This document shows positions 1-64,000 of a stretch of DNA of 64,000 bases, piece by piece. The position numbers and the translations under genes were made by a program. The first letter of the stretch is position 1; each line of letters opens with the position of its first letter. The notes beneath the pieces were generated by a model. It saw only the letters and a program-made list of their open reading frames with translations. It was not told the origin of the DNA and did not search any database. The DNA comes from Isoetes taiwanensis (Eukaryota > Streptophyta > Lycopodiopsida > Isoetales > Isoetaceae): assembly GCA_021234155.1 (NCBI GenBank), contig JAJEKV010000030.1, forward strand, positions 8,972,390 to 9,036,389, read 5' to 3'.

Positions 1-468
1 GATATGATCTCAGTAACCCTACTGAGGCCGTGTCTAAGAGCACATGTAGCGGCTAGTTAGGCAGTGACTAACTCAACATAGCGTGCCCAGATATGGTTGA
101 ATGCTGGACTGCGGAGGCGATGCACAACTGTGTAAGCTATCAGTCTGCGCTTCTTCATGGGAAAATATGCATGCAGATAGCATTATAGACCTCGTGTGAG
201 CTTAGAATTGATCTGCTGCTCGTAGTGTGCCCTTTTAACCTGTTCCAGAGCGTCTGCATCCCAGAGTTTGCTAAGAAAGCAAGCATCAAGGTACTGCTTC
301 AAGTGATGGTGATCTTCAGTTTGGGTCAAAATTTTTGGGAGGGGATTGAAATTTTAGTCAAATTGGAAAGATCGGGTTTCTTGAAGTAAATGCCAAAATT
401 TTCAGGTAAAATTTGGTAAGAAATAAGTAAAATACGATAAATTTAAAGGTTTTTCTCTTAAAGTATTA

Positions 469-560
469 TATAAAATGCCTTTATAGGCTTTTAGGAGGCA
501 AAGGTCCTGGTGGCGCCTCGAGGCCCTTACATCTCGAAAAAATCATAAAGGCATTTTATA
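469..560. repeat. 16-base inverted repeat with 60-base loop
   Basis: The arms at 469-484 (TATAAAATGCCTTTAT) and 545-560 are exact reverse complements and enclose a 60-base, partly GC-rich spacer. The pairing stops at both ends of the arms. It could be the core of a small MITE or a chance hairpin. No target-site duplication was found. Confidence 0.6.
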
Positions 561-723
561 CAACGTAAAGGGACTTATACTCAAATTTGGCCTTGTGGCA
601 ATGTGGTCATTTTAAACAAAGGGCTCGTGACGGTCTATTCTATTTTGTACATAATCTTATTCTTTACACTCCATTTTTTGGGTTGCCCCTAGGGGGGCAA
701 ACCCTCGCTCATGTGGGTTTGTG

Positions 724-763
724 GCATATCCTAGGTATATGCTAGAATATACCTAGGATATGC
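724..763. repeat. Perfect 17-base hairpin with 6-base loop
   Basis: GCATATCCTAGGTATAT at 724-740 is followed by the loop GCTAGA and its exact reverse complement at 747-763. The pairing is perfect and the loop short, so a stable stem or cruciform is possible. No flanking gene is near enough to suggest a terminator role, and its function is unknown. Confidence 0.75.
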
Positions 764-1840
764 TGGTGACTGGTCCAAACCCATTGTTCCCTGTAAACTG
801 GCGGTCACTTGCGTTGTGGGTCGCTCATGTTTGAACCACCTAATCAGCAAGATATACAGAGCATCGGGCTATGACGATCCCCAAGACGCAAAGCCCTCCA
901 AGTTCGGCAACAGCAGAGGCCCATAAACACAAACAGAATGCCCTTGCATACTTGATATAGAAGCCTGTGACATAGCCGCATTGCTTAGGGTCTTAAGTTT
1001 AGAATAAGGGGCAAACCATTCTTCTCACTGTCATTAGGGCAGATTTGGGATCTCAAAATGGCCTCGTAAGAGCCATTCCACGTCATATTTCCGCTCCTTT
1101 TCCCCCATGCCATGTAGGATACCAAACTCTTATAATTATAGATTTACTTGAAATATTTCCTCGAAATGGGGAATCACACATTTATGGCACCATCCGTCTT
1201 TAATTCTGTCAGTTTTCAGACAGACAGATAAAACGTGTGGCACTCTAAAAAAACCACTTGCATCAAAACATACCGGCCAGTGATGATGGTGTCAGTTTTG
1301 GTTTGTCAGATACTAAGTGCGCTCGTCTCTTATTCTGAACTTGCGCCATTTTCATTTAGAGGCCATGCCCATACAGCCTTCCCGCCCTCTATAATTCAAA
1401 ATTTGAATGTGTAGGTTTAAGCTCTATATCCCACTTTCATTCGCCATAAATTCATAGACCAGGATCTTTAGTTCATCCCAATATAGGATTCCCGCCCCCC
1501 TACAATTCGAAATTTGAATTTGCTTAATGTATAAAAACATGGATTGTAAGAGAATTGACCATATGCACCTTGTAAATTTCAAAAAACAGGATTTTTATGG
1601 AGAGTCGACTCACACGACACGAATTGGTGTAGGGCATACAAACTGTACACCTCAATTTCGCGTGTGATCCATGCAGTATGGAAGCTCCAAATGATTGTGG
1701 ATAAGAATCCAACTGACGTGTGAATATGCTCCAATCTTCAATCACAAAAAGCGAGGTCTAAAAAATAAGAATTTAGACCTCGACATGTTGCGTCTTTCAG
1801 TCTCAAAGAGTGTCGACATCTGGGGGGATAGCAGTTTTTA

Positions 1841-4240
1841 TTGGATCCGTTGAGTGGTAAGAAACCGTCATTTCGGGACGTGTCAAGTTTAGTCCAATTT
1901 TGTGGTGACGGTAATTCTGGCCTCCTTGGATATTGTGAGAGATTAAGAGACGATGAAGGCATTGGGAATCGAATACAGTTTCTTGAGAGGAGCTGTTTTC
2001 AATTGTCACAAGAGAGTTATAACTTAAACCATCAGCTCTTTTTTCTCTCGCTTCATTACTCGAGGGAGAAAACTCTCTGAGATACGAAGTGGACAAGTCC
2101 AAATTGGTAATAGGGTAGCTACAGGAAAAGATCGAAGAGCTCGGAAAAAAAAAAAACTTGGGCTTCAGTGTAAGTTAAGGAAAGAAGACACCGCTTGGCT
2201 TGCAAGAGAGGAAGAAGAACTTTCGACTAATAGAGGAACTGAAGTTTGGATTAGATGCATTCAGATGCAGGGTCATAGCCACAAGGTGTGTTTATAATAC
2301 TAGCAAAGGCCAATCAAGATGTGGCAAAATTAGAAGCAATCTTGGTTACGTATTGAAGAACCTAGCGACAAACAAGGAGATAGTGGACATGATTCGTCAG
2401 CCTTACAACTCTTCTCTAAAGAAGATGGTATTGGAAATGGTACTAGGAGAAATATACAAGAAGCTAGAGCGGCAAATGTACAGACTGTTTGTGATAGGCA
2501 TTAGTGGGCTTAGTTACCGTTCTCTATTCAAGCCATTCCACGAAGCATTGAAAAAAATGGGCACAAAAAAAGTATTTACTCCACGTCCACAAATTGTTGA
2601 GAATACAAGGATTACTAGGACAAAGATGGTGTATGCCGTATTGAAAGAGATGCACCACGTTGAATGTGTTGGGCCTGCCATAGCCATAAAGGATAAGAAT
2701 GGCAAAGATTGTTGTGATATATTTGGGATGAATGAACGCAATAATCTTTGGCTTGGCCTAGTTGGTCTCCCATAATTCCTTGTCAAATATTATGACTTAA
2801 CAGTTGAAGAAACCAATGGCCAGATTGAAGTTTACATAAAATTGGATGAAATGGAACTCACGGAGTTTGAGAAGTATGAGAGTGTATTCATTATCATCAT
2901 GAATAGAGCAATTGAGAATGCAATTGCACATGCTAAATGAAAGAGCAACATGAATAACAAGAAAGATGTAGAGGTGACGGACGCGGAGAAAAAAGCTGGC
3001 GAGAAATGGTTCTCATGTCAACCTGAAGATCACACCTGGTGGTTAGGTCTCTTTAAAGTTCAGAAAGAGACACACGAGGCGCTGAAATGGGTGTTTAACC
3101 AAAATAACATTCGAGTATAATATCCAGATTCGAGGGAGGGAAAAAACTGCAAGTAGATCAATATGGTTCTTACAAAGTCATCTTTCACTTGGCCTCTGAT
3201 TTAAAAACTGAGAAAGCAATGTACGATGCAAAAGTTATCTCTACTGCAATCATGCAAGGAAGTCAAGTACTGGGAGGATAGTTTCAACCTTGTCTCTTAA
3301 TCAATCAAATGCTCCTAATAGAAGAGAAAGAGATCCCAATTTCCATGGTATTTTCTCTATTCCATTGAAGAGAGTCCATATCTGCACTTTGCACGACTTC
3401 GTGAGAATCATCGACAAGATGATATCTTTGAGCTGCAGATTCATGTGGAACATTTTAGACAAGAAGAGAAGAGAGGAAGGAATTCGTGGAGCTGAGCTGA
3501 ACAAGTTTTATCAGAAGCAGGTTTGCATGGTGGGAATGTCAAATTAGAACTCGATGAGAAAAGGTCAGGAAGAACAAGTGTGCTTCTCAATTGGAGGGGT
3601 GAAAGCATGACGCTTTATAAAGAATCATAAAGAGGCTTCCAACAAAAATAATATTGGTGAAAAGGTCTATGAATATGAAATTTTGCTAGTTGATGCAGAA
3701 CAAGACCGCATAGATGGTGTTCGTTTCGCATTGAGGAAAAAAAAAAGCATAGGATGCATTGTCTGAATTGTTCCCATACATATAAAGAATGGACATCACA
3801 AAAGAAAATGCAGAATTTTTTGTCCAAGCGAATAACAAATTTATTAAAGCTTACATAGATGCATGGGAAGAGAGCGAAGTTACGCATTACTTTCACATCT
3901 TTTGGGCTCATGCACCTTGGTTTTTTAGGAAGTATGGTAGCCTAGCAGTCTGGAGTGCATAAAGGCATGGAGAAGTCGCATAAACAAGCTAAAATATCCT
4001 TTCATCAGAACACTCAAAGAAGGGGTGGAAATGTGGGAACCAACCCTCTCAGATAGATGATAGAGTGGTTCTATAGAAGGGCGATGACTAAATATGACAA
4101 GAAGGTGGCTTTAAGGAGCAACCCAGAAGTGGTAAACACCATTGGCATAATGTTGAAGAGGAAACGGAAGCTCGAGTGGCAATGTTCTAGAGCCCCATAA
4201 GCATTGCAGGTGTGGAAATCTAAGAGACAAAGAATTGGTA
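1841..4240 (+). pseudogene. Decayed coding region, probably mobile-element derived
   Basis: A long coding-like stretch on the plus strand is broken by several stops and frameshifts. The longest open piece is 2200-2775 (191 codons, Lys/Glu-rich). Frame-jumping pieces continue through 2776-2940, 2950-3120, about 3290-3545 and 3640-4240. Readable segments include CTLHDFVRIIDKMI near 3390, GGVKA with a basic stretch near 3595, FWAHAPWF near 3900, and EKSHKQAK followed by RGGNVGTNPLR in another frame near 3970-4050. The mixture of conserved-looking blocks and broken frames shows a once-functional protein of at least about 700 residues. I do not recognise a named family. The GMEKSHKQAK-like block followed by a Gly-rich strand resembles uncharacterised, repeat-associated plant and animal proteins, but that is recollection only. 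It faces a minus-strand gene at 4493-4936, as the two genes at 48.4-52.4 kb face each other. Confidence 0.6.
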
Positions 4241-4492
4241 AAGCCTACTTGTAATGCATAGTGTCTTCACACGACGCGAAGTACGTGTCGACGTCGCCAT
4301 TTGCATAAGTGTACTTTCGCGTCGTATGATCATATTTGGATGGTACAAAAAATCATCTTTGCTATTATTTGCATTCATATGACTTCATGTAGTGTGATGC
4401 TGTCCAGGACAGTAATAAAAAAAATAAAAATAAAATTACTTTGTTTAAAGCTGAAAACATTGTTACACTCGAGAACAAAACAGAAAAACAAA

Positions 4493-4936
4493 TCATTGTT
4501 GCTCCAATGTGAGCTCTTCCTCATCATCATCTCCGTCTCCTCTCCTTAGGTGCGCAATTAAAACATCCAAGCGTTCTTCCAGTTGGTCTACCATATCTTT
4601 GTACAGGTCCCACTCCCGTGCCACTGCCACAACGTTTTCATTTGCTTGAATGAGCAACCTCGTTACAGTCAACACCATCTCAGTGCAGTTGTTGTGGCAT
4701 AACCTTCCTCTCCGGTCTAGCCTTCTATTTAACCGCCTGATATGCCTCTCCTGGCTTTGAAGCATGAGCACGTTGAATTCATTTTCTTCTTCTTTCTGCC
4801 AAATGATTTCAGCATTGCTCTTTAAAAGATCATCTTACTCCTTCAATCTCTTGATTTAAACATCCAAAACTATGTCAGCAAGGAGTTCTGGACTCGGGCG
4901 TTTTCGTTTCTCAGTAGTGGAGGATGAGGAGACCAT
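4493..4936 (-). pseudogene. Small coiled-coil gene with two in-frame TAA stops
   Basis: Read on the minus strand from an ATG at 4936, the frame encodes a Ser-rich start, a basic nuclear-localisation-like patch (EKRKRPSPELL), then a Lys/Glu/Arg-rich helical stretch. It ends in an acidic tail (GDGDDDEEELTLEQQ) at the stop at 4493. Two TAA codons (4856-4858 and 4835-4837) interrupt an otherwise continuous frame. A plausible splice acceptor (pyrimidine tract then CAG) lies just upstream at 4948. The part after the second stop is open for over 110 codons. Family unknown; the helical profile suggests a coiled coil. It converges on the decayed plus-strand gene ending near 4240, which may belong to the same element. 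The stops could be CAA-to-TAA transitions. Confidence 0.5.
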
Positions 4937-5036
4937 AGATGCCAGACCTGAAGGACACAAAGATGTTAGATGTGAAGGGAATACGCCGGTATTCCAACCG
5001 GACCTAGTATTCTGGAATGGCATTGCCACGACCTCA

Positions 5037-5797
<761 letters not shown>

Positions 5798-6640
5798 ACT
5801 CTAAGGGAATCCATAGGAATCTCAGAGAATCTAAAGGAATCTTCATAAATACTTGGAGAATCTAGAGGAATCCTGATGCAATCTTGGAGAATCTAGGTGA
5901 ATCTTCATAGAATCTTAGAGAATCTAAAGGAATCTCAAGAGAATCTTAGGGAATCTATGGGAATCTCAAGAGAATCTTTGGGAATCTATGGGAATCTCAA
6001 GAGAATCTTGGAAATCAAAGGGAATCTCAAGAGAATCTTTGGAAAATCAACGGGAATCTATAGGAATCACGAGAGAATCTTTGAGAATTTAAGGGAATCT
6101 TTATAGAATCTTTAAGAATCTAGAGGAATCTTGATGGAATCATGTCAAGTCTAAGGGAATCTTCATAGGATCTTAGAGAATAGAGGAATCTTAAGAGAAT
6201 CTTTAAGAATCTAAAGGAATCTTTCTAAAAGCTTTGAGAATCTAGTGAAATCATGATGGAATCTTGGAGAATCATGGAGAATTTTCCTATAATCTAAAGG
6301 AATCTAGGAGAATCTTCATCAAATCTTGGAGAATTCAATAGAACTACATAGAATTTTGGGGAATCTAGAGGAGTCTTGGGATAATCTTTGGGAATCTAGA
6401 CGAATATCAAGAGAATCTTTGGGAACCTAGGGGAATTAAGGGAATGTTCATAAAATCTTTAAGAATCTTGATAGAATCTTGGGAAATCTAGGGAAATCTT
6501 CATAGAATCTAGGGGAATCTCTATAGAATCTTGGAGAATCTTGGCATAATCTTTGGAAATCTAGGAGATTCTAAAAAGAATCTTTGTTAACATAGGATTC
6601 ATAAAGAGCCTAGGGAAATGCTTATAGAATCTTCATTGAA
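5798..6640. repeat. 31-base minisatellite built on GAATCT
   Basis: Roughly 800 bases consist of degenerate tandem units of about 31 bases. Each holds three GAATCT words, as in GGGAATCTATGGGAATCTC followed by AAGAGAATCTT. The period is cleanest between about 5850 and 6060 and decays towards the right. Open frames through it give Leu/Arg/Ile-rich repeats and are not genes. The array ends just before a (TA)n tract. Confidence 0.85.
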
Positions 6641-6677
6641 TGACTCTGCATTGGCTTCCGGTCGAATTTGTGCAGTC

Positions 6678-6832
<155 letters not shown>

Positions 6833-7775
6833 TGTATGAAGTCGAGTGAAAGCTACAACAAAGAAGCAAAGACCAAAGTTCTACTCGCGGTCAACACCTA
6901 CTCAAACTCTAAGTTAATCTGTTGGTTTTATTTTTGTCAAACCTCTAGTTAATCTCCTAGCTAGAATGTCAGTTAAACATATTAACTCTCCCTGCAGGAA
7001 TTTGTCTTAGATTCCTTCCAAATCTTATTATCAAAGATATTCTTTAACATTCTCTCCTTAATCTGGTGTACTATTATATGTTTATCCTCTTCATTCTTGA
7101 ATGGCTCACTTAAGTAGATACCACATTCATCTCTTTCTATGGCTCTTAAGTTGATAGGTGTGCTTTGACTAGTGAAATTTTTCCATGGTTAAGGTTATAT
7201 GCATTTTTTGCATTTGGACGCTTTCAATCTTCCGCATTGCACCTTTTTGCATTTAGCTCCATTCATCTCTTTAAAGGGTACAATTATTAAGAGGAAGTTA
7301 TTTATATGCATGTGCCTGAAATTTTATCAATGCATAACGTAAGGAATGATACGTGTCTTGAATAATTTGCTAAGGAACATGTATTAATTCTTTTCTCGTT
7401 ATTGCATTGCTTCTAATTTCGCAAAGAGAAATGATCATTTGGTATTAAGAGTACGGTAGTTTATGCTTAGGACACTTTAGTTGACTTGACCACATTCTTT
7501 TCTGCACGCATTTATTGCTATTGGCTTATATCACAAAATCACCCCTTTCATTTGGATGTTGGTTGTTTACTATCACATAATAGAACACGAAGTTAACAAT
7601 GATTTACATGCACCTAACAAATTTTAGGCTATTGGCAAAGCTTAAAGAGTTATACCATTCTCTGCATGTGATAAATATTGCTTCTACAGTGGAACAAAGA
7701 ACACTCTTTTAAAAATTCATGCAACAGGTTATCATGTTCCCTTTTACGGACGTTTAAACTTGCACTACTAAATCG
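6833..7775. other. Gene-free AT-rich spacer
   Basis: I see no gene, RNA or repeat that I can support in this stretch. Confidence 0.5.
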
Positions 7776-8543
7776 GGCTAAAATCTGCCCTACCAACTCT
7801 TTGCAGACCATTGAACAGCAAATTACCTGCTTCAACGTTTCAATACATTGTGATGGTAGCTGTTGGCTAACGGGAATCTCCAAATGCAATCACATTTTTT
7901 TGCTGACTAAAAACTGTCGCTTATTTGCAGTTTAAAACTTGCGACACCTCTGATCATTAAAAGCCTTGCAATGTCAACTCCACGATCATTCTTTTGCATT
8001 AAGAGTGCACATTTTCCACTAGTCCTTGCCCTGTAAATGATGCATCTTGGTCCACACTAAAAATCGTTTAGTTAATGAAATATTAATGCAATGAATTCTA
8101 ACTCTAAAAGGGTTTCATGGCCGAGTGCCCACACCTATAATTAGATGTTGGCCCAAAGAATAATGCATAACTGCAAAAGTTGATGCACAAATTAGGATCA
8201 TCATCATTTAACATCCCGACTTTGTAGTAAAACATAAAGCATGAAGAAATTTAAAAGCAGACACCTTCCTATCTATGCAAACCTATCTATCCATGTGATG
8301 ATGCAGCTAATATCAACGAGGCATTCCAACAATGCGTTATGATAACCCAAGAACCACAAGGAAATACAGACACTCGCTGCTTCCTTTGCATTGAACAATA
8401 GGATACTGCAGTCCAAATACATGGTCTCAAAATGTTTATGCTCGTAAGAGTAAATGCCTTGCTTTCAAGTTGACAGATCCGTGTGATTTTGCAAACAGGG
8501 AAAATTAAAGAGCATACAGGGCAAAAAGAGAAATCTGAATATG
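7776..8543. repeat. Direct duplication, copy A
   Basis: This segment recurs in the same orientation at 8820-9656 with scattered substitutions and small indels. Shared blocks include CTTTGCAGACCATTGAACAG (7800-7820 and 8850-8870), GCGACACCTCTGATCA, and a closing block ending in GAGAAATCTGAATATG. Neither copy holds a convincing reading frame. Divergence suggests an old event. The sequence lies downstream of the minus-strand Helitron gene and could be element-derived. Confidence 0.85.
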
Positions 8544-8819
8544 CATCTATCATGCTATTCATGCCATCCTAAGCCGCTTGTTAGCAAAGCAGAGTATTTC
8601 TCCAAAGATATATTACATCTGTATGCATGCCACAAGTTCCTTACAATTGAGTACAAAGGGACAACGTGTGGTAAGTGTTTTGAGATGTTGAACTTACCTT
8701 TCTAGTTTCAAGCCTGTCACAAAATTTTCCTGCTGCATGGTCAAACATTGTTGTTTGGATCTTTATACCTGTGATGTAAATGCAGAACATTTAGAAGTTA
8801 TACTGGAGGAAGAGAAATC

Positions 8820-9656
8820 AGGCTGAAATCTGCCCTACCACCTCTTTGCAGACCATTGAACAGCGAATTATCTACTTCAACGTTTGAATACATTGTGATG
8901 GTGGCTTTTGGCTAACAGGAATCTGCAAATGTAATCACATTCATTTGCAGTCTAAAAACTTGTCGCTTGTTTGCACTCTAAAATTTGCGACACCTCTGAT
9001 CAATAAAAGCCCTGCAATGTCAACTCCACGATTATTCTCTTGCATTAAGAGTCAGTGACACAGAAATGGTTTTCTTAATGAAATATTCGTGCAATGAATT
9101 CTAACTCTTAAAGGGTTTCATGGCAGAGTGCCCAAACCTATAATTAGATGTTGGATTCATCATCGCAGCTCCAAATATTGTAACAAATCCAAAGAATAAT
9201 GCATATCTGCAAAAGTTGATGCACAAATTAGGATCATCATCAATTAGTAAAACATAAAACATGAAGAAATTTAAAAAACAGACATCTTCCTATGCAAACA
9301 AAACACCATAAGTGTGTCATACTCTGTTGCCCGAAATAGTCGAATATCCATGTGATGATGGAGCTAACATCAACGAGGCATTCTAACAATGCATTATGAG
9401 AACTCAAGAACCACAAGGAAATGCAGACACTCGCTGCTTCCCTTGCATTGAACAATAGCATATTGCAGTCCAAATACATGGTCTTAAGATGCTTATGCCC
9501 GTAAGAGTAAACGCCTCGCTTTCAGGTTGACAGATCCGTCTGATTTTGCAACCAAAACCAGGAGAAGTAAGTAGGTACATAAAGAGCATAGCAATCAAAA
9601 CGAATAATGTAGGTAAATTAAAGAGCATACAGAGCAAAAAGAGAAATCTGAATATG
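8820..9656. repeat. Direct duplication, copy B
   Basis: This is the second copy of the 7776-8543 segment, same orientation, with an extra insertion near 9290-9350 and another near 9550-9610. It runs into the 103-base tandem duplication at 9630. Confidence 0.85.
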
Positions 9657-9835
9657 AAAGAAGAGACTAATGTAAATGAAGAAGCTCACATCTTGGTTGG
9701 TTGCCTCAAATGAACACTTTCACACGGCGAAACAGAGCAAAAAGAGAAATCTGAATATGAAAGAAGAGACTAATGTAAATGAAGAAGCTCACATCTTGGT
9801 TGGTTGCCTCAAATGAACACTTTCACACGGCGAAC
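9630..9835. repeat. 103-base perfect tandem duplication
   Basis: Bases 9630-9732 are repeated at 9733-9835 with no differences that I can see. It starts CAGAGCAAAAAGAG and ends CACTTTCACACGGCGAA. The identity implies a recent event. Confidence 0.9.
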
Positions 9836-10027
9836 GAATATTGTCATACACCTTTAGTGATCCCATTCACGTCCCCTTTATTTTGATTGTCCAACTTTGA
9901 TAAGGATTTATTTGTATCAGAGGATACAGTCATCTCGTATTTTCCATTGCTGAAATAGTGATGTCAGTTCTAAACAAAGTACAATAAGTGAAGGGAGTAA
10001 ACTGCATGAAGGACCTTATCATAGCAT

Positions 10028-13000
10028 TCACGATAGCAGTAATTCTTTGAAGACGACATTGCGTGTCTTTACACAATCAGATGGGTTGTCATGCAAAATA
10101 AGCACGTCTTCTCTTCGACGTATGCGTGTAAGTGCCGTGTAGAGCTGTCCATGCGCAAATACATTGCTGCGGAGGTCTAATACGATCTTGTCTAATGTGA
10201 GACCAAGGCAACTGTGGAATGTTGTTGAGTAGGCTAATCTTAGCGGCAATTGCCGTCTATGAATTGTGAACGCCGCATTTTGGGGTTGGTGAAAGAAGTC
10301 AGATCTGGATATTGGATGAATGCAATCTGGAGATGTACTTTCTACTCCAAGGAGTCGAACAGTTACATATCTTTGGTATAGTTTGTGTATGACAACCCTA
10401 GCATTCTTTACCAGTCCTTTGTCTGCATCCAATAGTCTCATGATCCGGCATATTGCACCTTCCTTCAGATGGAGGATATGGGCTGGTAATGTGGGATGTT
10501 CATAACTATGAAGGAAATCATTTTCTGCATGTGCACTATTGTGGATTACACGATCATTTTCAGTTATGCTGTTATAACTGAAGTACTTTCTTCCGATGCC
10601 ATGAAGACGATCCAAGATTGTTTTGTTGAAAGCATCAACATTCACATTCAACGATGTTAGGAAGGCTCGAGATTCACATAATGCTGGTCTTGCCAACACT
10701 TCTGGAGGAAATAGAAACTCTCGAGCATCATCGATACTTGTTGTTGTCCTGAAAAGATCTAGAGTAACAGTATTAGATGCCCAATTTTCTCCTATCGACG
10801 CCACACATTGTATTAGCTCCAAATCTGATGCATTTCTTATGGGTTGGTTCAAACGATGAATGGAAAACGCAGACCATATCTCAGAAGACTTGACCGATGC
10901 ATTCCAAGTCGCATGCCTTCCTGAGCCCTGAACTATTGGAGCTATCTGGCGGAAATCACCAGCTGCTATGAAACACTTGCCGCCAAATGGCCGATTGTTC
11001 TGGCAAATTTGTTGAAGCAACATGTTTACTGCTTCAATGACAGCTTTGTTTGCCATCGGAAACTCATCCCAAATGATAACGTTTGCTTCTAAGAGCAATT
11101 TAGCTTTATTCGATGACGGAATGATTGTGGATTGCACACCGATATTGTTTTCAGTCACTGTGATTTGGAATAAGCAATGTGTTGTTTTGCCACCTGGATA
11201 TTGAAGCCCCGCTAATGCTGTCGTTCCACATGGTAGTACAATTCGTCTGTGTGCTCGGACATGAAAGCATACTGAATTTAGAAGGAATGTTTTCCCCATT
11301 CCAGCACCACCGTCAATGAATATTGGCCTTTCTGCCTCACCATTGTCTGCAATCATTGTCACAAGATCATAAATTTCTGCCTGCCTTTCATTCATTTGTG
11401 TACGCCTTTGCCTTGCATGTTCTAAGTATAGGTTATGTTGTGGAAATTTTCGTAATTCTTGCAACACCAGGTGTGAATGCATAGTGATGGGAGGGAGACC
11501 AAAATCTGTAACCGTTTTTCCATGTTGTTTGAGAACGCTTTCTATTGACACAAGTGCTTGCTGAACTGCAAGCGTGACATCTGAATCTTCACTAGCGTGG
11601 AAGTCATGTATGAGGTTGTCACGGAACTTGCTCCACATCTGTAACGCTGGCGCACCATCAAGTATCAAAAGCGTGAACAGAAAGCGTAGCTGTGATGGTG
11701 TTTGTAAAGATGCTATTGCCTCTTCCATGGTTATGATAGGTTCTGTTCCATCCTGGAGCAAGCCCATTGCTGTCAATGTCTCTTGATATGTATCATACAC
11801 GCGGCCATTGTATATCTTCAAATCATCCCATGTTCTTGCTGCCCTATGGAGGAGGAGTTGACGTAAATAAAAAATTTCACCTTCATGAGGCATCACGAGT
11901 CTTATTCTGCAAACAACATCCCTATTTCTTTGCTTACGAACCACATTCCTAGCCAATGCAGGTCGTGATAGCTCAAGATGTTCATTACTTGCTTGTTCAT
12001 CATTTTCTTCTCGCATGCTTGTTACAGGTATCAGTGTGTAGCCTTCAAAGTACTCAACATAACTTAGGTTACAGAATTCAGGAGCATCTGGTCTCAAGAA
12101 ATACCGGTCAAGAAGCGACGCAGTGTTTATTCTTCTACGTGAAACTCCTCTTCTTTCCTGAAGATGAACAGGAAGACATTTCACAGCGGGATGTTTCTCG
12201 GTGATATGGAAGCAAAATATACGCCAAGTTGCTTCAGTTGATGATAAGTATCTTGCATTCACGTAATCATCTATTTCATTCCTACTCGTTCCCTCTGTTT
12301 CAACACGATACTGTACTTTATCAACTCCCTTATAGATGTATGTGTATAAATACATGAATATTTGCACACTTGCAGCAATGTCAACATTTACATGGCAATC
12401 AAGTTGTGATAGCAAGAACGGAGAGTAAGATACAACCCACCTATCTTCTTCTGTGGTTCTACGGTACTGGACATAACCCTTTGAATTTAAGTGGGTTCTA
12501 GATGTTATTTCTCGAGGGTATCCCCAGCAACAAACTCCATCCTTTTGGCAGCGAGCGGAGTGACGGTGCATCATATACTTGCGCACTTTTTCTGCCAATT
12601 CACTGTCCGATGGAACCTGCGCCGAAATTAATCTATCCACCATCTCAAGCGGGATATCACGAGCAGTTTTCAGCACTATATGCGCATGCGGTAGACCACG
12701 CTTTTGAAACTCAACCACATGTATCATATACACAATGGGGCCAAAATAAGAACGCAAGAGAGATTTTGCATGCTGCAGACGTCCATGGAATGACCTTACT
12801 ACAACAGTCGGTATCTCAGCCGCTGTTTGACCAGGAGAGAGCATTGCTCGAATTTCAGGCCAATCTGGGTTTGTGGTCATTGTAACAAACAACGACGGTG
12901 GACCCTTTGCTCTAGCAAGTGCAAGTGCATCTCCAATCTGGACAGACGACCAACGACGACTTCCAAGGAAAGATGAAGGCAAAATGACCTTCTGACCTGG

Positions 13001-14665
13001 CTGCACATCCTCAGCAAAATCCTCTTCATCGTTCGTTTGCCTCCTAGAGTAACCATTTGTCCGCAAGAAATTTAGTCTTTCTTCCTCAACTCTAGAGTAC
13101 ATGTCGACAAGGTACTCACATGTCAGCCGTCCTAATTGAAGAAACCTGCTTTCATGTAACAACCGACATCTGTACCATTCTATCTGCGACATATTATAAT
13201 CATTATGTGGGGACCAGCCTAAGGTTCCATGTGGAAAGATCAGTGGGTATTGCAAAGGCTCATATTGCGGATCCAAAATGCTTATGTAGACTTCTTGTGA
13301 GTTTTCGTGCAACCAAAAGACAGCAGTCCTTGGGTTCAGAGTGACCGTGTTATTGGCATGCATAATGGCAGCAACTTCATCCATTGCTACCGTGCCATTT
13401 AGTGTCAACACTGCTGTTTGAAGCCGCATATCTTGCATTCTTCTTATCAATCCACAATATGGATTTATAGCTTCTAGCACGGAAGCTATGCATGCAACCC
13501 AAGTGAATGGAACTCTATATTGTTCTGCTCTTGGATATCTGTCATTACTATCGTGGACATACCAATGTAATGGCTGGTGTGGTTTTGAAACAGGCAACAG
13601 CTGATGGTATGTACGACCCATAAGTGCAATTGACGAAGGCATACTGAGCTCTATGAACTGTCCATCTGCACCAAGAGCCGTGAAGCAAAAGAGATGATTC
13701 ATCTTTCGACTATCGGCACTGAAACCTCGTTCACTATAAATCCGTGCAAGCTCATGATGTAATTCAGGCAATCGCGGCAGTATCCTCTTTCCATTATTAC
13801 AGCAAAAAGCATCATTCTCATTTATAAGCAGAGAGGTGTGACAATGCGGGCAAGCCCTGTTCCATGTAAACATGGCAGCAGTCGAACTTCGCTTACGCTG
13901 CATTCTACTAATTTGTCTTTCCCAATGTTCAACTGCAAAAGGCACTTGGCCCCTGCTCCTAATCCTGGCAGGGCAGGACAAAATTGGCAGTGTTTGAAAC
14001 GACTCAGATGTAGCACCAACCACATGTTCACCTCCTAGCTCACTAGACTCGCCATCCATCACAGCACTCATGGCACAGGCATTCTCAGGAGAGGCATGCG
14101 CTAACTGGATAGCTACTTGACTAGACTCACCTTGATCAGACTGCTGTATAATCCGATCATTATTATTGTAACCCTTTCTTCGCTTACACTCCCTCACAGC
14201 ATTCCTCATATCTTGCTTTCTCTCTTCAGGCAACCTAGCAAACCATTTACGTTTGCATTCATTACGCCGCAATGCCCTTGACATATCAGCCAAACTACAC
14301 GCCTCATTTACATCGCCGGCCTGCGCAATTTGAGCAGCAGTAGGAACTAAAGCGTTCGATGTAATTGCAGGCTGACTAGTACATGTTTCTATTGCGACTT
14401 GTTCACATTCATTACTAACTTCTCCATGCTCACCAGCAATAGATGCTACACCTGATGGCATTCCAGCCTCTAAATGCAATCTTAAATCATTTTGCTCGCA
14501 AAGTCTAGATTGGTTGTAGGCCACCATCCTCTCTCTCATGGCATTCTTCCTCTCTTCTGATAATCTAGCATACCAATTACGTTGATATTCATTCCGTTTC
14601 AACCTTTTCAGATCCTCGGCTGAATATTGCAGGTCTGGATCTAGCTCCTTCTTGCGTCTAGGCAT
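10028..14665 (-). CDS. Helitron Rep-helicase (autonomous-type transposase)
   Basis: An intact 1,545-codon frame encodes a rolling-circle transposase of the Helitron class. The N-terminus has two copies of a basic motif (RLKRNEYQRNWYARLSEERK near residue 21, ALRRNECKRKWFARLPEERK near 130), then a Cys/His zinc-finger-like block (CPHCHTS...CC). The HUH nuclease signature is HVVEFQKRGLPHAHIVL at about 649-665. The Tyr-rich strand YLYTYIYKGVD near 770 fits the catalytic tyrosine region. The Pif1/RecD-like helicase has Walker A GGAGMGKTFLL near 1117, Walker B IIWDEFPMANK near 1197 and a C-terminal motif ending in YTALTRIRRREDVLIL. By family knowledge it nicks and joins single strands at TC and CTRR element ends and unwinds DNA. 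The ATG at 14665 begins MPRRKKELDPD, and no stop interrupts the frame, so the protein may be functional. I could not locate convincing element termini. Confidence 0.95.
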   Translation of the reverse strand: MPRRKKELDPDLQYSAEDLKRLKRNEYQRNWYARLSEERKNAMRERMVAYNQSRLCEQNDLRLHLEAGMPSGVASIAGEHGEVSNECEQVAIETCTSQPAITSNALVPTAAQIAQAGDVNEACSLADMSRALRRNECKRKWFARLPEERKQDMRNAVRECKRRKGYNNNDRIIQQSDQGESSQVAIQLAHASPENACAMSAVMDGESSELGGEHVVGATSESFQTLPILSCPARIRSRGQVPFAVEHWERQISRMQRKRSSTAAMFTWNRACPHCHTSLLINENDAFCCNNGKRILPRLPELHHELARIYSERGFSADSRKMNHLFCFTALGADGQFIELSMPSSIALMGRTYHQLLPVSKPHQPLHWYVHDSNDRYPRAEQYRVPFTWVACIASVLEAINPYCGLIRRMQDMRLQTAVLTLNGTVAMDEVAAIMHANNTVTLNPRTAVFWLHENSQEVYISILDPQYEPLQYPLIFPHGTLGWSPHNDYNMSQIEWYRCRLLHESRFLQLGRLTCEYLVDMYSRVEEERLNFLRTNGYSRRQTNDEEDFAEDVQPGQKVILPSSFLGSRRWSSVQIGDALALARAKGPPSLFVTMTTNPDWPEIRAMLSPGQTAAEIPTVVVRSFHGRLQHAKSLLRSYFGPIVYMIHVVEFQKRGLPHAHIVLKTARDIPLEMVDRLISAQVPSDSELAEKVRKYMMHRHSARCQKDGVCCWGYPREITSRTHLNSKGYVQYRRTTEEDRWVVSYSPFLLSQLDCHVNVDIAASVQIFMYLYTYIYKGVDKVQYRVETEGTSRNEIDDYVNARYLSSTEATWRIFCFHITEKHPAVKCLPVHLQERRGVSRRRINTASLLDRYFLRPDAPEFCNLSYVEYFEGYTLIPVTSMREENDEQASNEHLELSRPALARNVVRKQRNRDVVCRIRLVMPHEGEIFYLRQLLLHRAARTWDDLKIYNGRVYDTYQETLTAMGLLQDGTEPIITMEEAIASLQTPSQLRFLFTLLILDGAPALQMWSKFRDNLIHDFHASEDSDVTLAVQQALVSIESVLKQHGKTVTDFGLPPITMHSHLVLQELRKFPQHNLYLEHARQRRTQMNERQAEIYDLVTMIADNGEAERPIFIDGGAGMGKTFLLNSVCFHVRAHRRIVLPCGTTALAGLQYPGGKTTHCLFQITVTENNIGVQSTIIPSSNKAKLLLEANVIIWDEFPMANKAVIEAVNMLLQQICQNNRPFGGKCFIAAGDFRQIAPIVQGSGRHATWNASVKSSEIWSAFSIHRLNQPIRNASDLELIQCVASIGENWASNTVTLDLFRTTTSIDDAREFLFPPEVLARPALCESRAFLTSLNVNVDAFNKTILDRLHGIGRKYFSYNSITENDRVIHNSAHAENDFLHSYEHPTLPAHILHLKEGAICRIMRLLDADKGLVKNARVVIHKLYQRYVTVRLLGVESTSPDCIHPISRSDFFHQPQNAAFTIHRRQLPLRLAYSTTFHSCLGLTLDKIVLDLRSNVFAHGQLYTALTRIRRREDVLILHDNPSDCVKTRNVVFKELLLS

Positions 14666-15436
14666 CTTAATTGCAGTTAACTAACGCCGAAGCAAGACAT
14701 TGCACCTAACAAAGACACCACAGATGCATCATGTCTTTTCTCTGATATGTCAATAGCACAAGCTATGATGCCTCTTGAACCCATCAAATAATTCAAAGGC
14801 ATAATTACATGCAGGGTATTAATCCATGAAGAAGAACGAGCAGTCGTAACAGGGTATCAATACCGGAACGCATATCCAAAAAAAAAAAAAACTTGCAACT
14901 CCTATTTCACTGTCGACTGCTCTATCCAACAATAAAAACACAAGGGAAGACCTTACCTCCTATCATTTTGCTCGCAAAGTCTAGATTGGTTGTAGGCCAC
15001 CATCCTCTCTCTCATGGCATTCTTCCTCTCTTCTGATAATCTAGCATACCAATTACGTTGATATTCATTCCGTTTCAACCTTTTCAGATCCTCGGCTGAA
15101 TATTGCAGGTCTGGATCTAGCTCCTTCTTGCGTCTAGGCATCTTAATTGCAGTTAACTAACGCCGAAGCAAGACATTGCACCTAACAAAGACACCACAGA
15201 TGCATCATGTCTTTTCTCTGATATGTCAATAGCACAAGCTATGATGCCTCTTGAACCCATCAAATAATTCAAAGGCATAATTACATGCAGGGTATTAATC
15301 CATGAAGAAGAACGAGCAGTCGTAACAGGGTATCAATACCGGAACGCATATCCAAAAAAAAAAAAACTTGCAACTCCTATTTCACTGTCGACTGCTCTAT
15401 CCAACAATAAAAACACAAGGGAAGACCTTACCTCCT
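14486..15436. repeat. Tandem duplication of the Helitron gene 5' end (476 + 475 bases)
   Basis: Bases 14486-14961 recur at 14962-15436 almost perfectly; the one difference I see is the length of an A run (14 versus 13). The unit holds the start codon and first 60 or so codons of the Rep-helicase plus about 300 upstream bases. The outer copy carries a second ATG at 15141 and a 62-codon frame that stops at 14953, where it meets the inner copy. The near identity implies a recent event. It duplicates whatever promoter lies in the 300-base leader. Confidence 0.92.
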
Positions 15437-15656
15437 GGATTAGCAACTGGAATCGTTCCTGCAGTGGCCTGAGAAATCGATCGAGCATCAGCAATAGTCG
15501 ACACCTCCTCTGAACTCATAACTTAGCCTTCCAAAAAATTTTGCACTAACCTTGTCTCCGATGTGATGAATGTCGTAGCAGTCGTGTCTCCAGCAGCCAA
15601 CAATTATGAGCAGCCAACAATTATGGCCGCTATTACCTCTATGGCTTCCGCATGAA
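15437..15656. other. Short spacer upstream of the Helitron gene
   Basis: Nothing recognisable is present except a short direct repeat of AGCAGCCAACAATTATG at about 15594 and 15610. The Helitron 5' terminus may lie here or beyond, but no unambiguous TC boundary was seen. Confidence 0.4.
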
Positions 15657-16201
15657 GCCTATGCCCATCATATCTCCTTTTCATTTTGCTCCACTATGTC
15701 ATTTTGATGCAGGCACGACCACAGGGGTGCAAGCATGTAGACCCTCCATTTCCAATCGGACGACTGGTGTCAATCTTTATAGCATGGTTACGCCTTATTC
15801 TCAAAAAATTGCAATTTCCTTGCACCTTCTCGAAGAAATCTGAGGGCTAGAATTGTTCCCTACCCTTTTGAATCTGACGGTCTAGAATCATGGGGCATTC
15901 CCCATGACATTTTGATGCCCATGAATGGATTTCTATGAGGTGGGACATTAAACTCTATATAGCATGGCTACACCTTCCTCAAAAAATTACAATTTCCTTG
16001 CACCTTCTTGAAGAAATCCGACGGCTACAATTATGCCCTCCCCATTGAATCTGACGGTCTAGACTCATGGGGCATCCCCCCCATGACATTTTGGTGCCCA
16101 TGCATGAATTCCTACGAGGTGGCGGCATCATGGCCCTCCATCTCCAATCGGACGGTCGGCATTAATATCTATATAGCATGGGTACATCCTTTCCTGGGAC
16201 A
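15657..16201. repeat. Diverged tandem repeat with CGGACGGTC-type words
   Basis: Two to three imperfect copies of a roughly 180-210-base unit follow each other. Shared phrases are TGACATTTTGATGCCCATG (15902, 16083, related at 15694), CAATTTCCTTGCACCTTCT (15809, 15989) and AATCTGACGGTCTAGA (15870, 16048). A related phrase occurs near 57030. No gene is supported. Confidence 0.75.
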
Positions 16202-16214
16202 CATAGAATAAGTT

Positions 16215-16235
16215 TATATATATAATGATATATAA

Positions 16236-16292
<57 letters not shown>
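16215..16292. repeat. (TA)n microsatellite
   Basis: TA tract with a few interruptions (ATATAATGATATATAATG at the left, ACATATA near the right). No coding value. Confidence 0.95.
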
Positions 16293-16294
<2 letters not shown>

Positions 16295-19200
16295 AATTGG
16301 CTGTCTCAGGGCTGTACTTTCATAGCCTAGAATAGTGGAAAGCTCCCCAGCTCCACTTCTGATATGGGTGGGAAGCTCCTTATGCTAGTTGCCAGTTGCC
16401 ACTGCCTAAGCATAGGCTTTTTCCATAATCTTACAAAATCTGAGAGATACTAATACTTTGAGTGCAATTTATTTGCATAATATATCTAAGATCTATTTGG
16501 CCTTAAGTTCAATTTGGCCATGCCTTTAATGTGGCCTTGACATTTGATTCGGGCCTAGGAATGCTTAAAGTGGAATAAAAGTGGTGCAGAATAATTTTCA
16601 AAATTTAAATTTTGAGCTCTATGGTTCCATGGCCAAACTACTTGGTATCCAATGGAATAAGTGGAAATGCATGTTGGAATATTTGTTTCAATGGCTAAAC
16701 TAGCGTGAAAATACATGTACAAGATGTTGACTTGCTAAAAAAGCAAGGTACATATAATAATGCAATAAATTGGGTGCATAATATGCAAAAATGCAAAAGG
16801 CACCATGGTCAACTTGGCTATGGTACGTGTAAATTTTATAAAGGCATATAATGTTGGGACATGCCATGCTTGCCAAGTGTTGGCTTTTGTAAAAAGTTTT
16901 GCATGCATGAACCTACATGCATGATACGACATCTTTAAGCTTTAGGCTTTAAGCTATAGCATGATACGGCATCTATATGATATGATGTCTTGTTTCTATG
17001 GGACAAAAATTTGAAGATATTCTTTGCCCGTATGGCATGAAAATTAACAATGGTTAATTTGTGGCCTTTGAAAACTCGCTTTCAAGCAGAGGCTAGGTCA
17101 AAAATAGATCCTATTTGTGAGCTTGGCTCTCTGAAGACAAGCATTATCTGTTAATAATTGGTTTTACGTTATCTGGTAAATGTTAAAACTTGGAAATTAT
17201 TTTTTATTAAAAAATAGGGGCTTTTTTGGGAAATCGATTGAGGGTTTACGAACCCTAATCCAGCAGAACCATTGGAGCCGCATGCATGCCTACCGGCTAC
17301 TTGAATCCATATTCAGGGAGGCCGAAACAGGCACTCAGCATTCGGATCTGCATGTGATTGCATACTATCTGGTAGCCAAGTACAGAAAAAATGATTCTCG
17401 AATCTGTTGGCTGCAGCCGAATATGGCAGAATTCTTGATATGCACTTGGTTGTATCAGAGATGCATCGAAAATACCAAGGCATAGATGGGCTCTTCTATT
17501 TTTAGGGCTCATAATACAGTTTCGAATTTGCCTTGTGTCGAATTTGTTGCTGTAAGTTCTTCTTGGGATGATACAGATGCATAACACCTGTTTGAATGCC
17601 GCATATGGCAGTATCTATTTGAGTTTTTCTTTAAACAGCCGTGTCAGGGTTGCCATATCCAGTCTTGTTGGCCAAGGCACATATTCAAAGCAGCATTGTT
17701 GCTTTTGTTATTCAAAGAGCCAGGATAATGGATGGCTAATCACAGATTCTGCAAATACACAGCTTTAGATGTGCAGAGGTATGCATTTATCTGCAGTTAA
17801 AATTTTTATTTAGAAAGATACACAATGGCTTACGAATTTATCAAGGCTTTATCTGTTACAAATTGATGGATGTAAAAAGATTGGTTCATTCTTTGCCATT
17901 GCCAATATTAGGCTGGTCGAATTCGTTAAAATGGCTACTTGGATATGCCATGAGGTATTATCTATTCTCTGTACTATTTGATAAGCAATGGCAGAGCACC
18001 AAAACATTTGTTTGCTTTTATCATCATTATTATTGCTGTTCCTGTAAGATAATTGTGGCTACTTAGCAAGACACAGAACTGGCCATGTATGTGTAGGTTT
18101 TGGTTGTACCTAAAGCCTAGCTACAAAATGATTAAGGATGTGGCCTGCGGCTTAAAACTAGCATTGACTTTCCAATAGAGATGAAAATGAGGTATCGATT
18201 TGTTGTGGCTAGTCTGCCTTGTTCTATTCTGGAAAGTTGAGCATAAATCATGGCTGTGATTTGTGCTATAATAGATATTTAAATTATTTCTAACTTATTG
18301 GAAAAAATCATGTTGCATTTTTAACAGAGCACTTAATGGATATGGCGAAACCTACTGATTACTATGCTTCGAATACGTGGAAGCATAGGCTCAACTTCTA
18401 ATTTGTGGAGGCTTATAGCGAATAATCAGTTGCACACTTATGATATGTGGTGGATGAATATCAGGTTAGAAAAGACCATATGTTCCATATGTCCAGGAAA
18501 TTCTTTAAGATGCCTTAGTGTATGAAAATGCAAAGGCATGGCTATTAGTATTCTAAAATAGCAGGATTCAATTCTGAACACAAATATGACTCTAAATTGA
18601 GGGATATAATTCTGAATAAAAGAGGCCAGTATGATTTATGGGTGCATTCATATGGTCTTGTCGAAATGGTACTTGTGATAGTATGCTTAATGAATAAGCA
18701 ATATGCATCTGCTTTTTTGTGTTTCTAAGCTAATGGCTGAAGCTAGAAATTAATAGAGGCATGTTGCACCATGTCTATACTTGGGGTGCGTAAAAATTAT
18801 AAGTTTGACTAACATGTGACAAGTCCTTTGATTGGATTTGAAAACATCTCACGTTATAATTCCATCTTTCTTGTTAATGTTTTCCCTGGGCAAAAGGATA
18901 CAATTGGTGATCAGTGATAAACTGAGAGACCCAATGTACCTTTTGGCCCTTGCACATTTACCGTTTTCACGCTAATTGTGTATTGATTGGCTGCAGGTAC
19001 GGGTCTCTCCTCCAATTGTCTCTTCTTTTGCTAGCATGGTTGCAGTTAACATGGAAGTCTATGGAATAACCAAGAACAATTGTAACTGTGTACTGTACGT
19101 CTACACTTTATAGATTATTGTTTTTGGTATACACAATTAATTCATTAAGTATTCTACTTTGCATTTTAATTGCTTAGTTTTATGATACTTCTTAAAACTT

Positions 19201-19896
19201 TGTCGCTACTACTTTGCATTGAGGAAGCGTGGTTTTGGGACTTGAGAAATCAGTCTTCTACCGTGTGACTTTAAGTGTTAAGTGGTTAGATTAATTTTAT
19301 GACAAGTAAGATTATATAGCACTAGTACTTTGAATTGCGGGTATTTTGCAACCACTTTTCATTAAGAATACATGGTTTTGGGGCTTGAGAAATCAGTCCT
19401 CTACTAGGTAGCCATATTAAATACAAACAACGTTCAGAATTGAATGCACTAATTTCGATGAAATGCACTTCAGAAGGAATGTTCCAAAGATTCCCCTGAA
19501 AACAAGAAATTTCTTGCTATTTTGTGGTAGTATTGATAATTTAGACATTTTTACAAATTTTTGTACCCTATTTTGGGTTTGTGTGAAAACTTGAAGGCAT
19601 ATTTTTTTTGTTTTTAACCTAAATTGGAACAACAAAATATAGAAGAAAAAAATAAAAAAGCACGCTAACTCATAATGGTAGTAGAATGAAAATATCTCAA
19701 ATCTATAAAGTAAGAGACGTGACGCACAAAGTAGTTTTAAATAGAATTTTATAAGAGATACTACAAAAGTTATACAAAACATATTAATTATGAAATGTAG
19801 CATGACTTTGCAACTATCAAGAATAGACTATATCTTGAAAATAACTGTTATCGAACGCAATGTGACTTTGCTGCTAGTACATGATCTATCTCATCG
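16293..19896. other. Gene-free region
   Basis: No gene is supported. A 101-codon plus-strand frame at 17180-17485 has no domain that I recognise, although an AACCCTAA-type leader precedes part of it. A weakly conserved direct repeat (TGGTTTTGGGACTTGAGAAA at about 19231 and a close variant at about 19374) is visible. The rest is AT-rich DNA without features. Confidence 0.45.
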
Positions 19897-20577
19897 TCAG
19901 ATTCGTTGACACCAATGGTCGGTATTATCACTGTTTGTGTCTAGTGCCTCGTTGTCAGAGGTGGATGTGCTGGAATGGTCCTCCTCATCACTGTCCACTA
20001 GTGAAATGTCATCTTCTCTGTTAGCAATATTGTCAACTTGTTTTGACGTCTCACATAGATCACAAGCAGATTTTAGTAGCCTTTTAGTAGTCTCGCGCAG
20101 TCTGTTGTTGGCTTTGAGGGTAAAGTCATATGCAAGGATTTTTACTTCTGAGAGATGAAGCATATCCATTCTTGCTGTGCTTCTTGCTCTTTTGCCTCTG
20201 TTGGATTTCATGATCTCAAAGTTATACCGTCCAACAAATGCATTTTTTGATGTAGTTCTCATCCAATGCACCTTTAATTGTGTGGGTAATCCCTCCTCGC
20301 AAACAACATCAAGGAGTTTTGCCAACCAAAACATTCGGCCTTCCTCATCATCGTCAGCCAAAACAACAACTAGCATTCCCTTTTGTATTTCTGAAGTATT
20401 TCCAGATATTCTAGCTTCTTGCTGTACTGTTCTTCTAGGGCCTGTGTACAGTACACGACCTTCTTCGTCTGAGCTGAGAACTTGTTCAACTTCGTCTACT
20501 GCTACATCATCAGTTGCAAGCATATGAGATCTTTTCTCTGGCCACCGGAATGCAATTGTTGTTGGCCCTAATGCCAT
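19897..20577 (-). CDS. Hypothetical protein with a possible SH3/BAH-like fold
   Basis: A 226-codon frame starts at an ATG at 20577. After a variable N-terminus comes GMLVVVLADDDEEGRMFWLAKLLDV (residues about 67-91), a short spacer, then LKVHWM and NAFVGRYNFE. This pattern (a strand, FWLAKL, then LKVHWM) resembles the small beta-barrel seen in BAH, Tudor or chromo-like domains and in proteins tied to plant mobile elements. It continues with a basic helical region and an acidic, Ser-rich tail (LVDSDEEDHSSTSTSDNE). Function is unknown. It may be a gene, or the last exon of an element-encoded protein. The frame is intact, and five palindromic TATAAATTTATA-type motifs lie upstream of the start (20643-20875). 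Confidence 0.5.
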   Translation of the reverse strand: MALGPTTIAFRWPEKRSHMLATDDVAVDEVEQVLSSDEEGRVLYTGPRRTVQQEARISGNTSEIQKGMLVVVLADDDEEGRMFWLAKLLDVVCEEGLPTQLKVHWMRTTSKNAFVGRYNFEIMKSNRGKRARSTARMDMLHLSEVKILAYDFTLKANNRLRETTKRLLKSACDLCETSKQVDNIANREDDISLVDSDEEDHSSTSTSDNEALDTNSDNTDHWCQRI

Positions 20578-20642
20578 CTTTTGCAGAAGGTTCCTTCTTA
20601 AATTTTAACTTGTACCTTTGAGGTTCTCAAGAAAAAGTTTGT

Positions 20643-20875
20643 GGTACGAATTTATACCGTGGTGGTATTAATTTATACCATCATCTATTGTTGAATGTTT
20701 ACTAGCACAACATTAAGGCATTGACACCCTTAAGAAGTAGAAGGCGGTATAAATTCATACCGTCTCTTCCACTAGAGAGAGTAAAAGCGGGATTAATTTA
20801 TCCCAAAAAGTGCAATTCTAGAAGTTTCTCGGTCTTAAATTAGAAGGCAAAAGTTGTGCGGTATAAATTTATATG
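20643..20875. promoter_or_regulatory. Cluster of five palindromic GGTATAAATTTATACC-like motifs
   Basis: Variants of one 16-base palindrome occur at 20643-20658, 20664-20679, 20746-20761, 20789-20804 (GGGATTAATTTATCCC) and 20860-20875. They lie in the 300 bases upstream of the minus-strand gene at 20577. Dyad symmetry and clustering suggest binding sites for a dimeric protein (inference); several also hold TATA-like words. Confidence 0.5.
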
Positions 20876-20879
20876 GGTT

Positions 20880-22718
20880 ACTTTCCTTTCTCAAAATTCT
20901 ATCCTTAAATAAACATTTTAATGGCTTTTCGTAACTACAAAATTGCAGCTTTTTATCTTTGCTAGCATTTTGGACGTTGTTGGCCAACAACAACCGTCCT
21001 TTTATTTGCTTTTTATTGCTGGTTATCCAATCAAATTAGATTTGAACTGAATGATAAAGTCGAATGCATAGGGTTAGGGCGCAGTAGGGCGGCGGTGGCC
21101 GCCGCCCGAGCAGAGGTTTTTTCTTCGATTCTAAGGCGAGGCTGGAGGTGCAGCGCATCCTTGCAACCATGATGATTATGCTCTCTTGTTGCTGGTAATC
21201 TGTGTGGTTTCATTTATGTCTTAGAACAGATTTGGATGTGGAAAGATAAGGCCGATATCTTCGCTTTTATCTCTGTTCTTAGTTTATTTAAGCCATAGTG
21301 TAGATCAGATTTCTTGTTGATGAAGGGACCAGCATTTTTGTGGACGTAATATTGGATGATGTCTGCCGTAGTGCATATGGCCAGGTCTTCAGGATGGATG
21401 TGTGGAGCTTATGTTATGGTGATTGCCATGGCATTCTGCAGACCCTATCTGGTATCCATAAAGGTTTTATGCACCTGCTTGGTAAATGCTGCTCTCATCT
21501 TTCAGTCTCAGGCTTTGGTTCAGAAGGCTCTGTCACTAGCTGTGATATCATATTAGAATCTACCCGCACCACTGCGGTATGGGCCTGCACTCATTGCAGG
21601 GTCCTGGTTGGTTCAGTTGTGATGCTTATAGCTGGTATGGTGGTGACTTCGATTGGGTGAAAGCATTCAGAGGCTTAGGTATTGCTAGAGCAGTTTTTGT
21701 TAAGTTGTTTTGAAGCCCTGTGTTTTTGTGGGGTTCCTTCTATATGGTTCTTGTTTGGTGGCATACTTTAAGATTTTCTTACAGCTTGGCAGTTTTAGTA
21801 TTAAGTTTGTCTTTGCATTTTCGTTTGGCTGGTGCTTTTCCTACTCTTGCAAAAGCGCCGTCTTAACATCTCCACGGCTGCATGCTCTTCCATTCATTTG
21901 CTGTAGATCACGATGTCGTCGAAGAGAATTGATCAGGGAATAAATTACTAATCCCATATTTTAGATTAGCCTAAATAACTTTGGCTAAAGTAGCAAAACA
22001 TTGATCACCAAAGTTTCTTTATTTTGGCTAATCTTTATTAATTTTTTATCTCCCACTTTCTTATGTTTGGCTAGATTTTGAACATTTTTATATGCAAAGT
22101 TTCTATCATTTGGCTATTTTTGCACAAAATCAAGACCACAATTTAGCAAAAGAAAGGCGCAAATTTTTTATTTTTGTTTTTCTTTCATGAACAAATTTTC
22201 AAATGTATCTAGTTATATCCTATGAAAGAATTTAACTTGTATGAATTGGAAATGAAAATACGGATAATCAATCATTTCTTAGTTCTTAAACTGAATGAAA
22301 GAACAAATATGGGGTTCTTATAACGACAACAATTAAGGATGTTTTTTACTTCAAGTCAAAATTAATTTTAATCTCAGAATATCATAGTTTTATTATAGCA
22401 TAAAATGAAACAACTTCGAAAGCTCCTTCTTTCTGTCGCCAGCATCTATGCACGACTTCTTTCCATGACATGTACCTTCATAATATAACATTTTAGCATA
22501 TTTAAATCAGAATATTAACATGTGAAAAATCAGCAAAGTAAGACGCCCAAAAATCAGCAAATGGCATGCTCAAAATCTGAAAATTATATGTTTTATATGA
22601 GAAAAACAAAGTGTTTAAAAATCAGCAAGTTGACATGCTTAAAATCAGAAAATTAAATGTGAAAATCAGCGAAATAAAGTTTTTGCAAACCAACATATAT
22701 TACCTTGTCAAGTTGAAG
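20880..22718. other. Gene-free region with a small GC-rich patch
   Basis: Short plus-strand frames at 21340-21660 and 21710-21943 lack recognisable domains. A GC-rich patch (GGCGGCGGTGGCCGCCGCC) lies at about 21089-21107. The part from 21950 to 22718 is very AT-rich and may include the 3' flank of the hAT element. No terminal inverted repeat was identified. Confidence 0.45.
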
Positions 22719-23420
22719 CTACTTTTGAAGAGTGAACAAGGGTCTCATGTCAACTGTTTGATCAGTATTTGGGACAATGCTCTCAACCTGCACATTTCTA
22801 ATACTTGCATGTTCACCTTCACCAATATGCAACTTACTAACTCCCCTCCGCTTGCATTCTTCATTCCAAAGTTGAAATGCATTCTCATATGGGAAGTTAT
22901 AGAGGTCATAGTCACATGCATATACTCGCAACGTAGCATCCAAGTTTGAATCAAGTCTATTCCGGAGCTTATTCTTCACAAATGTCAACGTGGAAAAACA
23001 TCTTTCATCTTGGACACTACCTAAAACCATGCAAAGGCACAACTCTGCAAGCCTAAAATATTCAGAAATTGCTTCACGTAGCACAGCATTAGTGGCAAGC
23101 TTTTGCCATAAACGTGTGACAGCACCAATTTTCAACGGATCCTCTAAGTATGGAAACTGCCTATACATTGTATCCCCAAAGAGAGGAGCTTGAATGGTCA
23201 ATTTCTCATAATCTAAAATTCCATCAATGCTTCTTTGGCTAACCATTCTTTTACAACAAAAAAATTTCTCTATTACCTCCATCTTTGCTGCAAATTTTCT
23301 AAAAACAACCACTTCAGAGGTATCATTATTCCAAAAATGAGAAAAGACAACTCCAATTGCATCCAAAAGCTCATCTGGTGGAAAGCGAGATCGAAGCTCA
23401 TCTGATAAAGCATTTGCAAC

Positions 23421-23491
23421 CTATATACCAATAATGAATCAATGTAACTATATTGGTCAAGAAAGAAATGATAAAAATATGTCATACTCAC
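23421..23491 (-). other. 71-base intron in the hAT gene
   Basis: The donor CAG|GTGAGT follows codons for HEMKQ, and the acceptor TATATAG|GTT leads into VANALSDELRSRFPPDELL. Removing it joins two blocks in frame that are contiguous in hAT proteins. Length and borders are typical for plants. Confidence 0.85.
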
Positions 23492-24770
23492 CTGCTTCAT
23501 CTCATGTTGCACTTTCTCTATCACATAATTAAAATCTCCCATCTTGAAGTCTGAATTTTTAAGTCTTCGTCCTCGTCCAATTGGCTTCTTGACATTCAAT
23601 GCAATATATTTGTCTTTCACTTGTACACATAAAACTCCTCGCTCATCATATGTTAGAAAGCTTTCATTGGTTCCAATCTTCACCAATTTGCGCCATCTAG
23701 CAAATGCGTCATGTCTCTGAAAGCAATTTACCCATCGTCAACATATAATTGCTCAATTTCTGCTTGCATCACCTTCCTCGCTATATTGTATTCAGGAATA
23801 CATATATGCTCATCTTGCGACATCTGAATTAAATGATTGAGCTTAGAAAGCAAGGGTTGCAATGCAAATAATGTAAACAATGTTTCGCCATCTGTCAATA
23901 GACCATAAAGTTCATTTGCTTTAACCACAACATTTGCATCATCGTCCAAAGTGAAGTCCTCCACAACACCTAGCAAAGAAGCATACTCTTCACAAAGTCT
24001 TCGCACAGGTCTGTACATAGAAATCCATCTAGTAGCAGCATCCTTCAATATTTTCTTTCCACCCGTCACACCCTCTGCAAAAGCTTGGAAGGCTTGAAAT
24101 CTTTGTGGACTCTTACAAAAGAATTTGTATGCAGTTCTTACCAATAATTCAACCTTGCCCACTTGAGGAAAAACAGAAATAATTTTGTATGCCAAGTTGG
24201 TGCGATGGCTCATACAATGAATCACCTGTAAATAAGGGACAAGAACAGTCTGAATTCTCACTCCTAAACCGGTCCTCTTCCCTTGCATTACAGATGCACC
24301 ATCAGCTCCAAAACAAACCAACTTATTAGCACACTCAATCTCGTTCATGCCAGCAACATTAGATACATGTTCCAAGATAATATTAAATAATGTCTCAGCT
24401 GTGGAACTCATACCCAATTTGACAATACCAAGGAAATGTGATTTGCGTTGATAATTAACCACATTGTACAAATGCATGGCTGCCCAATTTGTATTATCCA
24501 CGGCAGTTACTTCATCCAAAGATAATGACAAAAAATCAGATGTTTGAAGAATTGAACGAAGCTGACCTTTTAAAGTTTGATTCATGAACTCCGCAAACTC
24601 CCATCCTGAAGGAATTGACCAATGATACAAAGGGCAAGCGGGTAACTCGTTAGAAAGAAAGAGCTCTCTGATTTCAGAATACTGTGTCATAGGTCTGCCA
24701 TTTTTAAGTAAGAAGAAAATAGCTTTCATTTGAATACACTTTGCTTTATACTCTTTGCTATCTTGTTCTG

Positions 24771-24784
24771 AGAATAAAACATGA
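24771..24784. repeat. Target-site duplication, left copy
   Basis: AGAATAAAACATGA, identical to 25812-25825 on the other side of the retroposon; the base before and the base after differ. Confidence 0.93.
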
Positions 24785-25780
24785 GTGCTAGGGCTCTGTG
24801 GGCAATATGTAAGCTTGTCCTTTGAGTTTTGGAGAACCGATATTTATACTTCAGTTGTGTGAGTGTTTAAGCTTTGTTCTGTTTCTGTTGCACTCAATGC
24901 AACATGAAGGCCGACTGCACCCATTGCAGTTTCAGGTTCATATTAGGCAACTCTTCAGCTGTTTTGTATGATATGGAAACTGGTGCCAAGGCTTATGGTT
25001 TGCTTGTTAAGTATTGCCTACAGGCCAAACAGACACAGCAGTAAGGTTATGCCTTCAGAACGTGAAGTGGGTATAATGGTGTGGCCTGAAGTAGGTTTCT
25101 TGGACTGCAAGAATAGGCACAGCCCCTTGAGCTGCAGATCTAGTGGGCAGTGTTTGTACATTGGTGGTTTGATGGAAGCATTTAGGCAGCACCATGTGTC
25201 ATCTTTTACACTGGAATGCATATCTAAATCTCCTAGTGTCATCCTTCCCCTTTCCCAGCAAGGGGGGGCTGGGATCTATGGGTGAGAACAAGAATGGACA
25301 ATGCAGGTAAGGAAGGGATCTAACGTGAAAGCTTTGGGCGGGAGACCATAGCTTTCTTATTCTTCCGAAAGCACCATGTAGGTAGTTGTGGCCTATGTTG
25401 GTTGATGGAGGGGCAACATGGAGAGCGATTTGACCACCCTCTATAGGGGTAGGCTTGCAGGGTGTATTGCATAGTTGGAAGACAGAGTTCTCTCTTATAG
25501 TACAGAAATGCAGATGGTATCCCAAGCCAAGTTAACGCGAGGAATGATGATTGCTCCCATACGACCTCCAACTACTAGCATCTTTCGGTGGTGGAGCTAC
25601 AGATGGACACAGTTACAGTTATTAGAGGGATCTCGAGCCGTATCATTGGAAAAGAAGGTTGTAATCTTTAGACCTCAATCTTGGAGTAAAATGGTGATGT
25701 GATAATTCTGCCTATCAGGCCTATTGTGGAGCCTATGTATTTACTTATTATTATCAATAAAAATATAAATATCTTGCCTT

Positions 25781-25811
<31 letters not shown>
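24785..25811 (+). mobile_element. Polyadenylated retroposon inserted in the hAT gene
   Basis: A 1,027-base segment ends in a run of about 30 A (25781-25811). Its polyadenylation signal AATAAA lies about 20 to 25 bases upstream of the tail, near 25757. It is flanked by an exact 14-base duplication, AGAATAAAACATGA, at 24771-24784 and 25812-25825. This is the signature of LINE-type target-primed insertion. The body has no long conserved frame, and I see no reverse transcriptase, so it is a 5'-truncated LINE end, a SINE-like element or a retrocopied transcript. It lies antisense to the host hAT gene. One duplication copy plus flanks restores the hAT frame exactly, which fixes the borders to the base. 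Confidence 0.93.
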
Positions 25812-25814
<3 letters not shown>

Positions 25815-25825
25815 ATAAAACATGA
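25812..25825. repeat. Target-site duplication, right copy
   Basis: AGAATAAAACATGA directly after the A tail. One copy is part of the original hAT coding sequence. Confidence 0.93.
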
Positions 25826-26373
25826 AGACGTGACGTCTTATCATCTACCTCTTTTGCCAACATTCTGTGCCTGTCATATTTTTTCAAATGTTTTTGATGT
25901 TTGTTTCCATCAGCAAATATTATCTCCTCATAACTCTTACCATTCTCATCACGTTTGATGACCTTCTGCTTCCCATAGTGTTTGCAAATATTATCGTACT
26001 TGCATTGAAATACCTGATCTCTGCCATAATGCCATGTGCATACCTTGCACCTAACCCATTCTGAGCCATCTATTACTATGGGCTCCACATCAGGAAACTC
26101 AGCAAGCCATTCTTTTTTAAAAGCACGCCCAATTACATACTGACTTTTTCTTTTCTTCCTCTTCTTCGAGTTGGAATCACCTCCTTCATTGTCCCGTGCT
26201 GAGGATATATTCTGTTGGGAAACATTATGAACTTCGCTATTCGAAGAAGGAAGAACGCCACGTCCAGGGTCTATATAAGTGCTTTCTTGAATATCATGCC
26301 CACTTGAAGAGGATGCAAGATTATCTTGCATGCTCCTTGATAGGTATTTTTGGAGACTAATTTGCCGCTTCAT

Positions 26374-26784
26374 CTGAACAGTAAATAAAGCCAAAGTGCA
26401 CTATTTGATTAGTGTTCCAATGAGAAAGTTGCATGGGTTTCTGTAGAAGAATGTACCTTGAGTAGATTGTCTTTTTTTTTCAAGAGATGTCAAGCTTTTC
26501 TCACTTAAAATGGCATCTGCAATACAAAACCACGAAAAGCAACATTATTACATGCCATAATATACCATGAAAAATATCATTGCATGATGACATAACTTCA
26601 ATTTTTTAAACTATTTAAAATTTTAAATTTAAATATTGAATATTTCCAACCATTGTGCTTCATTTTGAACCTTGTTAAAAGTAAATGGTTTATGTAGACA
26701 AAAGTTTCACTTTGTTATTGCCTACGAGATATTGCCTACAGTTATTGTTATTGCACCAAGGGTATTGCCTAAGCTTAGTTACTA
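26374..26784. other. 5' flank of the hAT gene
   Basis: AT-rich, no further coding exon recognised. Three ATTGCC words near 26718, 26733 and 26763 are the only repetition. The element end probably lies here, but no terminal inverted repeat could be paired with the other side. Confidence 0.4.
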
Positions 26785-26946
26785 ATGCCACGGTTCTATT
26801 GCGACAGCAATAGAACCGACATTCCTTGGATGGGGACGTCCCTTTGTCACTCCTATTTATTCAGCCTCTCTTCATTGTTCTATCATCGGCGTTCTCTTGA
26901 GCTAGATTTCTCCTTCTTCTCTATCCTATCAGTTTCGCTACCCTAT
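26785..26946. repeat. Dispersed repeat with CGGTTCTATTG hairpin, copy 1
   Basis: About 160 bases recur at 32949-33108 with few differences (for example TCATCGGCGTTCTCTTGAGC in both). The unit opens with a perfect hairpin: CGGTTCTATTGC, four bases, then its reverse complement. The two copies are about 6.2 kb apart in the same orientation, so they could be ends of one element, but no coding frame between them supports this. Confidence 0.85.
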
Positions 26947-27779
26947 TCCTATTCTATTTTGTTTCTTTCAGCTTCTTCCTATCGTGTCTACCTATTCTAT
27001 TCTGTTGAGCATCTAATCTATTGTTACAATCCACGGCCAAGGCGCCTAAGGCGGATTAAGAAGTAGGCATTCACGCTTATTGAGTACGGGTAGTTCTCAC
27101 CCTTTTGGATTTGGCTTTGGGTCGGTGGTCTTTGGCGGCTATGGACTATAGTTTGCGAAACTAGTCTCGATTTTGTTTGCCAAGGTTCGATGGTATTTGT
27201 TCTTCAACATTATGGGGCGATTTTTTTCTAGATAAGTTACTATTCTCTTCTATGTCTTTGTGGCACGGATTTTTCAAACGATTTGGGGCTTTAGTTTCAG
27301 AGTAGCTTCATTTTTTCTTGGTTGTGGCCATTCCGTTCTTTGCCTGAAACCCTTTTTTGCCTATTTCTTTCTGCCTTGACCCAGCCTACCTCATGGGTTT
27401 TGCGTGATTGAAAGCGATTGATAGCAAAACCCTTTGTTCTATATGCCCGTTTCTTGCAAAGCAACCAAGTCCTTTGATTTTCGGTAGGTATTCTTTGGCT
27501 TGGGTTGATTCCACCCTTTGTTGTTTGTCTGTGGCTGTCTTCAGATCAGAGCCTATGCCACTATTCGTTTAAGAACGCATGCATCAGATGGTTTCAGAAT
27601 AACAGGGTTCCGGCCTCATAGTAGCTTCCTTCGGTTCGTTCGGCGGCCGAGATGCGCTTTCGCTCTAACCGATTTCGTGGCTACTGCGGATCCCCATCAG
27701 CTAATCCGGGACTGTAACAGGGGGCTTCTGCACTTCCAGATTCGATTCTAAATAATTAGTTGTTTTTTATTTTGTGTAA

Positions 27780-27852
27780 TGTTTGTTAGCGCGTTGGTAG
27801 AGTTGTATAGCTTTTGCTTTATGGTTTCAGGTTCGATGCCTTCTTCTTCATG
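27780..27852 (+). other. tRNA-like sequence with A and B boxes
   Basis: TAGCGCGTTGG at 27787-27797 resembles a Pol III A box, and GGTTCGATGCC at 27830-27840 matches the B-box consensus GGTTCGANNCC. Their 43-base spacing fits tRNA geometry. The acceptor and T stems do not pair well, so this is not a functional tRNA gene. It may be a tRNA pseudogene or the head of a SINE. No tail or duplication was found. Confidence 0.45.
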
Positions 27853-28120
27853 TGCATTTTTGTGGTTGCATTGAATTAAATATATGGTTTTGCACGTTTT
27901 TTACTCTCAAGGCTTAAATACTAGTTTGCTCTAATGGGCAAGCATGCCCCCTCATAATGACCCATGTCTTTTTGCGTTTATCATGTGCATTTTTCGTGGT
28001 TGCATTGAATTAAACATATGGTTTTGCACGTTTTACTCTCTAAGGCTTAAATACTAGTCTGCTAAGTTGTTGGTAAATGGGCAAGCACGCCCCCTCATAA
28101 TGACCCATGTCTTATATACG
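27849..28120. repeat. Tandem duplication, about 133-base unit
   Basis: CATGTGCATTTTTGTGGTTG at 27849 recurs at 27982 with the following 130 bases, including GGGCAAGCATGCCCCCTCAT. A partial third copy (CACGCCCCTCGTAATGGCGC) begins near 28202. Copies differ by small indels. Confidence 0.8.
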
Positions 28121-31034
28121 TTTATGAGGGCCTTTCGTATCCATTTTTTATTGCACGCATTTCGAGTATTTTCTCCCCTTTGAATACATTTGCTCTAAAT
28201 TTCACGCCCCTCGTAATGGCGCATGTCTTATATGATAATAAAAGCCTTTCATAATTCTTCATAGGCATTTTTGTCTCATGCACGTTTGGGCTCTTGATTC
28301 TTTACATGTGGGTTGCTGTTAACAATAGAGGCCCTTCATATGCATTTTTGTGCACAACTCTTCACATGCATTTTTGTTTATTTTTTGTTTTTTCGTATGC
28401 CGGCGACTATTATTATTTTTCTTTTTATTAATTAAATTGTTCTGGTTGGAATATTTTTTGATATTGCATAATGTATCCACCATAAATCCCTCATCTTGAG
28501 TTGTGAAGTATTTGCATCGTGCGATGTCAGTCCCTCGTTGAATTTTTGAAGTATTTGCATTTGTGCAACCGCGGTCTTGGAGACGCATCTATGGTTTGTT
28601 TTGCTTAGGCATTGTTTTCTCTATGGTAAGTTTGCTCTTCACACGTGTATTTGCACCATATATTTTGTTCTTTGGATGAACCTCTACTTTGCGATGTTTG
28701 ATGGTTGGTGTCTGGACGGCTACTTCGCTATTTCATAAATTTCTCTTTGCATTCTCTATGGTAGTTCGATCGTTACGCTTTGAATGCTGTGCATCATAAA
28801 TTTCAATCTTCAACACAAGCATCTGTTTTGATCCATTTATACATACTTTCGGCTTGGGTGCCTCGTTAATTGTATTCCTTTTTACCACACTTCGATTTTT
28901 CATGTCTATAATTTGAATCCGATCTTTGCTTTTGCCTCTATATTAAGGTTAGGTTCTCATGCGTGAGATCTTTGTCTAGGAGTATTATTTTTTGCATGGA
29001 GAGCCCGAGTTTTTTAGGAACATTCCTATTCTATTCTTTAGACTTGCATGTTATTAGTTGGTTTGGACTTGCACGTTTTCAACTTGTTTGTGATTCATTC
29101 CATTAGATATTACATCGAGCAGGGAGGTTACGCTCTAGTTTAGCACATGTATGACATCGACATATTTATTTCATTTGCATATTGATTTTCGTTTGCAATT
29201 ACAGTTTTACCATTTATTGCCTCTTCTAGCTATATATGGTTCGGTTTGGTCATATCGGTTTCATGATGGGTGATCCATTCTCTCTATTCTCGCATGCTTG
29301 TATTTTTTCATTTGATTTCCTAACGCATGGGCTTGTATTAGTTCATTTGTCTCATAACAAATGGAGACATATGCCTAGAGATCCTCGGTGACACAATCCG
29401 CATGGGCAAGAGTTTCTAGGAGGTATTTTTAACATTTTCATTATTTATTGTCGCATTTTTAGGTTTTGAAGGCCCTAGAGTTTTTCCATTTGCGGGCTAT
29501 GATGTCGATATTTATTCCTTAATATTTCAATTTTGACATATGTTTGTTCTTAGGGTTATTTTTCCCTCTTGTAATCCTAGTACTTACGTTATTTCATTTA
29601 TTGTAGGACTTCCACTGTTTTCCATTATCTCTAATTTTTTCTTGTTTCATACCTACTCCACGGCTCTGGCATGCACAGATTTTACACACATCACTGTTAT
29701 TTTGGTCGATTACTTGCATTTCTTTATCTTTATGGGTGTTAGTTCGTTCATAGACCCATTTAGTCCACTCTTAGACCTTATATTTGTATTGTAATGATGT
29801 TCCTTGATGTTCCACATGGTACATGAGGTTATATTACATAGTTTTCCCTTGGTTGCGCCTCTTCCATTTGTTTTACTTAGTTCTTGTTTCTCCCTCCTTT
29901 ATCCCATTTGCCACTTGCTTCGTGTTGATCCTCCGTTTAGTCAGCTCAGTCCCGCCCTTCGCGTCACCTTTCGACCTTTCCTTTTTTACTCTAAGGATCT
30001 TTGAATGTCTTGGTTCCAATTGCATTGCATTCTTGTCCTTGTCTAGTTACCTTTTTTCTTCTTGCTCCATGTCGGTCCCCTTAACCCACTTGGTTGCATT
30101 GTTTTAGTTGCTCCGTTTAATCTAGTCATTTGCATCACTTTGGTACCATTCGTCCTTTCTTTGATTGTTCCTATTTTAGGTCCTTTGGATGTCTTTTCTC
30201 CAGTCGCTTCATATTCTTATCAAGTTGTTTGGTTACATCAGTCCATCCTTCTCTAATGCTTACCCCTTATGCCTTTAGTCCTACTACCCCCCACGATCTA
30301 TTAATCTCGTTTTGGTTCATTTCTCACGGTTAGCTCCTTTCCTTTATTTGATCTCATCGGATCTCTTGTTTCACTCTAAATATCATATTTCTTGACAATG
30401 CTATTGGTCTTGGGATAATCTTTTGTAGGTACGATTCCTATGCATTATTTGACATTGGGATAATCAGTTTTATTGTTATCGTATCCAGTCTGCCCCCCAC
30501 CTGTTATTCATATCTTAGTTGTACTCTTTCTTGTCGTGTTTAGTTTGTTGTAGTACTCGTTGTAGCCCATATGCATTTTGTTATTGTCATGCTTCATTGA
30601 TCTTGTCTAGTTTCACTCTGACATATATCTTGCCATTGTTTATATTTATGATGTACTTGCACATTTCTTGGTTGTGTAACTGCATCTGGTTTGATTTGTT
30701 CTAGCTATATCCCTTCCCTCCACAAAGGTGTCTCTACGTGGCTTCTTTTTTCTCTAACGTCAATTTTTTATGCATTCGCATGGGTTCATCTATTTAGTGC
30801 ATCTGATCCTTTGGTTCATAAGGTTAGTGTAGATAAAGAATCATCTTGCATGTTGCATCTTTGCTAGTTTCCCTTTGATGCTTTCTTTCTCGTTGTGAAG
30901 CTTTTTATACATAGTTCTTCTCCACCATTGTTTTTCCCAAAGTTTTGAGTTGTCTCTACTTGTCATAGTTTATTTTATCTATCTTTTTGGCATTGGAGAT
31001 GCTATGGGTGTTGTTTTTAAGTTTGTGACCTTTG

Positions 31035-31036
<2 letters not shown>
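28121..31036. other. Pyrimidine-rich region without genes
   Basis: The plus strand is rich in T and C. The many short hydrophobic frames (29540-30704) follow from that composition and show no domain. No RNA gene or element end was identified. Confidence 0.5.

Positions 31037-31072
<36 letters not shown>
31037..31072 (-). mobile_element. Poly(T) tract, likely tail of a minus-strand retroposon
   Basis: Thirty-six T in a row. On the minus strand this is an A tail preceded, about 30 bases upstream, by AATAAA (31101-31106 complement). The 3' end resembles that of the 24785-25811 insertion in having AATAAAA and a TAAATAT word before CTTCAA. The 5' border and target duplication were not found. Confidence 0.5.
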
Positions 31073-31150
31073 CCAAGTTGAAGACACATATTTAGGTCAT
31101 CTTTTATTCTCATCGAGCCATTCATTTATAGAGTCACCTATCCGGGGCGG

Positions 31151-31179
31151 TATATGCCTATCATAGGACCCATCCTAGG
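31151..31179. repeat. 29-base exact repeat, copy 1
   Basis: The sequence TATATGCCTATCATAGGACC, continuing for nine more bases to CCTAGG, is found exactly at 32919-32947 and 33861-33889 as well. All three are in plus orientation and preceded by CGG-rich words. Confidence 0.95.
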
Positions 31180-32918
31180 GCAGCTTGTACTACATGGCTT
31201 TTTGTTGTACTTTAGGCTTTGTACATGTGCGTATCGGTTTTAGCTAATGCATTACCGCTTCTCTAATCCTTTTTAGCATTATCACTCATTTGTTTCATTT
31301 GATCTTTGTTCCATGTATAGGATATCATATATATTGTTCGTGGTTTTGTTGTTCTAATCATCATTACCTTTTGTATGGACATGTGATATTACCTCTAGCA
31401 TTTCGCCAATAGCTTTTTCGTCGATTGCCGGTTGTGCAACTATTCCAATTGGCCATATGGGCTCTAGTTTTGTTCTTTTGCTTGGTAAGTTCTTGTTCAT
31501 GACATTGTTTCATTAACCCATTGTCCCTATGGCATTTTTCCTTATACTTTCATAAGTTCTTTTGATCCTTTTTGCATGCCACATTTAGTCTTTTGCTTGG
31601 ATTAACTTTTTGCTTCGCATAGACATTGTCCCCTTTGTGCCATTTACTCGTGGTTGTCCTTTTTTATGTCGTTGTTTTATTTGTTTTCACTTTCGGGTCT
31701 TTCGCTTAACTTTTCTATGCTTCTAAGCATGCGAGTTGTGCACCTTTGCCAAGTCGCGCTAAAATTTTTATGCTTAGTCCGGTTTATCACCGGTTGTCTT
31801 TTTACTCTAGGTTACGTTTCTTTTCTTGATATCATCATTCCGGTTATTCGTATTCCACTGGACATGTTTTTGGCTATTCTAATCCATCCATGTGCCATTG
31901 CTTCATGTGCTTTTTTCCCTCATACGCTCATCCTTTTTCCAGTATTTTCCCTTCTTTATCTCCATTTGTTCCAGTCTATCAGTCGATTTTTTTATTTCTA
32001 GGTGTTTCATATAGGGTCACTTGGGTCACGTGGGTGTTTGTTTCTATGTCTTTCGCATTGATCCTTTGTTATCTCTATTTGTGAATTCACTCCACTTGTT
32101 CCATGTGTCCCATCGGCTTCATTTGTGCATTCTATTTTGTTGCAGTGACCTTTGTAGACTCGTTCCTCCCTTTCTTTATTCCACATTTTTAATCGCTTTT
32201 ATTAGATTCTATATGCTTCATTATGGATTTGGTGCGCTCCATTTGCTATACACTCCTCATTATCTCGGTAGCTCCATTTGATATCATTTCTCTATTTGGT
32301 TGTTTTCTTTAGCTTATTGTTCTGTTTAGCTCTAGTAACATTATTACTATATTAGTCACATTGGTTCCTTCTTTGGTTTCTTTGTCTTCTTGCTTCTTTT
32401 CTATTGCTAGTTAGGATAGTTTGCTTTTATAGTATCTTTGTTACTGTAGTATTTATTGGGCATTAGTCATTTGAGATCGTTACTTTGATGTTGACATCAT
32501 GTTAGGTGGCTCTGTCTGCTTTGTTGTCCCATAGTTTCCTTCCCTCATCTCTTCTTTTGTACTATTCCATTGTCTTCTTCATTCTTATGTTCCGTTTCTA
32601 TCTCTCATAGCATTCCTCCATCGTGTTCTCCTTCATTTTTCATTCCATTGTTTGTATTCGACTTTTACTTGCTCTTTACGCTTCTTCATTGTTCCTTTGT
32701 CTCTGTCTTCTCTTTATCCCCTTTTTCCTCCATTTTTCTTAGTTTCCTCTTCCTTCGTTTTACTTTGATAGCCGTCGGCCTTATCTATGCATTCTTTTCG
32801 GTGACCTTGTAGACTTCGTTCTCCTTTTTTTTTTTATACTATTTTTCTCTTTAGCTTCTCTTCCTTTTCGGTTTCCTTCTTTGAGTAGTTTTGAGTTTGT
32901 TCCTCTTCTATCGGCCGT
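31180..32918. other. Pyrimidine-rich region without genes
   Basis: This continues the T/C-rich DNA; frames at 31654-32812 are hydrophobic by composition only. Nothing else is supported. Confidence 0.5.
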
Positions 32919-32947
32919 TATATGCCTATCATAGGACCCATCCTAGG
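32919..32947. repeat. 29-base exact repeat, copy 2
   Basis: Second copy. It runs directly into the hairpin repeat that starts at 32949, and the shared identity with copy 3 extends three more bases (AAT). Confidence 0.95.
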
Positions 32948-32948
32948 A

Positions 32949-33108
32949 ATGCCCGCGGTTCTATTGCGGCGACAATAGAACCGACATTCCTGGATGGGGG
33001 CGCCCCTTTGTCACTCCCTATTTATTGACCTCTCTTCATTTGTTCTATCATCGGCGTTCTCTTGAGCTAGATTTCTCCTTCTTCTCTATCCTATCAGTTT
33101 CCCTCACC
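32949..33108. repeat. Dispersed repeat with CGGTTCTATTG hairpin, copy 2
   Basis: This matches 26785-26946. Here the hairpin is nested: AGGAATG, then CGGTTCTATTG, then the reverse complements CAATAGAACCG and CATTCCT. Confidence 0.85.
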
Positions 33109-33188
33109 CTCCCTCCCTTGATAGTTTTTTCATTTGATCGTGTTCGTTATTTCCTTTTCTATGTTCTTTAAATTTGCATTCTTTATTT

Positions 33189-33480
33189 CCTCAGCGTGGC
33201 TTTGTAGCCTCTGAGGCATACTAATTGGTTTAATCTTTCTCGGCATGGCATTAGTATTTTATTTATTCATTCATGTTTTCTCTCGGTGTGGCGTTGTAGC
33301 CTCTGAGTCAATATTTATTATTCACGTTTTCTCTCCATATTTATTGTTTTTTCTCGGCGTGGCGCTGTAGCCTCCGAGGCAGCACTAATCGGTTGTTTTT
33401 TCCCGCGATGGTCATTCCGCGGACGGCTCCCGATTGGTCGGCTGTTGTTTCTTTCTCGGCGTGGCCCTGGAGCCTCCGAG
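33189..33480. repeat. Four spaced copies of a CTCGGCGTGGC...GCCTCCGAG hairpin motif
   Basis: Copies begin near 33191, 33279, 33353 and 33454, spaced 75 to 100 bases apart. Each is a small imperfect palindrome (CTCGG with CCGAG, GGC with GCC). The flanks between copies are not similar. No gene is evident. Confidence 0.75.
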
Positions 33481-33860
33481 TCTTCTTGCCTATGGCATCT
33501 AACTCATTGACGGGTTATGTTTCTTTCAGCCTTGATTCTGCAGGATTGTTTAAGGTCTTGTGGTTGCCATGGTGCGTGGGGTCGTGCTTCAACTATTTGC
33601 TTGGGTTTCCTCAAAAACCTAAGGCATGGTTCTTCTTCCTGATGAGGAGCAGTCACCGTGTCTTCTCACCTTTGCATTGACCAAGTGGCGGATAAGACCA
33701 TTTTTTATGTTGTATTCTTCAGTTTCATCATGCTCTCGATGATTGTCTAGTTCGGAGCATTTAAAGTTCATATTTCCAAATTTATCTATCCCTAGTGAGG
33801 GATCCATTTGTACTCAATGTTTTACAAAGCTCAATGAGAACACCACTTCACTTCGGCCAG

Positions 33861-33889
33861 TATATGCCTATCATAGGACCCATCCTAGG
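33861..33889. repeat. 29-base exact repeat, copy 3
   Basis: Third copy. With copy 2 it brackets 33-kb DNA in direct orientation, which may mark a deleted or non-autonomous element. Confidence 0.95.
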
Positions 33890-34231
33890 AATATATATTT
33901 GAGACAATATTGTGATCAAACGTTTTGGTACTTTAGCCAAAGTTAGAAAAATTGATCCAAGAATTATAATTTGTTAATTGCAATTGCATAGATGTCATAA
34001 CATCGATTGTAAAAAGATTATAGAGCAATGTCACATAAATGCATACATGGCATTGGAACAAATAAAAAAGTAGTGCTTATGTCATTGCATATGCAGCACA
34101 CCATTCACACATGCTAAAACTACAGCAGCAGCGCTAAATGTATTTTGAACAATGGTTTACTATCATTAAAGACATGTTTTACTATTAGTATTGATTAGTT
34201 TTTGTATCAATATTGTTAAGGAGAACCCTTG
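33890..34231. other. Gene-free spacer
   Basis: AT-rich, nothing recognised. Confidence 0.4.
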
Positions 34232-35035
34232 ATGATTTTAGCCGCTTGAAATGGTACCTGCAGCTCGAAATCATGACAAGCAACATCATTGCATGAAATC
34301 GGAAAGACAACTATAGAGTTTTAAAGAAAACTCCATGTGAAAATAAAAAGACATTGAAATTGAATGAAATACTTACATGCTTAATTGCAGATGTTGCTAG
34401 CATCTGCGATTTCCTTCAAGCTGTTGGCAAGCAATCTGCATAAAAACGAAGTTATGAAACTTAGACTTGGCTAGAATAACTATGCCAGAGTAAGGTCCAA
34501 CAGATGTCAACCTTGTCACATAAAACTTAAATGTTAAGATCTGGATTTTCTAGTATACAACAAATGCCACTCCAAATTTATGGAAATTGAATCAAGGTCC
34601 ACATTATCCAGATTAGGAGAGTACAAAAAATAGTTTTATGGTATTCAATAGCTTAAAAAACATGCAATTGATATCTATGACAGTTTCAAATATTTTTCAA
34701 CACGGAAAACATTAATGCTATGAGCAAACCCAAAACCTGTTAAAGTTCTATCTTCAGACTAAAATTCTGGCTGCTGCTACCTGCACCAGAAGAAAAATCA
34801 ATTGCAGGACAACATTTTAAAACTCCACTACTTGGGTTTCCTACTATGACCTACTACATACAGCACTGCCTATTTGTGCACACCTATTATCACTGCCAGC
34901 ACATTCTCTGATCCTGACAACATAAACAGCTGACAAACCTAGTGCGACTTACCTTCATTTTGTACTTCATTCGTTCTTCAAACTCTTTAACTAGGTATTC
35001 CACTTCCCTAGCTGACACAGCTTCTAGGATGTGCC
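34232..35035 (-). other. Candidate exons of an unrecognised minus-strand gene
   Basis: The best exon is 34953-35035, with acceptor TTTTCACAG and donor AAG|GTAAGT. It is open in one frame as HILEAVSAREVEYLVKEFEE followed by RMKYKMK, a helical, charged peptide. A second piece at about 34380-34433 has acceptor TATGCAG and donor CAT|GTAAGT and can read LLANSLKEIADASNICN before a stop. A third at about 34205-34252 follows CTGCAG. These borders are good, but the phases do not link all three without unseen exons. I do not recognise the protein. A leader-like sequence with CTAACCCTAAGC lies at about 36045-36060 on the same strand. Confidence 0.35.
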
Positions 35036-36224
35036 CTGTGAAAATCAAACTAAATGTTAGAATGATTGAGAATGGGGGGCAACACTTGCTGGTTATCCCT
35101 AGCTTGCTGATGCTCTTCCTCCAAGGAAAGATAGGTCCACTATATGACAGTCTAAACTGTGACACTGCCATGGAAGTGCTCTTTTGATATGCATGCTACT
35201 CATGTAAAGTTTTCAGGGAACTTCAAATTTAAGGTGATGTATCATGGATGCTAGTGTCAGAAATAAAACTTTATCTGGCTTTATATCCACCTGCAGAATA
35301 TGGTTAATACATTATAATCCATGTCGCTACACTATGAAATGGCAATCCCTTCATTTATCCAAGTTTAGCATACATATCAACGAGCAACTTTAAACTCCTT
35401 ATGAAGAGAGTCTCTGCTTCTGCAACCTACACTACTGGTTGTGCAGAAGATTGCTCTGTAAAAGTGTCCCGTATGATCTTTTTGAACAAAACTATCTTCA
35501 GCTTTTGATTGATAAACAACATATTCTACAAATTGGATACTTTTGGAGGCGAGAACTTCCTTGGTTACAGGAACATACCACCTCCAACCGTGTATATATT
35601 ACAAAAGTCACAATAAACAGGATTTAAGATGAATCGAGAAAGGTCAATCCAGTGGTAGATTACCTCCATCATCATAAAATGAAATTAGTAAAATACAAAA
35701 GATGGCACTTCTAAAAGATTGAATCTGGAAGCATGCCCACGAAAGCTGAACCCTACAACCATAAGAGGAAGAAACGAAATGTAGTATGAAATTAAGAAGC
35801 AGATTCATGCAAGATAATAGACAAAATCGTGCATAATAGATTCATCTCTGGAATAACATAATAGATTCATGCATAATAGATTCATCTCTGGAATAACAAA
35901 ATCGTGCAAAATCACAGAACTCTACCTGGCTAAACTCTCGAAAATTTTTACCACATATTTGCCATCGCTTGGCGATTCGGCAGCTGATACTCAGCTACTA
36001 GCATCAAAGCTTAGGCGATTTGAGGCAAACAGATCGATTGCAAGGAGCTTAGGGTTAGGCGAATCCAGCTATCGGAGGAGCTCGACCGCCAAAAGCCTTG
36101 GCGAAATTTATAATATTTTTTTTTTTTCCTCCTCATTACTTTAGCCAAGGTTTTTCAGGAAAACCCAAAAAAATCGCCATTTTACGAATATTAGCCACTA
36201 ATTTATTCCCTGGAATTGATGAAG
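35036..36224. other. Possible 5' introns and leader of the minus-strand gene
   Basis: No exon can be defended, though TATTCTGCAG|GTGGATATAAAG at about 35291 reads open for 25 codons. Short duplicated phrases (TAATAGATTCATCTCTGGAA) occur at 35836 and 35875. A T run lies at 36117-36129. Confidence 0.35.
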
Positions 36225-38193
36225 AAATCATCCAAGGAATCTTCGAAGATGTCGTTTCTCAAATGCATACAAGTTGGTGGAGCATTCCATAGACTTAGGG
36301 GCATTACTGTGAAATCATAGTGCTCATACCGTGTTCTGAAGGAGTCTTATAATTATCTTCCCCCTTCATCCTTATTAGATGATTGCCCGAACTTAATCTT
36401 GCTTCTTGGGGCTGATCCATTATGTCGTTTGCTTGTTGAGCTGCCCATGGTTGATATAGATCTTTAGACCTCCATCCTGGCCGAAAGGATCCCAAGTCGA
36501 TCAACTCCTACAACTGCTTCTTGAGCTCTGCTAGCTCAAAAGTGCCCATTTTGCTGGTCGGCTCTGCATCTGGTGCAAGAGTGATTTCAGACTCTATGCC
36601 TCTATAGAGCAAAAGCTCTCAAATTTCATCTGGAGGTATATCATGGGACTTCTTGATTAACTTAGAATTTGGCCGAGGCAACTGTTTCGAAGTAGCATCT
36701 TCCTTCTTACTCTTATAGTCGGGGTCGACAACTTGTAGCTTATGTACGACCTTATTCCTCATGATGCACTTAAGTAATTGCCTTACTGACATGCGTTGCA
36801 CGATTGGAATTACTTAACTTAAATTATAAGGTGCTTGCCCTTTGGTGCTGGGCCTGGGATAAATATCTCTTGCTTATGATAATCAATTATTGCCTTAGCC
36901 GGCTTTAATATTGCATGCTTATTATGAGGTCATAATTGTCAATGTACATAAGTTGGTGCCGATGCTCTACTTTGCTTCGCTTAAGGTTGATGTCGAACTT
37001 GACTCTTGTTTCATTGGTGCTGCTAATTACTCGGCCTTGCCTTAACTACTGGCCTAGATTTAGACTTAAGAGTCTTGCTCTTAAAGATGTCCGCCATCTA
37101 GAAGGTGCAAAATTACAAGTTAAAGAACTACTTACATAAATCCTATGGCCACAAGTTAGTCGGCATGACATTACTTTTGGGCACACATAGAAAACTATAT
37201 GATTAGATAATTATTCTTGTTTTAGATCTAATCTATACTCTAGGATCTGCCCTTTCTTAATTATTGCCCTCTTGAAATAGTCCCACCTTTGAGTTGATGC
37301 CATCTAAGAAGTTGGCCAGACTTATTAGATTGCTTCCCTTCATTTGGTCGGATTATTCCTTCTGATGTAGAGTACTTGTCATATACATGGTCGACGATTA
37401 TCCTATTATTGAATCCTTCTTAGCGAGGTGATCAAGCTCACGAAGAGGTTCCAATGTGTTGGATATCTGCCAGCAATGTATACAATTATTGTACTCCATA
37501 CATTTTCTTCCCAATCCTTGAAGCTTTGCTCAATTCTTGGGTCCATCTTTCTAAAGGAAAAGACAAAAAAAATCTACTCGAAATTTCGTCCCAATCCCAT
37601 CATGGATGTTATCACCCATAATTCTAAGAAACTCAACTAACTGATAGGTCCTCTAGCTCGCTTAAAGCTGGTGTAGTCGTTGGAGTAGCAAGGCGATGGT
37701 CCATAATTTATTGAAAAGAATCTGGTCTCCTTGAAGTTGCTGTATAATCATTCGTGTGCCCTGCTTCTTTTGTCGAACATATTCTAACTCTGATCGTCCT
37801 TAATGTTGATGCTGACTACCTTCATTAAAAATTATTCCTCTTAGTGGACTTGCTGATGTAGTGGCGACATAAGGCTCGGTGTCGCATCCTAGAGCCTTGA
37901 AGGTAATGTTCTTCACATTCTAGAATCTTTCATGTCGCTCATCTGCCTTGGAGGTACGAGATTCGAGGATGATTCTTCTAACTCCTGAATTGATATTGTT
38001 GTGTTGACCTTGTCGATTCTATTCTTCGTCCTGCCCGCTACTGTGGGAATTCTTTTAAGATGAGGTTCAAATAGATTGAAAAGCTAGAATGGGGTACTAC
38101 AAGATCCTAGAATGCATGACAGGGGACTAGCATGTGCATTAAGAACTTTTTCAATGCAATTTTGCAAAATTTTTGGACAAAATGATATGAAAC

Positions 38194-38459
38194 CGGGTCT
38201 GTTCGCGCAAATGAGGCCTGCGTTCTCAACGCACATGCCTTTTGCGCAGCCTGACCCTAGTACCTTGATTTTTGCTAAAAGCCAAAAATTTTAAGAACTA
38301 TAAGGTCCTAAAATGCCTATTTGGATCAATCCTAAACTAACTAGCAACTTATTTCATGCTAAAAAGATATCTAAAAGTGCAAATATGGGCAAACCGGGTC
38401 AGTTCGCGCAAATGAGGTCTGCGTCGCAAACGCAGAGGCGTTTCGCGCGGATTGACCCG
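38194..38459. repeat. Two CpG-rich palindromic repeats 200 bases apart
   Basis: Copies at 38194-38257 and 38395-38459 share GGGTC(A/T)GTTCGCGCAAATGAGG. The second is a near palindrome: CGGGTCA with TTGACCCG at the ends and TCTGCGT, five bases, ACGCAGA in the centre. They lie inside the decayed gypsy internal region and stand out from the AT-rich surroundings. Confidence 0.8.
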
Positions 38460-40522
38460 AGTTGACTATTTTTTGCTGTTTTTAGATATTTTTAACAAAT
38501 TCAAAGTGCTACACTGCATTTCTAGACAATTTCTAAGCATTTTAACATCTTTTAGTATGAAATTTGGATCAATTTTGTCCTAATTCAAGTGACTCGGATG
38601 GGTTCGCCGATTTCGAGCCAATTTTTTATTTCTATGTCAGAATTTTATGCTACTTAGCCAATTAAGAGCATTCTAAATAAGATGTAAAGGATTCTACTAC
38701 AAGTAATTTACACAAGAACATTTTTATATCCTACAAGCAATTAATTTACAGTAAGTTTATTTCTAATGATTAAAAACAATATACAGGAAAAACTTATATT
38801 TATATAGTTTGCTAGACTGGAGCTCTTGACGGCTTCTCCTTGCGAATTCTCCTCGCCGGGTGGTATGGATCGCGCAGAGGTTGCCTTCTTCAAAAAGTTG
38901 TACCAGCTCTGCCTCTACTGCCTCCTGCAGGGCTCGGACCATCAAGGGTGCAGATCTTGGCCTCCTCCGCTTTGGCCGCTTCCTGGCGAGACCCCACCGT
39001 CGTTGATGTGGCTTGGTAGTCGTAGCCCATCTTGAACTCCTGCATAGACCTTTGATGTAGGCACTCGAAAAGAGACTTTCTGGATCATCAGACTGGTACG
39101 TTGTTGGCAATGTCGATATGCTGAGCAACTCTACTGTGCTGGGGATTTGGCCCATGGCAAACCTTCATCGGGGAATCGAGTCGAGGTGGTGGAGGCTGGC
39201 TTTTCGACCCTGGTCGGCTACCTTGTCAATTCCATTGGCGGAGATAAATCTTGCATGCTGCCTTCTTCTTCTCGTACTCCATATCTTGCTTCAGCTTTGA
39301 ATAGCTTCTCGCTGATCTTGCCCTCCTTGGACTGCATTGGATGTGGTTGCCGAGCGTAGGCTGCGTCTGTTCTTCAGCCTCCTCCTCCTCCCCCCCTTCT
39401 TGTTGGTGTGGTCTTTCCTCCTCGGGCTCATCCTCCTCTAGTTCGTCCGGCTATGGTTCTCTGATAACCACACTCTCCCTACGCCTAGCTTTATGCCTCT
39501 TTGTTTGCTTCTCCCTTGCCTACTTCTCTTCCTCCCTTTTCTTCCGCATTGATTGCTCGCTCCCCTCGCTGTTATTCCTACAGCTGGAGTTGCTCGTGTT
39601 GCCGAGGTTGCTCCTACCTGCTCTTCCTGTTGCTGGGGTTGCTCCTGTTGCCGAGATTGCTCTTGCTACTTGCTCTTCACCTCCAGAAGCAGACGCCACG
39701 ATCTCAATTTCCCCTGAACTTTGCGATCATTCACCTGAAGTGCTAAGTCATTGCTCCTCCACGAGTGAAACGATTCGTCTGAAGAGCTTGAGTGGCTAAG
39801 TTCGTCGTCTGGCCTAGGTCGCAGGGCCTCAAGAATTTGCTTGTCGCCACCCACTGTGAGTGCTTCAAACGTTCCGGTGCAAGCTGAAGCTTCCAACCTT
39901 CCTAGCTACTTGTTTGGTCCTCCCAACAACTTAGCTTCCTTGATGGTGGCCTCTTCGAGCGATCTTGCCTCTATCTTCGCGGCTCCTTTGGATCGATCTC
40001 GTCGGCTGTTCGTTCGGTGGACACTCTTATGGCAGCTTCGGAGATTAGCTTCTAATTCGCCTTACAAGGGTAAAAGGGAGGTTCAAGCTACCATTTGGGA
40101 ACTTCTAGGGAGTAGAGGTGCTTCCATAGGTTTATTAGCTACTTTTCTTAAGAGTAAATTTTATTATAACTACGGGTTATTAATTAAGGTACTTCCTAAT
40201 TCCTTTTGGGCCAAGTAGCGTTCATTTCACGCCATTTTCTTTCAAGCTTTATTTTGAGCGATTTCTCATTCAATTTTTCACTTGAAAGGTGTGGTTCATG
40301 AACAACTTGAGCTCAAATTTACTAGAAGGTTTCTTTTGACTATATTATTTCTACCACTTAGACTATACTTAATCTAATTACGACCCTACTAATGGGAAAA
40401 AAATTTCTCCCACATTTCAGTAGGTTCAAGGCGGAATTCTCATTCCATTCATTAGCTAGGCCGATTAGTCTACCTATTCGGAGATATGGTGGAGTGCTAG
40501 CTCTTGGTCAACCAAGAACATT

Positions 40523-40533
40523 GCTCGATACCA
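40523..40533 (-). promoter_or_regulatory. Primer-binding site (initiator tRNA-Met type)
   Basis: One base inside the LTR the minus strand reads TGGTATCGAGC. The plant initiator tRNA-Met site is TGGTATCAGAGC; the first seven bases match, and the rest match with a one-base gap. Position and orientation agree with the Pol remnants. Confidence 0.7.
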
Positions 40534-40534
40534 T

Positions 40535-42160
40535 TGTGACGCTCCTGCTAAATATACGCTAGCCGGCCGTACACTCTCCAGAAATCCCCATCCGGTCCTT
40601 CGACCCATGGGCCCCTCCGTCTATCCCGCGACTGGGATCACCGTAGTGCGGGAAGGGGACACGAAAGGTGTCTTCTTGGCGCCCTTCCCCTATGGGCTCC
40701 TATCAGTGGCGGAAGCATAAACAACGTCGAGAACTAGCAATAACAATATATCATACTACCTCGAAGGGTAGTCCATCAACATATCCACAACCGCAAAGAA
40801 GATAATCCTATGCCATAAAACATGAGAGCTCCTACCCATGGCTCCACTCATAAGGAGGATGACCGTAGCTAGGCCTCAAGATAGAGCGCCCAGAGTCATA
40901 ACAATGGCGGGGCTGGCTATAGACAATGGCTAGGGTTGGCCACTCCATCGCCCCTCCTGTGCATACTTTGCAGATGGGCTCGTCGAGGCTCGGCATGACT
41001 CTAGCCTTCCGGACACGCAATCCCCGGCATCACCCGGGGACTACTCTGTGTTGCATCTCCCCTGGTCCGGCGAGGAGGGGAAGGGTTGCATCTCCCCTTC
41101 GGGGTCTAGAGGTTCCACGGGCAGGCTAGAGAATCGTGGCGACACACACGATTCATACCCATTGAACCCCCAAAACAAGAGCCAAGCCGACACTTGCAAC
41201 TCTTGAGAGGCAGGCGACACCATCGCCAGAGGTGGTGTCGGACCCATGCTCGGCCCCACCCACGAAGTGACCAGACCATAAGCCTAGCCCACTATGGGAT
41301 CCCGTAGCCCCCCACTCGGCAGGGATCCTCCCTCCGCATTGCCTCTAGCCCCGTTGTGTAGTGCTGAGTCACATCATAGCCTCCATAGCCCGGTGGGTTC
41401 CTATGCACAGGCCGCATCTAATAGGAACTAAGGGATCTAAACTAGGAGCATACTACATATGGCTCTAGGTCTCTACCCCCCTTCCCAATACAAGAGGAGC
41501 AAACATGATCAACCAACATCACATAACATCATATCATGATAATCATAGTAAGAACATCTTAACCTAATCATACAAATCTAACTTACAGTTAGGGTTCCTT
41601 GATTAGGGTTCAAGATGATGCATGAGGGTTCTAGGATGGCTCTACCCTAGATACAAGATACTAACTCATCTGGAATGCTAATTCCAGATGAACTACTATG
41701 AGCACTACTCTACATACCGCCCGAAGCACTCCCTCCCAATCTTGGCGTCTCCATGGTCTTGGTGTTCGAGGTAGCTCCCACTCCTGGCGATGAGCGCCAC
41801 GCCTGGGGGGGCTGCCATGCTATGCTGTGCCACAGCAGACGGTTCTCGAAACGGAGTTTCGAGCGCAAAGAAGGTTCCCAGAAGAAAAGAGGCCTAGGGT
41901 TAGGGTTTAGGCCTTTATAGGTTAGGGTTCACATGTTATGCCACGTGGCTCCAATAGGGTAAGTCCGTGTGGCGGGTGCCCAATAGGTTAAGGCCACGTG
42001 GAAGATGGTCTTAACCTAAGGTTGGCTAAGTTATATGAATAACTTAGTCATGCCCCCTAGTGCCACAATCTATGGTATACAAGGCTATGAAGATAGACTT
42101 GTATAGTGACGGTCCTGGAAATATACGTATTTATGGCGTATATTTCCCTGGAACGTCACA
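40535..42160 (-). mobile_element. LTR of the gypsy element (1,626 bases)
   Basis: The segment starts TGTGACGTTCC on the minus strand (42160) and ends ACGTCACA-like GCGTCACA (40535), so it has TG...CA ends and an extended terminal inverted repeat (TGTGACG). It is GC-richer than its flanks. A palindrome of the AAATATACG/CGTATATTT type lies near the 42.1-kb end. No second LTR copy is in the window, so the element is truncated. Flanking five-base target duplications do not match, as expected for a truncated copy. Confidence 0.75.
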
Positions 42161-42227
42161 ATCTTGTTCAAACTCTTCAATGGCAGTTTCTCAATAAGAA
42201 TATTGACCTACTGTTGGATGTCCTTTT

Positions 42228-42416
42228 TCACTGATCAAACCTACGTCTAGCCCATGCATTAACTGACTTAGAATAATCTATTCCACCATTCAATGCCTCA
42301 GAAAGCATGTCTTCATCAAGAGGTAGCCAGTCATCCTTCGTGTCATACTTCGTGTCATACTCTTCAGGACAAACACTTGAACTCATTACTAGCATTACAT
42401 AAACATGGGTAAACAT
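42228..42416 (-). pseudogene. Fragment of an unknown gene abutting the LTR
   Basis: A minus-strand exon-like frame reads SSSVCPEEYDTKYDTKDDW, then LPLDEDMLSEALNGG and KSVNAWARRRFDQ before a stop. In another frame it continues VKKDIQQ, stop, VNILIEKLPLKSLNKI up to the LTR border at 42160. It holds a 12-base direct duplication (GTATGACACGAA). The C-terminal style (a short helix ending NAWARRRF) recalls N-terminal segments of tyrosine-recombinase-like or zinc-finger mobile-element proteins, but this is weak. The gypsy LTR probably split it. Confidence 0.4.
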
Positions 42417-42641
42417 TACTAAGTATGAAGAAATAAATGTGCGGGCTTAAACAATGTCTTCAAAACAAAATCAATAATCGCACTAACTCATCCATAAGCT
42501 CAATGTTCTCAAAACCAATTGCTAAATTCCTTATATTCAAGTAGCACAACGACAACAATGCAAATCCCGTGACACACATATCACACTACTTCCAAATGGA
42601 AACTAATAAACAGTAATTCAAGTCTCGCCATCTAACTCTCC

Positions 42642-42668
42642 CAAACAAACAAACAAACAAACAAACAA
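42642..42668. repeat. (CAAA)n microsatellite
   Basis: Six tetranucleotide units. Confidence 0.95.
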
Positions 42669-43591
42669 TGTAGACGCCAACCCATTCTCCAAGCCTGTGT
42701 TACTACTAGTTGAAGTATTGTTTCACGCAAACTCCTCTTGGAATCGGGGTACCCAATGCACCATTAGAATAAGTACTTAAGACTTTGGTGATGATGGCAT
42801 ATAAAGGACAAATTATGTCCAAATTTAATATTTTCAAGAATTTTATTTGATCAAATTTGTTTACATAAAGCATATTCATCTGTAGTAAAGCAAAGTTCGC
42901 TTTCTCATGTCCGTATGAAGGCAATTAAAAGATAATAAAGACAAATTTTCATTCCTCTCATGATGAAGCTGTGCTTCATCTTCTTACACGTGCGCATTTG
43001 AAAAGTCCCCTAGCATAGTAAAATAGTGGAACAGAGAAGTTTTACTCATTTTAAAATTTAAGAATTTGTGTTAACTATCTAGTGATGATTGCATAAGGGT
43101 GCAAGGTCTTGTTTAAGTTGAATGGTCACTGCCAATCGCAATTAATCTGTAGAAATCACAATTAAAACTCTGATCATCACCAACTCTCTGCTTAATGATG
43201 CAGCAGCTGGTCCCAGATCCAAGCTTTTGCTGGCAGTATGCACATGCCTTTTTCAGGCCACCACATGGGCATCCATTGATGTCCATTCCCGAGGTGAGGC
43301 AATAGCCACTACATCTGGCAGAGATTCTTCTAATGGGCTTCCAAAGACAGACATGTTTTCAATTATGTTTCCGAGGATCAGATTAAGCTTTGTAGCTTGT
43401 AAATCCTTGTCCTACTCAAAGCATCCAATGACTTCTCTGTTCAGATGAGTCCACAATAACGTCTCTCAGAGATGCTCAGGGAAGCTTGCCCCATTGTCCA
43501 TATTCCTTATTTCATTCAGACTAGATGTCAATTGAAGTTTCAATGGACAAAGCCTGTGCATTCATGGAAAATGCAGTTGTCCCATAAAAAT
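42669..43591. other. Gene-free 3' flank of the PPR gene
   Basis: No supported gene. It should contain the 3' UTR of the minus-strand PPR gene. No AATAAA is clearly placed. Confidence 0.4.
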
Positions 43592-45910
43592 CTATACCCC
43601 CTTTGCTATTCCCTTGGCATCATCAGCACAGAGGTTTGACATCTGCACATATCCAGAAGCGGAGAGAGGATCTAAATGGAGCACTTGATTGAAGCAATGT
43701 TTTCCTAAGTCCACATTGCCATGCATCCGGCACGCATTAAGCAGAGATTTCCAGCCAGAAAGGCTAGACATTGCTGAGACTTGAAGCATGTCCTCCGCTT
43801 CTCTAAGGGCACCAGCACGAGCCAAAAGATCAACCATGCAAATAGAAGGATCAACGTCTACCATGGTACCATATTGTTCCCTCATATGTTCAAAATACCA
43901 ATTGCTTTTGTCTATGAGACCTGCCCGACCACATGCAAGAAGGAGGCATTGGAAAGCAATTATATCAGGTTTGATGCCCTCCTCTTGCATCCTTTCAAAA
44001 CAACTCAGCGCAAGAAGACCATCTCCGTGCTGAGCATACCCTGCCACCATTGCACTCCAGGAGAATACATTTCGATTTGGCATTCTGCTAAAAACTAGCT
44101 CCGACTCTTTAAGACTACCACACTTGGCATACATGTCAATAAGAGAAGTCCCCAGGGAAACATCCGAGTGCAGGGAAAGGTTTAAGATATGGTCATGAAT
44201 AAGACGACCTTGTTGCACAGCTCCTATGCTTCCACATGCTTTGAGAATGCTCAAAAAAGTGACTTTATCTGCAGCAAGCCCCTCATCTTGCATCTTCTCA
44301 TAGCAATCTATGGCCATAATACCCTTGTTATGCTGCGAGTACCCTGCAATCATTGAATTCCATGATACAATGCTTTTATTTGGCAGATTATCAAATACTT
44401 TGCATGCCTCCTCAAAGCTGCCAATTTTAGCATATGTATCAACAAGTGTGTTTTCTAGAAAAAGATCACATTCAATCTCTTCTTCTAGGATCTGACTATG
44501 AATAAGCCTGCTCTTTGCGATGGCTCCTATACAACAACATGCCTTCAAAACACTTAAAAATATGACTTCATTTGCCTTTAAGCCTTCTTGTTCCATGTCA
44601 TCAAAGTAGTCCAGAGCAAGAATTCCTTCACCATGCTGAGCATAACCTGAAATTATAATACCCCAAGACAGTACATCTCGCTTTGATAACTTGGCAAAGA
44701 TACTAGATGACTCCTCCAGACTACCACATCTAGCATACATGTCAACAAGAGCGCTACCAATGATGATATTACAATTAAATCCGTGTTTTAAGATCTGATC
44801 ATGAAGAAACCTTCCATGTTCCAGGGCTCCGATGCTACCACATGCTTTTAAGACACTTGGGAATATATATTTATCTGGCATTATATTCTCCACTTGCATC
44901 TTTTCAAAACAGTCTAGAGCAAGAATTCCTGCACCTTGCAGAGCATATCCAGTGATCATTACACCCCGGGATATCACATCTCGTACTGGCATTGCTTCAA
45001 AGACTATTCGTGATTCAACCAAACAACTAGATTTAATGTACATATCAATCAGAGCATTGCCCAGAGCAACCTCCCACTCAAGCCCATATTTGATAATTAG
45101 AGCATGAATTAATCTCCCCTGCTCTATGGCATGCCTCATACTGCATGCTTTTAATACACTCAAAAATATAACTTTATTTGGTTGTATTCTCCCATGCTGC
45201 ATGCTGTGGAAGCAGTCCCACACAAGAGAAGCTTCATCATGCTGGACATATCCTGCGATCATTGCGCCCCAGGAGACCACATCGTGCTGAGGTAGTTTGT
45301 TAAAAAGTTCAGAGGATTCCTCCAAGCTACCACACTTGGCATACATGTCAACAAGAGTATTGCCCAAAATAATGTCAATTGCAATTCCATTTTCAATGAT
45401 TTGGTAATGCACCTGCCTTCCCTGTCCAAGATTAGATGTTTGGATGCATGCTTTCAGTATAGCAAGGTATAGGAATCGGTTACAGTCTACACTTGAGAGT
45501 TGCATTTTGAGGTAGAAAGCCAGTGCTGTCTTGCTTTGTCCTGAACTGACGTTGGCAGAAATAACTGAGATCCATGTGTATATAGTGGGCTGTAAGATCC
45601 TGTGAAATGCCTGATTTGCTTCAGATAAGCATCCACAAGAAGAAAAAAGGCGCACTAGTCGATCACCAAGGACATCAATAGAATCTAGGTGTCTTTGGAT
45701 CATAAGGACCTGTACTCGTCTACCACATTCTAGGTCGTTTCTTCTAGTGCATTCCTGTAGAATCAAGTATGCATTATTTCTAGACAATGGAATACCATAC
45801 CGTTCTATAATGTCAAGAGCCTCTGTTAACCGTCCCTCTTTACAAAATATGCCCAAATGATCAAAAGCCCTGGTAATGGTACAATACGCAATGTTACCAT
45901 AAAATGGCAT
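43592..45910 (-). CDS. PLS-type pentatricopeptide repeat protein
   Basis: A 772-codon intact frame from ATG 45910 encodes a helical-repeat RNA-binding protein, by family usually an organellar RNA editing or processing factor. About six P-L-S triads of roughly 101 residues are visible. Each has the sequence LIDMYAKCGSL, then VSWxxMIAGYxQHG, then FLSVLKACGSIGA and QGRLIHDQIL. The last repeats are followed by CMVDLLARAGALREAEDML and an incomplete E-like stretch ending YVQMSNLCADDAKGIAKGV. There is no E2, E+ or DYW domain, so any editing activity would need a partner. The N-terminus (MPFYGNIAYCTITRAFDHL) has no clear transit peptide. A donor CAG|GTAAGA (about 45943) and acceptor TTACCAG (about 45870) upstream allow an alternative start in a spliced 5' exon joining at RAFDHL. 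Confidence 0.93.
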   Translation of the reverse strand: MPFYGNIAYCTITRAFDHLGIFCKEGRLTEALDIIERYGIPLSRNNAYLILQECTRRNDLECGRRVQVLMIQRHLDSIDVLGDRLVRLFSSCGCLSEANQAFHRILQPTIYTWISVISANVSSGQSKTALAFYLKMQLSSVDCNRFLYLAILKACIQTSNLGQGRQVHYQIIENGIAIDIILGNTLVDMYAKCGSLEESSELFNKLPQHDVVSWGAMIAGYVQHDEASLVWDCFHSMQHGRIQPNKVIFLSVLKACSMRHAIEQGRLIHALIIKYGLEWEVALGNALIDMYIKSSCLVESRIVFEAMPVRDVISRGVMITGYALQGAGILALDCFEKMQVENIMPDKYIFPSVLKACGSIGALEHGRFLHDQILKHGFNCNIIIGSALVDMYARCGSLEESSSIFAKLSKRDVLSWGIIISGYAQHGEGILALDYFDDMEQEGLKANEVIFLSVLKACCCIGAIAKSRLIHSQILEEEIECDLFLENTLVDTYAKIGSFEEACKVFDNLPNKSIVSWNSMIAGYSQHNKGIMAIDCYEKMQDEGLAADKVTFLSILKACGSIGAVQQGRLIHDHILNLSLHSDVSLGTSLIDMYAKCGSLKESELVFSRMPNRNVFSWSAMVAGYAQHGDGLLALSCFERMQEEGIKPDIIAFQCLLLACGRAGLIDKSNWYFEHMREQYGTMVDVDPSICMVDLLARAGALREAEDMLQVSAMSSLSGWKSLLNACRMHGNVDLGKHCFNQVLHLDPLSASGYVQMSNLCADDAKGIAKGV

Positions 45911-46610
45911 GCAAGCATATAACAGCTCAGCAAATATCTTACCTGCAGCGGTCGCCAGCAGCTATAATAGTTAACTGAAAAATTCAATGAAAGAATGAGA
46001 GAAATGCAACACATGAAAAGATAGAAGTGTCCTCCTTACATTGCAGAAGAAGCGCCTTGCTGACATCAGAGAGATGCAATGGCTTCAGCCATAGCCCGTC
46101 TATGCAAAGCTCCTCGGACAACTAAAAAATGTGCCATGAGAGCCCAGGACAAAATCTATGTTTGCAGCTGCATCCTGCTAGACTGAAAAAATACAACTCC
46201 TCTTTAGAACACCTGGCGAGAATTCCTTAAGCTAAAAAAATCTATTTTCTTGGAGGGGTGATCGTAGTTTACGAAAGCCAGTTCAAAGCTAAGCACTTCA
46301 GTTCAGGACAAAGCAGGACAGCCCACATGATCAAGGTATGTTGAAATCCAAATACTACTATGTGGGATGCTGTGCACAAAAACATGCCTCACGTAACGAC
46401 AATAACATTACCTTTTGTGAAGTGAGGTCTTAACAAGATGATGGTAAGACGATGGTTTTGTGAAGTGAGGTCTAACAAGATGATGGTAGGATGGCAATAA
46501 AAAAACAATTGTTAGGAGACTTGCACTAGGCCTATCTGGGATGCAGTCACCTACTCTGTTCCAAATGAGATTGAGACGTCGATATAGTAGCGCCACAAAT
46601 CTCCCAAGAA
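45911..46610. other. 5' flank of the PPR gene
   Basis: It contains the possible 5' exon and intron described under the PPR gene. A direct repeat, TTTTGTGAAGTGAGGTCT, occurs at about 46412 and 46453. Nothing else is supported. Confidence 0.4.
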
Positions 46611-47121
46611 TGGAAACCTCCCAAATTTTCCTCCTGTGGAAACCTCCCCAGCTTTCACACAAAGCCTGGGGAGGTTTCCAATTTTGCTAACTTGGGGAGG
46701 TTTCCACGAAGACTAATGCAGCATTCACATGATGGATCAGATTTGCAGCTGCGGCAACTGTGGAGCGGCAACTTGGATGGCCCTTTTGGCTTTTGTGTTC
46801 ACATGTTGTTTTGGATCAAGCTGCACAGCAGACACACATTAGAGAAATTAGCAGCAGCCAGAAAAGAACCGTTGATGAAGATTCCGTTCTATTTGCATAT
46901 GAATAAGACATCTTTTGCAGCCAATTTGCAGCTATGTCTTGCAGCCAAGGCCTTCCAGCAACAGCCAAATCCGCGTGAGGCCATCAGCGTGGTGGAAAAA
47001 AATTTTGAAGCGGCGTTGCAGCTCGCTGTTGTGTGTGCCCGCTGCTGCAGAAAAAGTCCATCATGTGAATGCCCCATAACCTGGGAGGTTTCCAATATTG
47101 CTAACTTGGGGAGGTTTCCAT
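46611..47121. repeat. Six GGGAGGTTTCCA motifs in both orientations
   Basis: TGGAAACCTCCC occurs near 46612 and 46637, and its reverse complement near 46668, 46694, 47083 and 47108. GTGGAAACCTCCCCAG (about 46636) pairs with CTGGGGAGGTTTCCA (about 46665) as a hairpin. A 40-base phrase (GGTTTCCAATTTTGCTAACT...) is repeated at 46673 and 47087, bracketing about 410 bases rich in CAGC words. The bracketed piece may be a small mobile element; the open frame in it has no recognised domain. Confidence 0.75.
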
Positions 47122-48370
47122 AGAATCCCCAAAATTAGTTTCTGATATTTTTTGATCTACGATAACAGCCATTCATAATGAACCTAAAATTAATGTCTAC
47201 GGCTAGAATTAAACCTTTCCTCTTTTCGTATGCAATTATATTTCTGTTGCATGTTTTCTTTTTCACGGCATTCTTGAGCTCTGTTGCATGTTTTCTTTTT
47301 CAGGGCATTCTTGAGCAAAAGAACGAGCGCAAATTTGTACTACTGTTTGTTGTTGAGATCAATCATGATCTTTGGCAAGGGCTGATAAGGAATCTCGGAT
47401 TTGCAGCAGAAGAGGGTTTTGCAAATTTACAGAAGTCCCCTTTTGCCAATTTACAGGAAGAATCCGGTAGGGAATTTGGTTGTTTCAATACCTGCAGCTC
47501 TGGTTTTCTTAAGCCCAGAGGGAAATATTGTCTTTAGATTTGTCTCTGTTTGAACAAGATAGATTGGCCATAGGGCTATTTTCGAAGTGGACCTGAACAA
47601 GTGCGAGCCCTGGGATTTACCTGGTAAACTTGCTCATTTCTCTTTGTTCCTTGATTCATTTCCGATCCTTCAGCCTTTGCTGCAGATTTTAAGTGGGTTC
47701 ATGTCTGCTTCCATTTTTTGAGCGTTGAATCTTGGTGTGCCCGAAATTGATGAAACTGGTTTGATGCATATTTTTTAATGGGTTCGTGTGTGCTTGGGTA
47801 GTTGAGTTGGGAAGTCCGTATATATCAAGCGAGATCGGGTTAACGTGGCCAGAAATTCCGTTATCGGCCACTCCATCACCATCCAACCCATCGATCCGCT
47901 TGATCCCCATGGGTTTTCGCAGCCATGCCCCATTCATGGGGCAGAGGGGGATGCTATGCTTCAGCAACCATGCATATGCATATGCCATGCTATGCTCCTT
48001 ATGCATTAACTGCAACAACCCATCCGGCCTTATGCATTAACTGCAACAACCCATCCGGCCTGCCAACCGTACCTGCCCAATTCACTTGAATCATTTCTGT
48101 CCTATACTCATGCCGCCCACTTTCTGTCCCTTCAACCGTACCCTGCCATAAGGTGCATGCCCACACACAAGCCACGTAAAAACAAGTCATATGTGACACT
48201 CACCAACAAAATTTTATTTGCCATGTAATGTGACATGGGTGACCATGGTTAATGTGGGCATATCTCACAGGGGTTAATGTGGCCATAGATTTTCAAGATT
48301 AATCTGACTTGGGACCATTGTGCAACGGTTACTACAATGGTTACTACAACGGTCCCTTGGCTATAGGGTC
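47122..48370. other. Spacer with short tandem duplications
   Basis: A 37-base tandem duplication lies at 47244-47317 (one mismatch seen) and a 31-base perfect one at 47997-48058. A 119-codon frame at 47178-47537 includes the first duplication and has no domain that I recognise. No gene is supported. Confidence 0.5.
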
Positions 48371-48377
48371 TATATAA
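48371..48377 (+). promoter_or_regulatory. TATA box
   Basis: TATATAA lies 91 bases upstream of the ATG at 48462, in a CTATATAAGGG context, at a sensible distance for a plant promoter with a short leader. Confidence 0.5.
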
Positions 48378-48461
48378 GGGTTGTATGTTGTATGTCGTGG
48401 GTTAGGGTTTAAGGCAATTCATTGGCTTTCAATTCAGTTGAAATCAAGGAATCCAAGAAAG

Positions 48462-49026
48462 ATGGTGAGGACCAGGCAACAGCTTTGTGAGTGCAGTCTC
48501 AGCAATATTCACACTATTGAAGATGTTGTAGTTGAATTGCAGACCAAATTCTTAAAGGTATATGGTCAAGAATGGTCAAGAGCAGTGTTATGCATGCGCG
48601 CATCCAACCAATACAACAAAGCAACTTTTTTTCAAGGAGTTGAAGGTTGTACTTGATGATTTTCCTAAATATCATGATATGATTTTCTTGGTAAATGACA
48701 GCCTACACAAAGGGTTTCTAAACCCTCCACACACAACCGTTCCTGTTATGCCTTTCAAGGGGCAGGAAGAGAACAATTTTTTGCAGAAGTTTGTGTGTCC
48801 AGCATTGGATTACTTGTCTTCCCATACAGCTGAAGAAACAATCTCACAACTAGACATCACTGATGCATGGTTGCAGAAGGAGACAGTTGATGTGCTGGAT
48901 TACTGTCTCAACAACTATCTTGTCTCAGCCTATTATGTCCTCAATGCTCCAAAAGAGGTACAAAGGCAGTTGCTGGGCACCACTCCTGAAGACTCTAAAC
49001 ACTCTAAAAACTCCAATGACTCCTGA
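48462..49026 (+). pseudogene. Small gene frameshifted by a 10-base tandem duplication
   Basis: The ATG at 48462 opens MVRTRQQLCECSLSNIHTIE and reads to a premature stop at 48656. The coding continues in the next frame from about 48562 to the stop at 49026 (LFFKELKVVLDDFPKYHDM, then LDITDAWLQKETVDVLDYCL). ATGGTCAAGA at 48562-48571 is repeated directly at 48572-48581. Counting one copy only, the frame is continuous for about 180 codons, so the duplication is the single lesion seen. The product is a small acidic helical protein of unknown family. It faces the minus-strand gene at 49188-52405 with about 160 bases between stops, so it may be the second gene of that mobile element. Confidence 0.65.
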
Positions 49027-49838
49027 AAATACCATTGTACACCTTTTGTAATATATATGACTTACTTTTTGTAATCTTGAGTATTGATTCCAAGTAATGT
49101 CTCTAATACAACATCAAAATTTAAGATAAAGGTCTTCAAAATTTAAGATAAATGCTGAAGTGATGAAACAACTAGGTCAAACCATTTTCAACCTTTATAT
49201 GGTAGGCTGTCAAGGATCATCTGATGGGTAGCCTTCTCAAGGGAAAACCTGTTGGTGTCGGGAATTTGATTCATCTCAAACTTGATTGCTGTGACATGAT
49301 GACTGTATTGATAAGTAAGACCTTCGTTTTGAAGTAGCTCCCAATTAGCATCAGGTTGGATAGCATAGTATAAACCAGCCAACACATGTTCATCGACATT
49401 AAAAGTCTGATCGCAACAGTCATGTACAATTTTGTCAAGAATATGCCTCGGCTTAACACACTTCACCACATAGAAGTCTACATTCTCTTGATTGCCCTTC
49501 TCGGCTACAACTGCAAAGTTGTCACCTTCCCGTTTCCACTAAGCCATTCCCCGTCACCTTCAAAAAATGCCTCGTCAATTTCGTCATCAAGTATTTCGCC
49601 AGTAGACTTCATAGGCTTCAGTGTCACATACTTTCAATTCTTCAACCTGTGCCTATTCATACAACATGACCAGTTTACCTTCAAACAGTTACCACATAAA
49701 CAACTTAAACCTCTATGAGCCACCCTTGTAGTCGATTTGGCCATATATGTCCTGATGCTGTGTATTTCCTTGGTCTCTTCCACCCTGGCACAGTCCAGCT
49801 AGTCTGTCTTATCATCTTTTCCAATTAACAAGAAGTAC

Positions 49839-49970
49839 CTGCAAAGAGACATCAATAAGTATTGCAGTTCACAGATAGCATTACTCAGCAGAATACAGCA
49901 TTACTCAGTATATTACAGTAGCTCACAGACAGCGTTACTCAGCAGAATACAGCAGATGGACGCATAATAC
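49839..49970 (-). other. 132-base intron, DDE-like gene
   Basis: Donor AATAG|GTATTATG, acceptor CTCTTTGCAG|GTACTTC. Phase 2 on both sides; the joined codons read NRYFLLIGKDDKTD. It contains CAGAATACAGC-like direct repeats. Confidence 0.8.
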
Positions 49971-51422
49971 CTATTGATGTCCCCGTTGTTGGTACCTTCA
50001 TTCCAACGAGTTGCGAATTCACAAGCATCAGCAGCACCTCTAAATCTCACCCCATCATACTTGAGCTACTATAAAATGAATGCCCCCTTAAGAACTGCCC
50101 CTTATCCATCGTGCTCTCCATTACCATGGGTTGTCCTAAAGAAATTCCACACTATTTCCTTCCTTAGCTCATTGTGATATCTTGGCAGGTAGAATGGCCG
50201 GGCAGATTTGAATTGGCTAGAACAACCATCTGACCAAACTGTATGCCTGGAGAATTCTACTCCATTTGATATCAGCCATGCATTGTGCTTTCTAAGACAG
50301 TGTTGCACAAAAAGAGTATCATGAATCTTGTCATCACTTAAGTAAAAATACGTTTCCTTCAATAGCTTTCTGATCCCAGAGCTTTTGTCTATCCTATGCG
50401 TGATGTGGACGAGAATTGTTATCTGATCATTGTGCCAGTGCTGGCTCTGAACCTCCCTTTGTATTTTTATGCTGTAATTCTCTGCAAAATCAGTTACAGA
50501 AACAACAGTTCCATCTTGAATATTGTCCAGGGAACTCCTGAATTGCAGGGCTTGCCATCTAGCCCTGTAATTATGTGGCACAAATATCTTCAATGTGGAA
50601 CACAGATAGGAAATGAAATCCTTCACTGCCGTTCTCTTGTAAGATAATCTAAGAACTAGCTTTTGGTTTTTTCTTTTTTTTTTTCCTTGCCAGTTGAGGT
50701 CTCGTCTTGTGCTGCAGTTTCAGAATGTGTCCCACCAGCTACCTTAGCTTTCTTACTTTTGTTTATCTTCTTGGTCGCATTGGGTCTTTTCTTTCTGCTG
50801 CCACCTAGTACTTTCTTGGTAACACAGTCTGCAACTCCACCATCACCTTCTGTCTCCACTGGAATCTGTAGCAAGGTCTGTAGCATAAAACAGAAGATTA
50901 GTGCAAGTTGAAAGCAGAAAAGCAGGATTCAGCGGATGCCAGCACATCTCAGCATGTTGCAGCAAGCAATAAAGAGAGTATTACCTTTCAAACATTTTTC
51001 ATTCAAGCAAGAACTCATGATCCTCTCTTTCTCTTGTATATGTAGGAAGACTTTTTATGCCACAGCTCTGACATTTTTGCATCAAGCAGTCTTGTTTATA
51101 CCATTCTTCACCCTCGCTCTTGTTGCAAACCACAGCCCTCCAGAGCTCACTGCTTGATTCATATGTATATTGGCTGGCCAGACACTTCGCACCAGGTCCA
51201 CAAACCTCACAATAACACTTGCAATCTTCACTATGAAATCCAGTTTTCGCTGACCCTAAAGCATTCAGGCCTACTTTGGCATACTCCAACTTCATGTGGT
51301 ATATGCAACAGCAGGTTTCCCTTTCTGATACTTTCTTTACATAAATAGGCTTGAACTTCTCAAAAGCCTTTAAGCAAACAGTATTCAGGATGTGCCTTTT
51401 TGTATTGTTGAAAAAGCTGCAA

Positions 51423-51492
51423 CTGAATGGTGGCCTTTGGTTAGAAATATTTATGCAAGAATTGCAATGAGCTTTTGTATGGAAACTTATAC
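51423..51492 (-). other. 70-base intron, DDE-like gene
   Basis: Donor ATAG|GTATAAG follows LHLMEVT; acceptor CCATTCAG|TTG leads to LQLFQQYKKAHPEYC. The last exon codon is TAG, which would be CAG with a single C-to-T change, and CAG|GT is also the standard donor context. Confidence 0.7.
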
Positions 51493-51740
51493 CTATGTGA
51501 CCTCCATAAGATGCAAGGGATAAGAAATTTGGAAGCCTGAGTCTCCAACAAAGTTCACAACATCCTTCTTGCAAGGAGAGACCTTGCTATTTTGTTTCCA
51601 GAATTTTGTAATGCTTTTCTTGCAAGCAGGGGTGAGAGAATTGCACCTTAACCTCCTTTGGAAGCTAAACCATGGACCATATCCAAGGATGGCTTCCAAT
51701 TTTCTTAATGCAGTAGTTGCAATTGTTGTCCTTTTGGAAC

Positions 51741-51858
51741 CTATCATAAGAAATATTGCACATTATTCAATGAACTTCTCCCAGTCAGCAGCACTCAGCA
51801 GATACAAGCACTTAAAAGCATAAAGAAGTACAGACATGAAATCAAGAATTAGATGTAC
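51741..51858 (-). other. 118-base intron, DDE-like gene
   Basis: Donor TTAG|GTACATC after codons for STMVGLL; acceptor TATGATAG|GTTCC before SKRTTIATTALRKLE. Phase 1 on both sides, and the joined codon is Gly. Confidence 0.8.
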
Positions 51859-52405
51859 CTAACAGCCCCACCATAGTGGAATTGCATTTCAATTTTGTGG
51901 ACGAAGCCATCACCAGTGTCGAGGTTCTGGCTCTCCAAATATCATGGTTCCTTTGCCTCTTTATGGCTACCATTGTCTGTTTCAAGTTGTTGAGCAATTA
52001 CCCCGCTGCCTTGCACTCCTTTGGATTTGGCAAAATTTCAGGTTCTGAGATTTCCATTTCGTGGTGATGAACCACCCTCTTCATCACATCGGCCTTGATT
52101 TTGGGTGAATGCTTCTTGGTAAGCTTGTTGAAGTAATCAACTATAAGCTTGGCTATTTCTTGCCTGTGTCTCATGCTCAGATCTTCCCATTACTGCTGCT
52201 TTTTCATCTTATTCCGTAATCTGACATCTCTCTTTCTCTGTGCATCCAATTTCTTGTAAATTGCAGAGGAAACTGGATCTTCACGCGATATCTCCTGTGT
52301 TTTAGTGAGATTCAACAAATCTAGAACGGTGTACTGGAATTCATCAGGCCGAAAATCCAATGCCAAATGTGTGATTGCCTCCAGGCCAGTATCAGGGAGC
52401 GCCAT

Positions 52406-53380
52406 AAATTTATTGACAGAAGGAGAATAAGTGCAGCTAAAATCCCATAATCATTTCCTAACGGTTCGTTGCTGAGGTGGACATGTGAGTACATGAAGGG
52501 CGTGGAAAAAATAATAGGTGGTTACATCCACTAGCACCCAAATTAAGCAAAAGCAGGGGTGCTTTAAGCGGGCTAAAACCCTGCTATAAGCATACGTCCA
52601 GACGCATGCTTTTGATACCCACCAGCATACTTTTGCCCATCCACGCTTAAAGCGTGCATTCGCAAGCTGCAACAATCGCGGCCGCAGAATTGTTTACGAC
52701 CGCCTATTTTTGTCCATGCGAACGTCCCAAAATTTTGGCATTTGCATCTGCTGTATATGCAACCACAAAGATGGCATTTTCAATAAGGGTGATGGGCTAT
52801 GGCATTATTCGATTTTGGATGGACATGCCGGCATTCATATTTCAACTGAATGCATTCATCTTCATCCATTGATTGATTCATCGATCATTTAGGCAAATCT
52901 TGGGGTACAATCGATAATCTTATTGAATCTAACCTAGCCTACCAACTACATACTTCACTTTTGATTCAAGCGATCCATTGTAGATCCATGATCAAACATA
53001 TCCACTGATCCATAGAGTGTGAATGTGATTGCCCACCACTTGATCCATTGAGTGTAAATGTCATAGTTTATTGGCACTGGAACAATTTGTATTCGTCAGT
53101 GGCCGTGACCTCTTTTCCAATTCACACAACCACCATCCATAGACAAATTGTTGCCTTTCACAACGCAGGAGTTGGCTTGGTAATACGGCTGAGCAGATTG
53201 CAATTTCGCACAATTACCTACAATATTGCATTGAAGGATTGCTCACAATAAGTGAGATTGCATATAGCTAGAGCACCAATGCCACCGAGAGGAGGTTTTG
53301 TCACATTCTATTCGAGCTTGAGGTGAATGCTCTTAGGATGGAAATAATGAAGATGTTTGTTCATGAGCAGCCTGCAAATG
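52406..53380. other. Gene-free flank of the DDE-like gene
   Basis: An inverted pair, GCTTTAAGCG (about 52562) and CGCTTAAAGC (about 52643), encloses about 70 bases. No element terminus could be matched to the left flank near 48.2 kb. Nothing else is supported. Confidence 0.4.
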
Positions 53381-53697
53381 CCATATTTTAAAAGTTTAGC
53401 AAGCAACTCACATATGTGTATAGAGATAGGCTCCGATATACTGTAGCTGATGCTTGTGAACGAGCATAAAAAATGGATCCTAAGTGAGTCACCGCATGAA
53501 GTACAGGAGCTGCTGGCCATGTTGCGTAGTTACCAACAAAGGCCATACTCCGAAAGTTTAGCAATCAACAGATCTTCATAGAAATAGGATCTGATATGAT
53601 GCAGTTGATGAACAGAGATCAAAAATGGCGAACTGGATCGTGAGTGAGTCATCTCACGAAGTACAGGAGCTGCTGGTCATGTCACGAAGTTACCATC
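53381..53697. repeat. Imperfect tandem duplication, about 162-base unit
   Basis: Copies at 53381-53542 and 53543-53697 share AAAGTTTAGCAA, GAGTGAGTCA-like and GAAGTACAGGAGCTGCTGG. They are diverged by many substitutions. No continuous coding frame was found. Confidence 0.8.
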
Positions 53698-54785
53698 ATG
53701 TTGTCGAGTTGCCATCGAGTTGTACGCTGCATGTTCTTGTGCTGTAATTATGATTTCCCTTTTCCTTTTGCATGCATGGCAGACCCAAGAACATTTGTGA
53801 AACTTGTAGTTGCAGTCACATGATTATTCAATGTAATGCTTTCGTAATTTCAATTTATCTTGTTCACATACATGCAAAGCACCTGTAACAAAGTTTCTGC
53901 CTATTTGCGGGGACACCATATGAAAGTGCTTTGTTCTTGCACTTTTGGAAATTGTAACATATTTATTGTTCACGGGCTTCAGTTGAGTTCAAGCATGTGC
54001 CAAGACTTTTTGTTAAATGGATTAAGGCAGGTGATGGGGACCCATTAGGATTCACCATAAGGTTTGCTGTAGATGTTCATATGATTTCGGGCAAAGGTTG
54101 GGTATAATGATAATGTTTTTTTTTTTTTAGTGGCTTTTGTATCAATGGTTGTTGTTCTTGCATGTTTTTCTTTTTTTGTTAGTTTCTCTCTAGGTTTTCG
54201 CGGGACAAGGGCCGGATTCATGCATGTGGCCCCTGTTCTATTCTGGTAGTTCCTGGCCTGCGGGATGTGGCTGGCTGGGATTGATCTATGGCTGGGGGAA
54301 TAGTGACAGTTCACATGGGCGTGCTTCGAGAAGGCTTTGGAGTAGTATAAGATCTGCAGTTAAGTCGATTGTTTTGCATGCTTGTCTCAGTTATGGCAGC
54401 CGAATCAGTCTGTCCTGCAGGTACAGAGCTTGCATGAGTGTGATTGTGTGTTGTGGTCGTCATGTTTTTGAGGAGGTTGGCCAGGGAGGTGTCGGGCAGG
54501 GGCAGGGGCAGTCTCGATGCTGAGGGGCGGCCTGCTGAGAGTAGCGCCATTGCAGAACGCAGGAGTTTGTGGCAAGGGTTTAAACTGTCAGAGGATTCCA
54601 ATTTCCATGGGAGTACATTCGTGGAGCAGCCGGAGCCCCTTGTGGCAGATACAGGCAAGGGGAAGCAGTTGGAGGCATGTGGGAAGGATGCAGGTGGGGA
54701 TAAGAGTTGGCAATTTGTGGAGTGTCTTCGTTTGTTTGAAGACAGGGGGCCAGGGAGACAAAATTTCGGAGGAAAGAAGCCTGTT
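53698..54785. other. Region with open frames of uncertain value
   Basis: Frames on both strands are open at 54224-54797 (for example plus 54444-54797, Gly/Arg/Glu-rich) because the DNA is GC-richer here. None has a recognised domain or a convincing ATG and intron context. I leave them uncalled. Confidence 0.35.
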
Positions 54786-54837
54786 GTGACATTCTAAGTA
54801 TTTATACGGTATACGTATAAATATACTAACACGTCAC
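54786..54837 (+). repeat. LTR-like terminus with palindrome
   Basis: TGTGACATTC is followed by a palindromic TATTTATACGGTATACGTATAAATA block and then ACACGTCAC. The gypsy LTR end at 42160 (minus) has the same design: TGTGACGTTCC, a palindromic AAATATACG block, then GTCAC. This may be the start of a related LTR. No matching 3' end, primer site or Pol frame was found to the right. Confidence 0.4.
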
Positions 54838-55639
54838 CCAGTAAAGATACGCCACCATGGGGTATTTTAACCTAGGGGGTTAACCTAAAAGGGATTAATT
54901 TAGCTATGCTAAATTAATTATTAAAGGTTAATTACCTATAATTAAGGAATTAATCTCTAAATGGATTAATTAGGATAATGGATGGATTAGGAAGGCGCCA
55001 CTTGGCCAAACTCGATTGGCCAGCATGGGGATGCTAACTTGGGGCATCAACATTGAACCTTTGTCCCATTTGACCCCAAAATCGAGCCAAGAGGAGGAGC
55101 AAATGAAAGCCAAGTTCTTTGAAAGTCATTTTCTTTGCAGAAAGTGCCCAAGTTTGCTAAACACCCAAGTCTTTGAAGATGGAAGCATCCCATGATAATG
55201 GATCAAGTCGAAACTCGGGTAAGTGGGTAGTCAAGCTTGAGATTTGTAGGATAGCGCTTCAGTTGGTCCTCTCTGATTATCTTTGTTAGGACTAACCCTT
55301 CTTTGATAGATGAGATTATATTTCGATTATGGATTATGCTTTGATACGTATGGATGGATAAATCTATGGGTAAAAGCATGAAAGGGTGTCTATAAATGTA
55401 GCCCTTTTTGTACATATACATATGTACAAAATGCACATTTTTGGAATAACTGTCATCATGATCCGCTAGTAACTGCCATGATTAATGGCTATCCACTACT
55501 CTGAACCCGCAATTATCGGATTTTGAAATTCTTTCCCAAATTCTTTCTTGGTTTGCCTCTCGTTCACTATCCGCCCTGCCTTCTCGCTTGAATTCCGATC
55601 CGAATTCTTCATCTAGCTATGGCCCCAAAAGCGCCCCGG
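54838..55639. other. Possible LTR body
   Basis: AT-rich, with repeated GGATTAATT-type words at 54892-54990. No gene is supported. Confidence 0.35.
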
Positions 55640-56640
55640 ATGAGTGCTTGCTCATCACCACGTACCCAAGCAAGAAGCCCGTGCTTCCGGCAAGTGGATT
55701 TTACCTCCAAGGAGTTTACGTTTGGGTTACGAGGTGATCCAAGCCAAAGACCTCCGTGATAAACATCACAGAGGCCCACATACCCAACCTAGAGATGGTT
55801 ATGAGCGAGGTATGGGGTGAAGCTCAAAAAGCGGCGAGGATTCAAGGAAGGGAGAATTAACGCATGGAAAGATGATTTTTTAAATATTATGAATTGGTTT
55901 ATGGCAAGAAAACAGGTTACAAACCATTATATTTCTACCTATTTTGCGAGCATTTGCTCTTCACTTGAAGGGATGGCTTGTTGATTGGATGGGCGTGGCT
56001 AGGACCGGGCCAAAGATCTTGCCAAAACCCTCATTTCGAGGCGTTCTGAGGACCCTACAACGGGTAAATCCTCAACTATCAAAGCAGGACATCGTATTGC
56101 GTGAGAATATTAGAGCCACGGGTTATTCTAGATCAGATGTTGACACAATAAAGCGATTACTTAAGCATGGGTTGGAGGAGAAAACTAACCTATTGAATGA
56201 AGTAGAAGCATTGGAAGAAAGAAGGAGGGATGCATTGAAGGTCATCACCGGATTGAGGGTAGAAAGGATATGCTATCAGAAGATCTGCAGCAGTCTGCGC
56301 CGAGAAAATAGATGAGACAAAACAGAATTTGACAAATTGTCCCGGGATCCCGCTGGAAATCAAGTTATGTTCGGTGTGTTGAAGTACAAGTTGGAAGACT
56401 TGGTTATGAGTAGACATGATAAAGAGCAAAGCACTCTTCTAAGCTAGACATTGGTTTGCGGGAAGCAACTAAAGAAATTGAAAGGCATGAAATCTCAATT
56501 GAACAAGCAAAGGAAAAACTTAATTGCATTGAATTGGTTCAGCAAAGGCATTCACGATTTTGGATTTCATGGGGAGAGCGGGACCTATTGTTTGCGCACC
56601 CGAGGCCCCACCGTAGGAGCTACTTCTATAGAGCGAGTTC
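55640..56640 (+). pseudogene. Decayed coiled-coil gene, left part
   Basis: One frame reads PSKKPVLPASGFYLQGVYVW from about 55669, then ITEAHIPNLEMVMSEVWGEA and YYELVYGKKTGYKPLYFYLF to about 55950, broken by TGA and TAA codons. A shifted frame (from 55944) continues KILPKPSFRGVLRTLQRVN, then RENIRATGYSRSDVDTIKRL and NEVEALEERRRDALKVITGL to the TGA at about 56313. A third frame near 56450 reads EATKEIERHEISIEQAKEKL. The Glu/Lys/Arg heptad pattern indicates a coiled coil. The basic-helical piece at 62.6-63.5 kb on the same strand, beyond the Helitron, may be the right half of the same gene. Family unknown; could be host-derived or an element gene. Confidence 0.5.
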
Positions 56641-56983
56641 ATCACATTAGGTTCATGTACATTTGTTGTGGCCAAGGCTTTGGCAAAACTGGTTTGTTGC
56701 TGCTAGCTCCATGCAGAGATGCTTATTGCCTCTTCTGCTTGTGTTATCTGGTCTATGAAAGACAGAATTGCATAAAAGGTTGCATCTGGGATGAGGGCAT
56801 TCGAATTCAGCTTGGTTTCCCTGCTGTGAAAGGTATGCATTGCTCTCAACTAATTTAAACTTATATTTCACTTAATTCATATTTGTTATTGTAATCTGCA
56901 TAGTTCTACATGTATGGCTTTCAGTGCATTGCTATTCCTTGTACATGTATAACTTTTAGTGTACATCTGTAAGCAGAGGTACA
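56641..56983. other. Left flank of the Helitron
   Basis: Probably an intron of the surrounding decayed gene. It contains GTACAT words (56940-56983) like those at 62276-62430 beyond the Helitron, which fits the two flanks having once been adjacent. Confidence 0.45.
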
Positions 56984-59449
56984 TCTATATATAATAATAA
57001 AAGCAAAATGTAATGTGTGCAGAGCATCTCGGCCGTTGATTTTGTTGTGAAAACTCTTATTATAGACCGTCAGATTTAAGTAGTTTTCTTTTCCTCTCTC
57101 TGGAACTCTTACGGTTTACCCTCGGCAGCCATCCCTCCTTCCAGAGGAGATTCAATTCTTCTGTGATATTTGTTGCCGAAGATTCAGTTCTTCATGTTGT
57201 TTTGTGTGCCGACTGCATAATGTCGGTTGTTCGGTGGTTGCATTGCCACTTTGTCCAGAGCAATGTTCGGCCTTCTTTATGCTAGAGCCATTCCCTTATT
57301 TTTGCCTTTTTGCTGCGTTCTTTCTGTGTCGGTTCTCATCTGCCTTATAAAAAGCTCTACTCCGGCGCCCCAGTACCTCTCCATTGTTTCTCCTTTCATC
57401 TAATCCTGTAGCCTCCATCTTTTCTTGTACCAGATTTAGCCGCTTGGCCCTTTGGGTCCTTTTTAGCAAAGTTTCTTTGCCCTTGGCAACCAAAACTTGA
57501 TTCTTTGGATTTCGATTTGTCCGGTGCCTAGAATTCCAATTTTCAAAGGAAAAGCTTTGGAGCTGCTTAGACACAACGAATTGTAGAGAGTACCAAGGGA
57601 GATATGGAATTGCGTGATTAGATATGCTTCTTTCTCATTGGATAAGGTTTGTAGTGATGAAGAACTCTGCTTTGAGAAAAAGTATTCCCTCCTTTCTTTT
57701 AAGTTATCTCTCCAGCAATAGCAGTAGTAGAAAGAAAGGTTGTTATATCATACTTTGCAGTTTTAAATATGAGTGAATCATGATTATTAAACTTTAGGGC
57801 TTTGTACAATGCAGCCCTAGATGGAACAATGCAGGCATTTATCTCTATCTTGCATGCCTTTCTTTTCATCTCTCTAAAAGTCTCAATTGTGATCTCTAGC
57901 TTTGCAGTTCTTACATTGTATCATAGTTTGTTGTTTGGAGCTTCATGGGCGTGACACGGAAGAAGAGGGAAGTGTAGATGATCGAGAAGTTAACGATGGA
58001 GGTATGCTATTCTATCTATATGTTATTTTTCTCGAAGTTGCATCTAAGAATTTTTCTATATTTAGATACATGATATGCATTATGAAAGTGTGGATCACGA
58101 CCTGTGCAACTATCATGATGGTTTTGTTTTAAAGCTCGAAGCCTGCAAAAACTCCAAACTCGAGCTCCGATGTTTGATGGAAAAAATACCAAATGCATGC
58201 GGCATCGACCATTTCATTCTAGGGTTTTTACCTCAGAACATTAGGCAGCCTTGGAGAATATGAAGGTTCAATGTGATGCCCGATTCCTTCATCAACAAGG
58301 TCGATGCGAATATCGGATTTTGTGCAGAGGGTTGTTGCCTCTTTCGGGCGGAGGCATGCTTCCCCATGAGGTTACCTTTTATGTAAACATGTTTTCGCGG
58401 TAGACAGGGATTTTCCTTTTGGTTTAAATTGAAATTCATCTATATTGTCCGCTTAACTACGGGAAGTGGATATTGCATCGTTGAGAATGTGTTTCATCTT
58501 CGCCGACATTATTTCGGTTGCCGGATGATAGTTCTATATCTCCTTCACCCTTTCAGCGATATTGATGTCCTTCCTCGGTGAAAGCTTGCAAAGAATGCAT
58601 GATAGTGATAAAGAATCAAATTTTGATTGCCATTTTGCCATAGACGTTGCCATGAAATCTCCCTCACAATTTTCCTCGCATTGTTTACGCTAAATTGATT
58701 AACGAAATGAAAAGAAGAATTAATTTGGCGCAATAATAATCTGCATTTGTCCATGCTTATTATAAGTGCCTATGCGATAGCAATTATTGTATCTGAAATA
58801 AGGCCTCTTGGCGGGCTTTTTGCTTGGCACCTTTTTTGGCTTAGCACGAGCGGGGCGTGTGAAATAAAATATATATTAACCTGGAAAGAACAATTCACCA
58901 TGATATATTTATAAAATATTGAGTTGTCCCTGTAACCAATATCATAAAGCTCTCGGTATTTGTAATGAATGTAAGTTGAAGTGCTAATTTCATCCGTGGT
59001 AAAATGAATGGCGCCCTGCAGGGCAATTGCTATCGGGTTGTGAAGAACTTAGAGAGAGAAAACGGCAAGTTAAATATGCATTTGGGAATGAAAAAATGCA
59101 GCAAAGTGGACATTGATTAAAGGTGATAATAAGAAAACATATTCATATCTAAAACTGCAAACCCGTTACTCAATGTGTCATAATCACATATTTTTGCGGG
59201 TTCTATCACGATGCCTTTTTAAGTACCAAACAAAGCCACTATCGGAAGGGAAAGAGTTTGAAGTATTTGCTCTTCCAAATTTGGCGGTAGAAGATTATCT
59301 TCCAATGCTTATTGGTCTTCTTGTTAAAGGTATGTATTTAAAATCGAAGTTTTCCAATTTCGTCAATTCTCTGCCCAACTTAGAGCACTGCTAAAGCTCT
59401 TCTCTATACTTGGGTCCCATAGGCCAGTTGGTCTCCGTGGACGATAAAA

Positions 59450-59476
59450 TCATATTCTATTCTATTCTATTCTATT
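59450..59476. repeat. (TATTC)n microsatellite
   Basis: About five units of ATTCT inside the Helitron. Confidence 0.9.
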
Positions 59477-62044
59477 TGATGTGGAATTAGCATCTAATAG
59501 TGAAGAAAGGGTAAGAGGGAATAATGTCTCGGCTTGACTTTGAGAGTGGTTAAAAGGCGAGGTCATTACCGTTTTAATGTGTATTTCTTCTGTGCAAATT
59601 AAACTAAGGTGAATAGGCATTTGAGTACCTTTTAAGATCCATCACCTTATCGCATTATCGTCTTCTTATTCTTATTCCAAGATAGCGAGGCATACTAGGC
59701 AAGCTGATCAATGGGATAGTTGAAGTTTGAGTACTAATACCTTTGTTCCACATAGAGCTCTTTTACGCATTTTTACTATCCCTCTCGTCCTTCCTTGAGA
59801 AAACTTTGATTCCTTTAGGTAATGCGGTCTTGTATCGGGTTTATCACAAAGCAAGGTGGTTCATGCATTTTGAAATACATTATTGGTTGCATGTGTTTGG
59901 AGCAAAGCATTGTAGATTGTAATTTCTGATCACGGAGCTCTATTTTGGTCTCAAAGGCTTGCCTCTGTATGCCATGTTCTCAAATTGCCTGCTCTCTCAC
60001 CCACAATGGTACTTATATCTATCCCATGTGCTTTTTTTCTTTTATGAGTTCAATTTTCAAACTCCAATATCAACATCGCGTGTTATACAAAACCCGGGGT
60101 AATATTGTTGTTGTTGCACATTTTAACATTGTCATTGTCTAACATTGTCCAAATGCACTTTGAAAAATATTTGAGGAATTTAAGTCTTTCACATCTTTGG
60201 ATTGTTTGAGCGAATTTGTTATCCTATTGCTTGACATTAAAAACTTGGTTCTTGGATCTTGCGGATTAAGATATAAGATGGATACTAATCGAGAACATTG
60301 ATGGGTTGAAATGCCAATCTTGGGTGAAGTCAGGGTGGCCTTTGCATCGGTTCCAACCATGCCTTCAAGGCCTTGCTAGGTATATGCCATGGACTTTTTT
60401 GTGCTCCGGAGGCAATATTCACGTGTCGATATAGTATATGCTTGCACACTTGTATGTTTAGGTTCTTGTCTACGCCATTAGTCTCTTTCGGAAGGATTTT
60501 GTTGTTCAACACGTTTATGCCTTAATTTTGGTTGCGAGGAGGTGACAAAGTCAAGAAATGGAGCGTAACGTGGAACTTCTGATGAAATGCAAATTTTGTT
60601 ATTATTTTGTCGGTTTTATCACGGATTGCCATTTCCCTTTTCACGTTATTCTTTACCACAATAAAGCAAAGGAGACTATGTCACTATGGGGTGATTGCGA
60701 GAAATGAGTGAGGTCACGAGAAAATGTAACATTTATCCATTGTTTGCCAAAATCCAAGGAATGAGCAAGCAAGAAGCCTTGTACAAGCGATCTGCATCAG
60801 CATCCGACTTGATGATTTATAACAAAGACATTCAACATATAAATACAAGTGACAAGCGGTGATAGCAAGAAGTCTTGAAGCCTTGAGCCTTATCCGGCGA
60901 TCGCATCGACACCCAACTTGATGATTTGTAATAAAAGACATTCAACGTACCAATACATGTGACAAGTAATTTGAGCGGTAAAAATTAAATGTAAGTTTTT
61001 GAACTCATCTAACGGCATGCATCATACATTGATGCCGACTTGTCATAACGTTGAGCGACAATTTCTAAAGAATATAACTTTTTGGCTCAACTAGAGAAAC
61101 AAAGATGCTCATATGAAGGTTATTTTTTTGACATAATGGTGAAACTGACAGCTTTATATTAAAATTTGATTTACATTAAAAAAGCTTCAAACATCTTCTC
61201 TAGAATGTAGACGCTCACCGCTCCCACATACAAAAACTAAACAAATTACATCCATTTAAAAGCGTTTTTGAATTGATTTCAATGATCATCTACCTTTGAA
61301 ACTTCATGTTAATGGTTTCATGATATATGCATGTCAATATAGAGCTGGTTGCAAGCAATTTAAAAAATAACTTTTATTTTTTACCTTTTCTACCAAAACA
61401 AGCTATAGCTATGGGAGATTCTGTTAAGACTATGTTTAATTTTGTTCTTGAAGAGTTGATATTAGAGAACTTCTTCAAACCCTCACAACTCAACACCCAA
61501 AATTCATCAGATCAAGTCTCAAGGGAAGAGTTACAAATCCAGAGAGCATTTGTAGGTTTTACCCATATACTTCCTATGAATATTGGTCAAAAGCTAAAAA
61601 TTCCATCAACATGTCACACCCACTAAGGAAACACCATTATTGTTATTATAAACATTAGATCAGATGCAGAAAAGAACAACAAAAACCTAGACTGCCATCG
61701 ATAAGAAATCATTGCCAAAATGCCGACCTTCAGTGATTGCAATTGAATATATGAAAATGACGATGTTCTATGATAAGAGTGGAACTCACTATGGACAAAG
61801 TGCCAAGAGTTCTAACAAGAACTAATTAAATATGAGAGCCTTGCGAGACAATAGAAGTCGACACACAAATTTAACCCCATGATGAAATGATTGATATGAA
61901 CATTCAAAAACTATATAAGTTGTATTCAAAGTTTAACCTCAATAAATAATACATTTTATGCCCAACTAAGGAACGACCATATATGTCCAACTAGATGCTA
62001 TCAACCATAACCCTACCAATTTTGGAATTTAATCCCGACGAAAA

Positions 62045-62061
62045 GCCCAGCAACGCTGGGC
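62045..62061 (+). other. Helitron 3' terminal hairpin
   Basis: A perfect seven-base-pair stem (GCCCAGC/GCTGGGC) with loop AAC, eight bases before the terminal T; the spacing to CTAG is typical of Helitron ends, where it acts as the replication stop signal. Confidence 0.9.
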
Positions 62062-62275
62062 ACTTTTTCTAGTAGGCATATATTTGCTTGTTTATTGATG
62101 CTTTTATTTTTGAGCTTGGACTGCAGTTGTATCAGTTGTACATGTCTCTAATGGAGTCTACATCTGCAAATAGATGTACATGCATTTATTTTTAGAGTGC
62201 ATCTGTAGATGGATTCATAAGTATGTGCATTTTTTACATATATGTGCTTTTTTTTGGGCATAGATCTACATTCCC

Positions 62276-62430
62276 TAACTGGATACCTGGGTACATCTGG
62301 GTACATCAGTGTACATCTGGGTACACTGATGTACCTTTATGTACATTGAGGAACATGTACATGTACATTTGGCTATAGTTAAATGTAGTTACTTACATTT
62401 GGTACATTTTATGTACATGAAATGTACATG
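62276..62430. repeat. GTACAT-rich tract with a 15-base palindrome
   Basis: GTACAT or TGTACA words occur about a dozen times. GGTACATCAGTGTAC (62300-62314) and its exact reverse complement (62321-62335) form a hairpin with a six-base loop. Confidence 0.85.
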
Positions 62431-62599
62431 CTTGGCAGAATGTACCAGATATTTCTCATTAGTTCTGTTTTCATGTTCTTTTATGTCTATTGAAATTTAG
62501 ATCATTTGTTTGTTTTGCGGATGAGGTCGTTCCTATCGAAGCGGCTTTAATGGCTGATGTTCTTGAGCCATCTGCATCGACTCTCTTTCTGATTTTTTG

Positions 62600-63546
62600 A
62601 GCATAATAAGCGGGCCGAATCACGTAGACCCTCTACCTTCCAGCTCCAGATCACCAATGACATTTACGGTGCGGTAATAGAACAATGCACAGCGGTGCCT
62701 CCTCGAACATGGCAAAGTGAAGTTGAGGAAATTGAGAGGATGGCACTTGAGAAAGCTAAAGCGATTGCGGTGCAGACCCTTCAATGGCTGGCACGCAACG
62801 AAACTCCTTCATCACCAAGTGCTAAATTAGTAATTGGAGAAGCCAAGAAAGATCGGCTTACGTCACCGGCATCATCTGCGGGTCCAGTTCACGGACACAT
62901 TATGAAGAAGCTACAAAGGAATCAGATCCAGATTTTATCCCGGGGAGATACCGGGGAAGAGGAAGGCGAGTTGGTAGTTGAGTCCACTCCAAAGAGGAGG
63001 CAAAAGAATCTTTGGTGATGGCACTCCAAGAGGAAAAAGCAGGCAAAATCTCCAGAAGAAAAAAAATGTCCTCTCAAAAGAAAATCTCGAGACAAAAAGT
63101 GCCACCACCACCTAGAAAGAGGTATGTCCAAGATGAACTAATTTTTGTTAAACATCTCAGATTTATGATAATTAACCACATTTTTTTTTTTGTACATAGG
63201 ACACGATCACAAGGCGTGAAGGAAGGCGATCCCGATCCTTCCGAGGTCAGGGCAGGAAGAGGAAGAGGATGAGGATCTACAAGCAAAATATTGATGTGAT
63301 AACAAATAAGGTGCGGCAGTCCACGAGAAGATCTTTGAAAGCGGTGATGAATTTACAAGGTGAGTAATATACAATTGATTACAATAGATATATTCTTTTG
63401 CTAATGTTGTTGTTTCCTTGTGCGGTTTAGTGAACCGGACCGAAAAGGTTGGTTCCATTCCTCCTTATAGGGACTGTCCTCCTAAGCACGCACCCTCTAT
63501 CTTTCAAAGTGATGTTGACGAAGTTCTGCTGGAAGGCTGGACTTGA
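62600..63546 (+). pseudogene. Multi-exon basic/helical gene, right part
   Basis: The first exon reads FFEHNKRAESRRPSTFQLQI, then TNDIYGAVIEQCTAVPPRTW and EVEEIERMALEKAKAIAVQT from about 62599. It then changes frame near 62910-63010. Intron 63122-63199 (AGAG|GTATGT ... TACATAG|G) joins it to an exon with basic motifs (RREGRRSRSFRGQGRKRKR then YKQNIDVITNKVRQST). Intron 63360-63430 (CAAG|GTGAGT ... GGTTTAG|TG) joins this to VNRTEKVGSIPPYRDC, ending at a stop at 63544-63546. The introns are canonical, but the first exon needs at least one frame change, and intron phase at 63121 does not fit the long basic frame. It may be damaged, or the true splice sites differ. Family unknown. Confidence 0.5.
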
Positions 63547-64000
63547 CCTCTAAGATGGTAGATGTCTATGGGAGGTAGGCTAGCATTTCAACATATTTAT
63601 GTTATTTCATTCCCTAAGTCACTCATCTTATGTATTAATATGTATTACGGATTTGTGTGCGGTACCTTTGTAGCGATCTTCCATCGATTGGAAACACAAG
63701 TTTTTACGGTTCGATAGGACACCTTCAAATTTTGTGAATTCCCTCAAGAAATGGGGGGTAGATGCGAGAACACTAACATAAAGGAAGGGTGGATGGCATT
63801 TTGATTGCAAGATGCCAATACATATTTGTTCCAATTACGCAAGGCCCAAATGTGGCATTGGCAATACTTGTGCTTGCTGGTCGATTGAAAAGCTCTTGTC
63901 CATCTATAGCTAGCCCAAGTATACAGATCCTCTCTCCTGTCAAAGGCTATGTACCCGATGCTAAAGTGGTCCAGAAGTAAGTATGAGTTTCTGTTTTAGT
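63547..64000. other. Right edge of the window
   Basis: The short open frame at 63789-63980 (plus) has no recognised domain. The sequence may continue the gene to the left. Nothing is called. Confidence 0.35.

Follow-up and report, generated by a model that had tools for sequence, protein, structure and literature searches.

A complete 5,089-bp Helitron with exactly read ends in the Isoetes taiwanensis genome, and evidence for captured DNA in its interior

The stretch of the Isoetes taiwanensis genome analysed here, 64,000 nucleotides at C1035:8972390-9036389 (hereafter the window), carries on its plus strand a complete Helitron of 5,089 bp at positions 56984-62072, the ends of which were read at the exact base. 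We have very little doubt that this is a non-autonomous element with a passenger interior, which a RepHel protein acting in trans would presumably move; its assignment is based on the two ends, the A and T that flank them and the existence of siblings with both ends. With respect to its borders, it is an ordinary, well-bordered Helitron of a known kind. Its 5' terminus (56984-57013, plus strand; TCTATATATAATAATAAAAGCAAAATGTAA) follows a host A at 56983, after which the element starts as TCTATATATAATAATAAAAGC with TC at 56984, as read from the letters themselves and from the borders of siblings. At the other end, a hairpin with a perfect 7-bp stem and a 3-nt loop (62045-62061, plus strand; GCCCAGC-AAC-GCTGGGC; fold of -12.3 kcal/mol) ends 11 nt before the end of the element and is followed by seven bases, the terminal CTAG (62069-62072, plus strand; likewise read from the letters and from sibling 3' ends) and the host T at 62073. 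The canonical plant Helitron has a hairpin of 16-20 bp located 10-15 nt from the 3' end. The hairpin found here spans 17 nt and lies 11 nt from the end, and the canonical termini, TC after a host A and CTRR before a host T, are both present.

The possibility that the resemblance to a Helitron is due to chance, the start being simply AT-rich and the hairpin with CTAG having nothing to do with it, was weighed against random sequences and against the rest of the genome. The 5' end is indeed AT-rich, and a looser hairpin scan of the window returned 11 rows, that is, ten hairpin plus CTRR-T rows besides the 62045-62061 hairpin (two of these ten describe one and the same hairpin), and for this reason the hairpin alone is insufficient. 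However, A followed by TCTATATATAATAAT occurred in none of 40 first-order Markov sequences as long as the window and once in the real window, and the same figures, none in 40 against one, were obtained for a comparable hairpin followed by CTRR-T. Moreover, the 29-base 3' terminus including the T has 696 + 670 = 1,366 genomic matches at no more than one mismatch, a figure that cannot be taken as the exact number of ends followed by T because the permitted mismatch may fall on the T, whereas the reversed-pattern control gave 0 and 0. Chance resemblance is, finally, refuted by the siblings, as blastn alignments between the window copy and its siblings end at, or no more than 12 bp from, the termini of the element, and its probability is practically negligible. 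The earlier claim of a complete Helitron with base-precise ends was thus borne out, with TC, hairpin and CTAG at the positions given above and sibling alignments in agreement. An Rfam scan of 56000-63000 returned nothing at gathering score.

Siblings were collected from a genome sequence of 1,658,258,908 bases (1.66 Gb) in 1,110 pieces; the published assembly is given as 1658.30 Mb in 204 scaffolds and 909 contigs in the part of that paper available to us (PMC8566536). In the search with the first 200 bases of the element the best 40 of 363 candidates were scored, giving 40 matches with that of the window included, and in the search with the last 200 bases the best 40 of 748 candidates were scored, giving 46 matches. 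From the 39 other 5'-end places listed, 20 siblings were taken, namely the best 21 minus C1018:21335648, which was left out as a match without the first 32 bases. The earlier note had proposed to look for copies with both ends, and these exist: six of the 20 share the same interior and both ends with the window copy (L010, L011, L012, L015, L016 and L017; in L012 the first six bases of the element are replaced), and a further five have only the ends in common with it (L019, L022, L023, L024 and L025). Another four belong to a rearranged head-to-tail cluster on C1034 (L013, L014, L018 and L021), and in the remaining five (L009, L020, L026, L027 and L028) the stretch read shows the 5' end but no 3' end that could be recognised. 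In pairwise comparison, the window copy and its six full siblings are 92.8-97.05% identical over aligned columns, gap columns excluded. The hairpin is altered in L016, L018 and L021, and one of its bases is missing in L013. Across subfamilies, approximately 219-279 bp on the left and 42-84 bp on the right are kept, and the interiors differ.

The borders of the siblings and the flanks of one of them describe the insertion itself. At the 5' border, 15 of the 20 siblings read A|TC and the other five read CTAG|TATAATAAT, being joined to the CTAG of another Helitron; in L009, L010, L017 and L025 several starts are possible because the flank itself is TCTA. All 15 siblings with a 3' end read show CTAG|T, the T being provided by a neighbouring Helitron in four of them. 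When the flanks of sibling L015 were joined A to T (122 nt), they matched at all 40 scored places (461 candidates) with 98% identity; 39 of these matches extend over the full 122 bases without any net change in length, and one covers 120. The target of L015 is therefore an abundant dispersed repeat in which A stands directly before T when the site is empty, and the insertion of L015 between A and T was precise and without target duplication. For the window copy, the flanks A (56983) and T (62073) were read and the empty-site evidence is that of L015; hence the earlier proposal of A-T insertion without duplication holds for L015, with which the flanks of the window copy are consistent.

The same observations bear on whether the copies arose by segmental duplication and not by transposition. 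Such an origin would be in line with the alignment of L015 with L016 over about 10 kb at 88% identity and with the cluster at C1034:20.94-21.00 Mb, which is a rearranged array. It is contradicted for the window copy, L010, L011, L015 and L017, the flanks of which are all different, and the site of L015 is empty at each of the scored places; duplication as the general source of the copies is therefore very improbable, and transposition is the reading retained here.

The earlier note had also stated that no Rep-helicase lies inside the element, and the searches agree with this: tblastn of the RepHel protein encoded in the window found no match in the element, Pfam searches of its stop-to-stop frames of at least 70 aa, covering 10 of the 13, gave no hit above the cut-off (two weak hits had E values of 0.009 and 0.04), and five sibling frames likewise gave none above the cut-off. 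A RepHel protein is encoded elsewhere in the window, by an open frame at 10028-14680 on the minus strand (Helitron_like_N, 2.8e-37; PIF1, 4.1e-42), and among the best 30 of 5,344 candidates scored in the genome there are 12 RepHel places, that of the window included, which extend from residue 299 or earlier to residue 1548 or later with no internal stop. The RepHel of the window was considered as the partner of the family and rejected, as the family 3' end is missing from the 4.1 kb downstream of it, where the best match comprised 15 of 28 bases. This 3' end was absent from both regions read, namely downstream of the window RepHel and of L049. A stricter scan of the minus strand at 5000-10100 found no hairpin with CTRR-T, and a looser scan downstream of the window RepHel and in L049 found hairpins before CTRR, none with T next. 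No RepHel place lay within 15 kb of family 5' or 3' ends among the matches listed, the lists of ends being partial, and no RepHel-coding element with the ends of the family was found among the places examined.

Following what is described for wheat in the available portions of PMC13286980 and general background on Helitrons, we propose that a RepHel made elsewhere in the genome would nick at the 5' TC and would unwind one strand, with the 3' hairpin and CTAG acting as the presumed stop signal. A single-stranded or circular copy would then be joined between the A and the T of a new site without duplication, the interior being carried along as putative passenger DNA. Both the action of RepHel in trans and rolling-circle copying of the window Helitron are proposed here by analogy.

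Evidence on the passenger DNA comes from positions 58120-59105 (plus strand; 986 bp), which are collinear with C1061:9590276-9594560 in three pieces of 85, 87 and 91% identity and partly similar to loci on C985, C1045, C1059 and C1082. The search for outside relatives (query 57290-59380; best 40 of 83 candidates scored) recovered the family and the C1061 match. The C1061 locus additionally harbours an insert of 436 bp, which has inverted ends and is flanked by a 9-bp repeat, as well as a further 2.9 kb. To the left of position 58120, the C985, C1045 and C1082 loci align with C1061 over 326, 374 and 115 bp, respectively, while the Helitron departs; the C1059 locus aligns with C1061 there for only about 30 bp. 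Since the outside loci stay alike where the Helitron departs, 58120 is taken as a sharp capture boundary on the left. These comparisons support the view that the interior of the window Helitron contains DNA probably captured from outside the family, by a route that we infer. The closest outside locus, that of C1061, of which 4.8 kb around the match were read, may itself lie within a repeat. Moreover, the C1082 locus carries a degraded Helitron-like 5' end, and the segment may for this reason have passed between Helitrons. According to a comparison of the coordinates of the matches listed, a part of the segment, 58520-58730 (plus strand), recurs at another six places. At four of them, a Helitron 3' end that matches lies 3.3-7.7 kb farther downstream in the same strand; these four represent a third related subfamily.

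The alternative for the interior is that an autonomous Helitron lost RepHel by internal deletion, so that what remains is old Helitron sequence. Positions 59221-59331, known only from family copies (12 of 12 genomic matches) and as yet a part with no outside source, speak for it, as do the presence of 58520-58730 in other Helitrons and the Helitron-like 5' end of the C1082 relative. Nevertheless, the 58120-59105 segment has matches at loci outside the family, neither tblastn nor Pfam revealed any RepHel similarity in the element, and the resemblance of C985, C1045 and C1082 to C1061 on the side of the boundary where the Helitron differs is what capture predicts. Taking both sides together, we regard a deletion derivative as rather improbable and prefer a passenger interior.

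As regards the nature of the captured DNA, PPR-like sequence follows within 70 bp after the segment in the C1045 locus (L046), with a tblastn value of 2.5e-12 obtained with the window-encoded PPR protein in a small database of six loci; a Pfam search of one L046 frame downstream returned nothing, and the by-eye PPR reading is kept as a suggestion. The captured DNA may thus be gene-associated at most, and a gene as its source is only suggested. The earlier proposal of captured DNA accordingly stands with regard to the segment, which matches outside loci and has a left boundary, and does not stand with regard to its argument from size. A length of 5.1 kb is ordinary and a weak argument for capture, because non-autonomous HelA elements of maize range from 1,502 to 35,310 bp according to the portions of PMC2267711 available to us.

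Other parts of the interior have separate histories. A nested insertion of 63 bp with a tail of TTCTA repeats (59408-59470, plus strand) is absent from all seven siblings read across it, and pieces similar to it occur in the flanks of five other loci. An internal direct repeat at 60787-60966 (plus strand) consists of two 70-bp copies, 60787-60856 and 60897-60966, which are 83% identical. The exon-like piece at 59221-59331 was considered as a captured exon and rejected, since no donor was found and its genome matches are limited to family copies; a solved-structure match to its peptide was sought and none was found. The sister subfamily, i.e., the siblings that share only the ends with the window element, carries decayed PPR-gene sequence: Pfam PPR matches were obtained in three of eight frames from L023 and L024 (best PPR_2, 2.5e-19), and a window-encoded PPR protein matched by tblastn in five of five sister copies and in none of seven copies of the window subfamily.

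The least expected detail of the analysis was that two subfamilies occupy the identical nucleotide of one dispersed repeat: L015 and L016 of the window subfamily and L019 of the sister subfamily are inserted at this point in different copies of the repeat. The flanks of L015/L016 and L019 are 91.3-96.6% alike, their 5' 225 bases agree in 92% of aligned columns with 36-40 gap columns, their 3' 84 bases are 70-79% identical, and their interiors gave no alignment. Outside the element, the sequence common to L015 and L019 is restricted to about 290 bp upstream and 1.3 kb downstream. Two independent insertions fit these observations best. An alternative reading is that the whole interior was swapped between Helitrons via the shared ends, for which there is room because the 5' ends are fairly similar. 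Furthermore, resident 5' ends were entered at TCTATA^TATAAT at least two times by different Helitron ends (L012 and the C1034 cluster). Whether Helitrons of this genome choose their sites by more than the AT dinucleotide is a tentative suggestion, which we hold to be possible and somewhat doubtful.

A rolling-circle concatemer was considered as the source of the head-to-tail copies and rejected, since it leads one to expect CTAG|TC joints and the joints found are CTAG|TATAATAAT. As these lie 6 nt inside the neighbouring element, nested insertion fits them better. In L041 and L042 the upstream copies have lost their 5' ends, where TCTATA to the left of the inserted copy was predicted, and no TCTATAT start was found in the 1.5 kb upstream of L012.

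As far as the available parts of the respective reports describe them, several known systems can be likened to the Isoetes element. The HelA/Hel1 elements of maize share with it a TC start of similar type, a 3' hairpin followed by CTAG and A/T host flanks, their size range covers 5 kb, and head-to-tail neighbours and vacant sites are known; the likeness is one of description, and the joints differ, being CTAG|TC in maize and CTAG|TATAATAAT in Isoetes (PMC2267711). Wheat Xuan1, a non-autonomous member of the Xuan-Feng family, similarly has TC...CTAG ends, AT insertion and no transposase coding, and for the Xuan-Feng hairpin near the 3' end a stem of 6 nt is given, at a distance of 11 nt upstream from the right terminal sequence (PMC13286980). 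However, for Xuan-Feng an autonomous partner (Feng8) and mobility are reported (PMC13286980), whereas the Isoetes element is known from sequence. Helraiser of bats differs in being an animal element and is likened by description as well (PMC5876387, PMC4778049). Our literature search found no paper joining Isoetes taiwanensis and Helitron, the texts containing both Isoetes and Helitron dealing, by title, with a bromeliad and with chromatin, and the word helitron is absent from the main text of the Isoetes genome paper in the form available to us (PMC8566536).

Taken as a whole, these results define, for a large lycophyte Helitron family, the ends to the exact base together with an empty site and a captured segment, and the subfamilies, which combine a single pair of ends with swapped interiors, are useful for the study of DNA uptake by Helitrons. 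As the insertion point is shared, target choice can be tested by counts of filled versus empty sites, and, if site choice beyond the AT dinucleotide were true, it would mean integration hot spots guided by sequence or structure.

Family copies of the window Helitron at C1034:20.94-21.00 Mb (L013, L014, L018, L021 and L041) form a rearranged head-to-tail cluster, in which the joints between copies read CTAG, the family's 3' terminal bases, directly followed by TATAATAAT, and an internal deletion of element positions 1197-4153 (approximately) is common to the copies. At C1034:24.31 Mb, too, a joint connects these element positions. Moreover, in the sibling locus L012 the 3' end of a different Helitron (about 1475-1510; hairpin GCCCAGCAACGCTGGGC, then ACCATTACTAG) meets the resident 5' end at the same internal point as in the C1034 cluster.

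Within the window Helitron, 63 bp at 59408-59470 with a tail of TTCTA repeats are present in this copy and in none of the seven siblings read across the site, and similar pieces were found in the flanks of L009, L014, L017, L018 and L024; the insertion could be a truncated short retroelement. At locus L043 on C1061, positions 719-1154 hold an insert that resembles a Mutator-type MITE, with inverted ends GGGCGCCCGTATATCGAGTCCGGGA and flanked by the 9-bp repeat GATCTTGCA.

Elsewhere in the window, a 789-aa frame for a PPR-repeat protein lies at 43592-45961 (-) (Pfam PPR, 4.9e-66). The region 22719-24843 (-) holds one frame of 233 aa and another of 371 aa; both appeared transposase-like as judged by eye, but neither gave a Pfam match. 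Furthermore, an open RepHel frame of 1,550 aa (10028-14680 (-); Pfam Helitron_like_N and PIF1) is accompanied by an upstream repeat of its first 67 codons (14956-15156, 98.5% identical) and, on its 3' side, by a perfect tandem repeat of two 103-bp units (9629-9834). This frame belongs to another, potentially autonomous, Helitron.
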